A stretch of DNA of 64,000 nucleotides. It comes from Lachnospiraceae bacterium (GTDB taxonomy: Bacteria; Bacillota; Clostridia; Lachnospirales; Lachnospiraceae). Location of the stretch: positions 60,745-124,744 of the forward strand of contig SVDL01000001.1 of the NCBI GenBank assembly GCA_015057835.1. The letters are read 5' to 3'. Positions 1 through 64,000 of the stretch are shown one piece after another (position 1 is the first letter of the stretch; each line of letters begins with the position of its first letter). Made by a program: the position numbers and the translations under genes. The notes beneath the pieces are model-generated. The model made no database searches, was not told where the DNA came from, and worked only from the letters and a program-made list of their open reading frames with translations.

Positions 1-2414
1 TGCACCCGCAGATTCTGCACCGCGGTATTATTTCTCCACAGCCACTCGTGCACGTACCACCCCATGACGGTCGGAAGGCCCGTCGCGACGCTGACCCGGC
101 CGTAATCGCTGTAGCTGTCGCCATTTGCCTCCAGAATGACCGGCTGGTCCGGCACATGGGAATTGAGCCAGGCGACTGCGCCGAAATCATTTGGGAAATC
201 TTCGGAAATAAAGACCGACGCATCCGTGCTGATCCGTTCCGAAGGCCGGAAAATATTCCCGAACCAGTCATGTACGCTTCGGAAAATGAAGCCTCCCGTG
301 AGCGCCAGCATCACAAGGCCGACGACCGCTCCGGCAAATGCGGCCTTCCCGATCCGACGATCCTCCCCGGTAAATGCTATCTTCCCGGTCTGACGGTCTT
401 CTCCGGCAAATCCGTTCTTCCCGCTCCGACGTTTCTCCCCGTCAAATGCAGCCTCTCCCGTTCTGCCCCCTTCACTTTCCTCCGTCCGCACTGCCTCAAA
501 AGAAGCGGATCTCGCCGACGCCTCCTCAAGATACAGGACGATCGCCCGGACGAGCACATAGCCCATCACGATCCCGAACAGGATAAATGCCTGATAGGTC
601 AGCTTGAACATCGTGTTGGCGCGGTAGTGGGAAGCGGTGTAAATGTCCTTGACATAGATCACTTCCGGCATCCACACAAGCCCCATCGCGCACGCCGCGA
701 ACAGGACCGCCGCCATATCCGGCAGGGTGAGATTTTCAAAGAAATCAAGGAATGCCGTCAGAGCTGTCTGCAGGGCATGTTTTACTTTTATCCATTTTTC
801 CCGGGCCGTGTCTTCGCTGCGCTCTTCGAGAGCGATACCCGGGGTTTCCGGTTCACTGTCTTCGCGGGATTCGTCATTTTTCCCGGATTCAGCAGCTTCC
901 GAAGCAGCTGCTCGGACCGCCTGCACCCTCTCCCGGATCCTCGCCGCGATGAACCATACGGAGACCGTCACCGGAAGCCACCAAAGGATCAGCAGCTGAT
1001 AAAGCGGGGAGTGCGAATGGGTCTTCCCGATCTCGCTGGAGATCTGGTCAAATGTAGACGTAAACGGCAGTGCCGCGATCTTTCCGCACAGGAACATCAC
1101 GGCGGCCTCCGCGATCATCACTGTCCAGAAGATCTTCGGGGACTTCCGGTATCTTCTGAGATTCGTAAAAAATATGATCGAGCCGCAGACGACGTAATAA
1201 ATCGGGAAATCCCAGAAATTCGTCCATCGGAACAGACCGGTCACAAGTCCGATCAGCAGGATCTCCGGGCGGAAGATCCCCCGAATAAAGGAAAATACCT
1301 TCTCCGCCTGCTCTTCTGCCGCCGCGGAATCAAAGTGTTTCTGCCCCGCCGCGCTGTCCGTTCCGGAGAGATTTTCCGCGCCGTTCCTGTGCGTCATAAG
1401 TCTGTTCCGGAACGCGAGTCTTTCATTTTCCATAAACTGTCGTCTCGCCCAGGCGTAGACGACTGCGGTCACGAGAACGACAAACAGGATATTGATATAA
1501 TGCGCGTGCAGATCTCCCAGCACCGTGGAATAGGAAGGAAATTCGTGGATCGTCTTGTCCTCCGTGTCCGGGTGATAGCCGATATAGCGCGTCGAATCCG
1601 GAAACCAGTAATAATACGTTGCCGCAGTACCGTTGATCTTTTTGATGAGCGGCACGATGATCCCGTAAATGACATAGTGAAAATTTCCGCAGAATGCGAC
1701 CGCGCACCCCGCGGCAGTGCCGGCAGCGATCTCCGCCGCTATATTCCGCATACCGGATCCGGCGCTGTTTTTCCCTCCGCGCAGCCCGTTCAGGCGGTCC
1801 GCCATCATCTGCGAAGTCAGTGAGAACGGCAGCATGCAGCTCATGGCCGCGATCAGGGCGCGCATAAGATTATAACCTTCTCCGGCGCGCACCTGGGACA
1901 GGCGCACAAGCCAGGCGGCGATATACTGGCCGCCGTAATAATAGTTGACGGCTTCCCCGGCGTACCACGGATCGGCAAACGGCATGTAGTCGCTGCGGAG
2001 CATGGAGGTCATAAAACCGTAATCCATGAATTTTTCCGTGCCGTAAGCCTCCGGCCGAAACCCGATGATATAGGTCCACAGCGCCATCAACAGAAAAAAT
2101 GCGATCTCCTCTCCGAGGATCCGTTTCCACGGAAATGATTTCTTTGCGGCGGGATATCTTCTTCTGTAAATAAGAAAGAGTATGCCGAAAACCGCTGCCG
2201 GGAGCAGCAGCATGAGAAAGCAGTTCAGTGTCCGGAAGCGCATTCGGTGCATGCAGTTCAGGACCCACATCGCATATGCCCCGGCCAGAATGCCGAGGCT
2301 CTTGGAAAAGATCCACCCCCGGTCGTTCCATCCGTCAAAGAGCAGCATGGAAAGCGGCATGTAGACCATGCCGATCCCGAGGATCACAATATACCAGATC
2401 AGAAAAATAACCAT
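1..2414 (-). CDS. DUF2298 / YYY-domain polytopic membrane protein (3' end truncated by window start)
   Basis: Manual minus-strand translation from ATG (2414-2412) is open to position 1: MVIFLIWYIVILGIGMVYMPLSMLLFDGWNDRGWIFSKSLGILAGAY...KFMDYGFMTSMLRSDYMPFADPWYAGEAVNYYYGGQYIAAWLVRLSQV...; YYYGGQ motif and many hydrophobic segments. Not in the ORF track because it has no stop inside the window. Confidence 0.85.
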   Translation of the reverse strand, partial: MVIFLIWYIVILGIGMVYMPLSMLLFDGWNDRGWIFSKSLGILAGAYAMWVLNCMHRMRFRTLNCFLMLLLPAAVFGILFLIYRRRYPAAKKSFPWKRILGEEIAFFLLMALWTYIIGFRPEAYGTEKFMDYGFMTSMLRSDYMPFADPWYAGEAVNYYYGGQYIAAWLVRLSQVRAGEGYNLMRALIAAMSCMLPFSLTSQMMADRLNGLRGGKNSAGSGMRNIAAEIAAGTAAGCAVAFCGNFHYVIYGIIVPLIKKINGTAATYYYWFPDSTRYIGYHPDTEDKTIHEFPSYSTVLGDLHAHYINILFVVLVTAVVYAWARRQFMENERLAFRNRLMTHRNGAENLSGTDSAAGQKHFDSAAAEEQAEKVFSFIRGIFRPEILLIGLVTGLFRWTNFWDFPIYYVVCGSIIFFTNLRRYRKSPKIFWTVMIAEAAVMFLCGKIAALPFTSTFDQISSEIGKTHSHSPLYQLLILWWLPVTVSVWFIAARIRERVQAVRAAASEAAESGKNDESREDSEPETPGIALEERSEDTAREKWIKVKHALQTALTAFLDFFENLTLPDMAAVLFAACAMGLVWMPEVIYVKDIYTASHYRANTMFKLTYQAFILFGIVMGYVLVRAIVLYLEEASARSASFEAVRTEESEGGRTGEAAFDGEKRRSGKNGFAGEDRQTGKIAFTGEDRRIGKAAFAGAVVGLVMLALTGGFIFRSVHDWFGNIFRPSERISTDASVFISEDFPNDFGAVAWLNSHVPDQPVILEANGDSYSDYGRVSVATGLPTVMGWYVHEWLWRNNTAVQNLRV

Positions 2415-2655
2415 ACTACCCCCCGGCCGTTCTCCCCCGGAAGAGGGGGCTCCGGCCGATCCCTCAGAAAATGCTCCACTGCGTCCTTCACACTGTCATC
2501 GCGCCGGTGTGCTCTTACTTGTTTCAGTATAAAACCGGACGGCTGCATTTTCAATGAGCAACCTTCGGTTATGCTTGACTAACAGTATTTTCTCCTGATA
2601 ATCTCTTAATATCAAGAATAATTACTGTTTTTAGTTTTGCCAGGGGAGTACCGCC

Positions 2656-3039
2656 GTGCAGGTCAAATACAGCAGACAACGGGAAGCGATACTGCATTTT
2701 CTGGAAAGCCGCAGGGACCATCCTACGGCGGACGTTATTTATGCGCACCTGAAAATGCAGGACCCGAAGATCAGCCTCGGAACGGTCTACCGCAACCTCT
2801 CCCTGCTGACGGAACTCGGAAAGATCCGGACCTTCGCGACCGGCGACGGGAAAGAACACTATGATCCCAACACCTCGGCCCACAGCCACCTGATCTGCCG
2901 CTCATGCGGGTCGGTGTCGGATGTCGACGTCATTTGTCCAGAAACCACGGCGCAGCAGGCGGAAAATAAAAGCGGCGGACGCGTTGAGGACTCGCAGCTC
3001 TTCTTTTACGGGCAGTGCGAAAAATGCGCAGGAAAATGA
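2656..3039 (+). CDS. Fur-family transcriptional regulator (PerR-like)
   Basis: 127 aa, GTG start; winged-helix pattern SLGTVYRNLSLLTELGKI and HSHLICRSCGSVSDVDV metal-site region plus C-terminal CEKC. Confidence 0.85.
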   Translation: MQVKYSRQREAILHFLESRRDHPTADVIYAHLKMQDPKISLGTVYRNLSLLTELGKIRTFATGDGKEHYDPNTSAHSHLICRSCGSVSDVDVICPETTAQQAENKSGGRVEDSQLFFYGQCEKCAGK

Positions 3040-3209
3040 AAACGCAGCCGTCCCCCGGGTTTTTCGGATAATAAAAAGTGCTGCCGTATTCAAAGGCCTG
3101 CGCTTTCCGGGGAATGTCACATTCAGTAAGGTGATGATGCACCGGCGTGTGCTTTTCACATAAATAGCCAAAGGATATAATTAATAACAACCATAAGGAG
3201 GAAGTTACA

Positions 3210-3755
3210 ATGGCAAAATGGGTATGCGGCGTATGCGGTTATGTTTTTGAGGGAGATGCTGCTCCGGAACAGTGCCCGGTCTGCAAAGCTCCGGCATCCA
3301 AATTCATCAAACAGGACGAGGAAATGACCTGGGCTGCGGAACACATCGTCGGTGTCGCGGAAGGCGCTCCGGAAGACATTATCGAAGATCTTCGCGCGAA
3401 CTTCACCGGTGAATGCTCGGAAGTCGGCATGTATCTCGCCATGAGCCGTGTCGCTTACAGAGAAGGCTATCCGGAAATCGGCGAATATTGGAAGACAGCC
3501 GCGTTCGAAGAGGCGGAACACGCTGCGAAATTCGCGGAACTCCTCGGCGAAGTGCTCACAGACAGCACCGAGAAGAACCTTCGCATGAGAGTCGAAGCCG
3601 AGAACGGCGCGACCGCAGGCAAGACCGACCTCGCGAAGAGAGCAAAAGCCCTCAATCTCGATGCGATCCATGACACTGTTCATGAGATGGCCCGCGATGA
3701 GGCGAGACACGGAAAGGCATTTGCAGGTCTTCTGAAGAGATATTTCGAGAAATAA
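3210..3755 (+). CDS. Rubrerythrin with N-terminal rubredoxin domain (reverse rubrerythrin)
   Basis: 181 aa; [28 protein letters not shown] rubredoxin motif followed by ferritin-like EEAEHAAKF / [12 protein letters not shown] aaggagg upstream. Confidence 0.93.
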
Positions 3756-3833
3756 AAACGAAATAAACAAGGACATAAAGAAGCACTGCCGTCAGGCGTT
3801 GGCTCGAACAGGTTTTAGTAACTAAAAATCATA

Positions 3834-3863
3834 GAAACCGTCACTTGCCCGAGTGGCGGTTTC
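3834..3863 (+). terminator. Stem-loop terminator downstream of rubrerythrin
   Basis: gaaaccgtcact-tgcccg-agtggcggtttc, 12-bp arms with one T.G wobble. Confidence 0.6.
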
Positions 3864-3936
3864 TGCGTTTCACAATTATCGTAATGTTAAAAAAACCAAT
3901 ATGTAATGTCATTCGCACACTAAAGGAGGCAGGACC

Positions 3937-4857
3937 ATGCTCCTCTCGATTGAAAATATGATCGTCCGGAAAAGAGTCGGCGAAAGAGCCGCCGTTGACA
4001 TGCTGGCGGACGCCGGATTTACGGGGATCGACTATTCCTTCTGCATGATGGAAGACTGGGAAGAAACGATAAACGGAAACGATTCCCTGTCCTGTGCCGA
4101 AGATCTCCGAGAATACGCAGGGAGCCGGGGGGTCACATTCTGTCAGTCCCACGCCCCGTTCCGGTTCCGCGCCGGCATGAAAATGGACGAGTCCGAATAT
4201 GAATATTACCGGATCGTAAAGTCGATGGAATTTGCCGCCGCGATGAAAATACCGATGATCGTGGTGCACGCCCTGATGACGGAAGACGGCTCGGATGAAC
4301 TGGATCTCAATGAGCGCTATTACAGCTCTCTTCTCCCCTATGCGGAGAAATACGGGATAAAGATCGCGGTAGAAAATCTCACCGGCCGCCGCACAAGGGA
4401 TTCGCTGCCGACACAGATGTGCCTCGGCAATCCGGAAAAGTACTGTGAAATGCAGGATCGCCTGAACAGTCCCTATATCTGCGGCTGTCTGGACATCGGG
4501 CACGCCAATCTCACGACGCATGATCCGGCGGGATTTATACGCGCGTGCAAAGGATATGTGCATTATATCCACACCCACGACAATAACGGGGTGCACGACA
4601 GGCACTGCCTGCCTTCCCTCGCAAGATGGTTTGATGAGAAAGCAAAACCGGATACGGCAGTCCGGGATTATCTGGCGCCGAATCCGGAATATTCGATCCC
4701 CTGGGACGACGTGCTGTCCGCCCTGAAGGAAATCGGCTACAGCGGTCCCTTCAATCTGGAACTGCTGCGCTATATGGAATGTTATATGACAGAAGATCTT
4801 CCGGCCGCGCTGGGGACAGCCGCATCCGTCGGCAGGCGGATGATGGCGGAACTATAA
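3937..4857 (+). CDS. Sugar phosphate isomerase/epimerase (xylose isomerase-like TIM barrel)
   Basis: 306 aa; KIAVENLTGRR...CLDIGHANL...YVHYIHTHDNNGVHDRH...FNLELLRY typical of AP endonuclease 2/xylose isomerase-like family. Confidence 0.85.
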   Translation: MLLSIENMIVRKRVGERAAVDMLADAGFTGIDYSFCMMEDWEETINGNDSLSCAEDLREYAGSRGVTFCQSHAPFRFRAGMKMDESEYEYYRIVKSMEFAAAMKIPMIVVHALMTEDGSDELDLNERYYSSLLPYAEKYGIKIAVENLTGRRTRDSLPTQMCLGNPEKYCEMQDRLNSPYICGCLDIGHANLTTHDPAGFIRACKGYVHYIHTHDNNGVHDRHCLPSLARWFDEKAKPDTAVRDYLAPNPEYSIPWDDVLSALKEIGYSGPFNLELLRYMECYMTEDLPAALGTAASVGRRMMAEL

Positions 4858-4881
4858 CCTTCTTTTTCCTGAAAAATGAAA

Positions 4882-4931
4882 ACATCCCTGCCCTCATTCT
4901 CAATCGCTCTTGAGAATGAGGGCAGGGATGT
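4882..4931. terminator. Bidirectional terminator between convergent genes
   Basis: Perfect 22-bp arms acatccctgccctcattctcaa / ttgagaatgagggcagggatgt with 6-nt loop tcgctc; A-rich left flank, T-rich right flank. Confidence 0.85.
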
Positions 4932-4950
4932 CTGTTTTTTATTTTCTTTT

Positions 4951-6423
4951 TTATTCTTCCCAGAGCTCCGCAATAACCTTCAGCGTCTCCTCGACGAGAA
5001 CGTCGCCGCTCTCCGGTCCCACCATGGTGGATGCCGGCTTGGAGCTGTAGGAGCCGCCGTCGACAGCGGCGTGGGTCGGCAGATAGCCGCCGAGGCCGTT
5101 GGAGAGCTGGCAGAGCATGACCTGCCGCGCTTTCGCGCGGGCTTTGATCCGCTGTCCGAACTCCACGAACAGCTCGAAGGGGTTCGTCGCGATCGCCAGA
5201 GTGCCGACGCGGATGATGTGGCTCACACACTCAAAATTCGCGCTCTCCTTCTGCTGCCGGTAGCGGAGGACAACGCCCTGGGGCTCAAACGCTTTCACAA
5301 GATCCGCCATCGTCATCGGGTTCTCTTTGGAGTACTTCGCGTTGATTGCTTCTACTTCGGCTTCCGCCTCTTTGTAATCCTCTTCCGAGACCTGACGGAT
5401 CGGAAGTTCAAGCTTCATGACTCTGTGGCGGAGGACCGGCGTGTAGTCAATATAGTTCTTCGCGGTCTCATAGCCGCGGGCGACAGCTTCCGTGATGCGG
5501 GAACCGATGCTCTGGCACAGCTCCGTCATGTCGAAATTGCGGAACACTTCTTTGGTCTGGCCGCCCCATCCGAGGAGCGCTTCCTTATTGTATTTGGAGA
5601 TCTCCACAAGGTCCACCGGCGCCATATCTCCCGCTGCGGAGCAGATGGGCAGCACGAAGACATTTCTCCCCAGCTTACTGCGGATCTGCGAGCGGGCGGG
5701 AGCCCAGAAATCAGCAGAAATAAAGCGATGAAGTTCATAGACCTGGGACGGGCAGGGCACCGAGCAGACGATGCCGGTGATCTCCTGGCGGGTATTCCAG
5801 GTGTACATGATCTCCACGGTCGTATCAATGCAGCCCTCAAAGCGGATAAAATTCGGCTCGGAAGCATCGCCGTACATGACAGATTCAAGGTGTCCGTCCT
5901 CCATCATGAACTGCGGGCGCCGGTTGAAGCCGATCGCCGCGTATTCATGGGCGAAGCTGACGCCGCCCTCCTCCCGGTCTTCCCAGGCGCGGACGACCAG
6001 ATCGCAGAGCCGCTCCGCGAGATATTCCTTCGCTTTTTCTCCCTCGAGCATTCCTTCGGGCGCCTCAAAAGGCGGCAGGATCTCTTCTTTATAGACCTTT
6101 TTATTATCCTCCCTCATGAAGTCGCAGTAAAATGCGGACGCGTTATGGGAATGAATGGAATTCAGGGAGACTTTCTCCGACGGGATCCCGTTCTCCTCCA
6201 GCATTTTGAGGAGGCCCGGCATCACAAATACCGGCGGCTCCGTAATATCCAGAGAGACCATGACTGCCTGGTCCTCCCCGTTATCCAGCACGAGGGCTGT
6301 CGCGGTGATCGGATCGTGGATCCACTCCGAGGCCCTCATGTACATCTGTCCTTCCATAAGAAGCGGCACTTCCGGGGTAATGCTCGTCTGTGCCCAGCCG
6401 ATTCTCAGTTTAGCGCTTTTCAT
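4951..6423 (-). CDS. Neutral/alkaline ceramidase N-terminal-domain-like hydrolase
   Basis: 490 aa; GWAQTSITPEVP..., NSIHSHNAS, AAGDMAPVD; no signal peptide; paralogous to 16464..17990. Confidence 0.7.
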   Translation of the reverse strand: MKSAKLRIGWAQTSITPEVPLLMEGQMYMRASEWIHDPITATALVLDNGEDQAVMVSLDITEPPVFVMPGLLKMLEENGIPSEKVSLNSIHSHNASAFYCDFMREDNKKVYKEEILPPFEAPEGMLEGEKAKEYLAERLCDLVVRAWEDREEGGVSFAHEYAAIGFNRRPQFMMEDGHLESVMYGDASEPNFIRFEGCIDTTVEIMYTWNTRQEITGIVCSVPCPSQVYELHRFISADFWAPARSQIRSKLGRNVFVLPICSAAGDMAPVDLVEISKYNKEALLGWGGQTKEVFRNFDMTELCQSIGSRITEAVARGYETAKNYIDYTPVLRHRVMKLELPIRQVSEEDYKEAEAEVEAINAKYSKENPMTMADLVKAFEPQGVVLRYRQQKESANFECVSHIIRVGTLAIATNPFELFVEFGQRIKARAKARQVMLCQLSNGLGGYLPTHAAVDGGSYSSKPASTMVGPESGDVLVEETLKVIAELWEE

Positions 6424-6487
6424 CTTCTCTGTCTCCTCTGCTTCCTGGTATTCCGTTATCCTTCAACCGGGTTTCGATGCTGTGACA

Positions 6488-7531
6488 TCACACCGCGGCG
6501 TTTTGCGCGGCATCCTCATCCGGCCTGTTTTTCCATTTCGGGCACGGTCCGACGGTCTCCCTGCAGATGAATCTCGACAGAAGACTCACATTCTGGATGG
6601 CCGTGTTCGGATCCTTGATCCGTTTGTGGAGCAGCGCGAGGGCTATATCCACCTGATCATTGATATTGCAGTCGACGGAGGCGATCACTTTGCGGTCCTG
6701 CAGGACCAGTTCGCTGTTGTCGACCGCCACGATCGAGAAATCTTCCGGGATCCGGAACCCTGCCTCGGCGATCGCCTGCCCGGCTCCGACCGCCATATCG
6801 TCATAATCACAGAAGATGGCGGAAGGGATCCTGTCTTCCTTAAGCAGCTCCGTCATGAGCCGGTATCCCGCTTCCTCGTAGCGAAGCCCCGAGATCGCCT
6901 CGTACCGGTCCTCTTCGCGGATCCCGTAGCGCTCCATCGTCTTCCGGAAAATGGCGTGCCGCTTTCCGGAATGCTGTTCACCGAGATACGCGAACCGGCG
7001 GTGTCCGTTGTCGAGAAGTGCCCGGATCGCCTCATCGATCCCGGTCTCTTCATTAATGTAAATATAGTCGTAACTGTAGGTCTCCATGACCGGAATGACC
7101 GAGCAGGAGACGATCGGGACGCGGAACTGTTCCGGAATCAGGTTATTCTCGAGGGCGGCGATGCAGATCACGCCGTCCACGATCCTTGTCTTCTCGAAAT
7201 AGTGGCAGATATCTTCCGCGCGCTGATCGGAGAACAGGGTATCCACGGTGAAAACGATCCCTTTCTCCTCGGCGATCCGCTCGTTGAACCGCATCAGCAG
7301 ATTCGAGTAATACTTGGATGTCTGATCCGTGAACAGGATCCCGACTTTCATTCCCGAGAAGGCTGTCCCGCCGGAATTTGCGGGAACCCGCTTTGTATAT
7401 CCGTGCTCCTGCGCCAGCTTTGCGATATATTCCTTCATTCTGCTGCTGACGTCACTCTGATCGTTGAGCGCTTTGGAGACCGTCGCCGGCGAAACCCCCG
7501 CAATCTCAGCAAGCTGTCTGATGGTAATCAT
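6488..7531 (-). CDS. LacI-family transcriptional regulator
   Basis: 347 aa; N-terminal MITIRQLAEIAGVSPATVSKALNDQSDVSSRMKEYIAKLAQEHGY HTH; periplasmic-binding-like C-terminal domain. Confidence 0.92.
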   Translation of the reverse strand: MITIRQLAEIAGVSPATVSKALNDQSDVSSRMKEYIAKLAQEHGYTKRVPANSGGTAFSGMKVGILFTDQTSKYYSNLLMRFNERIAEEKGIVFTVDTLFSDQRAEDICHYFEKTRIVDGVICIAALENNLIPEQFRVPIVSCSVIPVMETYSYDYIYINEETGIDEAIRALLDNGHRRFAYLGEQHSGKRHAIFRKTMERYGIREEDRYEAISGLRYEEAGYRLMTELLKEDRIPSAIFCDYDDMAVGAGQAIAEAGFRIPEDFSIVAVDNSELVLQDRKVIASVDCNINDQVDIALALLHKRIKDPNTAIQNVSLLSRFICRETVGPCPKWKNRPDEDAAQNAAV

Positions 7532-7575
7532 GAAAATCTTCCCCCCATAAGTTTACTGCGTCCGCTTTTCTGTCC

Positions 7576-8679
7576 TCATTTGTAAATATTTTTTCCGCTG
7601 TTCTTATCAAAAACCAGCACAGCGTCTTTTCTGACCAATAGATCCATCTCTTTTCCCTCTTCGTCCGGAAATCCCTCCGAGGACAGCGAGGAAAAGGAAC
7701 CCGGGAGCCCGTCGACCGAAAAGAGGATCTGCACACCGGTACCGGCCCGCGCGAGCCCCGAAAACTTCGTGCGGATCCGAAGCGCGTCCGGTTCTGTGTT
7801 CTCCGCCTCCGTGAGCAGCTGTTCCGGACGGATCCCGACGATCACTTCTTCCGGGAGATCCATTCCGCTCTTCCGCTCCGGGAGCACAAGACTCTGCCCC
7901 GCAATTTCCGCTATAACGGAATCCCCGTCCGCTCTTAAGGAAGCCGGAAACAGATTGATCTTCGGACTGCCCAGAAATTCCGCCGCAAACAGGCTGTCCG
8001 GATGCGCGTAGACCTCCGCCGCGCTGCCCGAGGACTCGATCTTCCCGTCCTTCATAATGGCGATCCGGTCCGAGAGCGTCATCGCTTCGTTCTGATCGTG
8101 AGTGACATAGATAAATGTCGTCTCCGGCATCAGGCGATGCGCTTTTCTGACCTGTGCCCGGAGTGTCTCCCGCAGTTCCACGTCAAGATTGGCAAAGGGC
8201 TCGTCGAGGAGAAATACGACCGGTCTGCGCACCATCGCCCTCGCGATCGCTACCAGCTGCCGCTGTCCGCCGGACAGCACTCTCGGTCTTCTGTCCAGCA
8301 GATCGGAAATACCGAATACTTCCGCGATCTCCCTCACCTTCCGGTCGATCTCCTCTTTCGGCATTTTCCGCGATTCCAGCGGATAGGAAATATTCCGGTA
8401 CACGGTCCTGTGCGGATAAAGGGCAAAATTCTGGAATACCATCGCCGTATTTCTGTCCTGTACCGCGACATTCTTTACGGAGACATCATCAAACAGGACG
8501 TCGCCCTCCGACGGGCTCGTGATCCCGGAGATCAGCCGCAGAAGCGATGTTTTTCCGCAGCCGGAAGGTCCCAGAAGCACGAAGAACTCCCCGCTGCCGA
8601 TCGTAAGGCTCACGTCATCAACGGCGAGTTTCTTTTTCGTATATCCCATTTTCACATGGTTGAGGGTTATCTTAGCCAC
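7576..8679 (-). CDS. CUT1-type ABC transporter ATP-binding protein (MalK/UgpC-like)
   Basis: 367 aa; GPSGCGKT, LSGGQRQLVAIARAM, VFLLDEPFANLD, THDQNE plus C-terminal TOBE-like region. Confidence 0.9.
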   Translation of the reverse strand: MAKITLNHVKMGYTKKKLAVDDVSLTIGSGEFFVLLGPSGCGKTSLLRLISGITSPSEGDVLFDDVSVKNVAVQDRNTAMVFQNFALYPHRTVYRNISYPLESRKMPKEEIDRKVREIAEVFGISDLLDRRPRVLSGGQRQLVAIARAMVRRPVVFLLDEPFANLDVELRETLRAQVRKAHRLMPETTFIYVTHDQNEAMTLSDRIAIMKDGKIESSGSAAEVYAHPDSLFAAEFLGSPKINLFPASLRADGDSVIAEIAGQSLVLPERKSGMDLPEEVIVGIRPEQLLTEAENTEPDALRIRTKFSGLARAGTGVQILFSVDGLPGSFSSLSSEGFPDEEGKEMDLLVRKDAVLVFDKNSGKNIYK

Positions 8680-8706
8680 TTTTTTCCGCCTTTTTGTTTT
8701 TTAGGC

Positions 8707-8890
8707 AAAAAGTGCTCCGCACTTTTTCTGATACGCTCGCCGCTGCGGCAGCCTAAGGCATCTCCCCGCAAGCGGGTCCCCCCTTTGGCTAGTAAGGTAA
8801 AAAGTGCTCCGCACTTTTTCTGATACGCTCGCCGCTGCGGCAGCCTAAGGCATCTCCCCGCAAGCGGGTCCCCCCTTTGGCTAGTAAGGC
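8707..8890. repeat. Two tandem copies of a 92-bp intergenic element with several hairpins
   Basis: Copies 8707-8798 and 8799-8890, near-identical: aaaaagtgctccgcactttttctgatacgctcgccgctgcggcagcctaaggcatctccccgcaagcgggtcccccctttggctagtaagg; contains AAAAAGTGC-tcc-GCACTTTTT, GCCGC-t-GCGGC and CCCGC-aa-GCGGG hairpins. Confidence 0.9.
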
Positions 8891-8909
8891 GGCACCAAAG
8901 TGGTGCCGC
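8889..8909 (-). terminator. Hairpin downstream of isomerase-like gene
   Basis: gcggcacca-aag-tggtgccgc perfect 9-bp arms. Confidence 0.5.
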
Positions 8910-8919
8910 ATCACTTCAG

Positions 8920-10278
8920 TTAAATGATCTCGATGTTCAGGATCCTGCAGATATCCCTGATCTGCTCGGAATAATCCCCGTAAGCCACAATAACGTGCTG
9001 GCAGCTGACTTTCTGGGCAAATTCCTCCACGGTGCAGCTGTCCGGGAATACCTGCAGCGAGCAGAGCTGCGGTGCCGGATCGTCCCATCCGAATTCGTTC
9101 CATGCCGGCGGCGTCTTCGCTTCCGCCGTGTAATAATGCATTTTATATTTGCCGTCACTGAACACAAGGCGCGCGCAGGTCACATATCCGGTCTTTACCT
9201 TGGAGACATTGAGGAGGGACTTATTGAGAAGTCCGAACGCCACCGGGGTCATTTTCACGTCTCCGTCGATCGCCGGGACCGGCATAAAGTCCGGCACCCC
9301 GATCAGCATGGAATCCTTAAAGAATTCATAGTACTCCATATATGGCACGGTCTGGCCGGAAAGCCCCTTCATGAGGAGCTGCGTGACGCCGCCCATGACA
9401 TCATTTTCCGGAATCGTCAGCACGCCGTAGAATCTCTCGAGAAGCATAAATACCATTGCCGGCGGGAATCCGCAGAGCTTCTTCATGCCGTCGACATCAA
9501 TGAGGGTAACGGCCTGAAGCTTTCTCTCTTTGATCTTCATGCCCACGGCCAGTGCGTATTTGACGCCCTGTTCGATCGTCGAATCATCGCAGGCCGGCTC
9601 GATCTTCCAGTTTTCCCTGACATAGCGGATCCCTTCCTCTACGTCCTTCGGATCGAGCTTTTCGATGTTCTGCACCATTTCGAGCATCTCAAAAGGCTCC
9701 ACCTCGACGCCGATCTCTCTGCGCAGCGAGAATCCCTCGTACTGAGTCCCGTAGAGCAGCATATCGCGGTAGCCCATCGTGCCGAGCCTTGCATCCCGAA
9801 GCTGCGCGGCCGTATGCGCGGCGTCTACCCAGCTCTGGATCTTCGCTTTCGGCCACTCTTCTCCGATCACGTTGTAAATATATTTGAAGGTATAATGCAT
9901 TTCCTGGAAAGTCGGACGGATCGCTGTCGTACCGGCCTGTTCCGCCGTCGTAATGATCTTTCCGTTTTCTTTCCATCCGCACAGTCCCCACAGAAGCATC
10001 GGAAGGAAGCGGAAATGATCCGTCACCTTGATGACGGCATGGGTCGGCACCCAGCCCATCACGCATACCAGCAGGGTCTCAAATTCCTGTGCCTTCAGTT
10101 TCGCGATCGCGGCGTTTGCCGCGTCATAAGCCGGATCATCGATCACGATTCCGCAATCGATGAATTCTCCGTCCAACCCCTTCAGGAATTCGACCACTTC
10201 ATCATGTTTCAGCTGCAGTCTCTCATACGGCGTATTGATCTCACCGAAACAAACAAGACCAACTGTTTTTTTATCCAT
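8920..10278 (-). CDS. L-fucose/L-arabinose isomerase family protein
   Basis: 452 aa; FucI-like architecture (VGLVCFGEINTPYERLQLKHDEVVEFLKGL...LIDVDGMKKLCGFPPAMVFMLLERF). Confidence 0.75.
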   Translation of the reverse strand: MDKKTVGLVCFGEINTPYERLQLKHDEVVEFLKGLDGEFIDCGIVIDDPAYDAANAAIAKLKAQEFETLLVCVMGWVPTHAVIKVTDHFRFLPMLLWGLCGWKENGKIITTAEQAGTTAIRPTFQEMHYTFKYIYNVIGEEWPKAKIQSWVDAAHTAAQLRDARLGTMGYRDMLLYGTQYEGFSLRREIGVEVEPFEMLEMVQNIEKLDPKDVEEGIRYVRENWKIEPACDDSTIEQGVKYALAVGMKIKERKLQAVTLIDVDGMKKLCGFPPAMVFMLLERFYGVLTIPENDVMGGVTQLLMKGLSGQTVPYMEYYEFFKDSMLIGVPDFMPVPAIDGDVKMTPVAFGLLNKSLLNVSKVKTGYVTCARLVFSDGKYKMHYYTAEAKTPPAWNEFGWDDPAPQLCSLQVFPDSCTVEEFAQKVSCQHVIVAYGDYSEQIRDICRILNIEII

Positions 10279-10343
10279 CTCTTTCCCTCCGTTGAATTAT
10301 GTATGACCGTTGTATTGTGTCTGAGCGATACCGGATGTTGATT

Positions 10344-12122
10344 TTATTCCTTTCTGATGACCCGACGGCGGATCACCGGATAAACCAGAAATACGTTGAC
10401 GAGTGTTGTTAACGAGAACATGGCGGCAACGATATACAGGATGCTGCGCGGCCACAGTCCGATGCCTCCGAGACCGAAACTCAGGAGACTTATGAGGAGC
10501 GCCGGCAGTGTTCTTTTCACGGTCGTGACCGCGAGAAGAAATGAATTCCTGAGCAGGATCCCCACCGGAAGATCGACCCGCGCGTTCATCGGGAAAAACC
10601 AGATCCCTGTCATAAATACCAGCAGAACCAGAAAGATCATGACAGCCCCGAGAAAGATCAGATACGATCTCGTCGCTGCGAACTGCGCATAAAGCAGGGC
10701 GACGTAGCCGAATAAAAGCATCATGGCCGCGAGGACCGCTCCGCCGAGGGTCGACCTCAGAAAATCTCTCCGGAAGGCTTTCCAGTAATCCCTGCGGAGC
10801 ACATGGACTTCATTTTCCTCCATCATGATGCAGATCCTGTTCATCGCGGTGAGCGCCGCCGGAATCGTGATGATCCCGATGCAGCTCACGATAAACAGCA
10901 GATTGAGCTTCAAAAGCTCCCACCACTCGTTCAGGAGCACCTGTCCGAAGCGCCGGAATCCGGATTCTTTCTCCTCCGTTTTATCCGTCTCCCGGACGGC
11001 TGCATTCCGGATCCTCACCGGAATGGCTGTCACACCGAAATCTTCCGTCATTCTCCGTCCCGTCTCGGGATCAAAAAGATGCATGGATTCCGCAGATGCT
11101 CTGAGATAGATCTTCTCCCCTTCTTTGGGGACTTTTCCCTTGAGGACCGCCGTGACCGGTACGCCCCGGGCAAGACATTCGACTTCCGAGCGGGCTCCGG
11201 CCGGACGGACGCCTGTCACTTCCGCCTCAAAGCCCTCTTTCCCTTCACTGAGAAAAACAGTGTCCGGGCGGAATGCCGCTGTGAGGCGCTGTCCGTTTCC
11301 GGGTCTTGTCCGGAAGCGCTCATTCGGGAAGCGGAACTCTTCTCCCAGGATCCCGCATGCAATGCCGTCTTTACCGGAAACCGCTTCCGTCTCCAGAAGA
11401 TTCATTTTCGGACGGCCTACAAATCCCGCCGTGAACAGATATTCCGGATTCGACCAGATCTGTTCCGGTCTGCCCTCTTCCGTGATCTTTCCGCGATTCA
11501 TGACCGCGACCCGGCTTCCGGTCTCCATAGCCTCGCTCTGGTCGTGGGTCACATAGATAAACGTCGACCCGAGCGTTTCGTGAATCTTCAGGAGATCGTC
11601 TCTCAGGCTCTCCCGCATTTCCGCGTCCAGGTTGGAAAACGGCTCGTCGAGCAGGAATACGGACGGTTCCCGGACTAGCGCCCGGGCGAGAGCTGCCCTC
11701 TGCTTCTGGCCTCCCGAGAGAGACCGCGGCTTCTCGTTCAGAATATCCTCGATTCCGAGTCTCTTTGCGGCGCTGCGCACCCTCCGGTCGATCTCCGCGT
11801 CCTTCAGGGAGAGATTTTCCAGCGGAAATGCGATATTCCGGTAAATATTCCGGTCCGGATACAGCGAATAATTCTGAAATACCATCGCCGTGTTCCGCTT
11901 CTTCGGCGGAAGGCCCGTCACGTCCTTTCCGTCAAAAAGGATCTGTCCCTCCGTCGCCGGATCAAGGCCGGCGATCATACGGAGCAGCGTTGTCTTCCCG
12001 CATCCGGTCGGTCCGAGGAGGACGAGAAACTCTCCGTCTTCGATCACGAGATCGGCGCCGCGGACCGCTTCCGTCCCGTCCTCATATATTTTTTTGATAC
12101 CTTTTAATTCAATCTTTGCCAA
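10344..12122 (-). CDS. ABC transporter ATP-binding protein fused to C-terminal YesL/DUF624-like membrane domain
   Basis: 592 aa; complete ATPase (GPTGCGKT, LSGGQKQRAALARAL, VFLLDEPFSNLD, THDQSE) plus TOBE-like region; residues ~388-592 (nt ~10344-10961) match YesL pattern: LLKLNLLFIVSCIGIITIPAALTAMNRICIMMEENEVHVLRRDYWKAFRRDF. Confidence 0.88.
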   Translation of the reverse strand: MAKIELKGIKKIYEDGTEAVRGADLVIEDGEFLVLLGPTGCGKTTLLRMIAGLDPATEGQILFDGKDVTGLPPKKRNTAMVFQNYSLYPDRNIYRNIAFPLENLSLKDAEIDRRVRSAAKRLGIEDILNEKPRSLSGGQKQRAALARALVREPSVFLLDEPFSNLDAEMRESLRDDLLKIHETLGSTFIYVTHDQSEAMETGSRVAVMNRGKITEEGRPEQIWSNPEYLFTAGFVGRPKMNLLETEAVSGKDGIACGILGEEFRFPNERFRTRPGNGQRLTAAFRPDTVFLSEGKEGFEAEVTGVRPAGARSEVECLARGVPVTAVLKGKVPKEGEKIYLRASAESMHLFDPETGRRMTEDFGVTAIPVRIRNAAVRETDKTEEKESGFRRFGQVLLNEWWELLKLNLLFIVSCIGIITIPAALTAMNRICIMMEENEVHVLRRDYWKAFRRDFLRSTLGGAVLAAMMLLFGYVALLYAQFAATRSYLIFLGAVMIFLVLLVFMTGIWFFPMNARVDLPVGILLRNSFLLAVTTVKRTLPALLISLLSFGLGGIGLWPRSILYIVAAMFSLTTLVNVFLVYPVIRRRVIRKE

Positions 12123-12131
12123 GGCGCCGGA

Positions 12132-13004
12132 TTATCCTTTCACGGCGCCTTCAGTGATGCCGGCGACGAACTGCTTATTCATGACAAGGAACAGGATCAG
12201 CATCGGCATGACCGCCAGCATGGTGCCCGCCATCATGAGGTTGTACTGCGTCGCGCCGGAACCGCCCGAGGACTGGAGCTGCACGACCGCCACGACCAGC
12301 GTCGTAAATTTCGGCGTGCCGGCCAGCATGAGGTTCGGCAGCAGGTAGTTATTCCAGGAAGCGCGGAACGACATCAGTGCGATGGTCGCGAGGATCGGTC
12401 TCGAGAGGGGGAGAATGATCCTCCACCATACGGAGAAGAACGAGCATCCGTCGATGACCGCCGCGTCATCCATATCCTTGCTGATGGTCTTCAGGTAGCC
12501 CATCGTGAGGAACAGGTTGCTCGCGCCTGCCGTGGCGAACTGCACGATGGCGAGACCGATCAGGTTGTTCAGTTTCAGTTTCGTAGTTGTCTGGAGAACC
12601 GGGTACATGGTAACAGTGCCCGCCGCGACGAACATCGTCCCCATAAAGATCCAGTAGAGCAGATCCCTCCCGGGGAAATTGCCCCTCTGGAAGCAGTACG
12701 CCGACATAGACGTAAATACGACGACCAGCACGACGGTGAGGAGTGAAACAAGGACGGAGTTCCTCGTGTAGTCGGCATAGTTGACAGAGCTCTTTCCGCC
12801 GATGGAATCCATTCCCCAGACCTGTTTGAAGTTGTCAAATGTCGGTTTGGCCGGGAACGGGTTGATACCGCCCAGAGCGATCTCCTTATTGGTCTTTAAG
12901 GAAGCGCCCGCCGTATAGATGAGAGGCGTCAGCGTGATGATCGCGATCAGTACAAGAAAAATATATAGGAAGATTTTCCCCCGCAGCGACATTCGGAAAT
13001 TCAT
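12132..13004 (-). CDS. CUT1 ABC transporter permease (MalG-like)
   Basis: 290 aa; EAA-loop-like DDAAVIDGCSFFSVWWRIILPLSRP; C-terminal GITEGAVKG. Confidence 0.92.
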   Translation of the reverse strand: MNFRMSLRGKIFLYIFLVLIAIITLTPLIYTAGASLKTNKEIALGGINPFPAKPTFDNFKQVWGMDSIGGKSSVNYADYTRNSVLVSLLTVVLVVVFTSMSAYCFQRGNFPGRDLLYWIFMGTMFVAAGTVTMYPVLQTTTKLKLNNLIGLAIVQFATAGASNLFLTMGYLKTISKDMDDAAVIDGCSFFSVWWRIILPLSRPILATIALMSFRASWNNYLLPNLMLAGTPKFTTLVVAVVQLQSSGGSGATQYNLMMAGTMLAVMPMLILFLVMNKQFVAGITEGAVKG

Positions 13005-13020
13005 TGCGCAGCCTCCTTTC

Positions 13021-13935
13021 TTAATAGATATCCGAGCTCTTCTTGGTGGCCCGGAGGTAGATCAGCGTTACGATCGTGAGAATGATCGCCGTGATAACGG
13101 TCAGTGCGGATCCATAGCCGTAATCCTTCGCCTTGACGCCTCCGTCTCCGAAGAACGTCTTGTAGATATACGTCATCATCACCTCTGTCTTTCCGCTGGG
13201 CTTGCCGTTCGTCAGCGTGAGGACGAGGTCCGTCACCTTCAGGGATCCGAGCACCGCGTTCATGAGGACCATCTGCAGAACGGGGCCGAGAAGAGGGATC
13301 GTGATCGTGAAGAACTGCCTGCTGTTGCTGGCACCGTCGATCGCGGCCGCCTCATACATCTCAGGTGAGATGCTTTGTATCCCCGTCATGAAGAACAGCA
13401 TATTAATGCCGAAGTTCTGCCAGATCGAAGCGATCATGATAACCAGCATCGCGTGGAACCCGTCCGCGAACCATTTGACGTTGCTTCCTCCCATCACTTT
13501 GATGAACTCGTTGATGACGCCGTGGGTCGTGTTGAACATGAAAGAGAACACGACGCCGATGACCGCCACCGAGACCATGGAAGGCATAAAGTAAATAGTC
13601 CGGAAAGAGTTCTGCCCCTTGATGTTCCTTGTCAGAAGGAACGCAAGGATCAGCGCGAGCGGAATTTCCACCGCCAGTTTTCCGATGGCAAATACAAATG
13701 TATTCTTGACAGCAAGCCAGTATTTCGGGGAGCGCATGAAAACGCGGATAAAGTTGTCCCATCCCACGAATTTCATCGCCCCGTAGCCCCTGTATTTATA
13801 CATACAGAAGCGCAGGATCCAGATCAGAGGAATCACTACGAAGACGATCAGACCTGCCACGCTGCCTGAGATCATAAAGTAACTCTGGACTGTCGCGACC
13901 GCTCCGAGTTTTTTCTCCTTTGCTTTTTTAGCCAT
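13021..13935 (-). CDS. CUT1 ABC transporter permease (MalF-like)
   Basis: 304 aa; MYEAAAIDGASNSRQFFTITIPLLGPVLQ EAA loop. Confidence 0.92.
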   Translation of the reverse strand: MAKKAKEKKLGAVATVQSYFMISGSVAGLIVFVVIPLIWILRFCMYKYRGYGAMKFVGWDNFIRVFMRSPKYWLAVKNTFVFAIGKLAVEIPLALILAFLLTRNIKGQNSFRTIYFMPSMVSVAVIGVVFSFMFNTTHGVINEFIKVMGGSNVKWFADGFHAMLVIMIASIWQNFGINMLFFMTGIQSISPEMYEAAAIDGASNSRQFFTITIPLLGPVLQMVLMNAVLGSLKVTDLVLTLTNGKPSGKTEVMMTYIYKTFFGDGGVKAKDYGYGSALTVITAIILTIVTLIYLRATKKSSDIY

Positions 13936-14008
13936 GCAACCGGTTCCCCCCTTTGCTCTCGTATAGGGTTGGCAGACAGTAATGCCAATAGCGAAATTTT
14001 TCGTATTT

Positions 14009-14038
14009 ATTATACTCTTTGTTTCGGAAACCTGTCAA
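14009..14038 (-). promoter_or_regulatory. Sigma-A-like promoter of the permease operon with embedded palindrome
   Basis: Minus strand TTGACA-N18-TATAAT; spacer contains GTTTCCGAAAC (plus strand 14021-14031 GTTTCGGAAAC). Confidence 0.75.
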
Positions 14039-14337
14039 GAAATACGGCGTTTCCGGCTCTTTTTTCAGCATTTATTACCATAAAACATGTTCTTTTTGGG
14101 TCAATTCTCCATTTCCTTCCTTAATATATACGTATCTCGGTGCGATGCGCCGGCATTTTCCGGGATTTTGTTTTCGTGTTTCGCTCACGCCCGGTTTCGA
14201 GACCGTTTTCCTGCTATTCGTTTCCCTGTTATTCTCTCCCCATTTCTTTTTTCTAATTTTCCGAGCAGTATTTTGTGCAACTTGTATGTTTTTCAGCAAG
14301 TTAAATGTTTTTAATTGTGATTTATGCAAATTAGCGA

Positions 14338-14366
14338 TTGACAGCATCTCGAGAAATGTCTATACT
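14338..14366 (+). promoter_or_regulatory. Sigma-A-like promoter for solute-binding protein gene
   Basis: TTGACA (14338-14343), 17-bp spacer, TATACT (14361-14366). Confidence 0.8.
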
Positions 14367-14384
14367 TATGGTATCTAATCGGTC

Positions 14385-14407
14385 CGAAACAAAATTTCTT
14401 TGTTTCG
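14385..14407 (+). promoter_or_regulatory. Candidate operator downstream of promoter
   Basis: Perfect inverted repeat CGAAACAAA-atttc-TTTGTTTCG between promoter and RBS (14422-14428). Confidence 0.55.
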
Positions 14408-14436
14408 TATTCCTAATAAAACAGGAGGGAAGAAGA

Positions 14437-15939
14437 ATGAAAAAGATTTTAGCAATGCTTCTTGTATTAGTTCTTACTCTCGGTCTTGTTGCCTGCGGCG
14501 GCGGCGCTGCCAGTTCCGAAGCGGAAGCTCCGGCAGAATCAGCTGCAGAGGAAGAGACCAAAGAAGAAGAACCGGCAGAAGAGCCCGCTGAAGAACCGGC
14601 GGAGGAAACTGCTGAAGAGGCTGAAGAACCTGCTGAAGAAGCTCCGGCAGAAGCGGGCGACGCTATTACCGTCGTATACCGCTGCTCCGTAGGCGCTTAC
14701 GTCAACGTCCTTCAGGATATGATCGCAAAATACAATGAGGGACAGGGCAAAGAGGACGGCGTTTATATCGACTTCCAGTCTGATATCAACGAATATTCCT
14801 CCAACCTCGACAAACTGATGCAGGCAGGCACACACTTCGACATCTTCGACGGCGGCACAAACAAAGACTGGCTTGCACAGGGATACATCAAATCCATCGA
14901 CTCCATTCTCGAAGAGACCGGCGATCCGGACCTTCAGGCACTCGTAGACAGCTATGAACCGTACATCATCGACGGCGTTATGCGCGTCAACGGCGAGCTG
15001 ATCTGCCTCCCGCTCGAAGTTCTCCCGATCAAGCTTGCTGTCAACAAAGATCTGTTCGAAGCCAACAATCTTGAATATCCGAAGACCCTGTCCGAGATGG
15101 TGGAATGCGCGAAAGTCATCACCGAGAACGGCGGCGGCGATGTATTCGGATACGGCTGGACAAACTGGTCTGTTGCTTTCCGTCGTCTTGCCTGCAAAGC
15201 GACCATGAGCTCCACCGGTGTCGGCTGGTTCAACAACAAGGAAAACAAATACGACTTCACACCGTTCAAGCCGATCGTCGACGCGATGACCGAGATGTAT
15301 CAGAACGGCTGGATCCTCGGCGCTGACGACCTTGCCATCGACCCGATCCGTGCGGAATTCTCCGCAGGCCGCGTAGGCATGTTCCCGGCTCCGGCTTATG
15401 ACGTTTCCGTTTACACGAACCAGTTCCCGGCAGAATGCAACTGGGAAATCATCGATATGCCGCTTTATGACGATGTCACCACCCCGTACAAGGGCGTATA
15501 TCTGACCCGTGTCAACTGCGTCATCGACGCGAAGTGCTGGGATGAAGCGGATGATGCCAAGAAAGCTGCTATCCTGAAAGCATTCCTGTTCATCAACGGC
15601 GACGAAATGAACGCGGAAATCTATGCGAACGGCGGCATGATCCCGTACAAAGAGGATCTGATCGCGAACACACCGCTGAAGGTCGACATCCCGCAGTGGG
15701 CGCAGATGGCCGACATCACCAACTACGGCCCGATCAACCTCTTCCCGGATGCTCTGCTGATGCTTGAAGGCGACAACTTCGACGTAGTCTTCTCCGAGAT
15801 CATGCACGGCGATGCTGAGTGGGACGATGTCATCGACGATCTGAACGAGCGCTACAACGCAGCTTGGGAAGAAGTCCAGGCAGATCCGCCTATGGACCTC
15901 AGCATGTATCAGTATGATTATGATCTGACCCGCAACTAA
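14437..15939 (+). CDS. Extracellular solute-binding lipoprotein (CUT1 ABC transporter)
   Basis: MKKILAMLLVLVLTLGLVACGGG lipobox signal after aggaggg RBS; Glu/Ala/Pro-rich linker; SBP family 1-like body. Track start 14338 overlaps the -35 box, so ATG 14437 is preferred. Confidence 0.92.
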   Translation: MKKILAMLLVLVLTLGLVACGGGAASSEAEAPAESAAEEETKEEEPAEEPAEEPAEETAEEAEEPAEEAPAEAGDAITVVYRCSVGAYVNVLQDMIAKYNEGQGKEDGVYIDFQSDINEYSSNLDKLMQAGTHFDIFDGGTNKDWLAQGYIKSIDSILEETGDPDLQALVDSYEPYIIDGVMRVNGELICLPLEVLPIKLAVNKDLFEANNLEYPKTLSEMVECAKVITENGGGDVFGYGWTNWSVAFRRLACKATMSSTGVGWFNNKENKYDFTPFKPIVDAMTEMYQNGWILGADDLAIDPIRAEFSAGRVGMFPAPAYDVSVYTNQFPAECNWEIIDMPLYDDVTTPYKGVYLTRVNCVIDAKCWDEADDAKKAAILKAFLFINGDEMNAEIYANGGMIPYKEDLIANTPLKVDIPQWAQMADITNYGPINLFPDALLMLEGDNFDVVFSEIMHGDAEWDDVIDDLNERYNAAWEEVQADPPMDLSMYQYDYDLTRN

Positions 15940-15982
15940 TCAGATCAGCTGATTCATAACTCTTTGCAACACCTATGATTTC

Positions 15983-16008
15983 GGACCGCATCCTTCGGGA
16001 TGCGGTCC
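15983..16008 (+). terminator. Rho-independent terminator after solute-binding protein
   Basis: GGACCGCATCC-TTCG-GGATGCGGTCC followed by TTTTTC; 11-bp arms with UUCG tetraloop. Confidence 0.92.
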
Positions 16009-16189
16009 TTTTTCATTTTGTTTCTTCTCACCGTTTTCTTCTCATCGTTTTCTTCACCGGGTTCGTTCGGTTCTTTTTCTCGAATGCGGTTATTCAGAAC
16101 GCAGCTATCCCATACACGACTTTCACGAACGAGACTTTCCTATACCCGACTTTCACGAACACATTTTCCGATCCCGCTCCCCCGTTCCC

Positions 16190-16230
16190 GTTTCGAAACT
16201 CTTGACGAAACATTCGGTCATGTTTATCAT
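16190..16230 (+). promoter_or_regulatory. Candidate promoter and operator upstream of ceramidase-like gene
   Basis: GTTTCGAAAC (16190-16199) immediately 5' of TTGACG-N17-TATCAT (16202-16230). Confidence 0.55.
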
Positions 16231-16463
16231 AAAATCAGTGGTATTTCCACTGCTTTTTATTGATTATTGCCGATAAATTCAATGTTGATCGGCACCCGGC
16301 CGTCCCGAAAACTGTTTCGAAAACTATTTCCCATCGACTGCGTTAACGTATTGTTCCATCGGCTGCGCAAACATAGTTTTCTATTGAACGCGCAAACGAA
16401 ATATTTCCAACGGACCACGCAGAGAAGTTTTTTCAACGGCTGTTCAGAAAAGGAGGATGGTTT

Positions 16464-17990
16464 ATGAGCATCATAAAACTGGGCTGGTCGGAAGCCGACA
16501 TCACGCCCGACAAAAAAGTCTCTCTTGCCGGTCAGTTTGCGGAACGCATTTCCGAATATGTAGAAAAACCCCTCACTGCCACTGCCCTGGCGATCGAAGC
16601 CGGCGGCGAACAGGCTGTTTTTGTAAGCACGGACCTCGTTGCAGTTTCGATCAATCTCGTGGAGGCGGTCCGTGACAGAATCGCGGACAACCGGCTCGGA
16701 CTCGATCCGAAGAAAATCATGATCTCCGCGATCCACACCCATACCGGTCCCGTCTATCCGCGCATCAACGAATGCAAACGGGCGGGCTCCAACGCCGCTC
16801 TTTCCACTGCTTCAAAGGATATCCTGATCGATCTGCTTCCGCCCGGCAGGAAATATGTCGAGAGCGCGCCGGTCACCGACAACCCGGAGATCATTTCCCA
16901 GGAAGAGACTTTTGAACTCCTGGTATCCCGCATTTCCAAAGCGGTCCTGGAAGCCTGGGAAAACCGCGCAGAGGGAAGTTTCTCCAATGCTTTCGGACGC
17001 GCCTCGGTCGGCCACTGCCGCCGTGTCGTTTACTCCGACGGATCCGCCCAGATGTGGGGTGATACCAATACCGCTGTTTTTGAAGAAGTGGAATGTGACA
17101 GCGACGACGGCATCGAACTTCTGTTTATCAATAATGCCGAAGGAAAGCTTACCGGCATCGTGGCCAACATCGCCTGCCCGGCGCAGTGTGTCCAGCACCG
17201 TCTGTTTGTGTCCCCGGATTACTGGGGAGAAGTGAAAGTCCGCCTCCGCAACTATTTCGGAGAAGACCTCTTCCTGCTTCCGCTGTGTGCCCCCGCCGGC
17301 TGCCAGTGCCCCGTCGACATGGTCCGCTGGGTCGCCCCGGAGAGCGACGTCAACGACCCGAATATCGAGCACCCGCACCCGCTTAAGAGAAAAGCGGATC
17401 CTTCCATGTTTGATATTTCCGGCATGAAAGTGACCGGCCGCCGCATCGCGACCGAGATCATTGCTGTTTACGAGGAAGGACTCGACGAACCGCAGAAAGA
17501 TGTAGAGTTTAAGCACGAAGTGGAGATCATGGAGCTTCCGCTGCGCCGCGCGACCCTCGCCGAATACGAAAAAGCCAAACGCGGCGTCAAAGAATATCTC
17601 GCGGAGCACCCCGGCGACGTCAACTTCTACGATGCCGCCAAGATGCAGGTGGATCTGGGCGTTCTCTCCCGCTTCGCTCTTCAGGAAACCATGAATGTCG
17701 TTCCGATCGAATCTCACATCCTGAAACTCGGAACAATTGCGTTCTCGACGAACCCGTTTGAGCTGTTCCTTAAATACGGCAACCAGATCCGCGTCCGCTC
17801 CAAAGCCGAGCAGACATTCCTCATCCAGCTGTGCAACGGCGCGGAGGGCTACCTCCCCACTGCCAAAGCAGAGCGCGGCGGCCACTACAGCGCTTTCATT
17901 TCCTCCGGCGAATGCGGCCACGAGGGCGGCGATCTGTTTGTGCGAAAGACACTGGAACATATCAACAGGATGTTCCCGGAAGTGGAATAA
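16464..17990 (+). CDS. Neutral/alkaline ceramidase N-terminal-domain-like hydrolase
   Basis: 508 aa; KLGWSEADITPDKKVSLAGQF..., SAIHTHTGPVYPRI, PAGCQCPVDM; paralog of 4951..6423. Confidence 0.75.
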   Translation: MSIIKLGWSEADITPDKKVSLAGQFAERISEYVEKPLTATALAIEAGGEQAVFVSTDLVAVSINLVEAVRDRIADNRLGLDPKKIMISAIHTHTGPVYPRINECKRAGSNAALSTASKDILIDLLPPGRKYVESAPVTDNPEIISQEETFELLVSRISKAVLEAWENRAEGSFSNAFGRASVGHCRRVVYSDGSAQMWGDTNTAVFEEVECDSDDGIELLFINNAEGKLTGIVANIACPAQCVQHRLFVSPDYWGEVKVRLRNYFGEDLFLLPLCAPAGCQCPVDMVRWVAPESDVNDPNIEHPHPLKRKADPSMFDISGMKVTGRRIATEIIAVYEEGLDEPQKDVEFKHEVEIMELPLRRATLAEYEKAKRGVKEYLAEHPGDVNFYDAAKMQVDLGVLSRFALQETMNVVPIESHILKLGTIAFSTNPFELFLKYGNQIRVRSKAEQTFLIQLCNGAEGYLPTAKAERGGHYSAFISSGECGHEGGDLFVRKTLEHINRMFPEVE

Positions 17991-18070
17991 AGGGCATCTC
18001 CCCGCAGTTTGTCCTTCAGGCAGACATATAGTCATATAGTTTCAATAGGCGGACTTAATCATATAGTTTC

Positions 18071-18100
18071 AAACAGCCCACTGGTAACAGTGGGCTGTTT
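18071..18100 (+). terminator. Rho-independent terminator
   Basis: AAACAGCCCACTG-gtaa-CAGTGGGCTGTTT, perfect 13-bp arms. Confidence 0.8.
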
Positions 18101-18363
18101 CTTAATCCAGGAAAACAGGGAACTGGTCATTGCTTTTTATCTGAAAACTCAGCCCAAAAAATCCGGAAATATTGGGTGTCATTTTTGCATTGGTTCCCCA
18201 TTTTTTCCAAAATGCTCTCTTCAAGACTCCTAATAGCAATAAAAAATAGCTCTTAAGAACAAAAATAGTTGTCTTATTCTATTAAGAAACTAGTATTTTC
18301 CAATTCTCCCAAATTTGCAGCTTTCCTCAGACTTTTCCCGGAGTTTCATGATCGAATATCCCC

Positions 18364-19419
18364 TCAATGCCGCGTCGCCGCCTCGTTGACAACGACGGCG
18401 CCGTCCACGGGAATCAGGATATACTCGATCCCGTCGATCCTTCTTCGCTCAAGAAGAGCCCCTTTTTCGGCGGGCACTGTGATCGTGCAGAAATCACTCT
18501 CTACTTTCAGTTTGGAGGGCAGTGTGTTGTCGACCCGCAGCTCATGGCTTCCCACGATCTCTTCATAGGCTTCGTCAAGTCCGTCCGTTTTTGCGCCGGC
18601 ATTGCTGATCGCGTACTGCAGGTCCGCCTTCTCGATCACTTCTTTCTCATCCGCTGCCGTCTCTTTGGCCAGTGTCTCTGTGACCGAGATCACCTCATCG
18701 AGTCCGAGATCCATTCTTTCCAGCAGTTCTCCCAGCATTCTGTGCTGCGTTTTCGCGCCGACAGGCTGATCCTGCTCATCGATGTCGAAGAAGAGACGGA
18801 TAAACGCGTCCTGCTCCGGATCTTTTGATTTGATAAGCACTTCATTGTAGTTTGCCGCTCTCTCATCAAAAGAGGGGTACAGAAAGCCCATGGACGCCCT
18901 TCCGATCACCCACTGCCGTGTCAGCCCTTCAACGATGCCGGTAAATCCCAGCGCCTGCGGAGTCAGTTTCGCCGGGCAGGCGGAGCACACAATGCTGTCA
19001 AATACATCCTCTCCGTCTTCCAGTTCCGTCCCGTCCTTTGCTTTAGCCGGCACCGAATAGGAAATCTTCGCGATCACGGCGTAAAATGCGCCCTTCCCGA
19101 ACACATGACTTTTAAAAGCTTCCCGAAAGCCTTCAAAATCCGAAACAGCCCACTCCGGCTTATTCAAAAGACCGAGCAGTTCCTCATTCTGTGTGCGGAC
19201 CGGCGCCGGAAATACATTTCTTCCTATGCCGGTGCTGATGGTCTGTTTCAGGATATCGTAATGACGGTCCAGCTCCCTCTCTTCCATCTGGAGAGGGTTC
19301 CGGATCTCCTCGTAGCGCACTTCATTCTCTCCGTCAATATACAGTGTATAAAGCGTCTCCAGGGTGAAAATATCCGAAGATGTCGCTTTTCGCAGTTCTT
19401 TCAGGTCATTTTTATTCAT
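18364..19419 (-). CDS. DUF4317 family protein
   Basis: 351 aa; MNKNDLKELRKATSSDIFTLETLYTLYIDGENEVRYEEIRNPLQMEERELDRHYDILKQTISTGIGRN. Confidence 0.75.
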   Translation of the reverse strand: MNKNDLKELRKATSSDIFTLETLYTLYIDGENEVRYEEIRNPLQMEERELDRHYDILKQTISTGIGRNVFPAPVRTQNEELLGLLNKPEWAVSDFEGFREAFKSHVFGKGAFYAVIAKISYSVPAKAKDGTELEDGEDVFDSIVCSACPAKLTPQALGFTGIVEGLTRQWVIGRASMGFLYPSFDERAANYNEVLIKSKDPEQDAFIRLFFDIDEQDQPVGAKTQHRMLGELLERMDLGLDEVISVTETLAKETAADEKEVIEKADLQYAISNAGAKTDGLDEAYEEIVGSHELRVDNTLPSKLKVESDFCTITVPAEKGALLERRRIDGIEYILIPVDGAVVVNEAATRH

Positions 19420-19518
19420 GTGTACACCGTTCCTTTATATCAGGATCTGAGATCATTTTCAGATTTTGTCTGCTTAGAATCATTTCTTTCAGGACGCACT
19501 GTTCCTTTTCGTTCAAAA

Positions 19519-19546
19519 TGCCGTGTGTCGAAAAGGACACACGGCA
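19519..19546 (-). terminator. Terminator downstream of ROK kinase
   Basis: TGCCGTGTGTC / GACACACGGCA 11-bp arms; minus strand continues TTTTG. Confidence 0.7.
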
Positions 19547-19633
19547 CTGACCGCTGTTTTCTCACAGAGCTTCATTATAAATCAGGGGGCCTTCGTTCGC
19601 AAGTTTGTCTTCCGGCTTCTCTGCCGCAGATTC

Positions 19634-20572
19634 TCAGCTGAGCAGCATACTCACCCCGCCGTAGATTCCAGCGTCGTTACCGAGTTCCGCGATCCGGAAT
19701 TCCGTATTTGCGGAAGCGTGAAATGCGTACAGTGTATAGTATTTCCTGATGACGTCCGTAACGATCTCTCCTGCTTTGGATACGCCGCCTCCTATGACAA
19801 ACACCTCCGGATCCGTGACGCACGCCACGGACGCGAGAGCGCGTCCCAGGACTTCTCCGAACTGTTCTACGATTGCAAGGGCGGCCGCGTCGCCTGCTTT
19901 TGCGGCGTCAAATACCGCTCTCGCACCGACAGCCGTCTCTCTTCTGAGAACGGTTTCCTGGTCATTGCCGGAGAGATACCGCTTTGCGAGGCGCGCGACG
20001 CCGTTTGCGGAGGCGTATTGCTCAAGACATCCTTTTTTGCCGCATCCGCAGATTTCCGTCTCTTCCCGGGAGACGGTGAGATGCCCGATCTCTCCCGCTG
20101 CGCCGTGGCTTCCGCTGATGACTTTTCCGTCGACGATCACACCGCCGCCGACGCCTGTCCCCAGTGTCACCATGACCATGTTTGCGGCACCTTTGCCGCC
20201 GCCCTGCCACAGTTCTCCCATGGCGGCGACATTGGCGTCATTTCCTGCCGCGACGCGCCATCCGGTCAGCAGTGCCAGACTGTCTTTCACATTGAAAATG
20301 CCCCAGCCGAGGTTCACGCATTTCAGCACCGTCCCGCTGTCATCCACCGGTCCCGGGACGCCGACGCCGATTCCCTCGACATCTTCCGGAGAGATTTTTC
20401 TCTCCTCCGTCTTGGCCTTTACCGCTTCCGCGATATCCGGAAGAATGAATCTGCCGTCCTCTTCCGTCCTTGTGGGGATCTCCCATTTTTCAAGCAGTTC
20501 CCCGTCCGTCTTGAAAAGACCGATCTTGACGGTCGTCCCTCCGATATCGACGCCATACGCATATGTTTTCAT
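19634..20572 (-). CDS. ROK family sugar kinase (glucokinase-like)
   Basis: 312 aa; YGVDIGGTTVKIGLF, GTGVGGGVIVDGK, GEIGHLTV, CGCGKKGCLEQYAS zinc motif. Confidence 0.92.
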   Translation of the reverse strand: MKTYAYGVDIGGTTVKIGLFKTDGELLEKWEIPTRTEEDGRFILPDIAEAVKAKTEERKISPEDVEGIGVGVPGPVDDSGTVLKCVNLGWGIFNVKDSLALLTGWRVAAGNDANVAAMGELWQGGGKGAANMVMVTLGTGVGGGVIVDGKVISGSHGAAGEIGHLTVSREETEICGCGKKGCLEQYASANGVARLAKRYLSGNDQETVLRRETAVGARAVFDAAKAGDAAALAIVEQFGEVLGRALASVACVTDPEVFVIGGGVSKAGEIVTDVIRKYYTLYAFHASANTEFRIAELGNDAGIYGGVSMLLS

Positions 20573-20710
20573 GGATTATTCCTCATTTTCTCTGCCGGCC
20601 CTGTCTCTGTGTTCATCATACCGGAAGGAAGTGTTCTCAGCATTATACCTCATCACTGCCCGCCGCTTTTTCCACATCAAAGCCCGCCGCATTTTACAAC
20701 ATCACATCAT

Positions 20711-21754
20711 TCAGACCGTAACGACATCAAACTCATAAACGGTCGTGCTCTTCCAGACATCCCCTGCGCGCAGGATCGGACTCATAAATCCCGGCTGGTG
20801 GATCGCGTCCGGGAAGTACTGCGTCTCAAAGCAGACCGCGCCGTACGCGCCGTAAGTGGTATTCTTCTTGCCGATGCTTCCCGGCTGCTGCGGCGTGTAC
20901 ATCTGCATTCCCGGCATGTCCGTGTAAACGTTCATCAGGATTCCCGTGTCGGTCGAATAAGCGCTTGCTGCCATTCCGCCGTCGCTGTTCAGAACAAAAT
21001 TATCGTCATAGCCGCGCACTTTGCCCGGATACAGATCCCCGCTCGGTTCGATGCTTTCCCCGAGGCGTCTTCTCATCGTAAAATCATAGGGCGTTCCCCG
21101 AACGGGAATGATCACGCCTGTCGGAATCAGATCCGGCGTCATCTCGGTAATGCCGTCCGCATTGATCCGCACGAGATGGTTCATGATCGATGCGCCGTCG
21201 TGCCCGTTCAGGTTGAAGTAGCTGTGGTTGGTCAGATTGACGATCGTGTCCCTGTCCGACACCGCCTCGTAATCAATGCGCAGGCGGTTCCCGATCACGG
21301 AATATGTCACGCTGATCTCCAGTTCACCGGGGAATCCCTGGTCCATATCGGGGCTCAGGAGCTCAAGACGGACCGACTTCTCACCGATCTCCGCTGTTTT
21401 CCAGATGCGTTTATTATAAGTGTCCGGACCGCTGTGGCAGTTGTTGCCTCTGTCATTTTTCGCCAGGATATAGCGCTTTCCTCCGATCAGAAACTCCGCG
21501 TCCTTGATCCGGTTTGCGCATCTGCCGACCAGCGCCCCGTAGAAGCCCATGCCCCGTTCATACCCCTCGGCGTTGTCATAGCCGAGGACCACATCCCGCA
21601 AAATGCCTTCCCTGTCCGTGGTCTCCACGGAGACCACCGTCGCTCCGAAATCACTGATGCCGACTCTCAGCCCGTCTTCCCGGTCCCAGATGATATACAG
21701 ATGAGCCGGCTGCCCGGCGCGGGTCGTCCCGAAATCTCTTACTTCCACGCTCAT
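20711..21754 (-). CDS. galM: Aldose 1-epimerase
   Basis: MSVEVRDFGTTRAGQPAHLY...VGRCANRI...NLTNHSYFNLNGHD...YDDNFVLN; start moved to internal ATG to avoid overlap with the upstream FGGY gene. Confidence 0.85.
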   Translation of the reverse strand: MSVEVRDFGTTRAGQPAHLYIIWDREDGLRVGISDFGATVVSVETTDREGILRDVVLGYDNAEGYERGMGFYGALVGRCANRIKDAEFLIGGKRYILAKNDRGNNCHSGPDTYNKRIWKTAEIGEKSVRLELLSPDMDQGFPGELEISVTYSVIGNRLRIDYEAVSDRDTIVNLTNHSYFNLNGHDGASIMNHLVRINADGITEMTPDLIPTGVIIPVRGTPYDFTMRRRLGESIEPSGDLYPGKVRGYDDNFVLNSDGGMAASAYSTDTGILMNVYTDMPGMQMYTPQQPGSIGKKNTTYGAYGAVCFETQYFPDAIHQPGFMSPILRAGDVWKSTTVYEFDVVTV

Positions 21755-21758
21755 ACTA

Positions 21759-23228
21759 TCACTCCTTTGATCCGATCGCCCGGGTGGCCTCAAACAGCGC
21801 ACAGAACATCCGGTATCTTCTCTCCTGTTCCGGCAGGTCCCTGGGGATAAACTCCTGTTTCATGCTCACGGCGGCACGGCAGGCCTCCGAAAGCTCCTCA
21901 TACGCGCCGCAGCTGACTGCCGCCGCGATGCCCGCTCCGAGGCACGCCGCTTCGCTGTCCTTCGGCACAACGACTGGAAGGCCCGTGAGATCCGCCTGCA
22001 TCTGGCACCAGATGGCGCTCTTTGCGCCGCCTCCCGTTGCAATGATCCTTTTTGCATCCGTTCCGGCAGCCCGGATGGAATCGCAGTTCTTGCGAAGAAT
22101 GCAGGCAACGCCTTCCATCACGGCGCCCGCCATATCGACCGCATCGTGCTCCTGCCGGAGCCCCCAGAACACGCCTGTCGCATCCGGATCAAATTCCGGG
22201 GGATTGACGCCAACGATGTAGGGCAGGAAAACCGGCCCTTTCAGCGTATCCCGCTTCGCCAGCTCTTCGTTTAACACATCGTATCCGGTCTCTTTCATGC
22301 AGGATGACCGGAACCACTCGAGACTCACGCCGCCGCTCTCCACTACAGGGAGCATGACGTGGGTATCTTTGAGAAAGCCGTAGTGCATCGCGATGCCGCA
22401 GTCCGGATCCGCCGGCTCCTCCGCCATCACGGCAAGTGCCATGACGGTTCCGGTGGAAAGGCTGACTCCTCCCGCTGTGATATTTCCGGTACCGATCATT
22501 CCCGCGAAATGATCCAGCGTGCCGATATTCACGAGTGTATTTTCAGACAGTCCGGTCTTTTCGGAAGCTTCCGCGCAGACGCAGCCGGCAGAAGAAAGGG
22601 GTTCCGCGAGAGGCGGCAGCTGCTCCGGCCGGATGCCGACTGCATCCATCATTTTTGTCCAGTAGCATTTGCGGTATATATCAAAGTAAAAGGAAAACGT
22701 AGCGATCGACATATCGCACATCATTTTTCCCGTCATTCTCCAGATCATATAATCCTTCAGAAGAAGGTAATGCGCGGCCTTCCCGAAGATCTCCGGCCGG
22801 TTGTTCCGAAGCCACAGGATCTTCGTCGCCGGCCAGGTGGGCAGCACAGCCATCTGCCCGGTCACGCGCCGGATCTCCTCTTCCGTAAACAGGGCGGAAA
22901 GTGTCTCACATTCCTCCCTGGATCTCTCGTCCATCCAGGAGATCGCGTTCATAAGAGGACTGCCATCCTCCCCGAGGATCACAAGCGTCTCCGCCTGTCC
23001 GGTAAATCCGATCCCGCCGATCTCCTCCGCGGAAATGCCCGCGCGCTCCCGAAGCCGCCGGATCATGCTGCAGAAGCTGTCGAAATACTGCTCGATGTCA
23101 AGTTCCACAAAACGTTCCGAACGCGCGTAGATCACTTTCTCCGATTCACGGGAAATACAGGCGAGGGTGCTGTCATAGAGCGCCGCCTTAAGATTTGTGG
23201 TTCCGAGATCCACTCCGATAAAATACAT
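21759..23228 (-). CDS. FGGY-family carbohydrate kinase
   Basis: 489 aa; FIGVDLGTTNLKAALYD, GIGFTGQ, SLSTGTVMA, ATGGGAKSAIWCQMQADLTGLPV. Confidence 0.9.
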   Translation of the reverse strand: MYFIGVDLGTTNLKAALYDSTLACISRESEKVIYARSERFVELDIEQYFDSFCSMIRRLRERAGISAEEIGGIGFTGQAETLVILGEDGSPLMNAISWMDERSREECETLSALFTEEEIRRVTGQMAVLPTWPATKILWLRNNRPEIFGKAAHYLLLKDYMIWRMTGKMMCDMSIATFSFYFDIYRKCYWTKMMDAVGIRPEQLPPLAEPLSSAGCVCAEASEKTGLSENTLVNIGTLDHFAGMIGTGNITAGGVSLSTGTVMALAVMAEEPADPDCGIAMHYGFLKDTHVMLPVVESGGVSLEWFRSSCMKETGYDVLNEELAKRDTLKGPVFLPYIVGVNPPEFDPDATGVFWGLRQEHDAVDMAGAVMEGVACILRKNCDSIRAAGTDAKRIIATGGGAKSAIWCQMQADLTGLPVVVPKDSEAACLGAGIAAAVSCGAYEELSEACRAAVSMKQEFIPRDLPEQERRYRMFCALFEATRAIGSKE

Positions 23229-23935
23229 TATCCGTTCCTCCCTTCCGGAGAGTCAGCAGGCCCTTCTCCTTTTTCCGTTTCATCAAGACAGGCCTTCAAC
23301 GCAGGGAACATAAGGTAGGAAGCTATAAAGCTCATAAAGGAAAACTCGATAAAAATTACGAAAATAATACTGCCCGGAAAAAGCAGAAAGCTCACCGTTA
23401 ACAGCGCCGTATTGATCATTGCCGCCGCAAAGGAGCGTCCCGCATGTGCAAATGCGATATTTTTTGCCGCGGGAAGCAGCTGTCCGTAAGTCATACCGGT
23501 CCGCGCAAGAAGCGGAAATGCGCACACGGCGATCATCTGCTCCAGGATCAGGATACCGGCAGCGATCCCTGCCAGCAAATAAAAGCCCGCTCCTCTCTGT
23601 ACGGCGAGAGAGGAATAAAGAACGATGGAAAGTACAGCAAATGCTTCCGCCGCAAAAAACGTCGCTCCGACGCCGAGGCACCGGAGGAACTTTTTCCGGA
23701 AGGGTTCAAAAAAATCCTTTCCGGGAAAATGATTTTTTCCTTCCATCATATTCATCGTGATCCCGGCCAGTCCGGTCACCGCCGCAGGGATGGTCACCAC
23801 CCCGATACTGATCGGAAGAAAAAGCAGATTTACTATCACAAGATCAAAAAATTCGGCAAAAAGGATCGTCATAAACCGCCAGAACCCGGTCTGCTCCTCC
23901 GGATCCGCGGCAAACAGTCTTTTCTTTTTCTGCAT
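23228..23935 (-). CDS. YesL-family (DUF624) membrane protein
   Basis: 235 aa; FFDLVIVNLLFLPISIGVVTIPAAVTGLAGITMNMMEGKNHFPGKDFFEPFRKKF. Confidence 0.75.
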   Translation of the reverse strand: MQKKKRLFAADPEEQTGFWRFMTILFAEFFDLVIVNLLFLPISIGVVTIPAAVTGLAGITMNMMEGKNHFPGKDFFEPFRKKFLRCLGVGATFFAAEAFAVLSIVLYSSLAVQRGAGFYLLAGIAAGILILEQMIAVCAFPLLARTGMTYGQLLPAAKNIAFAHAGRSFAAAMINTALLTVSFLLFPGSIIFVIFIEFSFMSFIASYLMFPALKACLDETEKGEGPADSPEGRNG

Positions 23936-23996
23936 AGATAATATAATCCGGGATCAGCGGCCGCAAGCCGCTGTCCCGGACAGTTCCTTACAAAAA

Positions 23997-25094
23997 TCAG
24001 CGTACGACGCGCGCTCCGCCGCCGCCCATGATCTTCTCTACTTCTTTCTTTGTAGCCATGGAGGTGTCGCCCGGAGTCGTCATGGCAAGAGCGCCGTGCG
24101 CTGCTCCGTAGTTGACTGCCTTCAGGGCATCGCCTGTGGTCATAAGACCGTAGATCAGGCCGGACGCGAAGGAATCGCCGCCGCCTACGCGGTCGAAGAT
24201 CTCCAGTCCGTCGTAGTCATTTGCCTTATAGATCTTGCCGTCTGCCCAGCACAGAGCGGACCAGTCATTGACCGTAGCGGTCTTCACCTGGCGAAGTGTC
24301 GTAGCAGCGACTTTGAAGTTCGGATAGATCTCCGCGGCATGATTGATCATTTTCTCATATCCCGCAAGATCGAGTTTCTTGAGGTTGGCGTCGTTGCCTT
24401 CCACTTCGAGGCCGAGGCAGGCGGTAAAGTCTTCCTCGTTGCCGATCATGACGTCGACATACTGCGCGACTTCTTTATTGACTTCCTGGCATTTTTCCAG
24501 TCCGCCGATCGCGCTCCACATGGAAGGGCGGTAGTTGAGGTCGTAGGAGACGACCGTTCCGTACTTCTTCGCCGTCTTAATCGCTTCGATGACGGTCTTG
24601 GAAGACTGCTCGGAAAGAGCAGCGTAAATGCCGCCGGTGTGAAGCCATCTCGCGCCCAGCTCGCCGAAGATATAATCGAAATCAAAATCTTCCGGTTTTG
24701 CCTGGGAGATCGCCGTGTTGAAGCGGTCCGCGCAGCCGACGGCGCCGCGGATACCGAATCCGCGTTCCGTGAAGTTGAGACCGTTGCGGCAGATGCGTCC
24801 GATTCCGTCTGTCTCCGCCCATTTGATGAGGGATGTGTCCACGCCGCCCTGCATAATGAAATCTTCTACGAGGTGACCGACTTCATTGTCCGCGAGAGCG
24901 GTGATGACGCCGGTGCGGAGGCCGAAGCATTTGCGGAGGCCGCGGGTGACGTTGTACTCGCCGCCGCCTTCCCATGCGCGGAAAGAACGGGCTGTGCGGA
25001 TCCGGCCGTCGCCGGGATCGAGGCGCAGCATGACTTCGCCGAGGGAAAGAGCATCATATTTGCATTCTTCCGGTTTTCTGAGTTTCAGATCCAT
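23997..25094 (-). CDS. PfkB-family sugar kinase (2-keto-3-deoxygluconate kinase-like)
   Basis: 365 aa; DALSLGEVMLRLDPGDGRIRTARSFRAWEGGGEYNVTRGL, DRVGGGDSFASGLIYGL. Confidence 0.88.
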   Translation of the reverse strand: MDLKLRKPEECKYDALSLGEVMLRLDPGDGRIRTARSFRAWEGGGEYNVTRGLRKCFGLRTGVITALADNEVGHLVEDFIMQGGVDTSLIKWAETDGIGRICRNGLNFTERGFGIRGAVGCADRFNTAISQAKPEDFDFDYIFGELGARWLHTGGIYAALSEQSSKTVIEAIKTAKKYGTVVSYDLNYRPSMWSAIGGLEKCQEVNKEVAQYVDVMIGNEEDFTACLGLEVEGNDANLKKLDLAGYEKMINHAAEIYPNFKVAATTLRQVKTATVNDWSALCWADGKIYKANDYDGLEIFDRVGGGDSFASGLIYGLMTTGDALKAVNYGAAHGALAMTTPGDTSMATKKEVEKIMGGGGARVVR

Positions 25095-25110
25095 ATTCTT
25101 CGTTCTCCTT

Positions 25111-25749
25111 TCAGCCTCTGACTTCTTTCACGATCGCAGCAGCTTCGGCGACGAGTTTCTTAATGCCCTCGAAATCGCCGGCAGCGACCATGTCTTTTTT
25201 GACCATCCAGCTTCCGCCGCAGGCGAAAATTCTGTCATATGCGAGATAATCGCGGACATTTGCAGCGCTGATGCCGCCGGTCGGGATAAATTTCAGATCC
25301 ACATACGGTGCCGCGACAGCTTTGATCATCTTCAGTCCGCCCGCGGGTTCCGCCGGGAAGAATTTGACAAGATTCAGGCCGTGCGCGAGAGCCATTTCCA
25401 TTTCGGTCGGGGTCTGTGTGCCCGGAGTGATCGGAACGCCGATCTCACAGCAGTGCTTCACCACTTCGGGATTGAAGCCCGGGGAGACGATGAACTTCGC
25501 GCCCGCCGCGACCGCGCGGTCGACCTGCTCCACGGTAAGAACCGTGCCGGCACCGACAAGAAGACCCGGTACATTTTCGGACATCAGACGGATCGACTCC
25601 TCTGCTGCCGCCGTGCGGAACGTCACTTCCGCTGCCGGAAGGCCGCCTTCCACGAGGGCTTTGCCGAGCGCTACCGCATCCTTGGCGTCATCCAGGACAA
25701 CGACAGGAATGATTCCGATTGATTTCATCTGATCCAATACCGTGTTCAT
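25111..25749 (-). CDS. eda: KDPG / 4-hydroxy-2-oxoglutarate aldolase
   Basis: 212 aa; IPVVVLDDAKDAVALGKALVEGGLPAAEVTFRT, GAGTVLTVEQVDRAVAAGAKFIVSPGFN, KFFPAE, PTGGIS. Confidence 0.93.
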   Translation of the reverse strand: MNTVLDQMKSIGIIPVVVLDDAKDAVALGKALVEGGLPAAEVTFRTAAAEESIRLMSENVPGLLVGAGTVLTVEQVDRAVAAGAKFIVSPGFNPEVVKHCCEIGVPITPGTQTPTEMEMALAHGLNLVKFFPAEPAGGLKMIKAVAAPYVDLKFIPTGGISAANVRDYLAYDRIFACGGSWMVKKDMVAAGDFEGIKKLVAEAAAIVKEVRG

Positions 25750-25811
25750 TTTTCTTTTCTCCTCTCATGATTGCATGTCTGTCCTTCAGATATCGCAGCT
25801 CTGTTTCTCAT

Positions 25812-26156
25812 TTATTCATTGTAAATGAGAGCGATGAGAGCGAGATCCTCGGTACCGTTATTTTCCAGGGCGTGATATCCGTTCACCTCGATCGTGCAGA
25901 TATCTCCCGCATGGACTTTTGTGACGCTGCCGTCCGTATCCGTGAAATCCCCTTCACCCGAGAGGATATAATACGGCTCGGTCTCGCCTTTGTGCTGATG
26001 CCACCCGATGGTGGATCCGGGAGGAAGAACGATCTTCGCGTATAATCTTCCGTGTCCTCGCAGATCCTCTTTCTTTACGATGTCATAAACATAAGCCTCT
26101 CCGATGCCGGTCCCTCCCATTTTGGTCCTGACTTCAAAGGTTTCTTTTCTGACCAT
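25812..26156 (-). CDS. Cupin-domain protein
   Basis: 114 aa; PPGSTIGWHQHKGETEPYYILSGEGDFTD. Confidence 0.85.
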   Translation of the reverse strand: MVRKETFEVRTKMGGTGIGEAYVYDIVKKEDLRGHGRLYAKIVLPPGSTIGWHQHKGETEPYYILSGEGDFTDTDGSVTKVHAGDICTIEVNGYHALENNGTEDLALIALIYNE

Positions 26157-26197
26157 GGTTTCCTCCTTTGCGAAATGCGGACGCTGGCCGCGACCTT

Positions 26198-27154
26198 TTA
26201 CAGCGATTCAGGCGGAACGATATCCGGAAGATCCGCTGTGTCCACGAGCTGCTTCACGGATTCAATATTGTTTTCAACAGGCACTGCCGCGCTCTGAACG
26301 GGTTCTGCAGCAGCCTCCGCTGCCGCGGCCGGTTCCGCTGCGCTTCCTCCGGCGATCGGCGGATAGATCTGGGTCTCGCCGGTCGGTGCGCTCTCCTGCT
26401 GCGCAAATCCTGCCAGCTGCTCATATCCCGCGGACGGAGTCTCCTGTACCGGATTATGGATTTCTTCCGGGACCGGTTCATAGCCGGCATCCTGCTCAGC
26501 CGGATAGTCCTCCGCGTCTTCATCCTCTTCCGAGTATCCTTCTTCCTCCATCTTTCTCAGTTTTCTGCGGTGGAGGAACAGGGCCAGCGCGACGATCAGG
26601 AGCGAAAGAATGCTTGCGCCGCCGACGCAGAGAAGCAGCCAGTAAAGAAGGCCGGGCACCAGTCCGATCACCGCCTGAATGTCAAGAATCAGGATCACGG
26701 AGGCTACCAGTGCCGCCGTTGTGAACAGCATGAGAAGGATCCACATGAGATTGTCCACGACATTGAGCTGGACCATGCCCTGAAGGATCATGACGCCCAG
26801 AACAAGGAGCAGAAAACCGCATGTCAGCTGGAAATGGCTGTCGATCACATCGATGCGGAGCAGTCCGCAGATCCCGAGGATCAGGAACAGGATCCCCATG
26901 GAAAAGCTGTAATCATGCAGCCTGTTGAAAGCTTTCGTGATAAAGAACCGGGCGATCAGAACGACGCCCGCGGCCGCAAGACCGCCGCAGAAGATGTAGC
27001 ACAGCTGCAGGGTTTTGGTGCCGGGCACAAACAGAAGAAGCGCGCCCACGCCGATGCTGATCAGTGATAAAATGATCTGCGTGATCAGGCCGTTGGCACC
27101 TCTCTTCTCTTTTTTTTCTCTCCTTTTCTCTTCCATATCCGTATTATTTTTCAT
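26198..27154 (-). CDS. DUF308-like multi-TM protein with acidic/Ala-Pro C-terminal tail
   Basis: 318 aa; paired TM segments (ILSLISIGVGALLLFVPGTKTLQLCYIFCGGLAAAGVVLIARFF...), long low-complexity C-terminus. Confidence 0.6.
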   Translation of the reverse strand: MKNNTDMEEKRREKKEKRGANGLITQIILSLISIGVGALLLFVPGTKTLQLCYIFCGGLAAAGVVLIARFFITKAFNRLHDYSFSMGILFLILGICGLLRIDVIDSHFQLTCGFLLLVLGVMILQGMVQLNVVDNLMWILLMLFTTAALVASVILILDIQAVIGLVPGLLYWLLLCVGGASILSLLIVALALFLHRRKLRKMEEEGYSEEDEDAEDYPAEQDAGYEPVPEEIHNPVQETPSAGYEQLAGFAQQESAPTGETQIYPPIAGGSAAEPAAAAEAAAEPVQSAAVPVENNIESVKQLVDTADLPDIVPPESL

Positions 27155-27255
27155 GGATTCCCCCCGACATTCAGCTTTTAAAAGAATTGCTGATTTAATA
27201 ACACTTACTTTACTTATTTTACCATCTTACAGGCTGTTTGTCTTTATTATTTTCC

Positions 27256-27864
27256 TCAGTGGATGGTCTCTTTTCCGTTCAGGCGCTCTCCGACCGCGCC
27301 GCCCGGATGGACAACGGCAAACTGTTCGACCTGATAGTCCGTCTCCTCTATCATCATCGTCTGCAGGACGTGGAAGATCATGCACAGAGCCGTCGAACTG
27401 GTCGTTCCCTGGCAGTTGTATTTATCGGTCTCCCGGTTGACATGCTGCTTCAGGACGACTTCCGCGCCTTTTGCGAGCGGAGACTCCAGGTTCTCGGTCA
27501 CCGTGATCACATGGACGCCCTTTTTCAGGCAGATGTCAAGGATCGGAAGCAGCTCTTTGGTCTTCCCGCCGCGGGACGCAAATACCATGACGTCCCCTTC
27601 TTCCAGAAATCCGGTCGCCCCGTGGACCGCTTCCGCCGGGGAAATGAATCTGGCCGGCTGATCGATACAGCACATAAGATGCGCAAAATGCTGGCAGATA
27701 ATGCCGGAGTGTCCGCACCCGCAGCTGCCGATCCTCGGTGCGCGGATCAGAAGTTCCACCGCTTTTGCGTAAGCTTCCTCGTCAAAAAACTCTTTCATTT
27801 CCGCGATGCATGCCGCCTCGATATCATATGCTTCCCTGGCAGCGCGGATCGATGCCTCTTTCAT
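27256..27864 (-). CDS. SIS-domain sugar-phosphate isomerase-like protein
   Basis: 202 aa; RIGSCGCGHSGIICQHFAHLM, VMVFASRGGKTKELLPILDICLKKGVHVITVT. Confidence 0.85.
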   Translation of the reverse strand: MKEASIRAAREAYDIEAACIAEMKEFFDEEAYAKAVELLIRAPRIGSCGCGHSGIICQHFAHLMCCIDQPARFISPAEAVHGATGFLEEGDVMVFASRGGKTKELLPILDICLKKGVHVITVTENLESPLAKGAEVVLKQHVNRETDKYNCQGTTSSTALCMIFHVLQTMMIEETDYQVEQFAVVHPGGAVGERLNGKETIH

Positions 27865-27926
27865 TCTCTATCCTCCGTTTCTCCACCGCACTCCCGCGGC
27901 ACAGAAGCTGTCTTCTCTTTAAGTGA

Positions 27927-27957
27927 AAATACTCACCCACTGCCGGGGTGAGTATTT
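27927..27957 (-). terminator. Terminator downstream of YjbQ gene
   Basis: AAATACTCACCC-actgccg-GGGTGAGTATTT perfect 12-bp arms. Confidence 0.75.
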
Positions 27958-28006
27958 CAGGTTTTGTTTTATCCGGAGCTCCCGCTCTGCTCCGCGTCTG
28001 CTTTGC

Positions 28007-28630
28007 TCAGCGGTCCTTCAGCTGGAAATCGAAGCGCTCGTCATACGCCTTCTCATCCGGTGTGAACTTGCGAAGGGTATTGATCACTTCTCCGCCGTTA
28101 TATTTGCGGTCTCCGACATCCTCTGTCGTTCCCATGACCGTGACATTGATCTGGCGGCGGCGTGCGCGTACGTGATCCCAGTCGATGAAGTAGACGTGCG
28201 CGAATTCTCCTCCGTCCAGCTTCCCGTCTTTAACGGTCATCGTTTCGCTTCTGCCGAAGAATACGGAGCGGAGATGTCCGTCCGTGTTCATGCTGGTGTA
28301 GTTGCCCGGCTCATCGACATAGCGGCCGAACTGCGCGTGGAGCGGACCCGGATGGCGGTAATCGCCTTCATCCGTGTAATCCGGAATCAGTTCACGCATA
28401 ATGTCCAGCAGATCGTGCTGGAGATACTCCAGGTCAAATGTGTCGATGTCGTGAGAGCACTCCTGAACCATGACCGAGCAGGTCGTGTGATGGGAGGCAA
28501 TGCAGCATGTTCCGTTTTTAATGCCGGATTCTGCCACGATCTTCATGACTTCTTTCGAAACATCATGAAATGTCGGGATCCAGCCTCTGGACTGTACCTC
28601 AAGCTCTTTCTGCACTACTTTGAATTCCAT
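28007..28630 (-). CDS. YjbQ (UPF0047) family protein
   Basis: MEFKVVQKELEVQSRGWIPTFHDVSKEV...ASHHTTCSVMVQECSHDID...YRHPGP...NTDGHLRSVFFGRS; start trimmed to internal ATG. Confidence 0.85.
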   Translation of the reverse strand: MEFKVVQKELEVQSRGWIPTFHDVSKEVMKIVAESGIKNGTCCIASHHTTCSVMVQECSHDIDTFDLEYLQHDLLDIMRELIPDYTDEGDYRHPGPLHAQFGRYVDEPGNYTSMNTDGHLRSVFFGRSETMTVKDGKLDGGEFAHVYFIDWDHVRARRRQINVTVMGTTEDVGDRKYNGGEVINTLRKFTPDEKAYDERFDFQLKDR

Positions 28631-28688
28631 AATTCCTTCCTCCTTTTTCAAGATGCGCTGCGCGGCATCGGATAATCATTCTCTTAAA

Positions 28689-28712
28689 TGCGCACGGCAA
28701 ATGCCGTGCGCA
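28689..28712 (-). terminator. Inverted repeat between ATPase and YjbQ genes
   Basis: TGCGCACGGCA-aa-TGCCGTGCGCA perfect 11-bp arms; minus strand continues TTTAAG. Confidence 0.5.
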
Positions 28713-28752
28713 CTCAAGTTCCGGCCTTTTTCCGACCTTGTTATAAAAAAGA

Positions 28753-29934
28753 TCAGTCCGTAAGGCTCTTCTCGGTCTCCGCATCGAAGAGATGCAGGAG
28801 TTCCGGACGGAATGTGAAGTGAAGCACTTCACCGTACTTGACAGAAGACGGATCCATCTCGGTGATCGGAACGATCGCGACGACTTCGTTTCCGCCGGCA
28901 TCAAGATGCAGGTGGAGTTCAGCGCCCATCATTTCGGAGACGTCTACCTTCGCGTCAATGCCGCCCTGGTCCACCAGCGTGATGTGCTGAGGACGGACAC
29001 CGGCGATGACGGTCTTGCTTTCGACGCCGTCCGCTTTGAGTTTCGCCTGCTGCTCCGCGGTGAGCTCGATCTTGTGACCGAGGATCTCGACCGAATAGCC
29101 GCTCGCATCTTTGATGAGTTTCGTGCCGTTGAAGAAGTTCATCTGCGGTGTGCCGATAAAGCCTGCCACAAACAGGTTGCACGGATGATTGAATACTTCC
29201 TGCGGCGTGCCAATCTGCTGAATGAAACCGTCCTTCATGATGACGATACGGTCACCCAGCGTCATAGCTTCTGTCTGGTCATGAGTAACATAAATAAAGG
29301 TGGTGTTGATTTTCTGCCGGAGTTTGATGATCTCCGCTCTCATCTGGTTACGGAGCTTTGCATCAAGGTTGGACAGCGGTTCATCCATCAGAAGAACCTT
29401 CGGTTCACGGACGATCGCACGTCCGATCGCGACACGCTGTCTCTGGCCGCCCGACAGAGCTTTCGGCTTACGGTCAAGGTACTGCGTAATATCAAGAATT
29501 TCGGCCGCTTCACGGACCTTCTTGTCGATCTCAGCCTTCGGGGTCTTGCGAAGTTTCAGCGAGAATGCCATGTTGTCGAAAACGGTCATGTGCGGATACA
29601 GAGCGTAGTTCTGGAAAACCATCGCGATATCTCTGTCCTTCGGCGGGATGTTGTTCACCAGCTTATCGTCGATGTACAGCTCGCCTCCGGAGATCTCTTC
29701 AAGACCGGCAACCATACGAAGTGTCGTAGATTTACCGCATCCCGAAGGACCGACGAGAACGATGAATTCCTTGTCTTTGATGTCAAGGCTGAATTCCTGC
29801 ACCGCGACAACGCCTTCGTCCGTGATCTGAAGATTGACCTTCTTCTCCGGAGCATCGCCCTTCTTCGCTTTCTTCTTCTTGCCCTCCTGGTTAGGATAGA
29901 CCTTCTTGATGTTGACTAATTTGACTTCTGCCAT
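28753..29934 (-). CDS. ABC transporter ATP-binding protein (UgpC/MsmK-like)
   Basis: MAEVKLVNIKKVYPNQEGKKKKAKKGDAPEKKVNLQITDEGVVAVQEFSLDIKDKEFIVLVGPSGCGKSTTLRMVAGLEE; complete motifs; start trimmed from track start. Confidence 0.92.
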   Translation of the reverse strand: MAEVKLVNIKKVYPNQEGKKKKAKKGDAPEKKVNLQITDEGVVAVQEFSLDIKDKEFIVLVGPSGCGKSTTLRMVAGLEEISGGELYIDDKLVNNIPPKDRDIAMVFQNYALYPHMTVFDNMAFSLKLRKTPKAEIDKKVREAAEILDITQYLDRKPKALSGGQRQRVAIGRAIVREPKVLLMDEPLSNLDAKLRNQMRAEIIKLRQKINTTFIYVTHDQTEAMTLGDRIVIMKDGFIQQIGTPQEVFNHPCNLFVAGFIGTPQMNFFNGTKLIKDASGYSVEILGHKIELTAEQQAKLKADGVESKTVIAGVRPQHITLVDQGGIDAKVDVSEMMGAELHLHLDAGGNEVVAIVPITEMDPSSVKYGEVLHFTFRPELLHLFDAETEKSLTD

Positions 29935-30206
29935 CTTTCTTGCCTTAGTTACAGTGCCTCCGCATGCTGTAACCTCACGGATCATTCCATCCGCATATAC
30001 GACAGGTCTCCACACTGCCGCACCGCAGGCCACGGTATTTTTTCCTCCTTTTTCCTCGCGACGTATTATTTTTGTGGAGTAACACGCCCGATTGGAATAA
30101 TTTATTTACTAAATTTTACAATAATTTGAGGGCTGGTGCAACGAAAAAGCCGTCAATATTTACGAAACTTCGAGCGAAATTTCAGGGATCCGCGCGCCTG
30201 CGTTTC

Positions 30207-30701
30207 TTATTCTCCCATCACCATGACCTGCACGGTGCGCTGCCGCCCGCGGGTCTTGTCCCAGTCGATAAAATGGACTCTGCCGTAGGAGCCGAGGTCC
30301 GCTTTTCCGTCTTCGATCACGATGGTGACGCTGCGCCCGATGATGGAGGAGATGAGGTGGGCATCCGTGTTGTGGCAGCCCCTCGCGTCCTCTCCTTCCG
30401 TTGCGGCAAATGCGAGCGCCTTGGGGCCCGGATGCAGGTAGATCCCCTCTCTTCTGCAGGTCGGGACGACATTTTCAAAGACGTCCACAAGATCCTGCTG
30501 CAGGGTCTCCAGTCCCGTCATGGACATATCAAACGCGCACTCCTGCGTGATCACGGAGCAGGTCGTGTGATGTGAGTACACCACGACGATGCCGTCCTTT
30601 ATGCCTGTTTTTTCCGTGATTTCTTTCACGCGGTCCGTGATGTCATGGAAAGTCACGGTCTTGTCATTGGACATGACTTTGAATGATTCTCTGTGTACCA
30701 T
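30207..30701 (-). CDS. YjbQ (UPF0047) family protein
   Basis: 164 aa; YSHHTTCSVITQECAFDM...YLHPGP...NTDAHLISSIIGRSVTIVIEDGKADLGSYGRVHFIDWDKTRGRQRTVQVMVMGE. Confidence 0.88.
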   Translation of the reverse strand: MVHRESFKVMSNDKTVTFHDITDRVKEITEKTGIKDGIVVVYSHHTTCSVITQECAFDMSMTGLETLQQDLVDVFENVVPTCRREGIYLHPGPKALAFAATEGEDARGCHNTDAHLISSIIGRSVTIVIEDGKADLGSYGRVHFIDWDKTRGRQRTVQVMVMGE

Positions 30702-30711
30702 AGCTTCCTCC

Positions 30712-31416
30712 CTACTTTTTCGCGAGATCGTCCGCCGCGCGGCGTGTCGCGGCGATCATCTCGTCGATCATGGCGATCGGATCTTCCGCCTTGCAGATGC
30801 CGGAGGCCGCCCCGGCTCCTTCCGACCCGGCCATTATGAAATCATAGACCTGCTGTCCGTTCGTGATGCCGGCCGCCTGTTCGACATAGATGTCCGGGTA
30901 AATATCCTTGATCACGCGGATCGACTCCATGACGTATCCCATGTCGCTGACTTCCCCGGAATCCCCGCCGATGAGCTCGGACGGCTCCGGGTTAATGATA
31001 TCGGGATGGAGCTGCGCGACCGCTTTCGCCTCGGCGATCGTATCCGCGCAGGCAAATACAAGGAAATCGAGCTCCCGTGCGCGCTCCACCGTCGCTTTCA
31101 TCTGCGGCAGGCTCATCGGCGTCTCGCAGTGATTGATGATGACGCCCTGCGCGCCGGCGGCCGCGAGCGACTCCGGCAGAATGCACGCCTGTCCGCGCCC
31201 CGGACGGATCGTGTCCATGTACGGCGCGAGAATGATCAGATGCTTCGTGTTCTCCCTGACGCGGCGGATATCCACCGCAGGGCAGGTCATCAGCACATCG
31301 ATGTCGTATTTTTCAGCGGCTCTGTCCGCCGCTATCGCGTACTCGAGTACCGTATCGCCATATACATAGTTCTTGACTCCCAGTTCGAAGAATGGAGTTC
31401 TGATCTTCGGTTTCAT
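30712..31416 (-). CDS. Archaeal-type triosephosphate isomerase-like protein
   Basis: MKPKIRTPFFELGVKNYVYG...ILAPYMDTIRPGRGQACILPESLAAAGAQGVIINHCET...PEPSELIGG...AAGITNGQQVYDFI; start trimmed to ATG 31416. Confidence 0.82.
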   Translation of the reverse strand: MKPKIRTPFFELGVKNYVYGDTVLEYAIAADRAAEKYDIDVLMTCPAVDIRRVRENTKHLIILAPYMDTIRPGRGQACILPESLAAAGAQGVIINHCETPMSLPQMKATVERARELDFLVFACADTIAEAKAVAQLHPDIINPEPSELIGGDSGEVSDMGYVMESIRVIKDIYPDIYVEQAAGITNGQQVYDFIMAGSEGAGAASGICKAEDPIAMIDEMIAATRRAADDLAKK

Positions 31417-31534
31417 AGCTTGCCTCCACGAAAATTGCGTTCGTTCTCGTTTTTCTCCGGTTTTGCTTCTGCTCTTTATATGTATCGGAAATGCGCCGCT
31501 CTCCCCGGACCGCCGCATTCCCGGTGCCGGATCA

Positions 31535-32926
31535 TCATGCGATCGTCACGACGTCAAATCCCATCATTCTGCCGAACGCCTCGATCTCTTCGACCTTCGC
31601 GTTATAGACCATTGCCGAGTGGTGTGTCCCGCCCGCCTCGGAGAACTCTTTGAGGAACCTGCGGAGAGGCTTGCACGGCTTCATCCAGCCCTGGGTCGCC
31701 TCGCGGTAGACACCGTTCACAAGGCCTTTGTCGAGCAGTTCGACCGGCGTCACGATGAGTGTAAAGGAATCGTTCATCGGCGCGAGGTTTACATAGACGG
31801 CATCGCCCGGACGGTAGCAGTTGTACATGCTCACCGTATTTCCGCAGGAGTTGTAGTTGAATTTTTTATTGCAGAGAAGCGGCTTCCACTGTCCGAGATG
31901 CGGATTGCTCTCGCCCATGTGGCTGAGGAGGATCACATCGTCCTTCCAGTCCGGGCAGAACATCTCGACAAATGTCGTATCCGGCCAGACGCTCATCAGC
32001 GCCCCGACAAGGCCCGCGGTCAGGACGTCGCCCTCTCCGGCGTAGCCCTGTCCTCTCTCCATGATCTTGCAGCACTCGATAAACGGCATTTTCGGAAGAC
32101 CGCAGATATCGAGAGTGAGGAAATTCACTGTCGCGGCATCAAGGCCTTCCGCCTCCATCCATTTGCGGATCGCGAGGCCCGAGCGCGTCGCTTCGCGGTA
32201 TTCCTTCTCCCAGGTGATCTCACACGCGTATTTGTGCTGATCGAGAGCGATCTCCGCGTCGATCTCCTCTTCCGTCACTTTCGGGAGATATTCCGCGACA
32301 ACTTCTTTTGTCATATACTTTACGACCGGACCGATATCGGATTTATACCTCTCGTCGGATACCAGGAAATCGCCCATGCTTGTGAAGCTGCCGCCGACGG
32401 AGCCGATCTTCTCGTTTCGGAAGAACTTCGCCGCTTTCGCCGCCCGGCACATGCCGACGACTTCCGAGATCACTTCCGAATGCAGCGCATGTCCTGCGCA
32501 GATGAAATAGTCCCTGCCGTTTCTCTTTAAGAGGTTGCACATATCCTGCACGCCGTGAATGCCGTGATTCGGCGTGATCCCATTGTAGTAACCCGCACAG
32601 TCTACGAGCTGGTAGTCCGGCGTCGTGTCAAATACGACGATCGGCGCTTTGAGAGAGAGCAGCGCATCGATCGATTCAAGTGACGGGGAATAGGCGAGAT
32701 GCTGCGTGATCACAACGTCTACGTCCTCGTCGTTAAATTTCTTCGCGGCGGCGGCAAATTCCTCTTTGATGCGGCACGGCTCCGCCGGAATGATCTCGAG
32801 CCCCTGCGACTCCAGCATATTGATCAGTGTATGCATGTAGGCTTCGAGCGGCTTCCTTGTCGCTGGATTTTCGTCATCATAAAGTTTAATGTAAAGCGGC
32901 AGATATCCTGCTTTGATCTTGCTCAT
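31535..32926 (-). CDS. L-fucose/L-arabinose isomerase family protein
   Basis: 463 aa; MSKIKAGYLPLYIKLYDDENPATRKPLEAYMHTLINMLESQGLEII...VDVVITQHLAYSPSLESIDALL. Confidence 0.75.
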   Translation of the reverse strand: MSKIKAGYLPLYIKLYDDENPATRKPLEAYMHTLINMLESQGLEIIPAEPCRIKEEFAAAAKKFNDEDVDVVITQHLAYSPSLESIDALLSLKAPIVVFDTTPDYQLVDCAGYYNGITPNHGIHGVQDMCNLLKRNGRDYFICAGHALHSEVISEVVGMCRAAKAAKFFRNEKIGSVGGSFTSMGDFLVSDERYKSDIGPVVKYMTKEVVAEYLPKVTEEEIDAEIALDQHKYACEITWEKEYREATRSGLAIRKWMEAEGLDAATVNFLTLDICGLPKMPFIECCKIMERGQGYAGEGDVLTAGLVGALMSVWPDTTFVEMFCPDWKDDVILLSHMGESNPHLGQWKPLLCNKKFNYNSCGNTVSMYNCYRPGDAVYVNLAPMNDSFTLIVTPVELLDKGLVNGVYREATQGWMKPCKPLRRFLKEFSEAGGTHHSAMVYNAKVEEIEAFGRMMGFDVVTIA

Positions 32927-32971
32927 TCCGTAGTCCTCCTCTTTTTAACGGATCTTTTATCCTTTTTCATT

Positions 32972-34030
32972 TCAGCCGTAAATTGCCTTCTCCGCATCCG
33001 CGATCAGCTTTTTGCTGTTGTTGTACATAATGTCTTCCACATCCTGCTTCGAGATGCCCAGCTTCTCCGCGACTCTCTTGAACGCAAGCAGCTCCTCGTA
33101 CATGAAGAATGTGATCTTTTCGGCATCCTCTCCCTCGACCTCTCTCATGTGGCGGTCGCCGGAGACATCCCCGTAGAGTCCCTTCGGCACGAGATTGACA
33201 TAATTTCCGCCCTCTGTGATGCGGTGCGTCCTCATCCGGAGGATCGGGAGGTCCGAACCGAACAGCAGGCGCTTCGGGCCTGTGAATTTCAGGCATTCTT
33301 CGATAGCTTTGTCATAGCAGTTCGCCGTAAAGTCAAAGACCATATTCGGCGCCTCTTCACGCAGTATATCAAACGCATTGCCGATATCCGGCTCCGTGTA
33401 GGCACGGCCGATATGGGCGATGATCATGCGGATGTTCGGATAGGTCTTGTAGATCTCGATCATCTGCGCCAGATTGACGGGATCCTGGAGACGTCCGTCT
33501 CTCGGAATGTGCAGCATCATGATGCCGCCCATCTTATTGAGGCGCTCGAGCTGATGATGCGGGAAGAAATCGAAGATGCGGACTTCCTTCTCGGGAATGT
33601 ACGCCGGGGAGAGGTTGAGATAACCTTTCAGGCCCAGGAAATGTCCTTCCCGGATCCTCTCCTCGATCTGATCCGCGCTCTCCTCGGGGTGCGAATAATA
33701 AAGCGCCGGCCATCCGCTCCGTCTCGATGCTTCCGCGACATAGTCATTATTGGCCTTGGAAGCTCTTCTGCTTGTGAACATGAGTGCTTCACATTCTTTA
33801 TCCGGGAACATGAGCCGGAAGGATTCCTGAAGATCCTCCAGAGAGTTGTCCGGGGCGACCAGACCCGGCCAGCTGACCGTCCGTTTCGGTGCGTCTTCCT
33901 CGTCCGCCTTATCTACAAGAGAATTCAGCCAGACGTGAACATGTACGTCAAATATTTTATCCGGCAGGAAATCCTTAAGCTGCTCTTCATATACCTTTCT
34001 GTCGTATTCCGTTACCTCAAATAATGCCAT
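32972..34030 (-). CDS. Amidohydrolase family (Amidohydrolase_2-like) metal-dependent hydrolase
   Basis: 352 aa; KIFDVHVHVWLNS..., MRMIIAHIGRAYTEP-like region (NIRMIIAHIGRAYTEPD), LLFGSDLPILR. Confidence 0.8.
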   Translation of the reverse strand: MALFEVTEYDRKVYEEQLKDFLPDKIFDVHVHVWLNSLVDKADEEDAPKRTVSWPGLVAPDNSLEDLQESFRLMFPDKECEALMFTSRRASKANNDYVAEASRRSGWPALYYSHPEESADQIEERIREGHFLGLKGYLNLSPAYIPEKEVRIFDFFPHHQLERLNKMGGIMMLHIPRDGRLQDPVNLAQMIEIYKTYPNIRMIIAHIGRAYTEPDIGNAFDILREEAPNMVFDFTANCYDKAIEECLKFTGPKRLLFGSDLPILRMRTHRITEGGNYVNLVPKGLYGDVSGDRHMREVEGEDAEKITFFMYEELLAFKRVAEKLGISKQDVEDIMYNNSKKLIADAEKAIYG

Positions 34031-34121
34031 TGCAAGCTCCTTTCTTCATAGAGGCGGACGCATCACAAAAGTGCGGAGCACTTTTTCTGCTGTATCCATC
34101 TATCTCATACCGGCCGCGCTG

Positions 34122-35603
34122 TTATGCTCCATACAGTTCAGCCAGTTTACAAGCCCCTTCTTTGTACTGCGTAAAAGCAGTTCTGTACATTTCCGTCTTT
34201 CCCTCATCCGGCAGGATCTCAGAAGTCTTAACCGCAAGGGACCGGCATCCCGTCTCAATATCCGGGTACAGGCCGCATCCCCAGCCGGCGATGACGGCCG
34301 CGCCGACACACGCGAGATCCGCGACTTCGGGAATCAGTACCGGCCGTTCGGAAATGTCCGCGATCATCTGCGACCAGACGCGGCTCTTGGACGCGCCTCC
34401 CGCGAGTCGGATCGCACCCCCGTCTCCGGCGGGGAAAGATTCCATCATCCACAGCGTCTCAAATACGACTCCCTCCATAACGGCGCGCGCCATATGGAAA
34501 CGGTCATGAGACATATCAAGGCCGGTAAAGCTCGCTTTCCGGAACCGGCGCCCCTCTCCGGCGATCCCCTGGAAAGGATAGAAAAAGAGGCCTTCTTCCG
34601 CCGCTTTCCGGGAGGCGATCTCTTTGTTCATAAGATCGTAGGAGAGCTTCTCTCCTCCTTCTCCGAGAGCGACCTGATTCCGCAGCCACTCAAGGCACAC
34701 GCCGCCGGTCGAGAGGCTGAAAATGGATCCCCAAAGGCCCGGTACAGCCGCCACGGACTGGGCCAGTCCGGTCTCAAAAGCCGGTCTGTCGGAAATCCCC
34801 GTCACGACCCATGCTGTTCCGGAGCCGATCATGACATCCCCCGGACTGTTGGCGCCGGCGCCGACGACGACAGCGTACTGGTCATGTGCACCCGCCACGA
34901 GAACGGTGCGTTCTGTGAGTCCCAGTTCCTCCGCCGCTTCTTTTGTGAGCGGACCGATGACTTCTCCGGTGTGGACGATCTTCGGGAGCATTTCCTCCGT
35001 GATCCCGGCGAACCGGAGAATATTGGGATCATATTTTTCTTCCCGGATATCGCAGAACTCATTGATCCCCGCATCCGCGAGATCGCAGGCCGCGATACCG
35101 GTCATTTTCATGGAAATATAGTCCGGAACGGTCAGGATCATCTTTGTTTTCGCAAAGACTTCCGGCTCGTTGTCCCGGATCCATCTCGTCTCGAGCGCAG
35201 GCAGAGAGCTGTTCATATTCCATCCGCAGTGCTCGTAGGCATATTTTCCGGGCTCGACTTCTTTCCGGAACGCCTCGAACTGCTCGCCGGCCCGTCCGTC
35301 ATTCCAGACGATCGCGGGGCGGAGCGGATTCATTTTCTCATCCACGGGAACAACGGTGCCGCCCTGCAGCGAGAGGGAGATGGCGGCGACATTTTCCGGG
35401 TCCTTAAGATCCCGGCAGACCTCGCGCACGGTCGCTTTCACGGCTTCCCACCAGTCTTCCGCGCGCTGTTCGCTCCAGGATACCCTGGGAGCGGACAAAG
35501 AATATCCCCGGTACGCGTGCCCGAGGATCTTCCCGTCATCAGAAAAAAGGATCGTTTTCGTACCTGTTGTTCCTACGTCGATTCCAAGCAGATATTGCGG
35601 CAT
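34122..35603 (-). CDS. FGGY-family carbohydrate kinase
   Basis: MPQYLLGIDVGTTGTKTILFSDDGKILGHAYRGYSL..., SLQGGTVVPVD, GSGTAWVVTG, RLAGGASKSRVWSQMIADI; start trimmed. Confidence 0.9.
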   Translation of the reverse strand: MPQYLLGIDVGTTGTKTILFSDDGKILGHAYRGYSLSAPRVSWSEQRAEDWWEAVKATVREVCRDLKDPENVAAISLSLQGGTVVPVDEKMNPLRPAIVWNDGRAGEQFEAFRKEVEPGKYAYEHCGWNMNSSLPALETRWIRDNEPEVFAKTKMILTVPDYISMKMTGIAACDLADAGINEFCDIREEKYDPNILRFAGITEEMLPKIVHTGEVIGPLTKEAAEELGLTERTVLVAGAHDQYAVVVGAGANSPGDVMIGSGTAWVVTGISDRPAFETGLAQSVAAVPGLWGSIFSLSTGGVCLEWLRNQVALGEGGEKLSYDLMNKEIASRKAAEEGLFFYPFQGIAGEGRRFRKASFTGLDMSHDRFHMARAVMEGVVFETLWMMESFPAGDGGAIRLAGGASKSRVWSQMIADISERPVLIPEVADLACVGAAVIAGWGCGLYPDIETGCRSLAVKTSEILPDEGKTEMYRTAFTQYKEGACKLAELYGA

Positions 35604-35632
35604 TTCATTTCTCCTGAAAGATGTTCTTTTAC

Positions 35633-36418
35633 TCATTTCTCTCCGGCCCCGGCGGTGATGACGTTTTCGCACTGTGTTTTCAGCCGTGCAAGGATGTCGG
35701 GGTCGACCTTTGTGTCCGTGATCACGGCGGCGAACTGTTTCGCCGGCGCGTAAAGGACATGGGAGACTGTGCGGAACTTGGAGGAATCCACCAGCATGAA
35801 GGCGCAGTCCGTGTTCTCAAGCACGATCTGGTTCATCCTTGCGGTCTCCATATCCGTCGTTGTAAAATCCCTTTCACTGCTGCAGCCGTCCGCGCCGACA
35901 AAGACCTTGGAAAAATGCAGTCTCGAGATCACTTCTTCCGAGAGATATCCGCAGAAATCCCTCCGGTTCCTGCGGAATCTTCCGCCGACCAGATTGACCT
36001 CCGTCACCTCGTTCAGGATCTCCAGGTTCGCGAGGGAATTTGTGTAGATCCGCACGTTCAGCCGTTCCCTGCGGAGTTTTTCGGCGAGCTCACCGCACAT
36101 GCAGCGGATCGTGGTCCCGGAATCACAGAAGATGACATCCCCGTCTTCCACGAGTTTCACGGCTTCCCGGGCGATCGCCTTCTTCTCCTCCACGTGTTCG
36201 TAGACCCCGGCGTCGAAATCATACGATGTCATCGACGGAGACACATAGCGGATCCCTCCGAGAACACGGACTGCCTTTCCGTTTTCCTCGAGTTTCAGGA
36301 ACGCCCTGCGTGCGGTCGATTCCGAGGCGCCGAGGATATCCATGGCTTCCCGAAGAGATATCTGCCTTCTTTCTTCCAGCCTCTTAAGCAGTTTTTCTTT
36401 ATGTTCAGCCAACATCAT
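35633..36418 (-). CDS. DeoR-family transcriptional regulator
   Basis: 261 aa; HKEKLLKRLEERRQISLREAMDILGASESTARRAFLKLEENGKAVRVLGGI; DeoR sensor DGDVIFCDSGTTIRCM. Confidence 0.9.
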   Translation of the reverse strand: MMLAEHKEKLLKRLEERRQISLREAMDILGASESTARRAFLKLEENGKAVRVLGGIRYVSPSMTSYDFDAGVYEHVEEKKAIAREAVKLVEDGDVIFCDSGTTIRCMCGELAEKLRRERLNVRIYTNSLANLEILNEVTEVNLVGGRFRRNRRDFCGYLSEEVISRLHFSKVFVGADGCSSERDFTTTDMETARMNQIVLENTDCAFMLVDSSKFRTVSHVLYAPAKQFAAVITDTKVDPDILARLKTQCENVITAGAGEK

Positions 36419-36445
36419 TTATCCTACTTCACAGAAACTTATCAC

Positions 36446-37279
36446 TTATCCCTTTACGGAGCCTGCCGCAATACCTTTGATGAAATATTTCTGAAGGAAC
36501 AGGAAAAGTATGATCATCGGTATACTCGCAAGGAGAATGCCCGCAAATGCGTACCCCAGTTCATTTCCCTTCTCACTGAAAAATCCGTTCATGCCGACCA
36601 TCAGCGTAGGATAATCGGTGACGCTCAGGATAGAAAGAGAAACGAGATAGTCGTTCCAGATACCGATGCCGCTGACGATACAGCAGCTCGCGGTGACCGG
36701 AGCAAGGAGCGGCAGGAAAATCCTGCTGTAAACGCCGAATGTGCTGCAGCCGTCTATGTAGGCGGCGTCCTCCAGGTCTCTCGAAATGCCCCTCATGAAT
36801 CCTGTAAACAGGAATGTCGCAAAGGGTATGTTCCATCCCACCTGTATGAGAATAGGCCCGAGAAGGGAGTTATGCGTTCCCAGGTTGACCGCCTGCACGA
36901 CAAGCGGAATAACGCAGGCGACGAAAGGAACCACCATGCAGGTAACAAGCAGCGAATAGTAGAGCTCAAACAGTCTAAAGCGGACTCTGGCGATCGCGAA
37001 CCCCGCGAGGGATGCGCAGAAAATGATCAGAATCAGCGAGATCACCGTGATCGAGCCCGTGTTCCGGATCGCTTTCCAGTATTTCATGGCTTTGATGGCG
37101 CGCGGGAAGTTTCCGAGGGTGAACATCTCTTTTGTGATGATCAGCGGATGCTTGATGATACTTTTACGTGTTTTGAACGCACCTAAAGCAAAGTAATAGA
37201 TCGGCGCAAGCATGAAGACCGTCGCAACAAGAAGGATCAGCTCCTCTGCAAATTTCTTCACATCAAATCGTTTTTTCAT
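36446..37279 (-). CDS. CUT1 ABC transporter permease (MalG-like)
   Basis: 277 aa; EDAAYIDGCSTFGVYSRIFLPLLAP; terminal GIAAGSVKG. Confidence 0.92.
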   Translation of the reverse strand: MKKRFDVKKFAEELILLVATVFMLAPIYYFALGAFKTRKSIIKHPLIITKEMFTLGNFPRAIKAMKYWKAIRNTGSITVISLILIIFCASLAGFAIARVRFRLFELYYSLLVTCMVVPFVACVIPLVVQAVNLGTHNSLLGPILIQVGWNIPFATFLFTGFMRGISRDLEDAAYIDGCSTFGVYSRIFLPLLAPVTASCCIVSGIGIWNDYLVSLSILSVTDYPTLMVGMNGFFSEKGNELGYAFAGILLASIPMIILFLFLQKYFIKGIAAGSVKG

Positions 37280-38193
37280 CAGGCGTCATCCTCCCTTCCG
37301 CGCATGACAAACAGCTGGACCAGCGAAAAGGCCGTGATGATCAGGATCAGAACGACCGCGAGAGCGGAGCTTCGTCCGTACTCATTCGTATTGAACGCAA
37401 AGAACGTAATCCTCTGGCTCAGCAGAAGCGTCGTCGTTCCCGGGCGTCCCTGTGAGATTAAGTAAGGCAGCTCGTAAGACTTATACGCCGCGATGGATGT
37501 CGTCAGCATATTGATCGTGATCGAGGGAGCCATGAGTGGGATCGTAATGTATCTTCTGGCCTGTCCCGCTGTCGCTCCGTCAAGAGCAGCCGCCTCATAG
37601 AGGTCCTGCGAGATCGCCTGCAGACCTGCCATGAAAATAACGACGCAGATACCGATCCTGGCCCATGTGGCGCCGAAAATGATCGCGAAGTTCGTCAGTC
37701 CCACCGTCTCCAGCCAGTTTATCTTCTGTCCGCCGCACGCGACGATGATCTTGTTAATGACGCCGTTGTTGTAGTTATACATCGTGCGCCACAGAATACC
37801 GACGACAACGCCCGAGAGCAGTGTCGGGAAAAACCAGGCCGAACGCAGGAATCCGCGGTTGATCCTGCCCTTTCCTTTTTTATCAAGTGCAAGGGCGACG
37901 ATAAACGCGATCACGATCGTGAGAATCGTCATGCCGACGGCAAAGACCAGCGTGGCCATCATCATCGTCCCGAAACCCTCAAGATGCGCGAGCTTCCGGT
38001 AGTTCTCCAGACCCACGAAGTTCTTATGAGGGCTGATGCCGTTCCAGTCCGTAAAACTGTAATAGAAAACGGTAAATGCCGGTATCACGACAAATACGGC
38101 AGTCATGATCAGAGAGGGAAGGATGAAGAACAGACCGGTTATGATCTGATTTTTCTGTCTCTGTGACATTTTCTTGCGATTATTATTGTCCAT
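37279..38193 (-). CDS. CUT1 ABC transporter permease (MalF-like)
   Basis: MDNNNRKKMSQRQKNQIITGLFFILPSLIMTAVFVVIPAF..., LYEAAALDGATAGQARRYITIPLMAP; TGATG overlap with downstream gene. Confidence 0.92.
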   Translation of the reverse strand: MDNNNRKKMSQRQKNQIITGLFFILPSLIMTAVFVVIPAFTVFYYSFTDWNGISPHKNFVGLENYRKLAHLEGFGTMMMATLVFAVGMTILTIVIAFIVALALDKKGKGRINRGFLRSAWFFPTLLSGVVVGILWRTMYNYNNGVINKIIVACGGQKINWLETVGLTNFAIIFGATWARIGICVVIFMAGLQAISQDLYEAAALDGATAGQARRYITIPLMAPSITINMLTTSIAAYKSYELPYLISQGRPGTTTLLLSQRITFFAFNTNEYGRSSALAVVLILIITAFSLVQLFVMRGREDDA

Positions 38194-38285
38194 TTCTTCT
38201 CCAGTTTTGGCCCTGTATTGACGCGGCCCCAATGTCGGATAACATCGGGGCCGGATACTTCATTCCTGGCTTTCAGGAAACGTCA

Positions 38286-39734
38286 TTATTCTTCGGTGTG
38301 GCTCGTCTTGACGAGTTCTGTCATCTCATCGACTGCCGCCTGCATATCCATGTGGCCGGACATTGCATCCTGGATATCACGGTTTGCAGTATCCTTGAAT
38401 TCCTCAGTCCAGAGGTTGAAGCCCATCGTTACGAACGGAGCGGAACCCATCTCGGAGACAAGCGGGGTCATCTGTTCAGCAAGGACAACATAGCCGTCGG
38501 GCATCGGGATGACCGGGACGTTGCCTGCCGTATTCTGGATGACTCTGTACTGTTCCGGATCCCAGAAGAAGTTAACGAACAGATCGATCGCTTCTTTCTC
38601 GTCCTCCGTACGGTTCGGGTCAGTGGTTACGCACATACCGGTTTCAGCAGTAGCGGAGATCCAGCGGGTCTCGCCTTCATCCTGGAAGCACGGAAGGGAA
38701 GCAGCTGCAAGCGCCGGATCTTCCGTGTAATCAGCGATGCCGTCCAGGATCGCGTTGCCGTTCCAGTTGCCGGCAAGGCAGATCGCCGCAAGGCCGTCTG
38801 TCATAGCCGTTGTGACATCATCTTCCGTATAAGCGGAAGAGCCTGTCAGGATGTACGGCTGCAGCTGATTGAACTTCTCTACGATTTCCGGATATTTGTT
38901 GAATTCGAAAGTACCTTTCTTGAAAGCTTCTTCATATGCGCCCTGGCCGAGTTCTTCGCCGCACGCATTGGCGATCAGGAGCTCGAAGAGCATCCAGCTC
39001 GTCGTGGTCTTTCCTGCAGCTACCGTGAACGGCTGCTTGCAGTCCGTCTTTTCAGCGATATCAGCACAGCACTGGATGAGTTCCTGCCAGTTTTCCGGAA
39101 CTTTGTCCCAGCCGGCTTCATTCAGGATCTCCATGTTGTAGAACATGCAGGAGAACGCCGCGCCGTAGGTCTCAGCCATAAGGATGCCGTCAACCATGAA
39201 TGCATCTTTATAAGCCTGCGGGATCTGCTCGGAGCATGCGAACTGGCTGAAGTCCTCAATTCTTCCGTCATGGACGAAAGTCTTGCACAGTTCGTTCATA
39301 TCGCCCGGGATCAGGTCCGGAAGCGTGTTGGCAGCTGCCCATGTAGAAAGCTGTTCACCGCCGTTGCCGCCGCCGCGGGAAATGCCCTGAATATCAATCC
39401 ACGGATACTTTTCTTCGAAACGGGCTTCGATCTCGTCGAACGCATCGCCCCACTCGGTTGCTACGATGTAAGCGTCAACAACGACGTTTTCATGTTCGCC
39501 CGCATCCGCCGGCTCTTCTGCCTGTTCTTCCGCGGGTTCTTCTGCTTCTTCTTCAGCAGGAGCTTCCGCCTCTTCTGCCGGCTCTTCTTCTTTTTCTTCT
39601 TCTGCAGGAGCCGCCTCTTCCTTGGATTCAGCCGGTGCTTCTGCCGCACTGCTTGCTGCGCCGCCGCCTCCGCATGCTACAAGCGAGAGAACCATCGCGA
39701 GCACGAGCATCAATGACAATACGCGTTTTTTCAT
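38286..39734 (-). CDS. Extracellular solute-binding lipoprotein
   Basis: MKKRVLSLMLVLAMVLSLVACGGGGA lipobox after ggagg RBS; Glu/Ala/Pro linker; SBP family 1-like. Confidence 0.92.
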   Translation of the reverse strand: MKKRVLSLMLVLAMVLSLVACGGGGAASSAAEAPAESKEEAAPAEEEKEEEPAEEAEAPAEEEAEEPAEEQAEEPADAGEHENVVVDAYIVATEWGDAFDEIEARFEEKYPWIDIQGISRGGGNGGEQLSTWAAANTLPDLIPGDMNELCKTFVHDGRIEDFSQFACSEQIPQAYKDAFMVDGILMAETYGAAFSCMFYNMEILNEAGWDKVPENWQELIQCCADIAEKTDCKQPFTVAAGKTTTSWMLFELLIANACGEELGQGAYEEAFKKGTFEFNKYPEIVEKFNQLQPYILTGSSAYTEDDVTTAMTDGLAAICLAGNWNGNAILDGIADYTEDPALAAASLPCFQDEGETRWISATAETGMCVTTDPNRTEDEKEAIDLFVNFFWDPEQYRVIQNTAGNVPVIPMPDGYVVLAEQMTPLVSEMGSAPFVTMGFNLWTEEFKDTANRDIQDAMSGHMDMQAAVDEMTELVKTSHTEE

Positions 39735-39800
39735 AATTCTCCTCCTTTTTTGACTTTTTTCGTCAAATCCAGCCCTTCTTTTTCGCATTTGTTATTATTT

Positions 39801-39810
39801 GTTTCGAAAC
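39801..39810 (-). promoter_or_regulatory. Candidate operator palindrome GTTTCGAAAC in leader of solute-binding gene
   Basis: Perfect 10-bp palindrome between promoter and RBS; same sequence at 16190 and 52108. Confidence 0.5.
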
Positions 39811-39875
39811 GGAGGTGTTTTTTTTAGTTTCCTCCGTCAATTTGCAAAAAAAGCGCGGGCTTAAGAACCATTTTT

Positions 39876-39904
39876 AGGATACTTCATACAATAGTATTTG
39901 TCAA
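39876..39904 (-). promoter_or_regulatory. Sigma-A-like promoter of SBP-MalF-MalG unit
   Basis: Minus strand TTGACA-N17-TATCCT. Confidence 0.7.
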
Positions 39905-40039
39905 TTTCTTTCACTTAATTTTGACGTTTTTTTTCAAAAACACCTTCAAAACACTGATTTTCATTGACCGGAAGCCTCTCCCATGGTATATCTAAGGGCG
40001 GGATCATGCCATTACTGCCGGTAACGGGAGGGAGCATTT

Positions 40040-40930
40040 ATGCAGCCGATTCAATATTCCAAATACGGACTTACGCACCTCATCCGGGTCCGCGAGATCG
40101 TCTCGGCCGACTATTTCACAGGGCCCCATCCCGCGCGCTACAACCATGTTCATCAGGACGCGTGGGAGCTGTGCTGCTGCGTAAACGGCACTCTGACCGT
40201 ATGCAAAGGAGGGGATCGCATCCGGCTCCGGGAAGGGGAGATCATGCTGATCGCACCGGGGATCCCGCATGATGTAGAGGCCGAAGCGTCCGGTTCCAGG
40301 GCATTTGTCACTTCTTTTACGATCAGCAGCGGCGAGTTCATGCACCTCATTCAGGACCGTATTTCCCCGTCGACTCCTCTGCAGCGCCAGCTGTTTGATA
40401 TGATGATCACCGAGCTCGAAAATGCGTTCGTCCAGGACTTCGAATGGCTCCACCTCTTCACTTTCCGGCCCAGCGAGAATTCCCCTCTCGGCGCGGAGCA
40501 GATGATCTGCTGTTCTCTTGAGCAGATCCTGATCCTGCTGTTCCGGAACGCAACAGCACAGGAAGGACAGATCGTTCAGACAAAGCAGTACCGGGCAGCG
40601 ATGTACGGGTATCTCGTGGATCAGGTCAACGGCTATATAGAGGAACACCTTTCCGAACCGCTCACGGTCGGAGAGATCGCGTCGCGTTTCCATTACAGCA
40701 GAGCAAGGCTGTCTACTATTTATAAGGCAGCAGCCGGAACCAGCCTCAGCAGCGCCATCAGTACCGCGCGCATTTCCCAGGCAAAAGAAATGCTGCTGAC
40801 AGGGAAATATTCCGTCACGGAAGTCTCGGACGCTCTGGGATTTTCGTCGCCGCAGTATTTTTCCCACTGTTTCTCTCGGTGTACCGGCATTACGCCGACC
40901 CGCTTCGCGGAAGACAGTAAAGCAAAGTGA
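40040..40930 (+). CDS. AraC-family transcriptional regulator
   Basis: 296 aa; cupin-like N-terminus (HQDAWELCCCVNGTLTVCKGGDRIRLREGEIMLIAPGIPHDVE) and tandem HTH C-terminus ending ALGFSSPQYFSHCFSRCTGITPTRFAED. Confidence 0.93.
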   Translation: MQPIQYSKYGLTHLIRVREIVSADYFTGPHPARYNHVHQDAWELCCCVNGTLTVCKGGDRIRLREGEIMLIAPGIPHDVEAEASGSRAFVTSFTISSGEFMHLIQDRISPSTPLQRQLFDMMITELENAFVQDFEWLHLFTFRPSENSPLGAEQMICCSLEQILILLFRNATAQEGQIVQTKQYRAAMYGYLVDQVNGYIEEHLSEPLTVGEIASRFHYSRARLSTIYKAAAGTSLSSAISTARISQAKEMLLTGKYSVTEVSDALGFSSPQYFSHCFSRCTGITPTRFAEDSKAK

Positions 40931-41009
40931 CAGTTTGCATTTTCCGGGAAGCTGCTGCGCTGCCGCAGGCAGGATTCCGGGGTCTGCTTTGCGAAGAGAT
41001 ACAAAAAAA

Positions 41010-41028
41010 GCCGCTGCGCGGCAGCGGC
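41010..41028 (+). terminator. Hairpin after AraC-family gene
   Basis: GCCGCTGC-gcg-GCAGCGGC followed by atcattttt. Confidence 0.5.
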
Positions 41029-41053
41029 ATCATTTTTGAAAGAGAATCACAAT

Positions 41054-41707
41054 ATGCGTTTTTTCTCCATGGACGGCCCGGTTTTCCGGTTTCTGTCCCT
41101 TATGTACGACCTGATGATCCTGAATATCATCTATGTGATCACCTGTATCCCGGTCATTACGATCGGGGCGGCCACAAGCGCGCTGTACAGGACGATGCTG
41201 GATAAGCGGTACGGGCTGGACGCCGGCGTCAAGACCTATTTACGTCAGTTCCTGGCCAATTTCCGTCAGTCGACGCCGCGTTTCCTGCTCTTCCTTCTGA
41301 TCTGCGCCGTGCTCGCCTTCGACGCCCGGTACGCGATAAGCGGCGGTCTGCCGGCTCCTTCGCTTCTTTTTTCCATCTTTCTGGTAATGCTGACAGTCGC
41401 GGCGGGTCTTTCCTCCTGGGTCCTCGCCCTCACGGGACAGTTTGACAACACGCTGACCGGGACCCTGCGGAACGCGGCTCTCCTGACTTTCCGTCATCTG
41501 CCGCTCACGCTTCTGCTCCTGCTCCGTTTTCTCCCTCTGCTCTTAGCTTATTTCAGCGCGCCTTTGTTTCTTGTTTTCTCATTTCTGTTCTTTCTTTTTT
41601 ATTACTCGCTGGCGGCTTATCTCGCCGCCGGTCCGATGAGCAGGATATTCCTGCCGCTCATGTCACCGGAGGAACGGGAGAAGCGGACAAGAGATGACGA
41701 CGAGTGA
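41054..41707 (+). CDS. YesL-family (DUF624) membrane protein
   Basis: MRFFSMDGPVFRFLSLMYDLMILNIIYVITCIPVITIGAATSALYRTMLDKRYGLDAGVKTYLRQFLANFRQ; canonical YesL arrangement. Confidence 0.88.
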   Translation: MRFFSMDGPVFRFLSLMYDLMILNIIYVITCIPVITIGAATSALYRTMLDKRYGLDAGVKTYLRQFLANFRQSTPRFLLFLLICAVLAFDARYAISGGLPAPSLLFSIFLVMLTVAAGLSSWVLALTGQFDNTLTGTLRNAALLTFRHLPLTLLLLLRFLPLLLAYFSAPLFLVFSFLFFLFYYSLAAYLAAGPMSRIFLPLMSPEEREKRTRDDDE

Positions 41708-41797
41708 AAAAACCTCCCGCGCCGGAGCAATTGTTTTGCACGATCCCACTCTTCCCTGCCCACGCCGGAGCAATCTGCCCCTTCAAGTTCTCCCGCC

Positions 41798-42241
41798 TCA
41801 CAGCTCCATCGCAAGATAGACCATATCCACAAGCTGTACGCCGGCCTCAAAAATCGGGTGATCGTAGTTCTCGGTGAAGAAATTCTTCACGCGGTGGTGC
41901 TCTTTGAATCCGCACTTTTCATAGAAAGGCACCGTCAGCGGGCTGTCACCGGTGCCGACGAGCAGCAGGCGGCAGTGCCCGCGGTAATGCTCTTTCACGA
42001 ACTCGATCAGCGCACGCCCGTACCCTTTGCCGTGAACGTTTTCCGCGGTAGCGATATTCTTGATCTCAAATTCGCCGCCGCCCAGATCCACGACGACACA
42101 CTCTCCGACGGGATCCGGATCCTTAAGGACAAACATTTCTCCTTCGTCGAGATATTTGTCGATCATATCCTCCTGTTCGTCGGCAAGAAACAGAAGATCC
42201 ATGTACTGTTTTTTGTTTTCCGTCACCTGTTCAATCGTCAT
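41798..42241 (-). CDS. GNAT-family N-acetyltransferase
   Basis: MTIEQVTENKKQYMDLLFLADEQEDMIDKYLDEGEMFVL...IKNIATAENVHGKGYGRALIEFVKEHY. Confidence 0.88.
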   Translation of the reverse strand: MTIEQVTENKKQYMDLLFLADEQEDMIDKYLDEGEMFVLKDPDPVGECVVVDLGGGEFEIKNIATAENVHGKGYGRALIEFVKEHYRGHCRLLLVGTGDSPLTVPFYEKCGFKEHHRVKNFFTENYDHPIFEAGVQLVDMVYLAMEL

Positions 42242-42410
42242 TTTTTCTCCTCTTCCGGGCAGCATTTCACACTTTGTGTTGTTTTAAGAATGAAACAAAA
42301 ACGTAATGACTTTGGCGCAGCAAAGTATTATCATTTTTGTGAACCGCAGATTCCTGTTCAGCGGCAGGCACCAGAATTCCTGTCCGTTACACAACGCAGC
42401 AGGGGCAGCT

Positions 42411-43622
42411 ATGAGCAATTCTTCAAATACAATATCGTCAAAACCGGATATCACCGCGGCCTATTCCGCCCTGCAGGGGCTGTTCTGGCTGAACTACTGT
42501 ATTATCGGCGGATTTGCCAACGTCTACCTCCTCGAGCACAATTTCTCGAATTCCATGATCGGGGCGATCGTGGCGCTGTCCGGGATCTTCTCCGCCTGCA
42601 TCTCCCCGCTCGTCGCGGCCTACGCCGACAAGCCGGAGAGCCTCTCCGTCAGGAAGATCCTGACGATCCTGTCGGCGGGCATGGCTGTTCTCATGGTCCT
42701 GATCGCCGTGACGGGCAAAAACTATATTCTTACCGTCATTACTTACACGGCCGGAATGACGGTCATCCAGCTCATGGCTTCTCTCACAAGCTCCCTTGCG
42801 ACGCAGAGCATGCGGAGCGGATACCGCGTCAATTTCGGCACCGCCCGGGGGATCGGCTCCTTAATGTACGGCCTGTCCGCCCACGCGCTCGGCTTTCTCG
42901 TCGCCAGAACGCATCCCGATATTCTCCCCGTCGCGGCGGCGATCTCCTGGACCGTCAACCTGATCCTGTACCTGCGCTTTCCCGACACGAAAGACGTCGC
43001 CGTCATGTATAACGGGGCGGAAAATGTCCGCGCCCCCGAAAAGGGCGGCTCACCCACCGCCTTCTTCAGAAAATATCCGCGTTACGGCCTCTTTCTCCTG
43101 GGGATCTTTTTCGTGTACATTTCCCACTCTCTGGCAAATGTCTTCGTCACCCAGGTCGTCATGAGCAAAGGCGGCACCAGCGCCGACACGGGACTGATCC
43201 TCGGCGTCCAGGCCCTCGTTGAAATTCCGGTCATGTTCGGCTTTTCCAAAATGCTCAAAGTCGCGAAAGTACACAACTGGATGCGGATCTGCGCATTTTT
43301 CTATGTGCTCAAGAGTATCGGTACTTACGCTTCCGCCTCGGTCGGCCAGCACGTGGCCGTTCAGTTTCTCGAGACCGGCTCCTACGCGGTCATGGTCGTC
43401 TGCGGTCTGTATTATGTCAACTCTATTATGAAGACGGAAGACTGTGTGAAAGGCCAGTCTTTCATGGGCATCTCCACAACGATGGCAAATGTCGCCGCCT
43501 CCTGGATCGGCGGGATCATGCTCGACGTCTATGGCGTTCCGGCAATGCTTATTCTCGGAATGAGCGTTGCGGTCTTCGGCACGGTCATTGTGTTCTTCAA
43601 TGCGCAGCCCCCGCAGAACTGA
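42411..43622 (+). CDS. MFS transporter (nucleoside/oligosaccharide-H+ symporter-like)
   Basis: MSNSSNTISSKPDITAAYSALQGLFWLNYCIIGGFANVYLLEHNFSNSMIGAIVALSGIFSACISPLVAAYADK; about 12 hydrophobic segments. Confidence 0.85.
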   Translation: MSNSSNTISSKPDITAAYSALQGLFWLNYCIIGGFANVYLLEHNFSNSMIGAIVALSGIFSACISPLVAAYADKPESLSVRKILTILSAGMAVLMVLIAVTGKNYILTVITYTAGMTVIQLMASLTSSLATQSMRSGYRVNFGTARGIGSLMYGLSAHALGFLVARTHPDILPVAAAISWTVNLILYLRFPDTKDVAVMYNGAENVRAPEKGGSPTAFFRKYPRYGLFLLGIFFVYISHSLANVFVTQVVMSKGGTSADTGLILGVQALVEIPVMFGFSKMLKVAKVHNWMRICAFFYVLKSIGTYASASVGQHVAVQFLETGSYAVMVVCGLYYVNSIMKTEDCVKGQSFMGISTTMANVAASWIGGIMLDVYGVPAMLILGMSVAVFGTVIVFFNAQPPQN

Positions 43623-44679
43623 AAACCCCCAGTTCCTTCGCCTTCTCAATAAAATAGATGACATTCTCCGCCGGTACGCCCTCGTGGAAGGAATGATCGG
43701 TGGCAACGATGAGGCCGCCGTCATATCCTGCCGTGTCTATGACATTCTGAATGGCGTCCGCTATTTTTGATTTATCTTTCTGGCACATAATGCCGGTCGC
43801 GTCGACATTTCCCACAAGAGTGACGCGGTCTCCGATCCGCTCTTTTGTTCTTTTGAGATCCATTCCCGCGCGCACCTGGATATTGTTCAAGGCGTCGATT
43901 CCGGTGTCGGCGAGGTCCTCAAGGATCGGTTCGACGTTGCCGCAGGAGTGAAGGATCACTCGTCCGCCTGCTTCTTTCCATGTGCGGATCTGCTTTCGCA
44001 GGGACGGGAAGAAGAATTCCCGCAGCATATCGGGAGAGAGCAGCGTCTTCCCGTTCATGCCCATGTCATTGGCGACATAGAGCGCGGTGCATCCTGTCCC
44101 GATGAGCCTGAGACCGAGCTCCGTCCAGAACGCATCGGCGGCTTCGATGATTTCCCTCATAAGTTCCGGTTCTTCATAGAGGGCGATCGACATGTTTTCC
44201 AGTCCCAGCGCTATGAACAGGAAGCCGAATACGCCGCGGGCGCTCCCGAAGACGGCGATCTCATCCCCCGCCTCGTCCACCGCTTCCCGGATCTCCCGGA
44301 TATCCTCCTCCGTAACGCGCGCGGCGCGGATCCTCTCCAGAAAGGCCCCGCTCGCCTCAAAAGGGTGCTCCGCCATGCCGAGGGGCCAGGAGGCGGGCAT
44401 GACGCGGCTCGTGATGCCGAACCGGTCGGTGAAGGTGTCCGGAGAATCCCACTCGTCTTTCGGAGGGATCAGACAGGTATAAGGTTTGCTGTGTACTGTG
44501 ACGGCATCCATCCCGAGAAGCTTCGCGAGCCGGACGTCCGGTCTTCCCTTCGAATCATAGTTGTCTTCGTGCAGAAGATCCGTATACATATCCGGCTTGT
44601 TAATGATGTCGAAAACGGGAAGCCTGTCCGCTTTTTCATGCTGCAGCGCACATAAGATCCGCTCTTTTCCGGTGTACAT
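43597..44679 (-). CDS. Uroporphyrinogen decarboxylase / MtaA-type methyltransferase family protein
   Basis: 360 aa; TGKERILCALQHEKADRLPVFD..., VILHSCGNVEPILEDLADTGIDALNNIQ. Confidence 0.85.
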   Translation of the reverse strand: MYTGKERILCALQHEKADRLPVFDIINKPDMYTDLLHEDNYDSKGRPDVRLAKLLGMDAVTVHSKPYTCLIPPKDEWDSPDTFTDRFGITSRVMPASWPLGMAEHPFEASGAFLERIRAARVTEEDIREIREAVDEAGDEIAVFGSARGVFGFLFIALGLENMSIALYEEPELMREIIEAADAFWTELGLRLIGTGCTALYVANDMGMNGKTLLSPDMLREFFFPSLRKQIRTWKEAGGRVILHSCGNVEPILEDLADTGIDALNNIQVRAGMDLKRTKERIGDRVTLVGNVDATGIMCQKDKSKIADAIQNVIDTAGYDGGLIVATDHSFHEGVPAENVIYFIEKAKELGVFSSAGAAH

Positions 44680-44773
44680 CCCTTTTCTCCTACAAAACGC
44701 CGCCTGTACGAGGGACTCATACAGGCGATGAAAAAACAGATCAATAATTGTTCCGGGCTCACGGCTCCGGCAT

Positions 44774-45955
44774 TTACTCCATCACGACTTTTCCGTTGTC
44801 AGCGGCCAGTTCTCCCTCAAGGAAGACCTTTTCCACATTGACTTCGTCGTCAATGATGATGATATTTGCCTTCTTGCCGGGTTCCAGGCTCCCGATCTCG
44901 TCGTCAAGTCCGAGGAGCCTCGCCGGGTTGATCGTCGCCATGGCGATCGCGTGCGCGAGACCGTAGGGCGTGTGCGTCATCGTATTCTTCACGCCGTGAT
45001 CGAGGGTCATGCGGCTTCCCGCGAGATACCCGATATCGTCATAGTTGAGGTCCGGTCCGTACCAGATCCCGTCCTCCTCATTGTTCAGCGTGCCGAGCTG
45101 ATTCGGCATGGAGTCCGTGATCAGGATGATATGTTCCGGTCCCTTGCATTTGATGATGGACTTCGCGAGATCCGGGACGACGTGGATCGCATTTTCATCC
45201 ATGATCAGTTCCGAGTAGAGCTCCGGCTCGATCAGCGAGTACTCATCGCAGCCCGCCCCGGGCGTGCCCTGCGCTCTTCCCTTCGCCCTTCCCGCGTCGC
45301 CGTGGTGCGTGTGCACTTTGCACCCGTATTTTCTTACGCGCCGGCACTGTTCGGACGTCGCGTTCGAATGGCCGTAGGCGAAGATCACGTTAGGATTGAC
45401 CTTTTTCGCGTAGATCATGACGTCTTCTATGTGTTCCCGCGACGGATCGATCGCGTAGACCGCGGCCTGGCTGCCCAGTCCGTCGATCAGCGGTCTGTAT
45501 TCTTCTTCTTTGATATCGCCGCTCCAGGCGATCTCGTTCTGGAAGCTGCCGTGGAGATTCATGAACGGGCCTTCCATATAGAGGCCGTACTGCATGATCC
45601 TTCCGACGCCCGTCTTTGAAGCTTCCTTCACTTTCCGCGCGCCTTCCAGCATCTGTTCCATATTGAGATTGTGGTAGAAGGTCGGCAGGATAGTGGTCTC
45701 GCCGTGCACAATGAACCATTTGGAGCAGTAGACCGGATCTTCGGCAAATTTCCACTCCCCGCCGCCGTGATTATGGATATCGATGAGTCCCGGCGCCGTG
45801 TATTTCCCGTGGGCGTCGAAGATCTCGCACCCCTCCGGGATGTCGACTTCTTCCTCCCGGCCCGCCGCGACGATCCGGTCCCCGTCCCAGAGGACGGCGG
45901 CTTTCCAGATAATGCCGAGTTCCGTGATCAGTTTTGTGTTGATGATCGCCTTCAT
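44774..45955 (-). CDS. nagA: N-acetylglucosamine-6-phosphate deacetylase-like amidohydrolase
   Basis: 393 aa; GKYTAPGLIDIHNHGGGEWKF..., EGPFMNLHGSFQNE, TDSMPNQLG, LEPGKKANIIIID. Confidence 0.85.
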   Translation of the reverse strand: MKAIINTKLITELGIIWKAAVLWDGDRIVAAGREEEVDIPEGCEIFDAHGKYTAPGLIDIHNHGGGEWKFAEDPVYCSKWFIVHGETTILPTFYHNLNMEQMLEGARKVKEASKTGVGRIMQYGLYMEGPFMNLHGSFQNEIAWSGDIKEEEYRPLIDGLGSQAAVYAIDPSREHIEDVMIYAKKVNPNVIFAYGHSNATSEQCRRVRKYGCKVHTHHGDAGRAKGRAQGTPGAGCDEYSLIEPELYSELIMDENAIHVVPDLAKSIIKCKGPEHIILITDSMPNQLGTLNNEEDGIWYGPDLNYDDIGYLAGSRMTLDHGVKNTMTHTPYGLAHAIAMATINPARLLGLDDEIGSLEPGKKANIIIIDDEVNVEKVFLEGELAADNGKVVME

Positions 45956-46025
45956 GATATAGCCTCACATTTCTGCAGAAAGCACGCCGGAGCGCTCCGT
46001 CCGGCATGCTTTCCCTTTTCCGTCT

Positions 46026-46961
46026 TCAGAATGCGTAATAGTCAAGCGGCTCGATCGGGCGCGCCATCTCCTCGCTGACGTACATCGTTCCTTTTGTCAG
46101 CTGATAGATCGACGCCGGAATGTCCTTCGTGACCGGTCCGTACAGCTGCAGGCGGGAGATCATGCGCTCCCAGGAGCTGTAGCCGCCCAGATATCCGAGA
46201 TCATGTCTCTCCAGATGGTCGCGGGCGTGCATGACGTCGCGCGGGCCGATGGAGACGGAGTAGGCGGGCGTATGGTAAATGTCGCCGCCCCCGAAACCGC
46301 CGGAGTTCTGAATGATCGTCAGGCGGTGATTGTCGACGAACCCCGCCGGAAGCTCCAGGAACTCCTCCAGGGTCTCCGCGGCAAATGCCTTGGTGTTCGG
46401 ATCAATGAACGCGGTGTGGCCGATCCAGCCGGTCGCGGAAATGATCAGGTCCGCGCCGCCGTCGCCGGTCTCGTCGATGAGGTCGGAATAGTGGCCGATA
46501 TTCTCATTGGTATAATAGTGCATCTGTTTCAGAGGCGGCCGGAGATCTTCCCGGAAGGAGAGGTAGAATTCCCTCAGGAAATGTCCGCCGAGAGACGGGC
46601 CGTAGGTGATCGGCGCGACGTTGCCGTCCTCGTCCGCCCATTCGTCCATGCAGAAGGCGTGGATATTGCGGGCGCTGATATTGTACTTGTTGCACATTTC
46701 CGCTGCGGAGCGGTAGATATTTCTCCAGGAGTTCGGGAAAACGATGACCGTTTTCTTATCCTCGACGTCCGACCGGTAGATCCAGTTGAACAGCTCGATC
46801 GCGATGGCGCAGGACGGATGCGGGACCACGCGGATCCGGTATCCGTTCTCATTCTCGATCTCCATCTCCTCGCGGCGGATGTTGCGGCATCTCTCCAGTA
46901 CTTCCTTATCCTGCACCGGAAGCCATGCCGGCGGGGCAAAATCAAATAGCGAACGGTTCAT
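46026..46961 (-). CDS. Glucosamine-6-phosphate deaminase-like protein (paralog 1)
   Basis: 311 aa; HAFCMDEWADEDG, ISATGWIGHTAFIDPNT correspond to NagB motifs. Confidence 0.75.
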   Translation of the reverse strand: MNRSLFDFAPPAWLPVQDKEVLERCRNIRREEMEIENENGYRIRVVPHPSCAIAIELFNWIYRSDVEDKKTVIVFPNSWRNIYRSAAEMCNKYNISARNIHAFCMDEWADEDGNVAPITYGPSLGGHFLREFYLSFREDLRPPLKQMHYYTNENIGHYSDLIDETGDGGADLIISATGWIGHTAFIDPNTKAFAAETLEEFLELPAGFVDNHRLTIIQNSGGFGGGDIYHTPAYSVSIGPRDVMHARDHLERHDLGYLGGYSSWERMISRLQLYGPVTKDIPASIYQLTKGTMYVSEEMARPIEPLDYYAF

Positions 46962-46965
46962 GCTC

Positions 46966-47949
46966 TCATCCCTCCTCTTTCACACGGATTTCTTCCAGCG
47001 CGCCGTCAAGCCACGGCTCATCGGGAGCGTAGACCGGCGGTTTCGCGACGTCATCGGATACGTACATGCAGCCCGGATAGAGCCGCAGCATAGAAGCGGG
47101 AAGTTTCGGGCATACGGGGCCGAACAGGGCCAGCTTTGCCGCGAACTTCTGCTGCGCGGGCGCGCCGCCGAGGGCGGCCATATATTCCACGTCAAAGCGC
47201 TCCTTCGCAGCCGCGATGTCCTTCGGACCGACTGTGGCGGCGCACGGCGGTACATTGCCGATATCGCCGGAGCAGCCGAACATGCCGCGGAGGGAGTCAT
47301 GGGCGATCATTTCCGGCATCGGAGTGACCACGCGGGATCCCATCGCAAGAAACTCTTCCATCGTCTCCGCCGGGAAAGACTCGGCGTCGATCGCGCCGAT
47401 CCCGCCGGACCAGCTGATCGCGGTGTAAGCGACGTCCGCGCCGCCGGCTTCTTCGATCATCTTCGAATAGCCGGATACATTTTCCGTCGTGAAGAAATGG
47501 ATCTGCTCCAGCGGCATTCTGAGGTGCTCTTCCACTTTATAGTAGAAATAGCGCATAAAATGGCCGCTTCTTGAATACGGGCTCTGCCACGGGGCGACTT
47601 CGCCCTTTTCATTGGCGTACTCATAGAGGAAAAATACCTCGACATTTGCGCAGCTCACCTGATATTTGTTGATATTTTCCGCGAGACTGATAAAAACGGC
47701 ATTTTCCGGAGAAGGCAGGATCATCACCACTTTTTTGCCCGTCACCTGAGACATCCGGATCCTCTGGAAGAGATCGATCGCGAAATAGTTGTGCACGTCG
47801 TGCACGACTTTCAGCTCAAATTCCGGGCATTCAAAGCCTTTTCCCTGTTTCTCATAAAAGTCTTCCGTCGCCACCCGGTCGATCACGTCGCAGTCCCGGA
47901 AAGGGAGCCACGGGGCCGGCGCCGGGTTGAATGCATTGATAAAAGCCAT
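46966..47949 (-). CDS. Glucosamine-6-phosphate deaminase-like protein (paralog 2, divergent active site)
   Basis: 327 aa; aligns with paralog 1 but has EVFFLYEYANEKG and TAISWSGGIGAIDAE at motif positions. Confidence 0.7.
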   Translation of the reverse strand: MAFINAFNPAPAPWLPFRDCDVIDRVATEDFYEKQGKGFECPEFELKVVHDVHNYFAIDLFQRIRMSQVTGKKVVMILPSPENAVFISLAENINKYQVSCANVEVFFLYEYANEKGEVAPWQSPYSRSGHFMRYFYYKVEEHLRMPLEQIHFFTTENVSGYSKMIEEAGGADVAYTAISWSGGIGAIDAESFPAETMEEFLAMGSRVVTPMPEMIAHDSLRGMFGCSGDIGNVPPCAATVGPKDIAAAKERFDVEYMAALGGAPAQQKFAAKLALFGPVCPKLPASMLRLYPGCMYVSDDVAKPPVYAPDEPWLDGALEEIRVKEEG

Positions 47950-48131
47950 TGCTCAACCTCCTTTGCAGTCTGTATTTTCTACTGATTACACGATATCGTT
48001 TCCGGCTTTCGCAGTAAATACGATTTTGTAATGATTACTTGTGATTTTGTTTCAAGCCTCAGAAAAAACCGTCAAAAACCATAAGCGGCCGGGCTCCTTT
48101 TCCGGATCCCGGCCGCAGCCGCTCAAAGATA

Positions 48132-49112
48132 TTATGCTTCCAGGATCCCTATCTCGATCTCGTTTTCAATCGAGGAGTAAGACGGGATCACCGCGATCTT
48201 TCCCTGCTTCAGCGCCTCTGCCCTGTCGATGCCGAAGGTGTTGCACGGCTCCAGGGCCAGCACGTAATCGTGGGATTTCATGTTCTTCCACTCGAGCATG
48301 TTCGGGAGGTTCTCCGTGCTGAATTTCACATACGCCCCGAGGCCGAGTTTTTCGTTCCAGATCCGGCCCTCTCCGGTCTTTCCGAAATTGGTGTGGAAGT
48401 ACAGCTCCTCGGTCCTGCCGTCGACGGGTTCCATCATGTGCACGGGATCCGTCGAGAGATCGTTCATCGGCTGCGTTTCCGCTCCCTCCGACACATGCAC
48501 GACAGCTTCCTCATCAAGAAGCGGATAGCCGAAATTGATGTGGTAGAGGAGCATGTAGGGCTCATCTTCCGCCTCATAATTGGTGACTGTGTCGTGAATG
48601 CGGATCTTTTTGCTGTTCAGCTCCGTCGTGATCGTCCTCTGGATCTCAAGATGGCGGCTGTACATCTTTGTCTGGTGGATCTCACCGACCGCTTTGAGGA
48701 AATACTGATCGCCTTCCCAGTAAGTCACCGTGCCGAAATGTTTGGCAGGCACATACCCGATCCGGCCGTGGGTCGGGAAAATGCCGCCTTCCGACGTATG
48801 CCCTCCCACATTGTCGAGGCCGCAGGTCACCATCATGCCGCCCGGCCACTGCTCGGCAAATTCCCCGTTCATCGCGTTGAATGCCTGCGGCGACGTCATG
48901 CCGTTCTTCGACTGGAAAGAAAAATTGATCCCTTTATACGACAGTTCAAAGAGATCCATGCCAAGATCCGGCACCACCGTGAACCGGAGGCCGGCCGCAT
49001 TGTAGAACTCGGCGATCCGGATGTCCTCTCCTCTTCCGCCGATGATCTTCGCGTTCCGGATCCCGGCGATCTGGTCGATATTTCCGAGTTTTTTCAGTAA
49101 TTTGCTGTCCAT
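48132..49112 (-). CDS. DUF4432 / aldose-1-epimerase-like protein
   Basis: 326 aa; RFTVVPDLGMDLFELSYKGINFSFQSKNG...THGRIGYVPAKHFG...LLYHINFGYPLLDE. Confidence 0.8.
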   Translation of the reverse strand: MDSKLLKKLGNIDQIAGIRNAKIIGGRGEDIRIAEFYNAAGLRFTVVPDLGMDLFELSYKGINFSFQSKNGMTSPQAFNAMNGEFAEQWPGGMMVTCGLDNVGGHTSEGGIFPTHGRIGYVPAKHFGTVTYWEGDQYFLKAVGEIHQTKMYSRHLEIQRTITTELNSKKIRIHDTVTNYEAEDEPYMLLYHINFGYPLLDEEAVVHVSEGAETQPMNDLSTDPVHMMEPVDGRTEELYFHTNFGKTGEGRIWNEKLGLGAYVKFSTENLPNMLEWKNMKSHDYVLALEPCNTFGIDRAEALKQGKIAVIPSYSSIENEIEIGILEA

Positions 49113-49244
49113 GGCGCTGCTCCTTCTTTTAAAGATACTTTTCTGTCTGCGGTAACTTCAGCGTTTCGTTCTTTTCCGGCTCTTCGCTCCGGTTCCGTTC
49201 CCTCTTTGGGGAGCGGAAACACGGGCTCTTCCGGGAGCGGGAAC

Positions 49245-50561
49245 TCACATTTCCTTCGAGAGCACCAGTTCCGCGGCGCCGCCGCTGATCCGCAGCGTTG
49301 TGCCGTAGGGTTTTGAGAGTTCCGCCAGATATTCCAGTGTCTTTTCATCGTGAGAGAGGACCGGGATCCCCTTCACAGACCGTCTTTCGTACTGCTGCAG
49401 CGACACCGGATGCAGCGTCACCCGCCGCACTCTGCCGTCCTCGCACTCAATGGACGGCAGGATGGCCCTCCAGATATTTTCCAGCGTGCCGTATCCCGCG
49501 GTGCCGTTCTTGCTGCGGTCGTCCATATACGCGCCGACTTTGGTGTCCGGCGGCATTTTCCGGTTGATGTACGCGTCGTACGGCTGCAGGCTGACGGTTT
49601 CCGTCTCAAAGAGGAAATTGCCGATGCTGTAGAAAATGACGCCGTCCCCGTACACCTCGATGCCCTGCATCTCGTGAGGCCCGTGCCCCATAAAGATCTG
49701 CGCTCCCGCATCTATACACGCCCTCGCAAATGTCTCCGTAAAGAGCGCCGGCAACGTGTGATCCCCGTCCCGGTATTCGTGGCTGTGGTAGCTCACGATC
49801 ACGATATCCGCCTGGCGGCGCGTCTCGCGGATCTCCGCCGTGATCCGCCCCAGGTCCTCCGCATCCGGGACCGTCTCGACGCGGTTCTCCGTATCGAGAA
49901 CAAACATTCCCTCTTTGCCGAACGGAAGTTTTCCTTCCTCGAAGGGCAGGCTGTACCCCATTTTGATCGAGTTGATTTTCCCGACATTGCACAGGGTCAC
50001 GTTCGCCAGCTCTTCCGCCATCGCGTAGTGCTCCGGATCGACGTGATAATACGTCTTAAACCGGACGGGATTGAGTCCCGGCCGTCCGTGCAGAAGCTCC
50101 GACTGCCCGCCCGCGCGGGATGCGGCGGAAAATGTCGAACAGCAGGAGATAAGCGCGACTCTGGCATTTTTCGTTTCGAGATAGCAGGCGGCATTTGCCT
50201 CCGCGAGATTTTTTCCGGTGCCGGAAAATACCATATTCCGCTCTTTCAGATGACGGATCGTGGCGAGAACCCCTCCCTCGCTGTAGTCTCCGGAATGATT
50301 GTTCGCCGTATTGAAAAGATTGAAGCCCATTCTCCGGACGTCGTCCAGCATGACCGGGTCCGCCATCGCCCAGGTGCCGCCGGACTCCGCCGCCGGGAAG
50401 CCTTCCGCGTCGTGAAATGTCATCTCAAGGTTGACAAAACGGGCGTCGTGCTCTTTTACGAGCGCCTGCAGCTCCTCAAAGCCCTCGTACCCGTCTTCGG
50501 GGATCCGTCTCGTCATGAAAAGATCGCCCGCGCCGATGATGGTCGTTCTGTTCTTACTCAT
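49245..50561 (-). CDS. CapA-family (poly-gamma-glutamate synthesis-type metallophosphatase-like) protein
   Basis: 438 aa; FVNLEMTFHD, NLFNTANNHSGDYSEGG, IVSYHSHEYRDGDH, IFMGHGPHEMQGIEVYGDGVIFYSIGNFLFE. Confidence 0.82.
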   Translation of the reverse strand: MSKNRTTIIGAGDLFMTRRIPEDGYEGFEELQALVKEHDARFVNLEMTFHDAEGFPAAESGGTWAMADPVMLDDVRRMGFNLFNTANNHSGDYSEGGVLATIRHLKERNMVFSGTGKNLAEANAACYLETKNARVALISCCSTFSAASRAGGQSELLHGRPGLNPVRFKTYYHVDPEHYAMAEELANVTLCNVGKINSIKMGYSLPFEEGKLPFGKEGMFVLDTENRVETVPDAEDLGRITAEIRETRRQADIVIVSYHSHEYRDGDHTLPALFTETFARACIDAGAQIFMGHGPHEMQGIEVYGDGVIFYSIGNFLFETETVSLQPYDAYINRKMPPDTKVGAYMDDRSKNGTAGYGTLENIWRAILPSIECEDGRVRRVTLHPVSLQQYERRSVKGIPVLSHDEKTLEYLAELSKPYGTTLRISGGAAELVLSKEM

Positions 50562-51970
50562 AGGGTGTCTCCTTTTTCTGCGCAGATATCATAGACGACG
50601 CCTGCAAATGCCTCCGCCCCGTTCGTCAGCAGCTTCTCATCATTAATATTATAGGAACGGCTGTGGGCGATGTCCTCGATATCCGTAAGGATCCTCATAA
50701 ATGTCCCCTCGCCGCCGTTCGAAATCACTTTATTGATCATGTAGGACACGTCCTCGCTGCCGCTGCCCTTCATGCTGTCGATCTCCGTGAGCTTCATACC
50801 CAGATCCTGCTCGCAGACCCGGCGCACCCGCTTCATGAGACCTTCCGAGCTCGTGAAGTTCTCTCCTCCGCCTTTCCGGACGAGATCATACGTGCACTCA
50901 TGCATCGCGGCGGCGTGTTCCAGCACCAGTTTTGCCTTTCTCTCCATATACTGGCAGATCTCATTGGTCTGCCCGCGGACTTCAAAATCAAAGTGCACTT
51001 CATCCGAGATCGCGTTGATCACGCTGTCATCGCGGACCTTCCCGACGCCGACCCGGGAAATGCCGCCGCTGTGACGCGGGATCGCGTTCATTTCCAGGAT
51101 GCAGGTCGCTGTGGCTAAAAGCGCGTCATGGCCTTTTTCGGGGGATCCGCCCGCGTGCGCGGATCTGCCGTGCATCACGACGCCCCACTTCGACGTGGCC
51201 AGCATGCCGTGTACGCCGGGATACAGGACGGCATCGTCGGGTTCATTGATCTGCTTGGTCGAGTGGGAGCTGATCAGATACATCGCCTTATCGAGATGTC
51301 CGTTCGCGACGATCGCCTCCGCCGCGCCGGCGACGCCTTCCTCATGGGGCTGGAAGATCAGCTTGACCGTTCCCTTCAGCTCATCTCTGATCTTCATCAG
51401 GATCTCCGCCGTTCCGAGGCCGATGCAGGCGTGGGAATCATGACCGCACGCGTGCATGAAGCCGTCATTTACGGAAGCGTACCCGCATTTAACGGGCTGA
51501 TGCTCCGGATCCGTGGATTCCGGGATCCCCAGCGCGTCAATGTCAAAGCGCATGCCGATGACCGGTGCGATATCATTTTCCATATCTTTGTGCGCTTCCT
51601 CCGCTGTCGTGAGGACCCGCGGGGACGGTTCTCTTTGGCCCCCTCTCAGGATTCCGATCACGCCGGTCATGCCGTATTTCATATAAGGGGCAAATTCCGG
51701 ATCCGCGTCCTGCCCGATGGCTCTCTCGTACTCTTTTTCAAAGAACTCCTCCGAATAGAGATTCATGCGGACGTCGGGCTTCATGACGGCGCCGCCGATC
51801 AGGACCTCGTATCCCATCTCGTACAGGCGTCTTGCGATCAGGGAGCCGGTGCGGATCTCGAGCCAGCCGCCCTCGGCGTATTTATGAAAATCATGCCGGT
51901 AATCAATCAGCTTGGGCGTGATCTCTTCCGCGGTTTTCCGAATGATCTCATATACTTCAGCGCGCTCCAT
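50558..51970 (-). CDS. M20-family metallopeptidase/amidohydrolase
   Basis: 470 aa; FRHDFH-like YRHDFHKYAE, RFDIDALGI, FMHACGHDSHACIGLG, QPHEEGVAGA; 4-nt overlap with CapA-like gene. Confidence 0.9.
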   Translation of the reverse strand: MERAEVYEIIRKTAEEITPKLIDYRHDFHKYAEGGWLEIRTGSLIARRLYEMGYEVLIGGAVMKPDVRMNLYSEEFFEKEYERAIGQDADPEFAPYMKYGMTGVIGILRGGQREPSPRVLTTAEEAHKDMENDIAPVIGMRFDIDALGIPESTDPEHQPVKCGYASVNDGFMHACGHDSHACIGLGTAEILMKIRDELKGTVKLIFQPHEEGVAGAAEAIVANGHLDKAMYLISSHSTKQINEPDDAVLYPGVHGMLATSKWGVVMHGRSAHAGGSPEKGHDALLATATCILEMNAIPRHSGGISRVGVGKVRDDSVINAISDEVHFDFEVRGQTNEICQYMERKAKLVLEHAAAMHECTYDLVRKGGGENFTSSEGLMKRVRRVCEQDLGMKLTEIDSMKGSGSEDVSYMINKVISNGGEGTFMRILTDIEDIAHSRSYNINDEKLLTNGAEAFAGVVYDICAEKGDTL

Positions 51971-52070
51971 ATCTTACCTCCGTGTCTGCCTCATCTGTTC
52001 TCAAAGGAAAATGCAGCCGTCCCGCAGAGCTTTCCCCGCGGTTCCGGTATGTATTTGCCTCCGCATCTTC

Positions 52071-52117
52071 ATCTTACCGCCGGTCCGAAGGCGGGTCAAT
52101 CGGAAACGTTTCGAAAC
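52071..52117 (-). promoter_or_regulatory. Candidate promoter plus GTTTCGAAAC operator for the M20/CapA/Nag-like unit
   Basis: Minus strand TTGACC-N17-TAAGAT (52071-52099) with GTTTCGAAAC at 52108-52117 just upstream of -35. Confidence 0.5.
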
Positions 52118-52136
52118 TCCCCCGAAACGTAAGAAA

Positions 52137-52156
52137 AGCCGGATCGCAATCCGGCT
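52137..52156 (-). terminator. Terminator hairpin downstream of aspA
   Basis: AGCCGGAT-cgca-ATCCGGCT, minus strand followed by TTTTCTT. Confidence 0.75.
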
Positions 52157-52158
52157 GA

Positions 52159-53538
52159 TCACGCGAGCCGCGCCGGATCCAGGATCCGGTCGATCAGCTC
52201 GTCGCTCATAAGGTTCCTGTCGCGGAGGATCTTCCGCACCGGCACGCCGGTCTCCAGCGATTCCTTCGCGGCTTCCGCCGCCTTCTTATACCCGATGTAC
52301 GGGCAGACCGCCGTGACGATCCCCACACTGCTCTCCAGCAGATCCCTGCATCGTTCCCGATTCGCGGTGATGCCGCGGATGCAGTTTTTGGTCAGCGTCC
52401 GGACCGCCGCTTCGAGCGTGTCCAGGGACTCAAAGAGATTATAGAAAATGACCGGCTCGAACGCATTTAATTCCATCTGCCCGGCTTCGGCGGCCATGGC
52501 GATGGCGGTGTCATTTCCCACGATATTGTAAGCCACCTGGGTGACGACTTCCGGAATAACCGGATTCACTTTGCCGGGCATGATGGACGAGCCGTTCTGC
52601 ATCGGGGGCAGATTGATCTCCCCGAAGCCGGTCTTCGGCCCGCTGGAGAGGAGACGCAGATCGTTGCACATTTTCGAGAGATTGATCGCGCAGGCTTTCA
52701 GGGCGCCGGACAGGGCCACAAATCCGTCGAGATTTTCCGTGGCGTCGAAGAGGTCCTCGGCTTTCACAAGATCAATGCCCGTCAGTTTCGTAAGGGCGTC
52801 GACGATATTTGCCTGATAATAGGGCGAGGTGTTGATCCCGGTCCCGATGGCCGTCGCTCCGAGGTTGATGATCTTCATCTCCTCCGCGGTCTGCGCAAGA
52901 CGCTTCCGGTCCCGCCGGATCATCGTGGCGTAGGCGTGGAAACTCTGTCCGAGCCGCATCGGCACGGCGTCCTCGAGCTGCGTCCGCCCCATCTTCATGA
53001 CATCCCGGAATTCGACCGCTTTCGAAAGCAGCTCCACCTCCAGCTCCCGCAGCGCGTCTTTGAGGGGTTCCAGAAGCTCCAGAGCGGTGAGTTTACCGGC
53101 CGTGGGAATGACGTCATTGGTCGACTGGCACATATTGACGTGGTCGTTGGGATGAACGACCGAATAGTCGCCTTTTTTCCCGCCCATCAGTTCGATCGCC
53201 CGGTTCGCGGCGACCTCATTCATATTCATGTTGGCACTGGTCCCCGCGCCGCCCTGGATCGCATCGACGATAAAAGCTTCCCGAAGCTCCCCGTTCACGA
53301 TCTCCCGGCAGGCCCGGATGACCGCGTCGGCGATGGCCGCGTCCAGCTCCCCGCTCTCCCTGTTGGTCTGCGCGGCAGCGATCTTGATCTGCGCGATATT
53401 CTTAACGAAAGCAGGGTGCATGGGATGGCCGGTGATCGGAAAATTCATTTTCCCCCGCAGCGTCTGCACGCCGTAATAAGCATCGACAGGGATCTCCAAT
53501 GTGCCGATGGAATCGGATTCCAGCCTGGTCTCTTCCAT
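52159..53538 (-). CDS. aspA: Aspartate ammonia-lyase
   Basis: 459 aa; YYGVQTLRGKMNFPITG, fumarase/aspartase signature GSSIMPGKVNP. Confidence 0.92.
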   Translation of the reverse strand: MEETRLESDSIGTLEIPVDAYYGVQTLRGKMNFPITGHPMHPAFVKNIAQIKIAAAQTNRESGELDAAIADAVIRACREIVNGELREAFIVDAIQGGAGTSANMNMNEVAANRAIELMGGKKGDYSVVHPNDHVNMCQSTNDVIPTAGKLTALELLEPLKDALRELEVELLSKAVEFRDVMKMGRTQLEDAVPMRLGQSFHAYATMIRRDRKRLAQTAEEMKIINLGATAIGTGINTSPYYQANIVDALTKLTGIDLVKAEDLFDATENLDGFVALSGALKACAINLSKMCNDLRLLSSGPKTGFGEINLPPMQNGSSIMPGKVNPVIPEVVTQVAYNIVGNDTAIAMAAEAGQMELNAFEPVIFYNLFESLDTLEAAVRTLTKNCIRGITANRERCRDLLESSVGIVTAVCPYIGYKKAAEAAKESLETGVPVRKILRDRNLMSDELIDRILDPARLA

Positions 53539-53774
53539 GATCGTCTCCTCCCGGATGAAAATAAAAACGAGATAATGACAGCTTTTCTACCCAGAAAATA
53601 TCGCCGCGCAGTCGGTTCGTAAAGACTCGGAAAATAATCGTCAGATTCCACGGATTTCGTTTTTGTTTCGCAAATAAAATAAAGTTTTTTTATCTGATTC
53701 TTAATATTATTAACCAATTATGTTATGATAATTATGCTGTTTCTTACTTTAATTATCCCGAAGGAGTCCCTGCC

Positions 53775-54230
53775 ATGAAAACCATCACCCTCGACAAGAC
53801 CGACCGGAAGATCCTCCGGATCCTTCAGAAAAATGCCCGCGCATCCATCAAAGAGATCGCTTCGCAGCTTTATATGTCCTCCCCCGCCATCTCCGCCCGC
53901 ATTGCCAAGCTGGAAGAGTCCGGCGTCATCACCGGATATCACGCCCAGATCGATCCCGCCGTGCTCGGATACAGCATCAAAGCCTTTATCAACCTGGAGG
54001 TGGATCCGAAGCAGAAGTCCGAGTTCTACAGCTTTGCGGAAGGGGTGGAAAATGTCGTGGAGTGCAGTTATGTCACAGGGGAGTACTCCATGCTGATCGA
54101 AGCGCTGTTTGAGGGAACGGAACAGCTGGATCATTTCGTGAACAGACTGCAGGCCTTCGGGCACACCAAGACACTGATCGCGTTCTCGACGGCGATTCCG
54201 CAGCGCCCGGTTCCGGTCCCGTTAACCTGA
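53775..54230 (+). CDS. Lrp/AsnC-family transcriptional regulator
   Basis: 151 aa; LDKTDRKILRILQKNARASIKEIASQLYMSSPAISARIAKLEESGVITGYHAQID. Confidence 0.93.
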   Translation: MKTITLDKTDRKILRILQKNARASIKEIASQLYMSSPAISARIAKLEESGVITGYHAQIDPAVLGYSIKAFINLEVDPKQKSEFYSFAEGVENVVECSYVTGEYSMLIEALFEGTEQLDHFVNRLQAFGHTKTLIAFSTAIPQRPVPVPLT

Positions 54231-54295
54231 GGATAAGTATATCCCGGCGGCTGTTCTGTTTCGGAAAACTTTCGTAAAAAAGTCCCCTATTTTCG

Positions 54296-54323
54296 TTGAC
54301 ACCCTTTTTCAAACTGATATAGT
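54296..54323 (+). promoter_or_regulatory. Sigma-A-like promoter
   Basis: TTGACA-N16-TATAGT upstream of 54417; GTTTCGGAAAAC at 54258-54269 nearby. Confidence 0.6.
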
Positions 54324-54416
54324 AATGAAATAAGAAAAAGCGCTCTTACGAGGCTTCCGGAACGGACAGCACCGCAGCTGCGCGGTGCGTTCATGAAAAG
54401 GTGAGGAGAAAACAAC

Positions 54417-55118
54417 ATGAATCCCAAGAATACCATCAAGGCCCCGTTCTTTGAGATCGGCCCGAAATCCTATCTCTACGGACAGGATATCATCGATCTC
54501 GCGGTCGCGGCTGACCAGGCTTCTGAGAAATATGGCGTCGATATTATCTTCACGACTCCGATCGTTTCCATCGCGGATGTAAAACGCGCCACCAAAAATA
54601 TCCACGTCTTCGCTCCCCATATGGATCCGCTCCGCCCGGGACGCGGCCTTGCCGAGATCCTTCCGGAGTCTCTCGCCGCCGCCGGCGCAGAAGGTGTCAT
54701 GCTTAATCACGTAGAGAAGCAGGTAAGTGTTTCCGTGCTGAAAGAAACCATTGCCCGCGCGGAAGAAGTGGGTCTTACGACGATCGTCTGCGCGGATTCC
54801 TCCGTCGAAGCGACTATGATCGCGAACCTGCATCCCGACATTATCGTCGCGGAACCCTCTGAGCTGGTCGGGACCGGACACGCCGTGGACGCTTCTTATG
54901 TGGAAGCGGCCGTCAGCGCGGTCCGCAGCGTCGATCCTGATATTATGGTCCTCGTGGCCGCCGGCATTTCCAACGGCAATGACGTTTACAATATGATCCG
55001 CTCCGGCGCCGACGCGACCGGAACTTCTTCCGCTGTCTGCAAGGCGGAAGACCGCGCCGCAATGGTCGACGAGATGATCTCCGCCGTCCGCCGCGCGTGG
55101 GACGAGAGACACAACTGA
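54417..55118 (+). CDS. Archaeal-type triosephosphate isomerase-like protein
   Basis: 233 aa; APFFEIGPKSYLYG...FAPHMDPLRPGRGLAEILPESLAAAGAEGVMLNHVEK...AEPSELVGTGH; paralog of 30712..31416. Confidence 0.82.
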   Translation: MNPKNTIKAPFFEIGPKSYLYGQDIIDLAVAADQASEKYGVDIIFTTPIVSIADVKRATKNIHVFAPHMDPLRPGRGLAEILPESLAAAGAEGVMLNHVEKQVSVSVLKETIARAEEVGLTTIVCADSSVEATMIANLHPDIIVAEPSELVGTGHAVDASYVEAAVSAVRSVDPDIMVLVAAGISNGNDVYNMIRSGADATGTSSAVCKAEDRAAMVDEMISAVRRAWDERHN

Positions 55119-55340
55119 AAAAAACGGTGACAAAGCGCAGAGTCTGTGTTAGAATACGGGTTCTGCGCCATTTTCTTAAAAGCGGAGACAGGAATCCCGC
55201 TTGAAAAATAATCTGCGCACTCTCCTGCGCAAGGAGATCAGCACGCACACCACCGCAGGCAATGACCTGAGCGCTCCGGGCGCATCGGCCTGCACTTTAA
55301 AAAACAGCGCGCCGCGGGACACAGAACCCGCGCAGACTAT

Positions 55341-56738
55341 ATGAAAAAAACAACTAAATCACACGAAATCGATATGGTGAACGGTCCTCTTTTCAGTAAG
55401 ATCGTTCTTTTTGCTGTCCCGCTCATGTTTTCGGGAATGCTGCAGCTTCTTTTCAACGCCGCCGACATTATCGTCGTCGGCCGTTTTTGCGGAAAAGAGG
55501 CGATCGCCGCCGTCGGCGCCACCGCGTCGACCATCAATCTGATCGTCTGCGTCTGCATCGGGTTCACGGTCGGGACAAATGTCCTCGTCGCCCAGTTCTA
55601 CGGCGCCCGCAAAAAAGAGACGGTCGGCGTGACCGTGCACACCTCCATCACTTTCTCCGTGATCGCGGGAGCGATCATGATGTGCATCGGGCTCCTCGCT
55701 TCCCGGGGTCTTCTGACCCTGCTCGGCACGCCGGAGGATGTCATCGAACTCTCGCTCGTCTATATGCGGATCTATCTCGCCGGTCTCCCGGTGCTCTTCC
55801 TCTACAATTTCGGCGCCGCGGTGCTGCGCGCGATCGGGGACACCTTCCGCCCGATGATCTTTCTCACGATCTCGGGCGTCCTGAACGTGCTTCTGAACCT
55901 GCTTTTTGTTATCGTACTGGACATGAATGTGGCCGGCGTCGGTCTCGCCACGGTCCTCTCGGAGGCATTATCCGCATTCCTTGTCATCGCGTGCCTTGTG
56001 AAGAGCGATGATATTTACCGCTTCGAGCTCCGCCGGATCGGCATCAACGGGCGCGCGCTCAAAGAGATCGTCCATATCGGGCTGCCGGCAAGTCTGCAGT
56101 CGGCGGTATTTTCCATTTCCAATATGCAGATCCAGTCGTCGGTCAACTCCTTCGGATCGGCCGTCATGGCCGGCCACGCGGCAGCCAACAATATCAGCGG
56201 ATTTGTCTATACCGCCATGAACTCCGTGACCCAGGCGAGCATCACTTTCACGTCCCAGAACTTCGGCGCCGGCAAATTTGGCCGTCTGAACCGCGTCCTC
56301 CTGAACTGCGTCCTGGTCGTCTCCATGATCGGCGGCGTACTCGGCGGCGCGACAAACCTTTTCGGCAGCAGCCTGCTGAAAATATACACGACCGACCCCG
56401 ACGCCATCTCCGCCGGCATGATCCGTTTCGTGTATTTCGGCGTGCCGTATCTTATGTGCGGCGTCATGGAAGTCATCTGCGGCGCGGTCCGCGGCATCGG
56501 CTACGAATTCCTGCCGATGATCGTCTCTCTGATCGGCGCCTGCGGATTCCGCGTTTTCTGGGTCAGCGTTATTTTCCACATGTTCCCGACGCTGCAGGTC
56601 CTGTACGTGTCCTACCCGATCTCCTGGATCCTGACCGGAACCGTCCATCTGATCTGCTATATCATCTGTAAGAAGAAAATGATCGCGATCCGGACCGCAA
56701 GAGAAAACGCCCGGCGGACAAGTTCCGCTGCTTCCTGA
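55341..56738 (+). CDS. MATE-family efflux transporter
   Basis: 465 aa; VNGPLFSKIVLFAVPLMFSGMLQLLFNAADIIVVGRFCGKEAIAAVGAT. Confidence 0.92.
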   Translation: MKKTTKSHEIDMVNGPLFSKIVLFAVPLMFSGMLQLLFNAADIIVVGRFCGKEAIAAVGATASTINLIVCVCIGFTVGTNVLVAQFYGARKKETVGVTVHTSITFSVIAGAIMMCIGLLASRGLLTLLGTPEDVIELSLVYMRIYLAGLPVLFLYNFGAAVLRAIGDTFRPMIFLTISGVLNVLLNLLFVIVLDMNVAGVGLATVLSEALSAFLVIACLVKSDDIYRFELRRIGINGRALKEIVHIGLPASLQSAVFSISNMQIQSSVNSFGSAVMAGHAAANNISGFVYTAMNSVTQASITFTSQNFGAGKFGRLNRVLLNCVLVVSMIGGVLGGATNLFGSSLLKIYTTDPDAISAGMIRFVYFGVPYLMCGVMEVICGAVRGIGYEFLPMIVSLIGACGFRVFWVSVIFHMFPTLQVLYVSYPISWILTGTVHLICYIICKKKMIAIRTARENARRTSSAAS

Positions 56739-56800
56739 GCCGCCCGCCGATATCCTGCCCGAAACCTACGTCCCCCTGACCACGAAAGGCGCTGCGAATA

Positions 56801-58201
56801 ATGGATCTCAAAACAAAAAACGCGGAAAATAAAAAAGCCCGCACGGGCATGCATGAGATCGATATGACAAACGGTCCGCTGTTCGGGAAAATGATGCTGT
56901 TCACCTTCCCGCTCATGATCACGGCACTTCTGCAGCTCATTTTCAACGCCGCGGACATGATCGTCGCGGGGCGGTATTCCCCGAACGGCGCCGCCTCTAT
57001 CAGCGCCATCGGCAGCACGCTTGCCGTCATCAATCTCGTGATCGCGCTGGTCACGGGCTGCTCCGTCGGGACAAATGTCGTCGTCGCGGAACACATCGGC
57101 GCGCAGAAGCCGAAGCAGGTCAGCCGATCCGTCCACACTTCCATCACGTTCAGCCTTCTTCTGGGGGCCGCGCTCGGACTCCTCGGCATCCTGATCTCCC
57201 GCCCGATCCTTGTGAAAATGGGAACGCCGGAGGAAGTTCTTCCGCTCGCCCTGCTCTATATCCGTATTTATTTCGCGGGTCTTCCGGTCCTCTCCCTCTA
57301 CAATTTCGGAAGCGGCGTTCTCCGCGCGATCGGGGACACGCGGCGTCCCATGATCTATCTTCTGATCGCCGGGATCCTGAATGTCATCATGAATCTCTTT
57401 TTCGTCATTGTCATGAATCTCGACGTCACGGGCGTCGCGCTGGCGACGACGCTGTCGCAGTGCGTCTCGGCTGCTCTTGTCATCGGCTCTCTCATACGGG
57501 CAAAGGAAAGTTATCATTTTTCGCCGCGGCAGATGGGGATCGACGCGTTCACGCTGAAAAAGATCATTCACGTCGGCGTTCCGGCCGGCTTACAGACAGC
57601 TTTATTCTCGCTGTCCAATATCCTGATCCAGTCCTCGATCAACTCCTTCGGCGTCACGGTCATCGCCGGCAATTCCGCCGCGCAGAGCATCGGCACGTTC
57701 GTCAACACGGCCTCGCAGTCGACCGGACACGCGGCGACGACATTTGCCTCGCAGAACTACGGCGCGAAAAAATTTGACCGGAACAACCGCGTTCTCGCCA
57801 CTTCTCTCGTTGTCACGACTTTGCTGAGCCTCCTGCTCGGCGTTCCGGCTACCGTCTTCGGGCGGCAGTTCCTTGGCATTTACACGACGGATCAGGGCGC
57901 GATCGAGGCGGGACTCGTCCGCATGCTGTTCATGTGCCTGCCGCACTTCATCGGCGGCTGGATGAACGCCGTCTGCGGCGTGATGCGCGGCATCGGCTAC
58001 GAAGTGCTGCCCATGATCGTCTCCTTAGTCGGCGCCTGCCTGCTCCGCATCGTCTGGATTTATACGGTTTTCGGGGTTTTCCACACGCTTCCGGTCCTTT
58101 ACGCCTCCTATCCGGTCACGTGGAGCCTCACGGCAGCGGCCCACCTTCTCTGCTTCTTCCTGCTGCGGAAGCGGGCGTACGCGGTGCGGGGACGTCGGTG
58201 A
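56801..58201 (+). CDS. MATE-family efflux transporter
   Basis: 466 aa; MTNGPLFGKMMLFTFPLMITALLQLIFNAADMIVAGRYSPNGAASISAIGST; tandem paralog. Confidence 0.92.
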   Translation: MDLKTKNAENKKARTGMHEIDMTNGPLFGKMMLFTFPLMITALLQLIFNAADMIVAGRYSPNGAASISAIGSTLAVINLVIALVTGCSVGTNVVVAEHIGAQKPKQVSRSVHTSITFSLLLGAALGLLGILISRPILVKMGTPEEVLPLALLYIRIYFAGLPVLSLYNFGSGVLRAIGDTRRPMIYLLIAGILNVIMNLFFVIVMNLDVTGVALATTLSQCVSAALVIGSLIRAKESYHFSPRQMGIDAFTLKKIIHVGVPAGLQTALFSLSNILIQSSINSFGVTVIAGNSAAQSIGTFVNTASQSTGHAATTFASQNYGAKKFDRNNRVLATSLVVTTLLSLLLGVPATVFGRQFLGIYTTDQGAIEAGLVRMLFMCLPHFIGGWMNAVCGVMRGIGYEVLPMIVSLVGACLLRIVWIYTVFGVFHTLPVLYASYPVTWSLTAAAHLLCFFLLRKRAYAVRGRR

Positions 58202-58222
58202 GGACGGCAGGGCTTACTGCCT

Positions 58223-58304
58223 GGATCTGAGTTTCTGTCAGGATCTGAGTTTCTGTCAGGATCTGAGTTACTGTCAGGATCTGAGTTACTGCCAGGATCT
58301 GAGG
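58223..58304. repeat. 18-bp tandem repeat, about 4.5 copies
   Basis: ggatctgagtttctgtca x2, ggatctgagttactgtca, ggatctgagttactgcca, ggatctgagg. Confidence 0.9.
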
Positions 58305-58547
58305 ATCACAGAGGCCCTTTTGGATAATTCGGATGCTCTTTTAAAAAATGGTAACCATCATTTTAAGAAACATGCTTCTATTCGCTGTGAGAAGCGTGAT
58401 TTGATTGACTTTTATGCGCATTTTGTCCAACAAGCAGACTGTGAATCTTGCTTTTGGAAAACAAGTTTAGATTCTCATTTTTTGACAACCAATATCTCCG
58501 GATTATTAGTTATCATTTTTTTGATAACAGCTGATCTTTTCCAAATA

Positions 58548-58572
58548 TTTACATAATTCCACATTATGTAAA
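58548..58572. repeat. Perfect 10-bp inverted repeat in AT-rich intergenic region
   Basis: TTTACATAAT-tccac-ATTATGTAAA. Confidence 0.7.
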
Positions 58573-58643
58573 CGGTTCATCTTTCATCCGAGCTGCTTTT
58601 TGTTATCATTTTTCAGAAAGCAGAGTTTTATTTCCAAATAACC

Positions 58644-58719
58644 AAAAGAGACCGGCACGATACGCCAGTCTCTCCTTTATAAAAAGAGGCCGGCACGATA
58701 CGCCAGTCTCTCCTTTAAA
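58644..58719. repeat. Tandemly duplicated 38-bp terminator-like hairpin
   Basis: Copies 58644-58681 and 58682-58719: aaaagag[a/g]ccggcacgatacgccagtctctccttta; each forms AGAGRCCGGC / GCCAGTCTCT. Confidence 0.85.
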
Positions 58720-58795
58720 ATCAAATCATAACGAATATACAGACCTATTATAGCGGGCTAAAAGCTTGTCTCTTCTCTCCAATAGCCTGAGTCCG

Positions 58796-59689
58796 CTAAA
58801 CTCCCAGAAACTCCCGCAGCTCCCCGAGCCTGCGCAGCGCCTCCGCCCGTCCGGTCTGATAGACTCTCTCAAGTTCTTCCGGATCCTTCTCCGTCCGGCT
58901 GATCCCGAGTGCCTGCGGCGGCCGGATGACAAATGCTCTCCCTTCCGTCTCCCGCAGATTGATCTCTTTCATCTGATTGTTATAGATGATGTGCCGCTCG
59001 GACATCGTCTTCACGACCGCCGGATATTTTCTCAGGGCGGCGCGGAATAAGGGCATGGCTGCGCTTTTCTTTTTCCGGTACCCCTTCGGCTGGGTGAGAA
59101 TAATCACGTTTTTCGTGTATCCGAGGTTCTCCATAAAGCGATAAGGCACGGAATCGGCGATCCCTCCGTCGAGGAGCTGAAATCCGTCTGTCTCTACGAT
59201 TTCGGAGACGAGCGGCATGGAGGCGGACGCCTGCATCCACCGGAGATCTTTCTCCCCGCCGTCCGTGCACAGATAAAACACCGCTTTGCCGGTGTTGATA
59301 TCCGTCGCCCCGACATAGAATTTCATCGGATTCTCTTCAAATGTTTTCCGGTCAAACACATCCAGTTCATTGGGCAGTTCCCGGTAGCAGAAATCTTCTC
59401 CGTACAGATTGCCGGTCCTGATCAGTGATCTCAGGCTGCAGTACCGCGGATCCCGGCTGTATTTTTTGTTGTACCGGATCGGTCTTCCGATCTGTTTCGA
59501 TTTGATATTGCACCCGAAGACCGCACCGGCGGAAATGCCCGCTGCCGCCTCAAAATCGATGCCGTTTTCCATAAATACGTCAATGACGCCGCAGGTAAAC
59601 ATCCCGCGCATCGCCCCGCCTTCCATGATCAGGGCGGTTTTTTCCGTTCCTTTATCCATGATCGGCTCCTTACTGCTCATCTCTGACAT
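58796..59689 (-). CDS. Patatin-like phospholipase family protein
   Basis: 297 aa; ALIMEGGAMRGMFTCGVIDVF, AAGISAGAVFG (GxSxG), LLDGGIADSVP (DGG). Confidence 0.93.
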   Translation of the reverse strand: MSEMSSKEPIMDKGTEKTALIMEGGAMRGMFTCGVIDVFMENGIDFEAAAGISAGAVFGCNIKSKQIGRPIRYNKKYSRDPRYCSLRSLIRTGNLYGEDFCYRELPNELDVFDRKTFEENPMKFYVGATDINTGKAVFYLCTDGGEKDLRWMQASASMPLVSEIVETDGFQLLDGGIADSVPYRFMENLGYTKNVIILTQPKGYRKKKSAAMPLFRAALRKYPAVVKTMSERHIIYNNQMKEINLRETEGRAFVIRPPQALGISRTEKDPEELERVYQTGRAEALRRLGELREFLGV

Positions 59690-60891
59690 CCGCTCACCCC
59701 GTACCCGCTCGTAAGCCGCAGGGCAGTCTCCGGGTCATCCGGATCCATGCCGATTATCTGGCGGATCTTCTCCATCCTGTACCGCAGAGTATTGCGGTGG
59801 ATATGGAGATAATTCGCGGCGCGGTTGAGATCGTTTCTCTCGTAGAGATAGCCGAACAGGGTCTCTTTATAATCCGTACCGAATTCACGGTCATGCTGCG
59901 CAAGAATCTTCAGTTCATCCGGGATCAGGTTTTCTTCCGACAGAGATGTTTTTGCCTGTCGGAAGATGATCGCGGGATAGTAATCCCGGAAATAATATAC
60001 GATTTCATCCGGGTCGGACGCCATTCCGGCCTGCAGCGCGGTCTCCGCCTGCTCGATATACTTTGCCCTCTCACTGATTTCCGTAAAGCGTCCGCTGAGA
60101 CCTGCATGAAACTGGTAGTCCGTCAGCACCGCCCGCATCCGCTGGCGGATGTATCCCATAGACGCCTCGTTTCTGTTTTCCATCAGGATATACAGCCTGT
60201 TCTCCCTAAACTGGTAAATAATATTGGGATAAATAGAGCGGATCCGCCCCCGGAGAAAGTCCTGCATAGAGTCATTTTCCTCATAGATCCCGATGACGGC
60301 GATCTGATACTCCGGGGAGATATCCACATAGGGGCGATATTTCACCGGGTCCAGCGGTTCTGAAAACTCTTCCGGATTAAAAAACCTTCTGGCAAATACC
60401 TGGCGGACCGGATTTCTCATGTTTTTTTTCTGATAATCCGATGTCTGCAGGAAAATGCCGAAAAGACTGCACACCATTGTATTAAGACGGCAGGCTTCTT
60501 CCTTCTTCTCTATATCCATAAACAGGAGACTGATGAACCCTTCCAGTTCTTTATTGACGTAAACAGGTCCGCAGCTCTGGGGATAATCCCTTGAGACTCC
60601 CCAGTCCACATAGATGGCCGTGCTCGAATTGGCAATGGATTCCAGATACCCCGCCTTAATATACTGATCTGTGATCGTTTCCGTACGCGCTGCGCCGTAT
60701 TGTGCGATATCTTCCCAATAGGGATCCTCAAAAGAGCCTCCGTTTGCAAATGCCAGCAGCTTGAACGCTTCATCTACGATAATGATCGGTATCTGAAAGC
60801 ACTTATAAAACAGCTTCGCAAAAGAATTCGGATCTGTCCCTTCCGCAATGCTCCTGATCGCCTTTTCATAGTATTCGGCATATTCCATCAT
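59677..60891 (-). CDS. PucR/CdaR-family transcriptional regulator
   Basis: 404 aa; C-terminal NDLNRAANYLHIHRNTLRYRMEKIRQIIGMDPDDPETALRLTSGY PucR-type HTH. Confidence 0.88.
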   Translation of the reverse strand: MMEYAEYYEKAIRSIAEGTDPNSFAKLFYKCFQIPIIIVDEAFKLLAFANGGSFEDPYWEDIAQYGAARTETITDQYIKAGYLESIANSSTAIYVDWGVSRDYPQSCGPVYVNKELEGFISLLFMDIEKKEEACRLNTMVCSLFGIFLQTSDYQKKNMRNPVRQVFARRFFNPEEFSEPLDPVKYRPYVDISPEYQIAVIGIYEENDSMQDFLRGRIRSIYPNIIYQFRENRLYILMENRNEASMGYIRQRMRAVLTDYQFHAGLSGRFTEISERAKYIEQAETALQAGMASDPDEIVYYFRDYYPAIIFRQAKTSLSEENLIPDELKILAQHDREFGTDYKETLFGYLYERNDLNRAANYLHIHRNTLRYRMEKIRQIIGMDPDDPETALRLTSGYGVSGCQR

Positions 60892-60949
60892 CGAATGTTC
60901 CTGCCTTTTCCATCACGCTCTGTCTTATTTGTCGAATTATTTCTCTTCC

Positions 60950-60977
60950 ATTATACGGTATTTGTCAAATTTGACAA
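60950..60977 (-). promoter_or_regulatory. Promoter of PucR-type gene overlapped by a 16-bp palindrome
   Basis: Minus strand TTGTCA-N16-TATAAT; perfect palindrome TTGTCAAATTTGACAA at 60962-60977. Confidence 0.6.
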
Positions 60978-61007
60978 TCATATTTTTTCTAATAGTTATT
61001 CATGACA

Positions 61008-61036
61008 TTGCCTGTCAAATGTACGAATGATAGAAT
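61008..61036 (+). promoter_or_regulatory. Candidate promoter of intergenic RNA
   Basis: TTGCCT-N17-TAGAAT with extended -10 TGa; no coding region follows on this strand. Confidence 0.5.
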
Positions 61037-61042
61037 TATGGT

Positions 61043-61264
61043 AAGAATTCAAAGCGGTCGGAAAAAGATTATCGGATCGGCATGAAACGTTATCCCGGAT
61101 GAGACCGCAATGCGAATTCATTTGATCCAGGGAATCAACGGGACATATCTCCTGCTGTTTCGCAACTTCATAGGCGCCGTCGGTTTTCCGGCGGCGTTCT
61201 CTTATGTCCGGATCAAATGAAAGACCTCAGGAAAAGTCATTCCCCTGAGGTCTTCATTTTCTTT
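61043..61264 (+). ncRNA. Candidate structured non-coding RNA (family unknown)
   Basis: Perfect helices 61117-61128/61210-61221 (TTCATTTGATCC/GGATCAAATGAA), 61141-61147/61203-61209 (GGACATA/TATGTCC), 61175-61183/61188-61196 (CGCCGTCGG-TTTT-CCGGCGGCG, one wobble), 61054-61059/61103-61108 (GCGGTC/GACCGC); terminator 61221-61254 then cattttcttt. Confidence 0.5.
61221..61254. terminator. Terminator (also usable by minus-strand ABC permease gene)
   Basis: AAGACCTCAGG / CCTGAGGTCTT 11-bp arms. Confidence 0.8.
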
Positions 61265-61314
61265 AGAAATAAAATATTGGTATTTCGGGATTTCTCCCTG
61301 CTGCCGGCAGCCGT

Positions 61315-62565
61315 TTACTCCCGCCGCAGGGCATCGATCGGATTGAGGTTCGCCGCCTTGATGGACGGCAGCAGCCCGAATACGATTCCGATGACCATGG
61401 AAAATCCCACGCCGAGGAAGATCGCCGGAACAGAGATCGCCACAGGCGTCTCCGACATTCGCGCTATGACATAAGCGAGTACGATTCCCGCGATCACCCC
61501 GAGGATCCCTCCGATGCTGGTCAGAAGAGCGGATTCCGTGAGGAACTGGCCCAGGATCTTGCGCTTCGGGGCACCGAGCGCCTTTTTAAGGCCGATCTCA
61601 CTGGTTCTTTCCGTGACGGAGACAAGCATGATATTCATGACGCCGATTCCGCCTACCAGCAGTGCGATGGACGCGACCCAGATCAGCAGGTTATTGGTGC
61701 TCTGGGACAGTTCCTGCTTGTTTCTCGCTTTTTCAAGAAGGTCTTCTGCCTTATAGGACAGTTCCTCCGTCCTTCCTGTGATGCAGCGGGCCATGACGCC
61801 CTCGACCTCCTTGCCGACGTTGCTCATGTCCTCTGTTTCCCGGGCCCGGGCGACGCAGTTTTTCGGCTCGTCGAAGTTGTAAATAATGGACCATGCCGCA
61901 TCCGGCATAAGAACCGCTCCGTACTGTTCCTGATTATACGTGTAATAATCCTGGATCGAATTGATCACCGGCTCAAAGTTTTTGGATTTCTTGTAGAGTC
62001 CGACGCACATAAACGGTTCACCGCGAATCTCGATCGTTCCGCCCACGGCTCCGCCATCCGGGAACAGGCTGGTCGCAGCCGCCTCATCGAGCAGGACCAC
62101 TTTGTGGATCCTGTCGTAATCCGCCTGTACAAAGGGACGCCCGCTGTAAATGACATAGCCGCAGGTATTCAGATAATGCAGATCAACACCGCGGATGCTT
62201 CCGCCATTCATCGATTCTTTTCCCTGCGTCACGCCGTCCGCGTAGCTTCTCGAATAATAGAAAGAGGCGTCGCTCACATCGTCGAAAGCGCGGATCTCTT
62301 CCATCATGTCATCCGTCACCGGCATGACGCCTTCCGGCGCTCCCATGTCCATATAGTAGTCAGACTCGCCCTGTCTCAGGGAAACTGTCACGTTGTTATT
62401 ACCCGCGCCGATCAGGTTCTGCATGATCTGTTCATTTGTCCCCTTGATCGTCGAGACGATCGCGATGATGGCGGCTATGCCGATAATGACGCCCAGCATC
62501 GTGAGGAACGACCGCATTTTGTGCGACCAGATCCCGCGGAATGAAAATCTCAGGTTCTCAAGCAT
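61315..62565 (-). CDS. MacB-like ABC transporter permease (FtsX domain)
   Basis: 416 aa; LRFSFRGIWSHKMRSFLTMLGVIIGIAAIIAIVSTIKGTNEQI..., GGIGVMNIMLVSVTERTSEIGLKKALGAPKRKILGQFLTESALLTSIGGILG. Confidence 0.93.
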   Translation of the reverse strand: MLENLRFSFRGIWSHKMRSFLTMLGVIIGIAAIIAIVSTIKGTNEQIMQNLIGAGNNNVTVSLRQGESDYYMDMGAPEGVMPVTDDMMEEIRAFDDVSDASFYYSRSYADGVTQGKESMNGGSIRGVDLHYLNTCGYVIYSGRPFVQADYDRIHKVVLLDEAAATSLFPDGGAVGGTIEIRGEPFMCVGLYKKSKNFEPVINSIQDYYTYNQEQYGAVLMPDAAWSIIYNFDEPKNCVARARETEDMSNVGKEVEGVMARCITGRTEELSYKAEDLLEKARNKQELSQSTNNLLIWVASIALLVGGIGVMNIMLVSVTERTSEIGLKKALGAPKRKILGQFLTESALLTSIGGILGVIAGIVLAYVIARMSETPVAISVPAIFLGVGFSMVIGIVFGLLPSIKAANLNPIDALRRE

Positions 62566-62654
62566 TTCTGCTGCTCCTTATTTATTCTTTATCTTTCCGA
62601 AACAGTTCCGGAAAATGAAACCGCTCCCGCACGGAGCGCTCTCCCCGTGTTTCC

Positions 62655-64000
62655 TTACATGCCATACAGCTCGTCCGGCGAGCCGTGACGTGTCTTTGCG
62701 CCTTCCTTGACTCCCTTCCCGTACGGGAATGCGATCCAGTCCGAGCGGCTGACGCCGGAAATGATCAGGTATCCTTCGCCGTTCAGCTTGCCGACTTTGA
62801 TCTCCTGTTTGACCAGTTTTCCGTCCGCGTCTTCTTTGAAAACGTACTTTTTATTGTTTTCTTCACGGATAAATGCTTTCCAGAGATAGAAGTCGCTGTC
62901 CTCTTCCTCTTCGTAGAATTCCCCTTCTTCGCCGGTCATCATACCGTCTTCGGTCATGCCTTCTTCCCCGGCCATCATATCCTCTTCGGTCACGCCTTCT
63001 TCGCCGGCCATCATGTCCTCTTCGGTCATGCCCTCTTCACCGGCCATCATGTCCTCTTCGGTCATGCCCTCTTCGCCGGCCATCATATCCTCTTCGGTCA
63101 TGCCCTCTTCGCCGGCCATCATGCCGCCGTCTTCCATGCCGCTTCCGCCCTTCATAACGGAGACCTGCACCCAGGAATTGTTCGGCAGCTGTGCCGATTC
63201 ATCGAGGATCTGCGCCGTAAACGGATAATAGGTGACGGTGCTTTCTCCCCATCCGAACATGCCGCTGTTATCCGGGTAGGGCGAGATCTCTTTAATGACC
63301 GCCTGATAACTCATGCCGGTCTCCCAGGACATGACCATGACCGGATCTCCCTCATGAATTTCATCGAGAAGCAGTTCCGACAGACCGCACCGGACGTACT
63401 GTCCGCCGCTGCCGGTCACGGAAATGAATGCCGATCCGTCCGCCATCGGGTTTTCCGGATCGCCGACGTGTTTCACCACGCCGTCCATCTTGGCCTTCAC
63501 TTCGCCCTGCTCGTCCGCGATCTTCGCGTCTTTGAGCCGCAGTTCCGCCTCTCTGAGGTCCAGCTGATAATCCCGCAGCGTATCTTCCGCGTCTTTTCTC
63601 GCCTGCGCAAGTTCTTCCTTCGAATACTGCGCGTTCGGGGAAATGAGTCCGACCGAAGACAGATCATACCCGTTCGAACCGCCGTCTCCGCCTCCGCCGA
63701 AGGCCACTTTCGTGAACTTCGCGCCGTCGGTAATGGATCCGCTCGGTCCCGCGAGAACGGTCGTCTGTGCAAACCGTCCGCTGACCTTCACAAAACTGCC
63801 GGAATTTCCGGTCGCAGCGGCATTTACAGGATTGCCGCTGTTATTATTGTCATCGCCATTAGTTGCAGGCGGGATGCTGGGCGTTGGTGTGCCTGTCGGA
63901 TCCGGCGTGGGCGTCGGTGTCTCCGTCGGTTCTGTTGTCGGGGTCGGCGTATCCGTCGGTTCCGTTGTCGGTGTCGGCGTATCTGTCGGTTCTGCTGTTG
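62655..64000 (-). CDS. HlyD/MacA-like efflux adaptor, N-terminus beyond window
   Basis: Minus frame is open from 62655 through 64000; upstream of the track's GTG at 63791 it reads ...TAEPTDTPTPTTEPTDTPTPTTEPTETPTPTPDPTGTPTPSIPPATNGDDNNNSGNPVNAAATGNSGSFVKVSGRF...; biotinyl-lipoyl-like GEVKAKMDGVVKHVGDPENPMADGSAFISV. Confidence 0.8.
   Translation of the reverse strand, partial: TAEPTDTPTPTTEPTDTPTPTTEPTETPTPTPDPTGTPTPSIPPATNGDDNNNSGNPVNAAATGNSGSFVKVSGRFAQTTVLAGPSGSITDGAKFTKVAFGGGGDGGSNGYDLSSVGLISPNAQYSKEELAQARKDAEDTLRDYQLDLREAELRLKDAKIADEQGEVKAKMDGVVKHVGDPENPMADGSAFISVTGSGGQYVRCGLSELLLDEIHEGDPVMVMSWETGMSYQAVIKEISPYPDNSGMFGWGESTVTYYPFTAQILDESAQLPNNSWVQVSVMKGGSGMEDGGMMAGEEGMTEEDMMAGEEGMTEEDMMAGEEGMTEEDMMAGEEGVTEEDMMAGEEGMTEDGMMTGEEGEFYEEEEDSDFYLWKAFIREENNKKYVFKEDADGKLVKQEIKVGKLNGEGYLIISGVSRSDWIAFPYGKGVKEGAKTRHGSPDELYGM
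62935..63126 (-). repeat. In-frame 36-bp coding tandem repeat (12-aa unit GEEGMTEEDMMA)
   Basis: MMAGEEGMTEED repeated about five times with few substitutions in the adaptor protein. Confidence 0.9.

Follow-up and report, generated by a model that had tools for sequence, protein, structure and literature searches.

A CUT1 ATPase fused to a YesL/DUF624 membrane domain in a predicted sugar importer of a Lachnospiraceae bacterium

The window, a stretch of 64,000 nucleotides, is part of the draft genome of a gut Lachnospiraceae bacterium in 182 contigs. It carries on the minus strand an operon with the gene order MalF, MalG, MalK1-YesL, isomerase-like protein, MalK2, and LacI. The operon begins with a MalF/UgpA-type permease (13021..13935, PF00528, 4.8e-19) and a MalG/UgpE-type permease (12132..13004, PF00528, 1.7e-10), and the stop codon of the latter lies 9 nt before the start of the next gene (10344..12122), which codes for a CUT1-type ATPase joined to a YesL/DUF624 membrane domain and is called MalK1-YesL here. 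The following sugar-isomerase-like protein (8920..10278) has a weak resemblance to fucose, arabinose, and sulfoquinovose isomerases (Fucose_iso_C 8.7e-4 and SftI 1e-10, both sub-threshold). Downstream are a second, unfused CUT1 ATPase, MalK2 (7576..8679, PF00005 and OB_MalK), and at the end of the operon a LacI-family regulator (6488..7531, Pfam LacI and Peripla_BP_3). Two genes diverge from the operon on the plus strand: a sugar-binding lipoprotein (14437..15939, SBP_bac_1 8.2e-14), whose reading frame is listed from 14338 and has its likely start at the lipoprotein signal at 14437, and a ceramidase-like hydrolase (16464..17990) with a weak match to Ceramidase_alk (0.003). The fusion is encoded together with CUT1 permeases and a binding protein, as expected for a CUT1 ATPase.

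The fusion gene is a single open reading frame of 592 amino acids on the minus strand that starts with TTG and has no interruption; on the plus strand the given frame is closed at this place. In Pfam searches, ABC_tran (PF00005) matches residues 22–162 with 9.6e-35 and DUF624 (PF04854) matches residues 404–471 with 1.6e-9 (38.2 bits, above the gathering cut-off of 24.2). The initial annotation, which proposed one uninterrupted 592-residue ATPase and YesL protein and named a missing PF04854 as the finding that would speak against it, is therefore confirmed with both families in one protein. Residues 1–235 (11418..12122) form the CUT1-type nucleotide-binding domain (NBD) with intact Walker A, Q-loop, LSGGQ, Walker B, and H-loop, and residues 236–355 (11058..11417) a fast-evolving, beta-rich, putative MalK-like regulatory domain to which TOBE_2 of Pfam matches weakly (0.0011, under the cut-off). 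Residues 1–357 align with a solved MalK-type chain, and in the AF2 model residues 1–355 fold into these two domains, about 356–387 are disordered, and helices follow. The ATPase is complete, as annotated; with its predicted regulatory domain it ends near residue 355 instead of 375 and is followed by a charged, weakly conserved linker of ∼32 residues with low pLDDT (356–387, 10962..11057) and by the DUF624 membrane domain (388–592 and the stop codon, 10344..10961). The membrane part of the AF2 model has low confidence because only two of four rows span it, and when modelled separately the domain is all-helical with a mean pLDDT of 71.7. Like ATPases of the MsmX/UgpC/MalK type, the fusion has an NBD with all motifs and, probably, a C-terminal regulatory domain; those ATPases, however, end near residue 360–380, whereas the fusion has the added membrane domain and scores 362.2 bits against the UgpC subfamily NF008653, under the NCBI cut-off of 432. 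The fused membrane domain reaches 71.4 bits (E 8.8e-20) with the MusI family NF052431, for which the NCBI cut-off is 160; it is homologous to MusI and by the NCBIfam cut-off is not a member of that family.

A draft genome invites the suspicion that an assembly or sequencing frameshift, which the initial annotation placed around 10940–11000, has joined two neighbouring genes. By searching 42 genomes of the genus we found a second complete fusion (G405:C13, public record JAFOIS010000060.1) in the metagenome-assembled genome (MAG) Lachnospiraceae bacterium RGIG504 from dairy cattle duodenum, which is another species of the same genus and an independent assembly. The RGIG504 fusion (L140, 7571..9346) covers residues 1–592 with 56% identity and no stop. 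As this in-frame ortholog has a different linker sequence, the frameshift is ruled out for all practical purposes. Between the two fusions, identity is highest in the NBD (70%) and the membrane domain (62%) and lower in the regulatory domain (35%) and in residues 356–390 (29%). Between both proteins dN is 0.26 in the NBD and 0.29 in DUF624 with saturated synonymous sites, and these low values despite the saturation indicate purifying selection on both main domains. One could still argue that adjacent genes were joined in the common ancestor in a near-neutral event and that the halves act as if they were separate, as DUF624 genes often adjoin importer genes in the genus and the linker is not conserved. 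Nevertheless, the frame is still open after divergence to 56% identity, and the fused halves would still be kept equal in amount and at the same place; we regard this explanation as improbable. No start codon with a ribosome-binding site within the linker is found in both species: the ATG at residue 358 of the window fusion, with GGAG at −5, is not common to RGIG504, and the in-frame GTG at residue 369 is common to both species and has an SD-like GAGG in RGIG504 only. Some separate translation of YesL may start from this GTG. Both fusions begin with TTG, and these starts possibly set the amount of the fusion relative to the permeases.

In RGIG504 the locus is distributed over two contigs. The ceramidase-like gene, MalF, MalG, and the fusion are on contig C13 together with the first part of the isomerase gene. 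The last part of this gene is found on contig C317, along with MalK2, LacI, and the binding protein, and the split suggests that both contigs join. Compared with the window, both permeases are 79% and the isomerase-like protein is ∼90% identical, but MalK1 is only 56% and MalK2 54% identical. The LacI regulator is 69% identical, the ceramidase-like protein, which is kept beside the operon, 83%, and the binding protein, in RGIG504 located beside MalK2 and LacI, 53%. In a third species (G399), MalK2 is 73% and LacI 93% identical; its assembly is 69% complete and misses the first half of the operon (no close MalG) and is thus uninformative on the fusion.

The fusion occurs in 2 of the 42 genus genomes, while matches to the fused domain are found in 39 of these genomes and in 279 of 397 genomes of the family. 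In the genus list the two fusions are the only 595-aa frames, the next longest being two read-throughs into GH16 with 473 aa, and in the family search all other frames among the matches listed have at most 354 aa. A search with a fusion profile in 392 genomes of the order and 399 of the phylum (partly overlapping sets, the best three candidates per genome being scored) gave no further ATPase–DUF624 fusion among the matches listed. The search for the architecture across wider genomes, as initially proposed, has thus added a second member within the genus and, among the matches listed for order and phylum, none beyond it. No fusion was found in viral contigs or in plasmids, and an initial scan of genome contigs for the fusion gave no match. 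With three candidates scored per genome, these results support that the ATPase–DUF624 fusion is rare and leave its absence elsewhere unproven. Several candidates were rejected: ATPase frames of 645–690 aa from another family of the order have a soluble C-terminal extension which is not DUF624, ATPases of ∼480 aa in the genus resemble PotA, and the fragments of ATPases with which contigs of G420, G421, and G424 end come from unrelated loci.

Two extended frames were encountered along with these searches. MsmX-like ATPases from at least six genomes of a single other family of the order (L107–L113) have a conserved additional C-terminal region of ∼260 aa, which is soluble and probably beta-rich. 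In two loci, L076 (G430:C17) and L078 (G407:C177), 1462..2883, a DUF624 frame is open into a GH16 glycosidase. The junction has a strong SD and an ATG, AAGGAGGAGAATATG, and the 473-aa frame probably consists of two in-frame cistrons; read-through possibly occurs.

In all other cases seen YesL/DUF624 stands alone, save for the probable two-cistron read-through into GH16. Two such genes had been annotated in the window, and Pfam finds DUF624 in both (23228..23935 and 41054..41707). The stand-alone proteins belong to the same family as the fused domain, have the same length and the N-terminal motif GF.RF...DL..LN, and often adjoin MalF and MalG. An ordinary arrangement of this kind is present in the same genome, where a set of MalF, MalG, and binding protein (36446..39788) has the DUF624 gene 41054..41707 nearby. 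No ATPase gene was seen beside this importer set, and the general MsmX/UgpC-type ATPase of the genome is a separate gene elsewhere (28753..30033).

The initial annotation took the function of YesL/DUF624 to be unknown, which no longer holds. NCBIfam MusI_fam is matched by all 30 aligned DUF624 proteins, and deletion of musI reportedly abolishes maltose uptake in Corynebacterium glutamicum. The maltose importer MusEFGK2I of this organism counts MusI as its fifth named component (PMC10101108 and PMC7641384, citing Henrich et al. 2013, J Bacteriol 195:2573). MusEFGK2I (TCDB 3.A.1.1.45) is likewise a CUT1 importer with a membrane protein of the DUF624 family; it differs in that MusI is a separate polypeptide and in that, to judge from its name, a single ATPase gene supplies both ATPase copies, whereas in the window importer one ATPase shares its polypeptide with the MusI-like domain and there are two distinct ATPase genes. 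In this latter respect the importer resembles the CUT1-related glycerol importer GlpSTPQV of Rhizobium, which has two different ATPase genes and is not known to carry a DUF624 fusion. A comparison of the YesL-domain model, which is of moderate confidence, with PDB folds gave nothing significant, and a profile of 30 DUF624 members gave no match to PDB sequences, which leaves the family without a relative of solved structure. RafX/TacL of pneumococcus, which we took for a possible relative of YesL, was set aside, being described as a lipoteichoic acid ligase.

The fusion, the conservation of the operon, and the homology to MusI give good support to the inference that YesL is a member of the complex of ATPase and permeases. 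To this extent the earlier proposal that YesL acts on this complex is upheld; whether YesL is an obligate subunit or, as then suggested, an anchor or regulator are hypotheses which the sequence does not separate. As a mere membrane anchor, YesL would keep the ATPase at the membrane, reserved for its permease, and would have no role in assembly or catalysis. The flexible linker would indeed tether the ATPase, and with a separate general ATPase encoded in the genome such a tether would stop mixing. On the other hand, the membrane domain is nearly as conserved as the ATPase (62% vs. 70%), the motifs specific for DUF624 are kept beyond the needs of a plain anchor, and stand-alone DUF624 genes exist without a fusion. 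Thus, we consider an exclusive anchoring function unlikely.

MalK2, the unfused paralogue in the same operon, was not mentioned in the initial annotation and changes the mechanistic picture drawn there. Trees with up to 51 ATPases place MalK2 and the fused NBD together and apart from the MsmX/UgpC-like ATPases; support is 98/94 in one tree and 100/99 in another, where the grouping also holds without the RGIG504 rows. Because of long branches and a limited sampling of diverged CUT1 ATPases, we refer to both proteins as closest relatives among those sampled. According to the alignment, Walker A, Q-loop, signature, Walker B with its Glu, and H-loop are kept in MalK1 as well as in MalK2. Nine positions at which other MalKs are conserved are altered specifically in MalK1, and five of these (86, 90, 92, 104, and 107) are located after the Q-loop (Fisher p 0.005 for residues 84–118, in a test run after the list of changes was seen and on a region taken from general MalK knowledge). 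The MalK2-specific changes are not skewed toward residues 84–118. The stretch of MalK after the Q-loop is expected to contact the permeases. In E. coli, MalK A85 and K106 are said to have been cross-linked to the EAA loops of MalF and MalG, and we take residues 86 and 107 of the fusion to be the corresponding positions.

CUT1 ATPases are typically homodimers, and MsmK, for instance, is a predicted homodimer (PMC3302838). Given that the catalytic motifs are complete in both NBDs, the fusion could also form homodimers with two YesL domains, with MalK2 acting in another complex or in regulation (for instance inducer exclusion or LacI control). Yet MalK2 is encoded in the same operon with a single pair of permeases, each of the three species in which this section of the locus is seen retains it, and it groups with MalK1; to us a homodimeric fusion appears quite unlikely.

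We suggest that the ATPase gene of the operon was duplicated and that one copy was then fused to a YesL/MusI gene. In the relative G408, MalG is immediately followed by a DUF624 gene that stands alone, at the place which the fusion takes in the window, and this makes duplication and fusion a simple history. From such a history would follow an importer composed of MalF, MalG, MalK1-YesL, and MalK2 in a ratio of 1:1:1:1 plus the binding protein. Its ATPase pair would be a MalK1–MalK2 heterodimer, as we infer from the pairing of the paralogues. Exactly one YesL/MusI domain would be delivered per complex, held by the linker of ∼32 residues, and it would lie in the membrane with a cytosolic N-terminus because it follows a cytosolic ATPase. 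By analogy to MusI of C. glutamicum, our best guess is that the YesL domain is an accessory subunit that helps to assemble or to stabilise the permease–ATPase complex, and the fusion would commit the MalK1 ATPase to the permease of its own operon. Taken together, we lean slightly toward the explanation that MalK1-YesL is a real two-domain CUT1 subunit of the importer encoded alongside, working in a dedicated asymmetric complex with MalK2 and with YesL acting as a MusI. More tentatively, and with a little less than even confidence, we propose that the asymmetry is built in, namely that the duplicate ATPases are specialised, one carries YesL/MusI covalently, and each complex contains one YesL.

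The fusion is real, conserved, and rare, and the importer is a variant of known CUT1 importers. In gut Firmicutes, proteins of the DUF624/YesL family are found widely next to sugar importers, and their role is barely known beyond one corynebacterial importer. As YesL/MusI normally stands alone, its fusion to an ATPase suggests that it is physically built into the importer, and its role thereby becomes testable; a natural fusion with both parts under selection is evidence for action at the ATPase/permease complex. If our proposal is true, YesL/DUF624 would be a position-specific subunit of CUT1 importers and more than an operon neighbour. The fusion also supplies a covalently linked construct for structural work and, with the proposed stoichiometry, a specific prediction.

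Some observations concern the genes around the operon. Relatives of the isomerase-like protein outside the genus (G338, G326, and G211) are found in other contexts without the fusion. In G338, which belongs to another genus of the family, the ceramidase-like and the isomerase-like genes also occur together (L141), there adjoining the gene of a double-ATPase (CUT2-like) importer instead, and this co-occurrence suggests a shared, predicted sugar pathway. Beside the RGIG504 operon are an M20 amidohydrolase and a gene matching a lasso peptide C-terminal Trp epimerase (L140, 862..2166, minus strand; 7e-73, well under the cut-off).

Follow-up and report, generated by a model that had tools for sequence, protein, structure and literature searches.

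The analysed stretch of DNA (64,000 nucleotides of a Lachnospiraceae genome; hereafter the window, to which coordinates refer unless another locus is named) carries, close to its end, an intergenic region between a gene for a PucR-type regulator (59677-60891, minus strand) and one for a MacB-like permease (61315-62565, minus strand). The product of the former, which has orthologues in other species, matches Pfam HTH_30 (3.5e-17) and GGDEF_2 (3.5e-8), i.e. it ends in a PucR-type C-terminal HTH, and the latter carries MacB_PCD and FtsX. Immediately downstream of the PucR-type gene lies a gene for a patatin-like protein with DUF6363 (58796-59689, minus strand), and the gene order MATE-patatin-PucR is kept in the related species UBA1251 (assembly G039). 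Beside macB, a minus-strand gene (62655-63998) encodes a protein that has a tandem MAGEEGMTEEDM repeat as well as a segment rich in Pro and Thr, resembles a membrane-fusion-type partner and gives no Pfam match. Into the intergenic region the preliminary description had placed an orphan structured RNA (61043-61264, plus strand) equipped with a promoter and a terminator of its own, and so convergent with macB, which is the next gene on its 3' side; no plus-strand gene follows it in the window.

The promoter described there (61008-61036, plus strand) is indeed present, as a sigma-70-like sequence with a weak -35 (TTGCCT), a 17-nt spacer and an extended -10 (TG-A-TAGAAT), from which transcription is predicted to start at ~61043. 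What had been overlooked is an operator-like element, GTTATTCATGACATTG, directly ahead of it (60995-61010, plus strand), which is common to the PucR orthologues. Close orthologues of the regulator were found in just three other species, all of them Lachnospiraceae MAGs, namely UBA1251 (67% identity), RUG11252 (65%) and RGIG2359 (assembly G003; 59%), and GTYAT-NN-ATGACATTG occurs upstream of all four PucR genes, with one mismatch in G039. In all four species the distance from ATGAC to the -10 of the divergent promoter is exactly 24 nt, and in the alignment of operator and promoter 21 of the 44 columns are invariant, compared to at most 8 in shuffles (n = 20,000). This is good evidence, at the level of sequence, for a genuine plus-strand promoter and for its control by the PucR-type protein or some co-inherited factor; the same conservation indicates that the putative RNA has a promoter of its own. 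By inspection, a second element (TTTGACA/TATGACA) lies ~30-40 nt further upstream in the window, G039 and G003. In addition, the TTGTCAAATTTGACAA palindrome (60962-60977), which might be a second operator, overlaps the presumed -35 of a promoter-like site on the minus strand (60977-60950) that would serve the PucR gene itself. Other close operator matches elsewhere in the genome, among those viewed in a whole-genome search, lack a promoter context. Most studied PucR-type regulators are activators, and GabR of C. glutamicum, which is of this type, activates a divergently oriented operon through two inverted-repeat sites (PMC7652997).

Downstream of this promoter, a 231-nt region folds with a z of -4.4 on the plus strand, and none of 200 shuffles is equally stable. 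The minus strand folds equally well (z -4.6), so that it is the conserved promoter, and not the folding, which favours the plus strand. The most pronounced part is the segment 61117-61221 (105 nt), which reaches a z of -7.3 versus shuffles, a value that none of 800 equal-length segments from both strands of the window attains. It is bounded by the 12-bp helix of the preliminary description (61117-61128/61210-61221), an inverted repeat that is 100% complementary and pairs with a probability of 0.999. Inside it, a 7-bp helix had been proposed between 61141-61147 and 61203-61209; the repeat itself (GGACATA/TATGTCC) is 100% complementary, but as a helix it has a pair probability of only 0.002, and enforcing it costs 4.1 kcal/mol. 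In its place, a hairpin at 61132-61161 (H1; probability 0.979), with two 1x1 mismatches (GAA-U-CA-A-CGGGA / UCCUG-C-UG-U-UUC), dominates the ensemble. This is followed by a mostly unpaired linker, CGCAACUUCA (61161-61170), and by a terminator-like hairpin (H2; 61173-61198), within which the previously noted 9-bp hairpin with its UUUU loop is found, in sequence as well as in the folds. An alternative 7-bp pairing, CGGGACA/UGUUUCG (chance level 0.034 on the ungapped alignment), was set aside in favour of H1, which both the folds and the gapped alignment prefer; also dropped, after inspection, was a possible pseudoknot of GGGA with the hairpin loop, which is out of register between the two species.

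The GC-rich terminator that had been described corresponds to a hairpin at 61221-61254 (an inverted repeat) with a T-rich tail up to 61264. Since H2 is likewise followed by a T-rich tail, the sequence offers two intrinsic terminators to a plus-strand transcript. The final hairpin, 51 nt from the end of macB, is probably a bidirectional terminator, common to the RNA and macB. The 5' part (61043-61116) fared differently: both GAATTC copies that were said to flank a domain closed by GCGGTC/GACCGC are present, but the structure is at chance level (z -0.2) and the domain is absent from G039, the only homologue, where this part is not conserved.

The remainder of the element is what G039 shares. Both species have AUCCA.GG.A.CAACGGGA, UCCYGCUG and CGCAACUUCA.AGGCRCCG, the linker being identical, and when a covariance model is derived from only the window sequence and its predicted structure, it recovers the G039 copy with a score of 50.3 bits (E 1.7e-12). 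Independent minimum-energy folds of the two sequences give the same mismatch-bearing H1 and the same terminator-like H2, whose G039 counterpart is a 10-bp hairpin followed by CUUCUUU. The conserved parts are the 61132-61161 hairpin, the linker and the 61173-61198 hairpin; for the 12-bp closing helix, G039 offers a weak counterpart at best. Covariation in homologues, which had been put forward as a check on the helices, gives a mixed answer. Two pairs have changed on both sides (one each in H1 and H2), four changes are one-sided and compatible, and no pair is broken where both species have letters; the covariation values are, however, matched by 53-80 of 500 shuffles (about 10-16%), for two homologues only and an alignment whose third row was merely a minus-strand self-match. 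The pair-preserving changes support a conserved structure, short of proof with two homologues.

Part of this conservation could in principle be coding, as the window has an open frame for a small hydrophobic peptide (36 codons, 61110-61220), whose ATG is preceded by GGATGAG at a distance of 8 nt. In G039, however, the frame runs into a stop after a shared ING-like part and has no matching start, the substitutions show no third-position preference (by our own reading of the alignment), and the peptide has no Pfam match, which makes it very unlikely that a peptide is what the region encodes.

Beyond G039 the element seems to be narrowly distributed. The preliminary description had not recognised the RNA as tmRNA, 6S, SRP, RNase P or a known riboswitch, and Rfam 15 gives no match at the gathering threshold in this region (the best sub-threshold score being 19 bits against a cutoff of 60), nor for the G039 and G003 copies, and scores at permissive thresholds are at chance level. 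The window's sole Rfam match is a malK-I RNA (RF03069; 29929-30097, minus strand, 124 bits). Neither model R1, run on 42 genomes of the same genus and 397 of the family, nor model R2, run on 392 of the order, revealed a further copy, many of the searched clade genomes being incomplete; the other matches of these models that were inspected are terminators or hairpins without the core motif. A DNA search of 98 relatives returned a single 22-nt match, located in G057 where two coding genes adjoin and attributed to chance, a loose pattern scan of viral contigs gave 99 matches, approximately the chance expectation by our own estimate, and no copy was found in plasmids. Terminator hairpins are common, and the weak model matches in other genomes are themselves terminators or chance hairpins, from which it might be argued that the window merely has chance helices between ordinary convergent terminators. 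Set against the core kept in G039, the z of -7.3 relative to 800 segments and the promoter conservation in four species, that explanation is hardly credible.

The arrangement in G039 bears on the question of what the element belongs to. The contig with PucR and the RNA stops just past the H2 terminator, ending in GTTATAGGACAAAACGCGTT. The macB orthologue sits on a contig that breaks off ~125 nt after this gene with the identical 20-mer, of which the assembly has no other copies (C51 15959-15978 and C100 6530-6549). Judging from these ends, G039 probably keeps the order PucR-RNA-macB with a repeat in between, across which the two contigs would join. A dispersed intergenic repeat of the type ~GTTATNGGACAAAACGCGTTGGTA has five near-exact occurrences in the window genome (sites in its assembly, G000, include C69 90912-90982, C60 904, C63 617 and C3 3080) and is also present at the two contig ends in G039. 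The other relatives with macB orthologues have a different sequence after macB and no such element, which means that the RNA goes with PucR and not with macB. This also weighs on the reading that assigns the structure to the minus-strand macB mRNA, as its 3' untranslated region and terminator, with the plus-strand promoter serving otherwise or little. The equally good folding of the minus strand and the short distance from the end of macB to the final hairpin would both fit, but the occurrence of the core with PucR, its absence downstream of macB orthologues in relatives and a plus-strand promoter conserved at fixed spacing render such an origin quite improbable.

More has to be said about a 5' leader, since the orthologous promoter does not drive the same thing everywhere. 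In RUG11252 the genes that it drives encode a DUF3237 protein and a flavin oxidoreductase (L065 1155-3766, minus strand), which hints that this operon reflects the original role of the regulator, and in RGIG2359 it leads into a structured leader, unrelated to the RNA of the window, with a strong terminator (L066 1700-1850, minus strand), further downstream of which an MBL-fold gene is preceded by a promoter-like sequence of its own. Only in the window and G039 does it drive the structured RNA core. The RNA is consequently not the universal target. It is conceivable that the window element is the remaining leader (an attenuator or an orphan riboswitch-like element) of a PucR-controlled operon which has been lost or moved, leaving leader and terminator behind. 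The operon in RUG11252 and the terminated leader ahead of the MBL-fold gene in RGIG2359 point in this direction, a hairpin followed by a terminator is riboswitch-like as well, and past the terminator the G039 contig has an AAGGAG (a possible ribosome-binding site) immediately before it ends. On the other hand, a same-direction gene is found downstream in neither species, the next gene in the window being convergent and the G039 contig ending where a convergent macB would probably follow. The sequence past the G039 terminator is moreover the dispersed repeat that also ends the macB contig, and this shared 20-mer speaks for a stand-alone RNA and against a leader. The window genome has no DUF3237 gene, which means that the enzyme operon has not merely been relocated there, and none is present in the incomplete G039 assembly either; RUG11252, for its part, has no such RNA leader behind its promoter. 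Taken together, a leftover leader appears rather unlikely.

Following these results, the locus probably contains a genuine structured RNA gene, uncatalogued and of narrow distribution, that is controlled by a PucR-type activator, its transcription being deduced from sequence and conservation. The orphan RNA of the preliminary description is the best-supported reading, because the promoter is kept in four species, the core in one relative, and Rfam is blank; its architecture has to be revised in part (i.e. without the 7-bp helix and the 5' domain). In the form that we favour, with a probability of roughly 60%, it is a stand-alone plus-strand small RNA gene whose promoter is activated by the divergent PucR-type regulator and whose product acts in trans. 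The regulator would bind just upstream of the weak -35 and thereby activate the RNA promoter, giving an RNA of ~155 nt if transcription ends at the 61173-61198 hairpin, or ~215 nt if it reaches the final terminator. This RNA would consist of the conserved mismatch-bearing hairpin, the invariant linker and the terminator-like hairpin, in the window species with the 12-bp helix closing the whole. The linker or the hairpin loop may base-pair with mRNAs, through which the inducer of the PucR-type protein could tune distant genes.

Being invariant and mostly unpaired, the linker is the natural candidate for a seed. Its exact complements in the window genome number nine, one of which is the RNA locus itself, and another adjoins the ribosome-binding site of spoVG, where the complementarity extends to UGAAGUUGCGAA (12 nt). 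By our own estimate, about 0.1 such sites near a start codon are expected by chance. Ahead of spoVG, this site is not present in any of the 15 relatives with a locatable start, which are relatives that do not have the RNA, and the G039 assembly, which is 69% complete, contains no spoVG. As a target, spoVG is accordingly a weak lead only. A more specific version, in which the divergent target of a metabolite-responsive PucR-type activator in a small Lachnospiraceae clade is a regulatory RNA that relays the signal via CGCAACUUCA to distant mRNAs, perhaps spoVG, is possible but tentative.

If the favoured reading is true, it adds a new regulatory RNA to the poorly studied Lachnospiraceae of gut and rumen, and a small RNA would be what a local activator targets, from a promoter which in a relative serves an enzyme operon. 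It is this position, beside a local regulator and in the place of a relative's enzyme operon, that is unusual, and no PucR-linked small RNA was found in the literature. Since the RNA is short and its operator explicit, the idea is readily testable.

Among the Firmicutes, RoxS and FsrA of B. subtilis are regulated small RNAs that act in trans. Like RNAs of this type, the candidate is short and intergenic, is furnished with a promoter and a terminator of its own, presumably receives its input from a transcription factor and has an unpaired stretch that could serve as a seed, but it shows no relationship to them in sequence or in Rfam, and it is known from the genomes of two species only. With the candidate RNAs of comparative-genomics screens (PMC2864571, PMC11109978), it shares being structured, intergenic and without an assigned function, and being judged by conservation and pair changes, although far fewer members leave its covariation support thin. 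The arrangement of the locus, finally, is much like that of C. glutamicum GabR (PMC7652997), with a regulator divergent from its presumed target, an inverted-repeat operator and a possible second upstream site, except that the target here would be a non-coding RNA, where RUG11252 has an enzyme operon.
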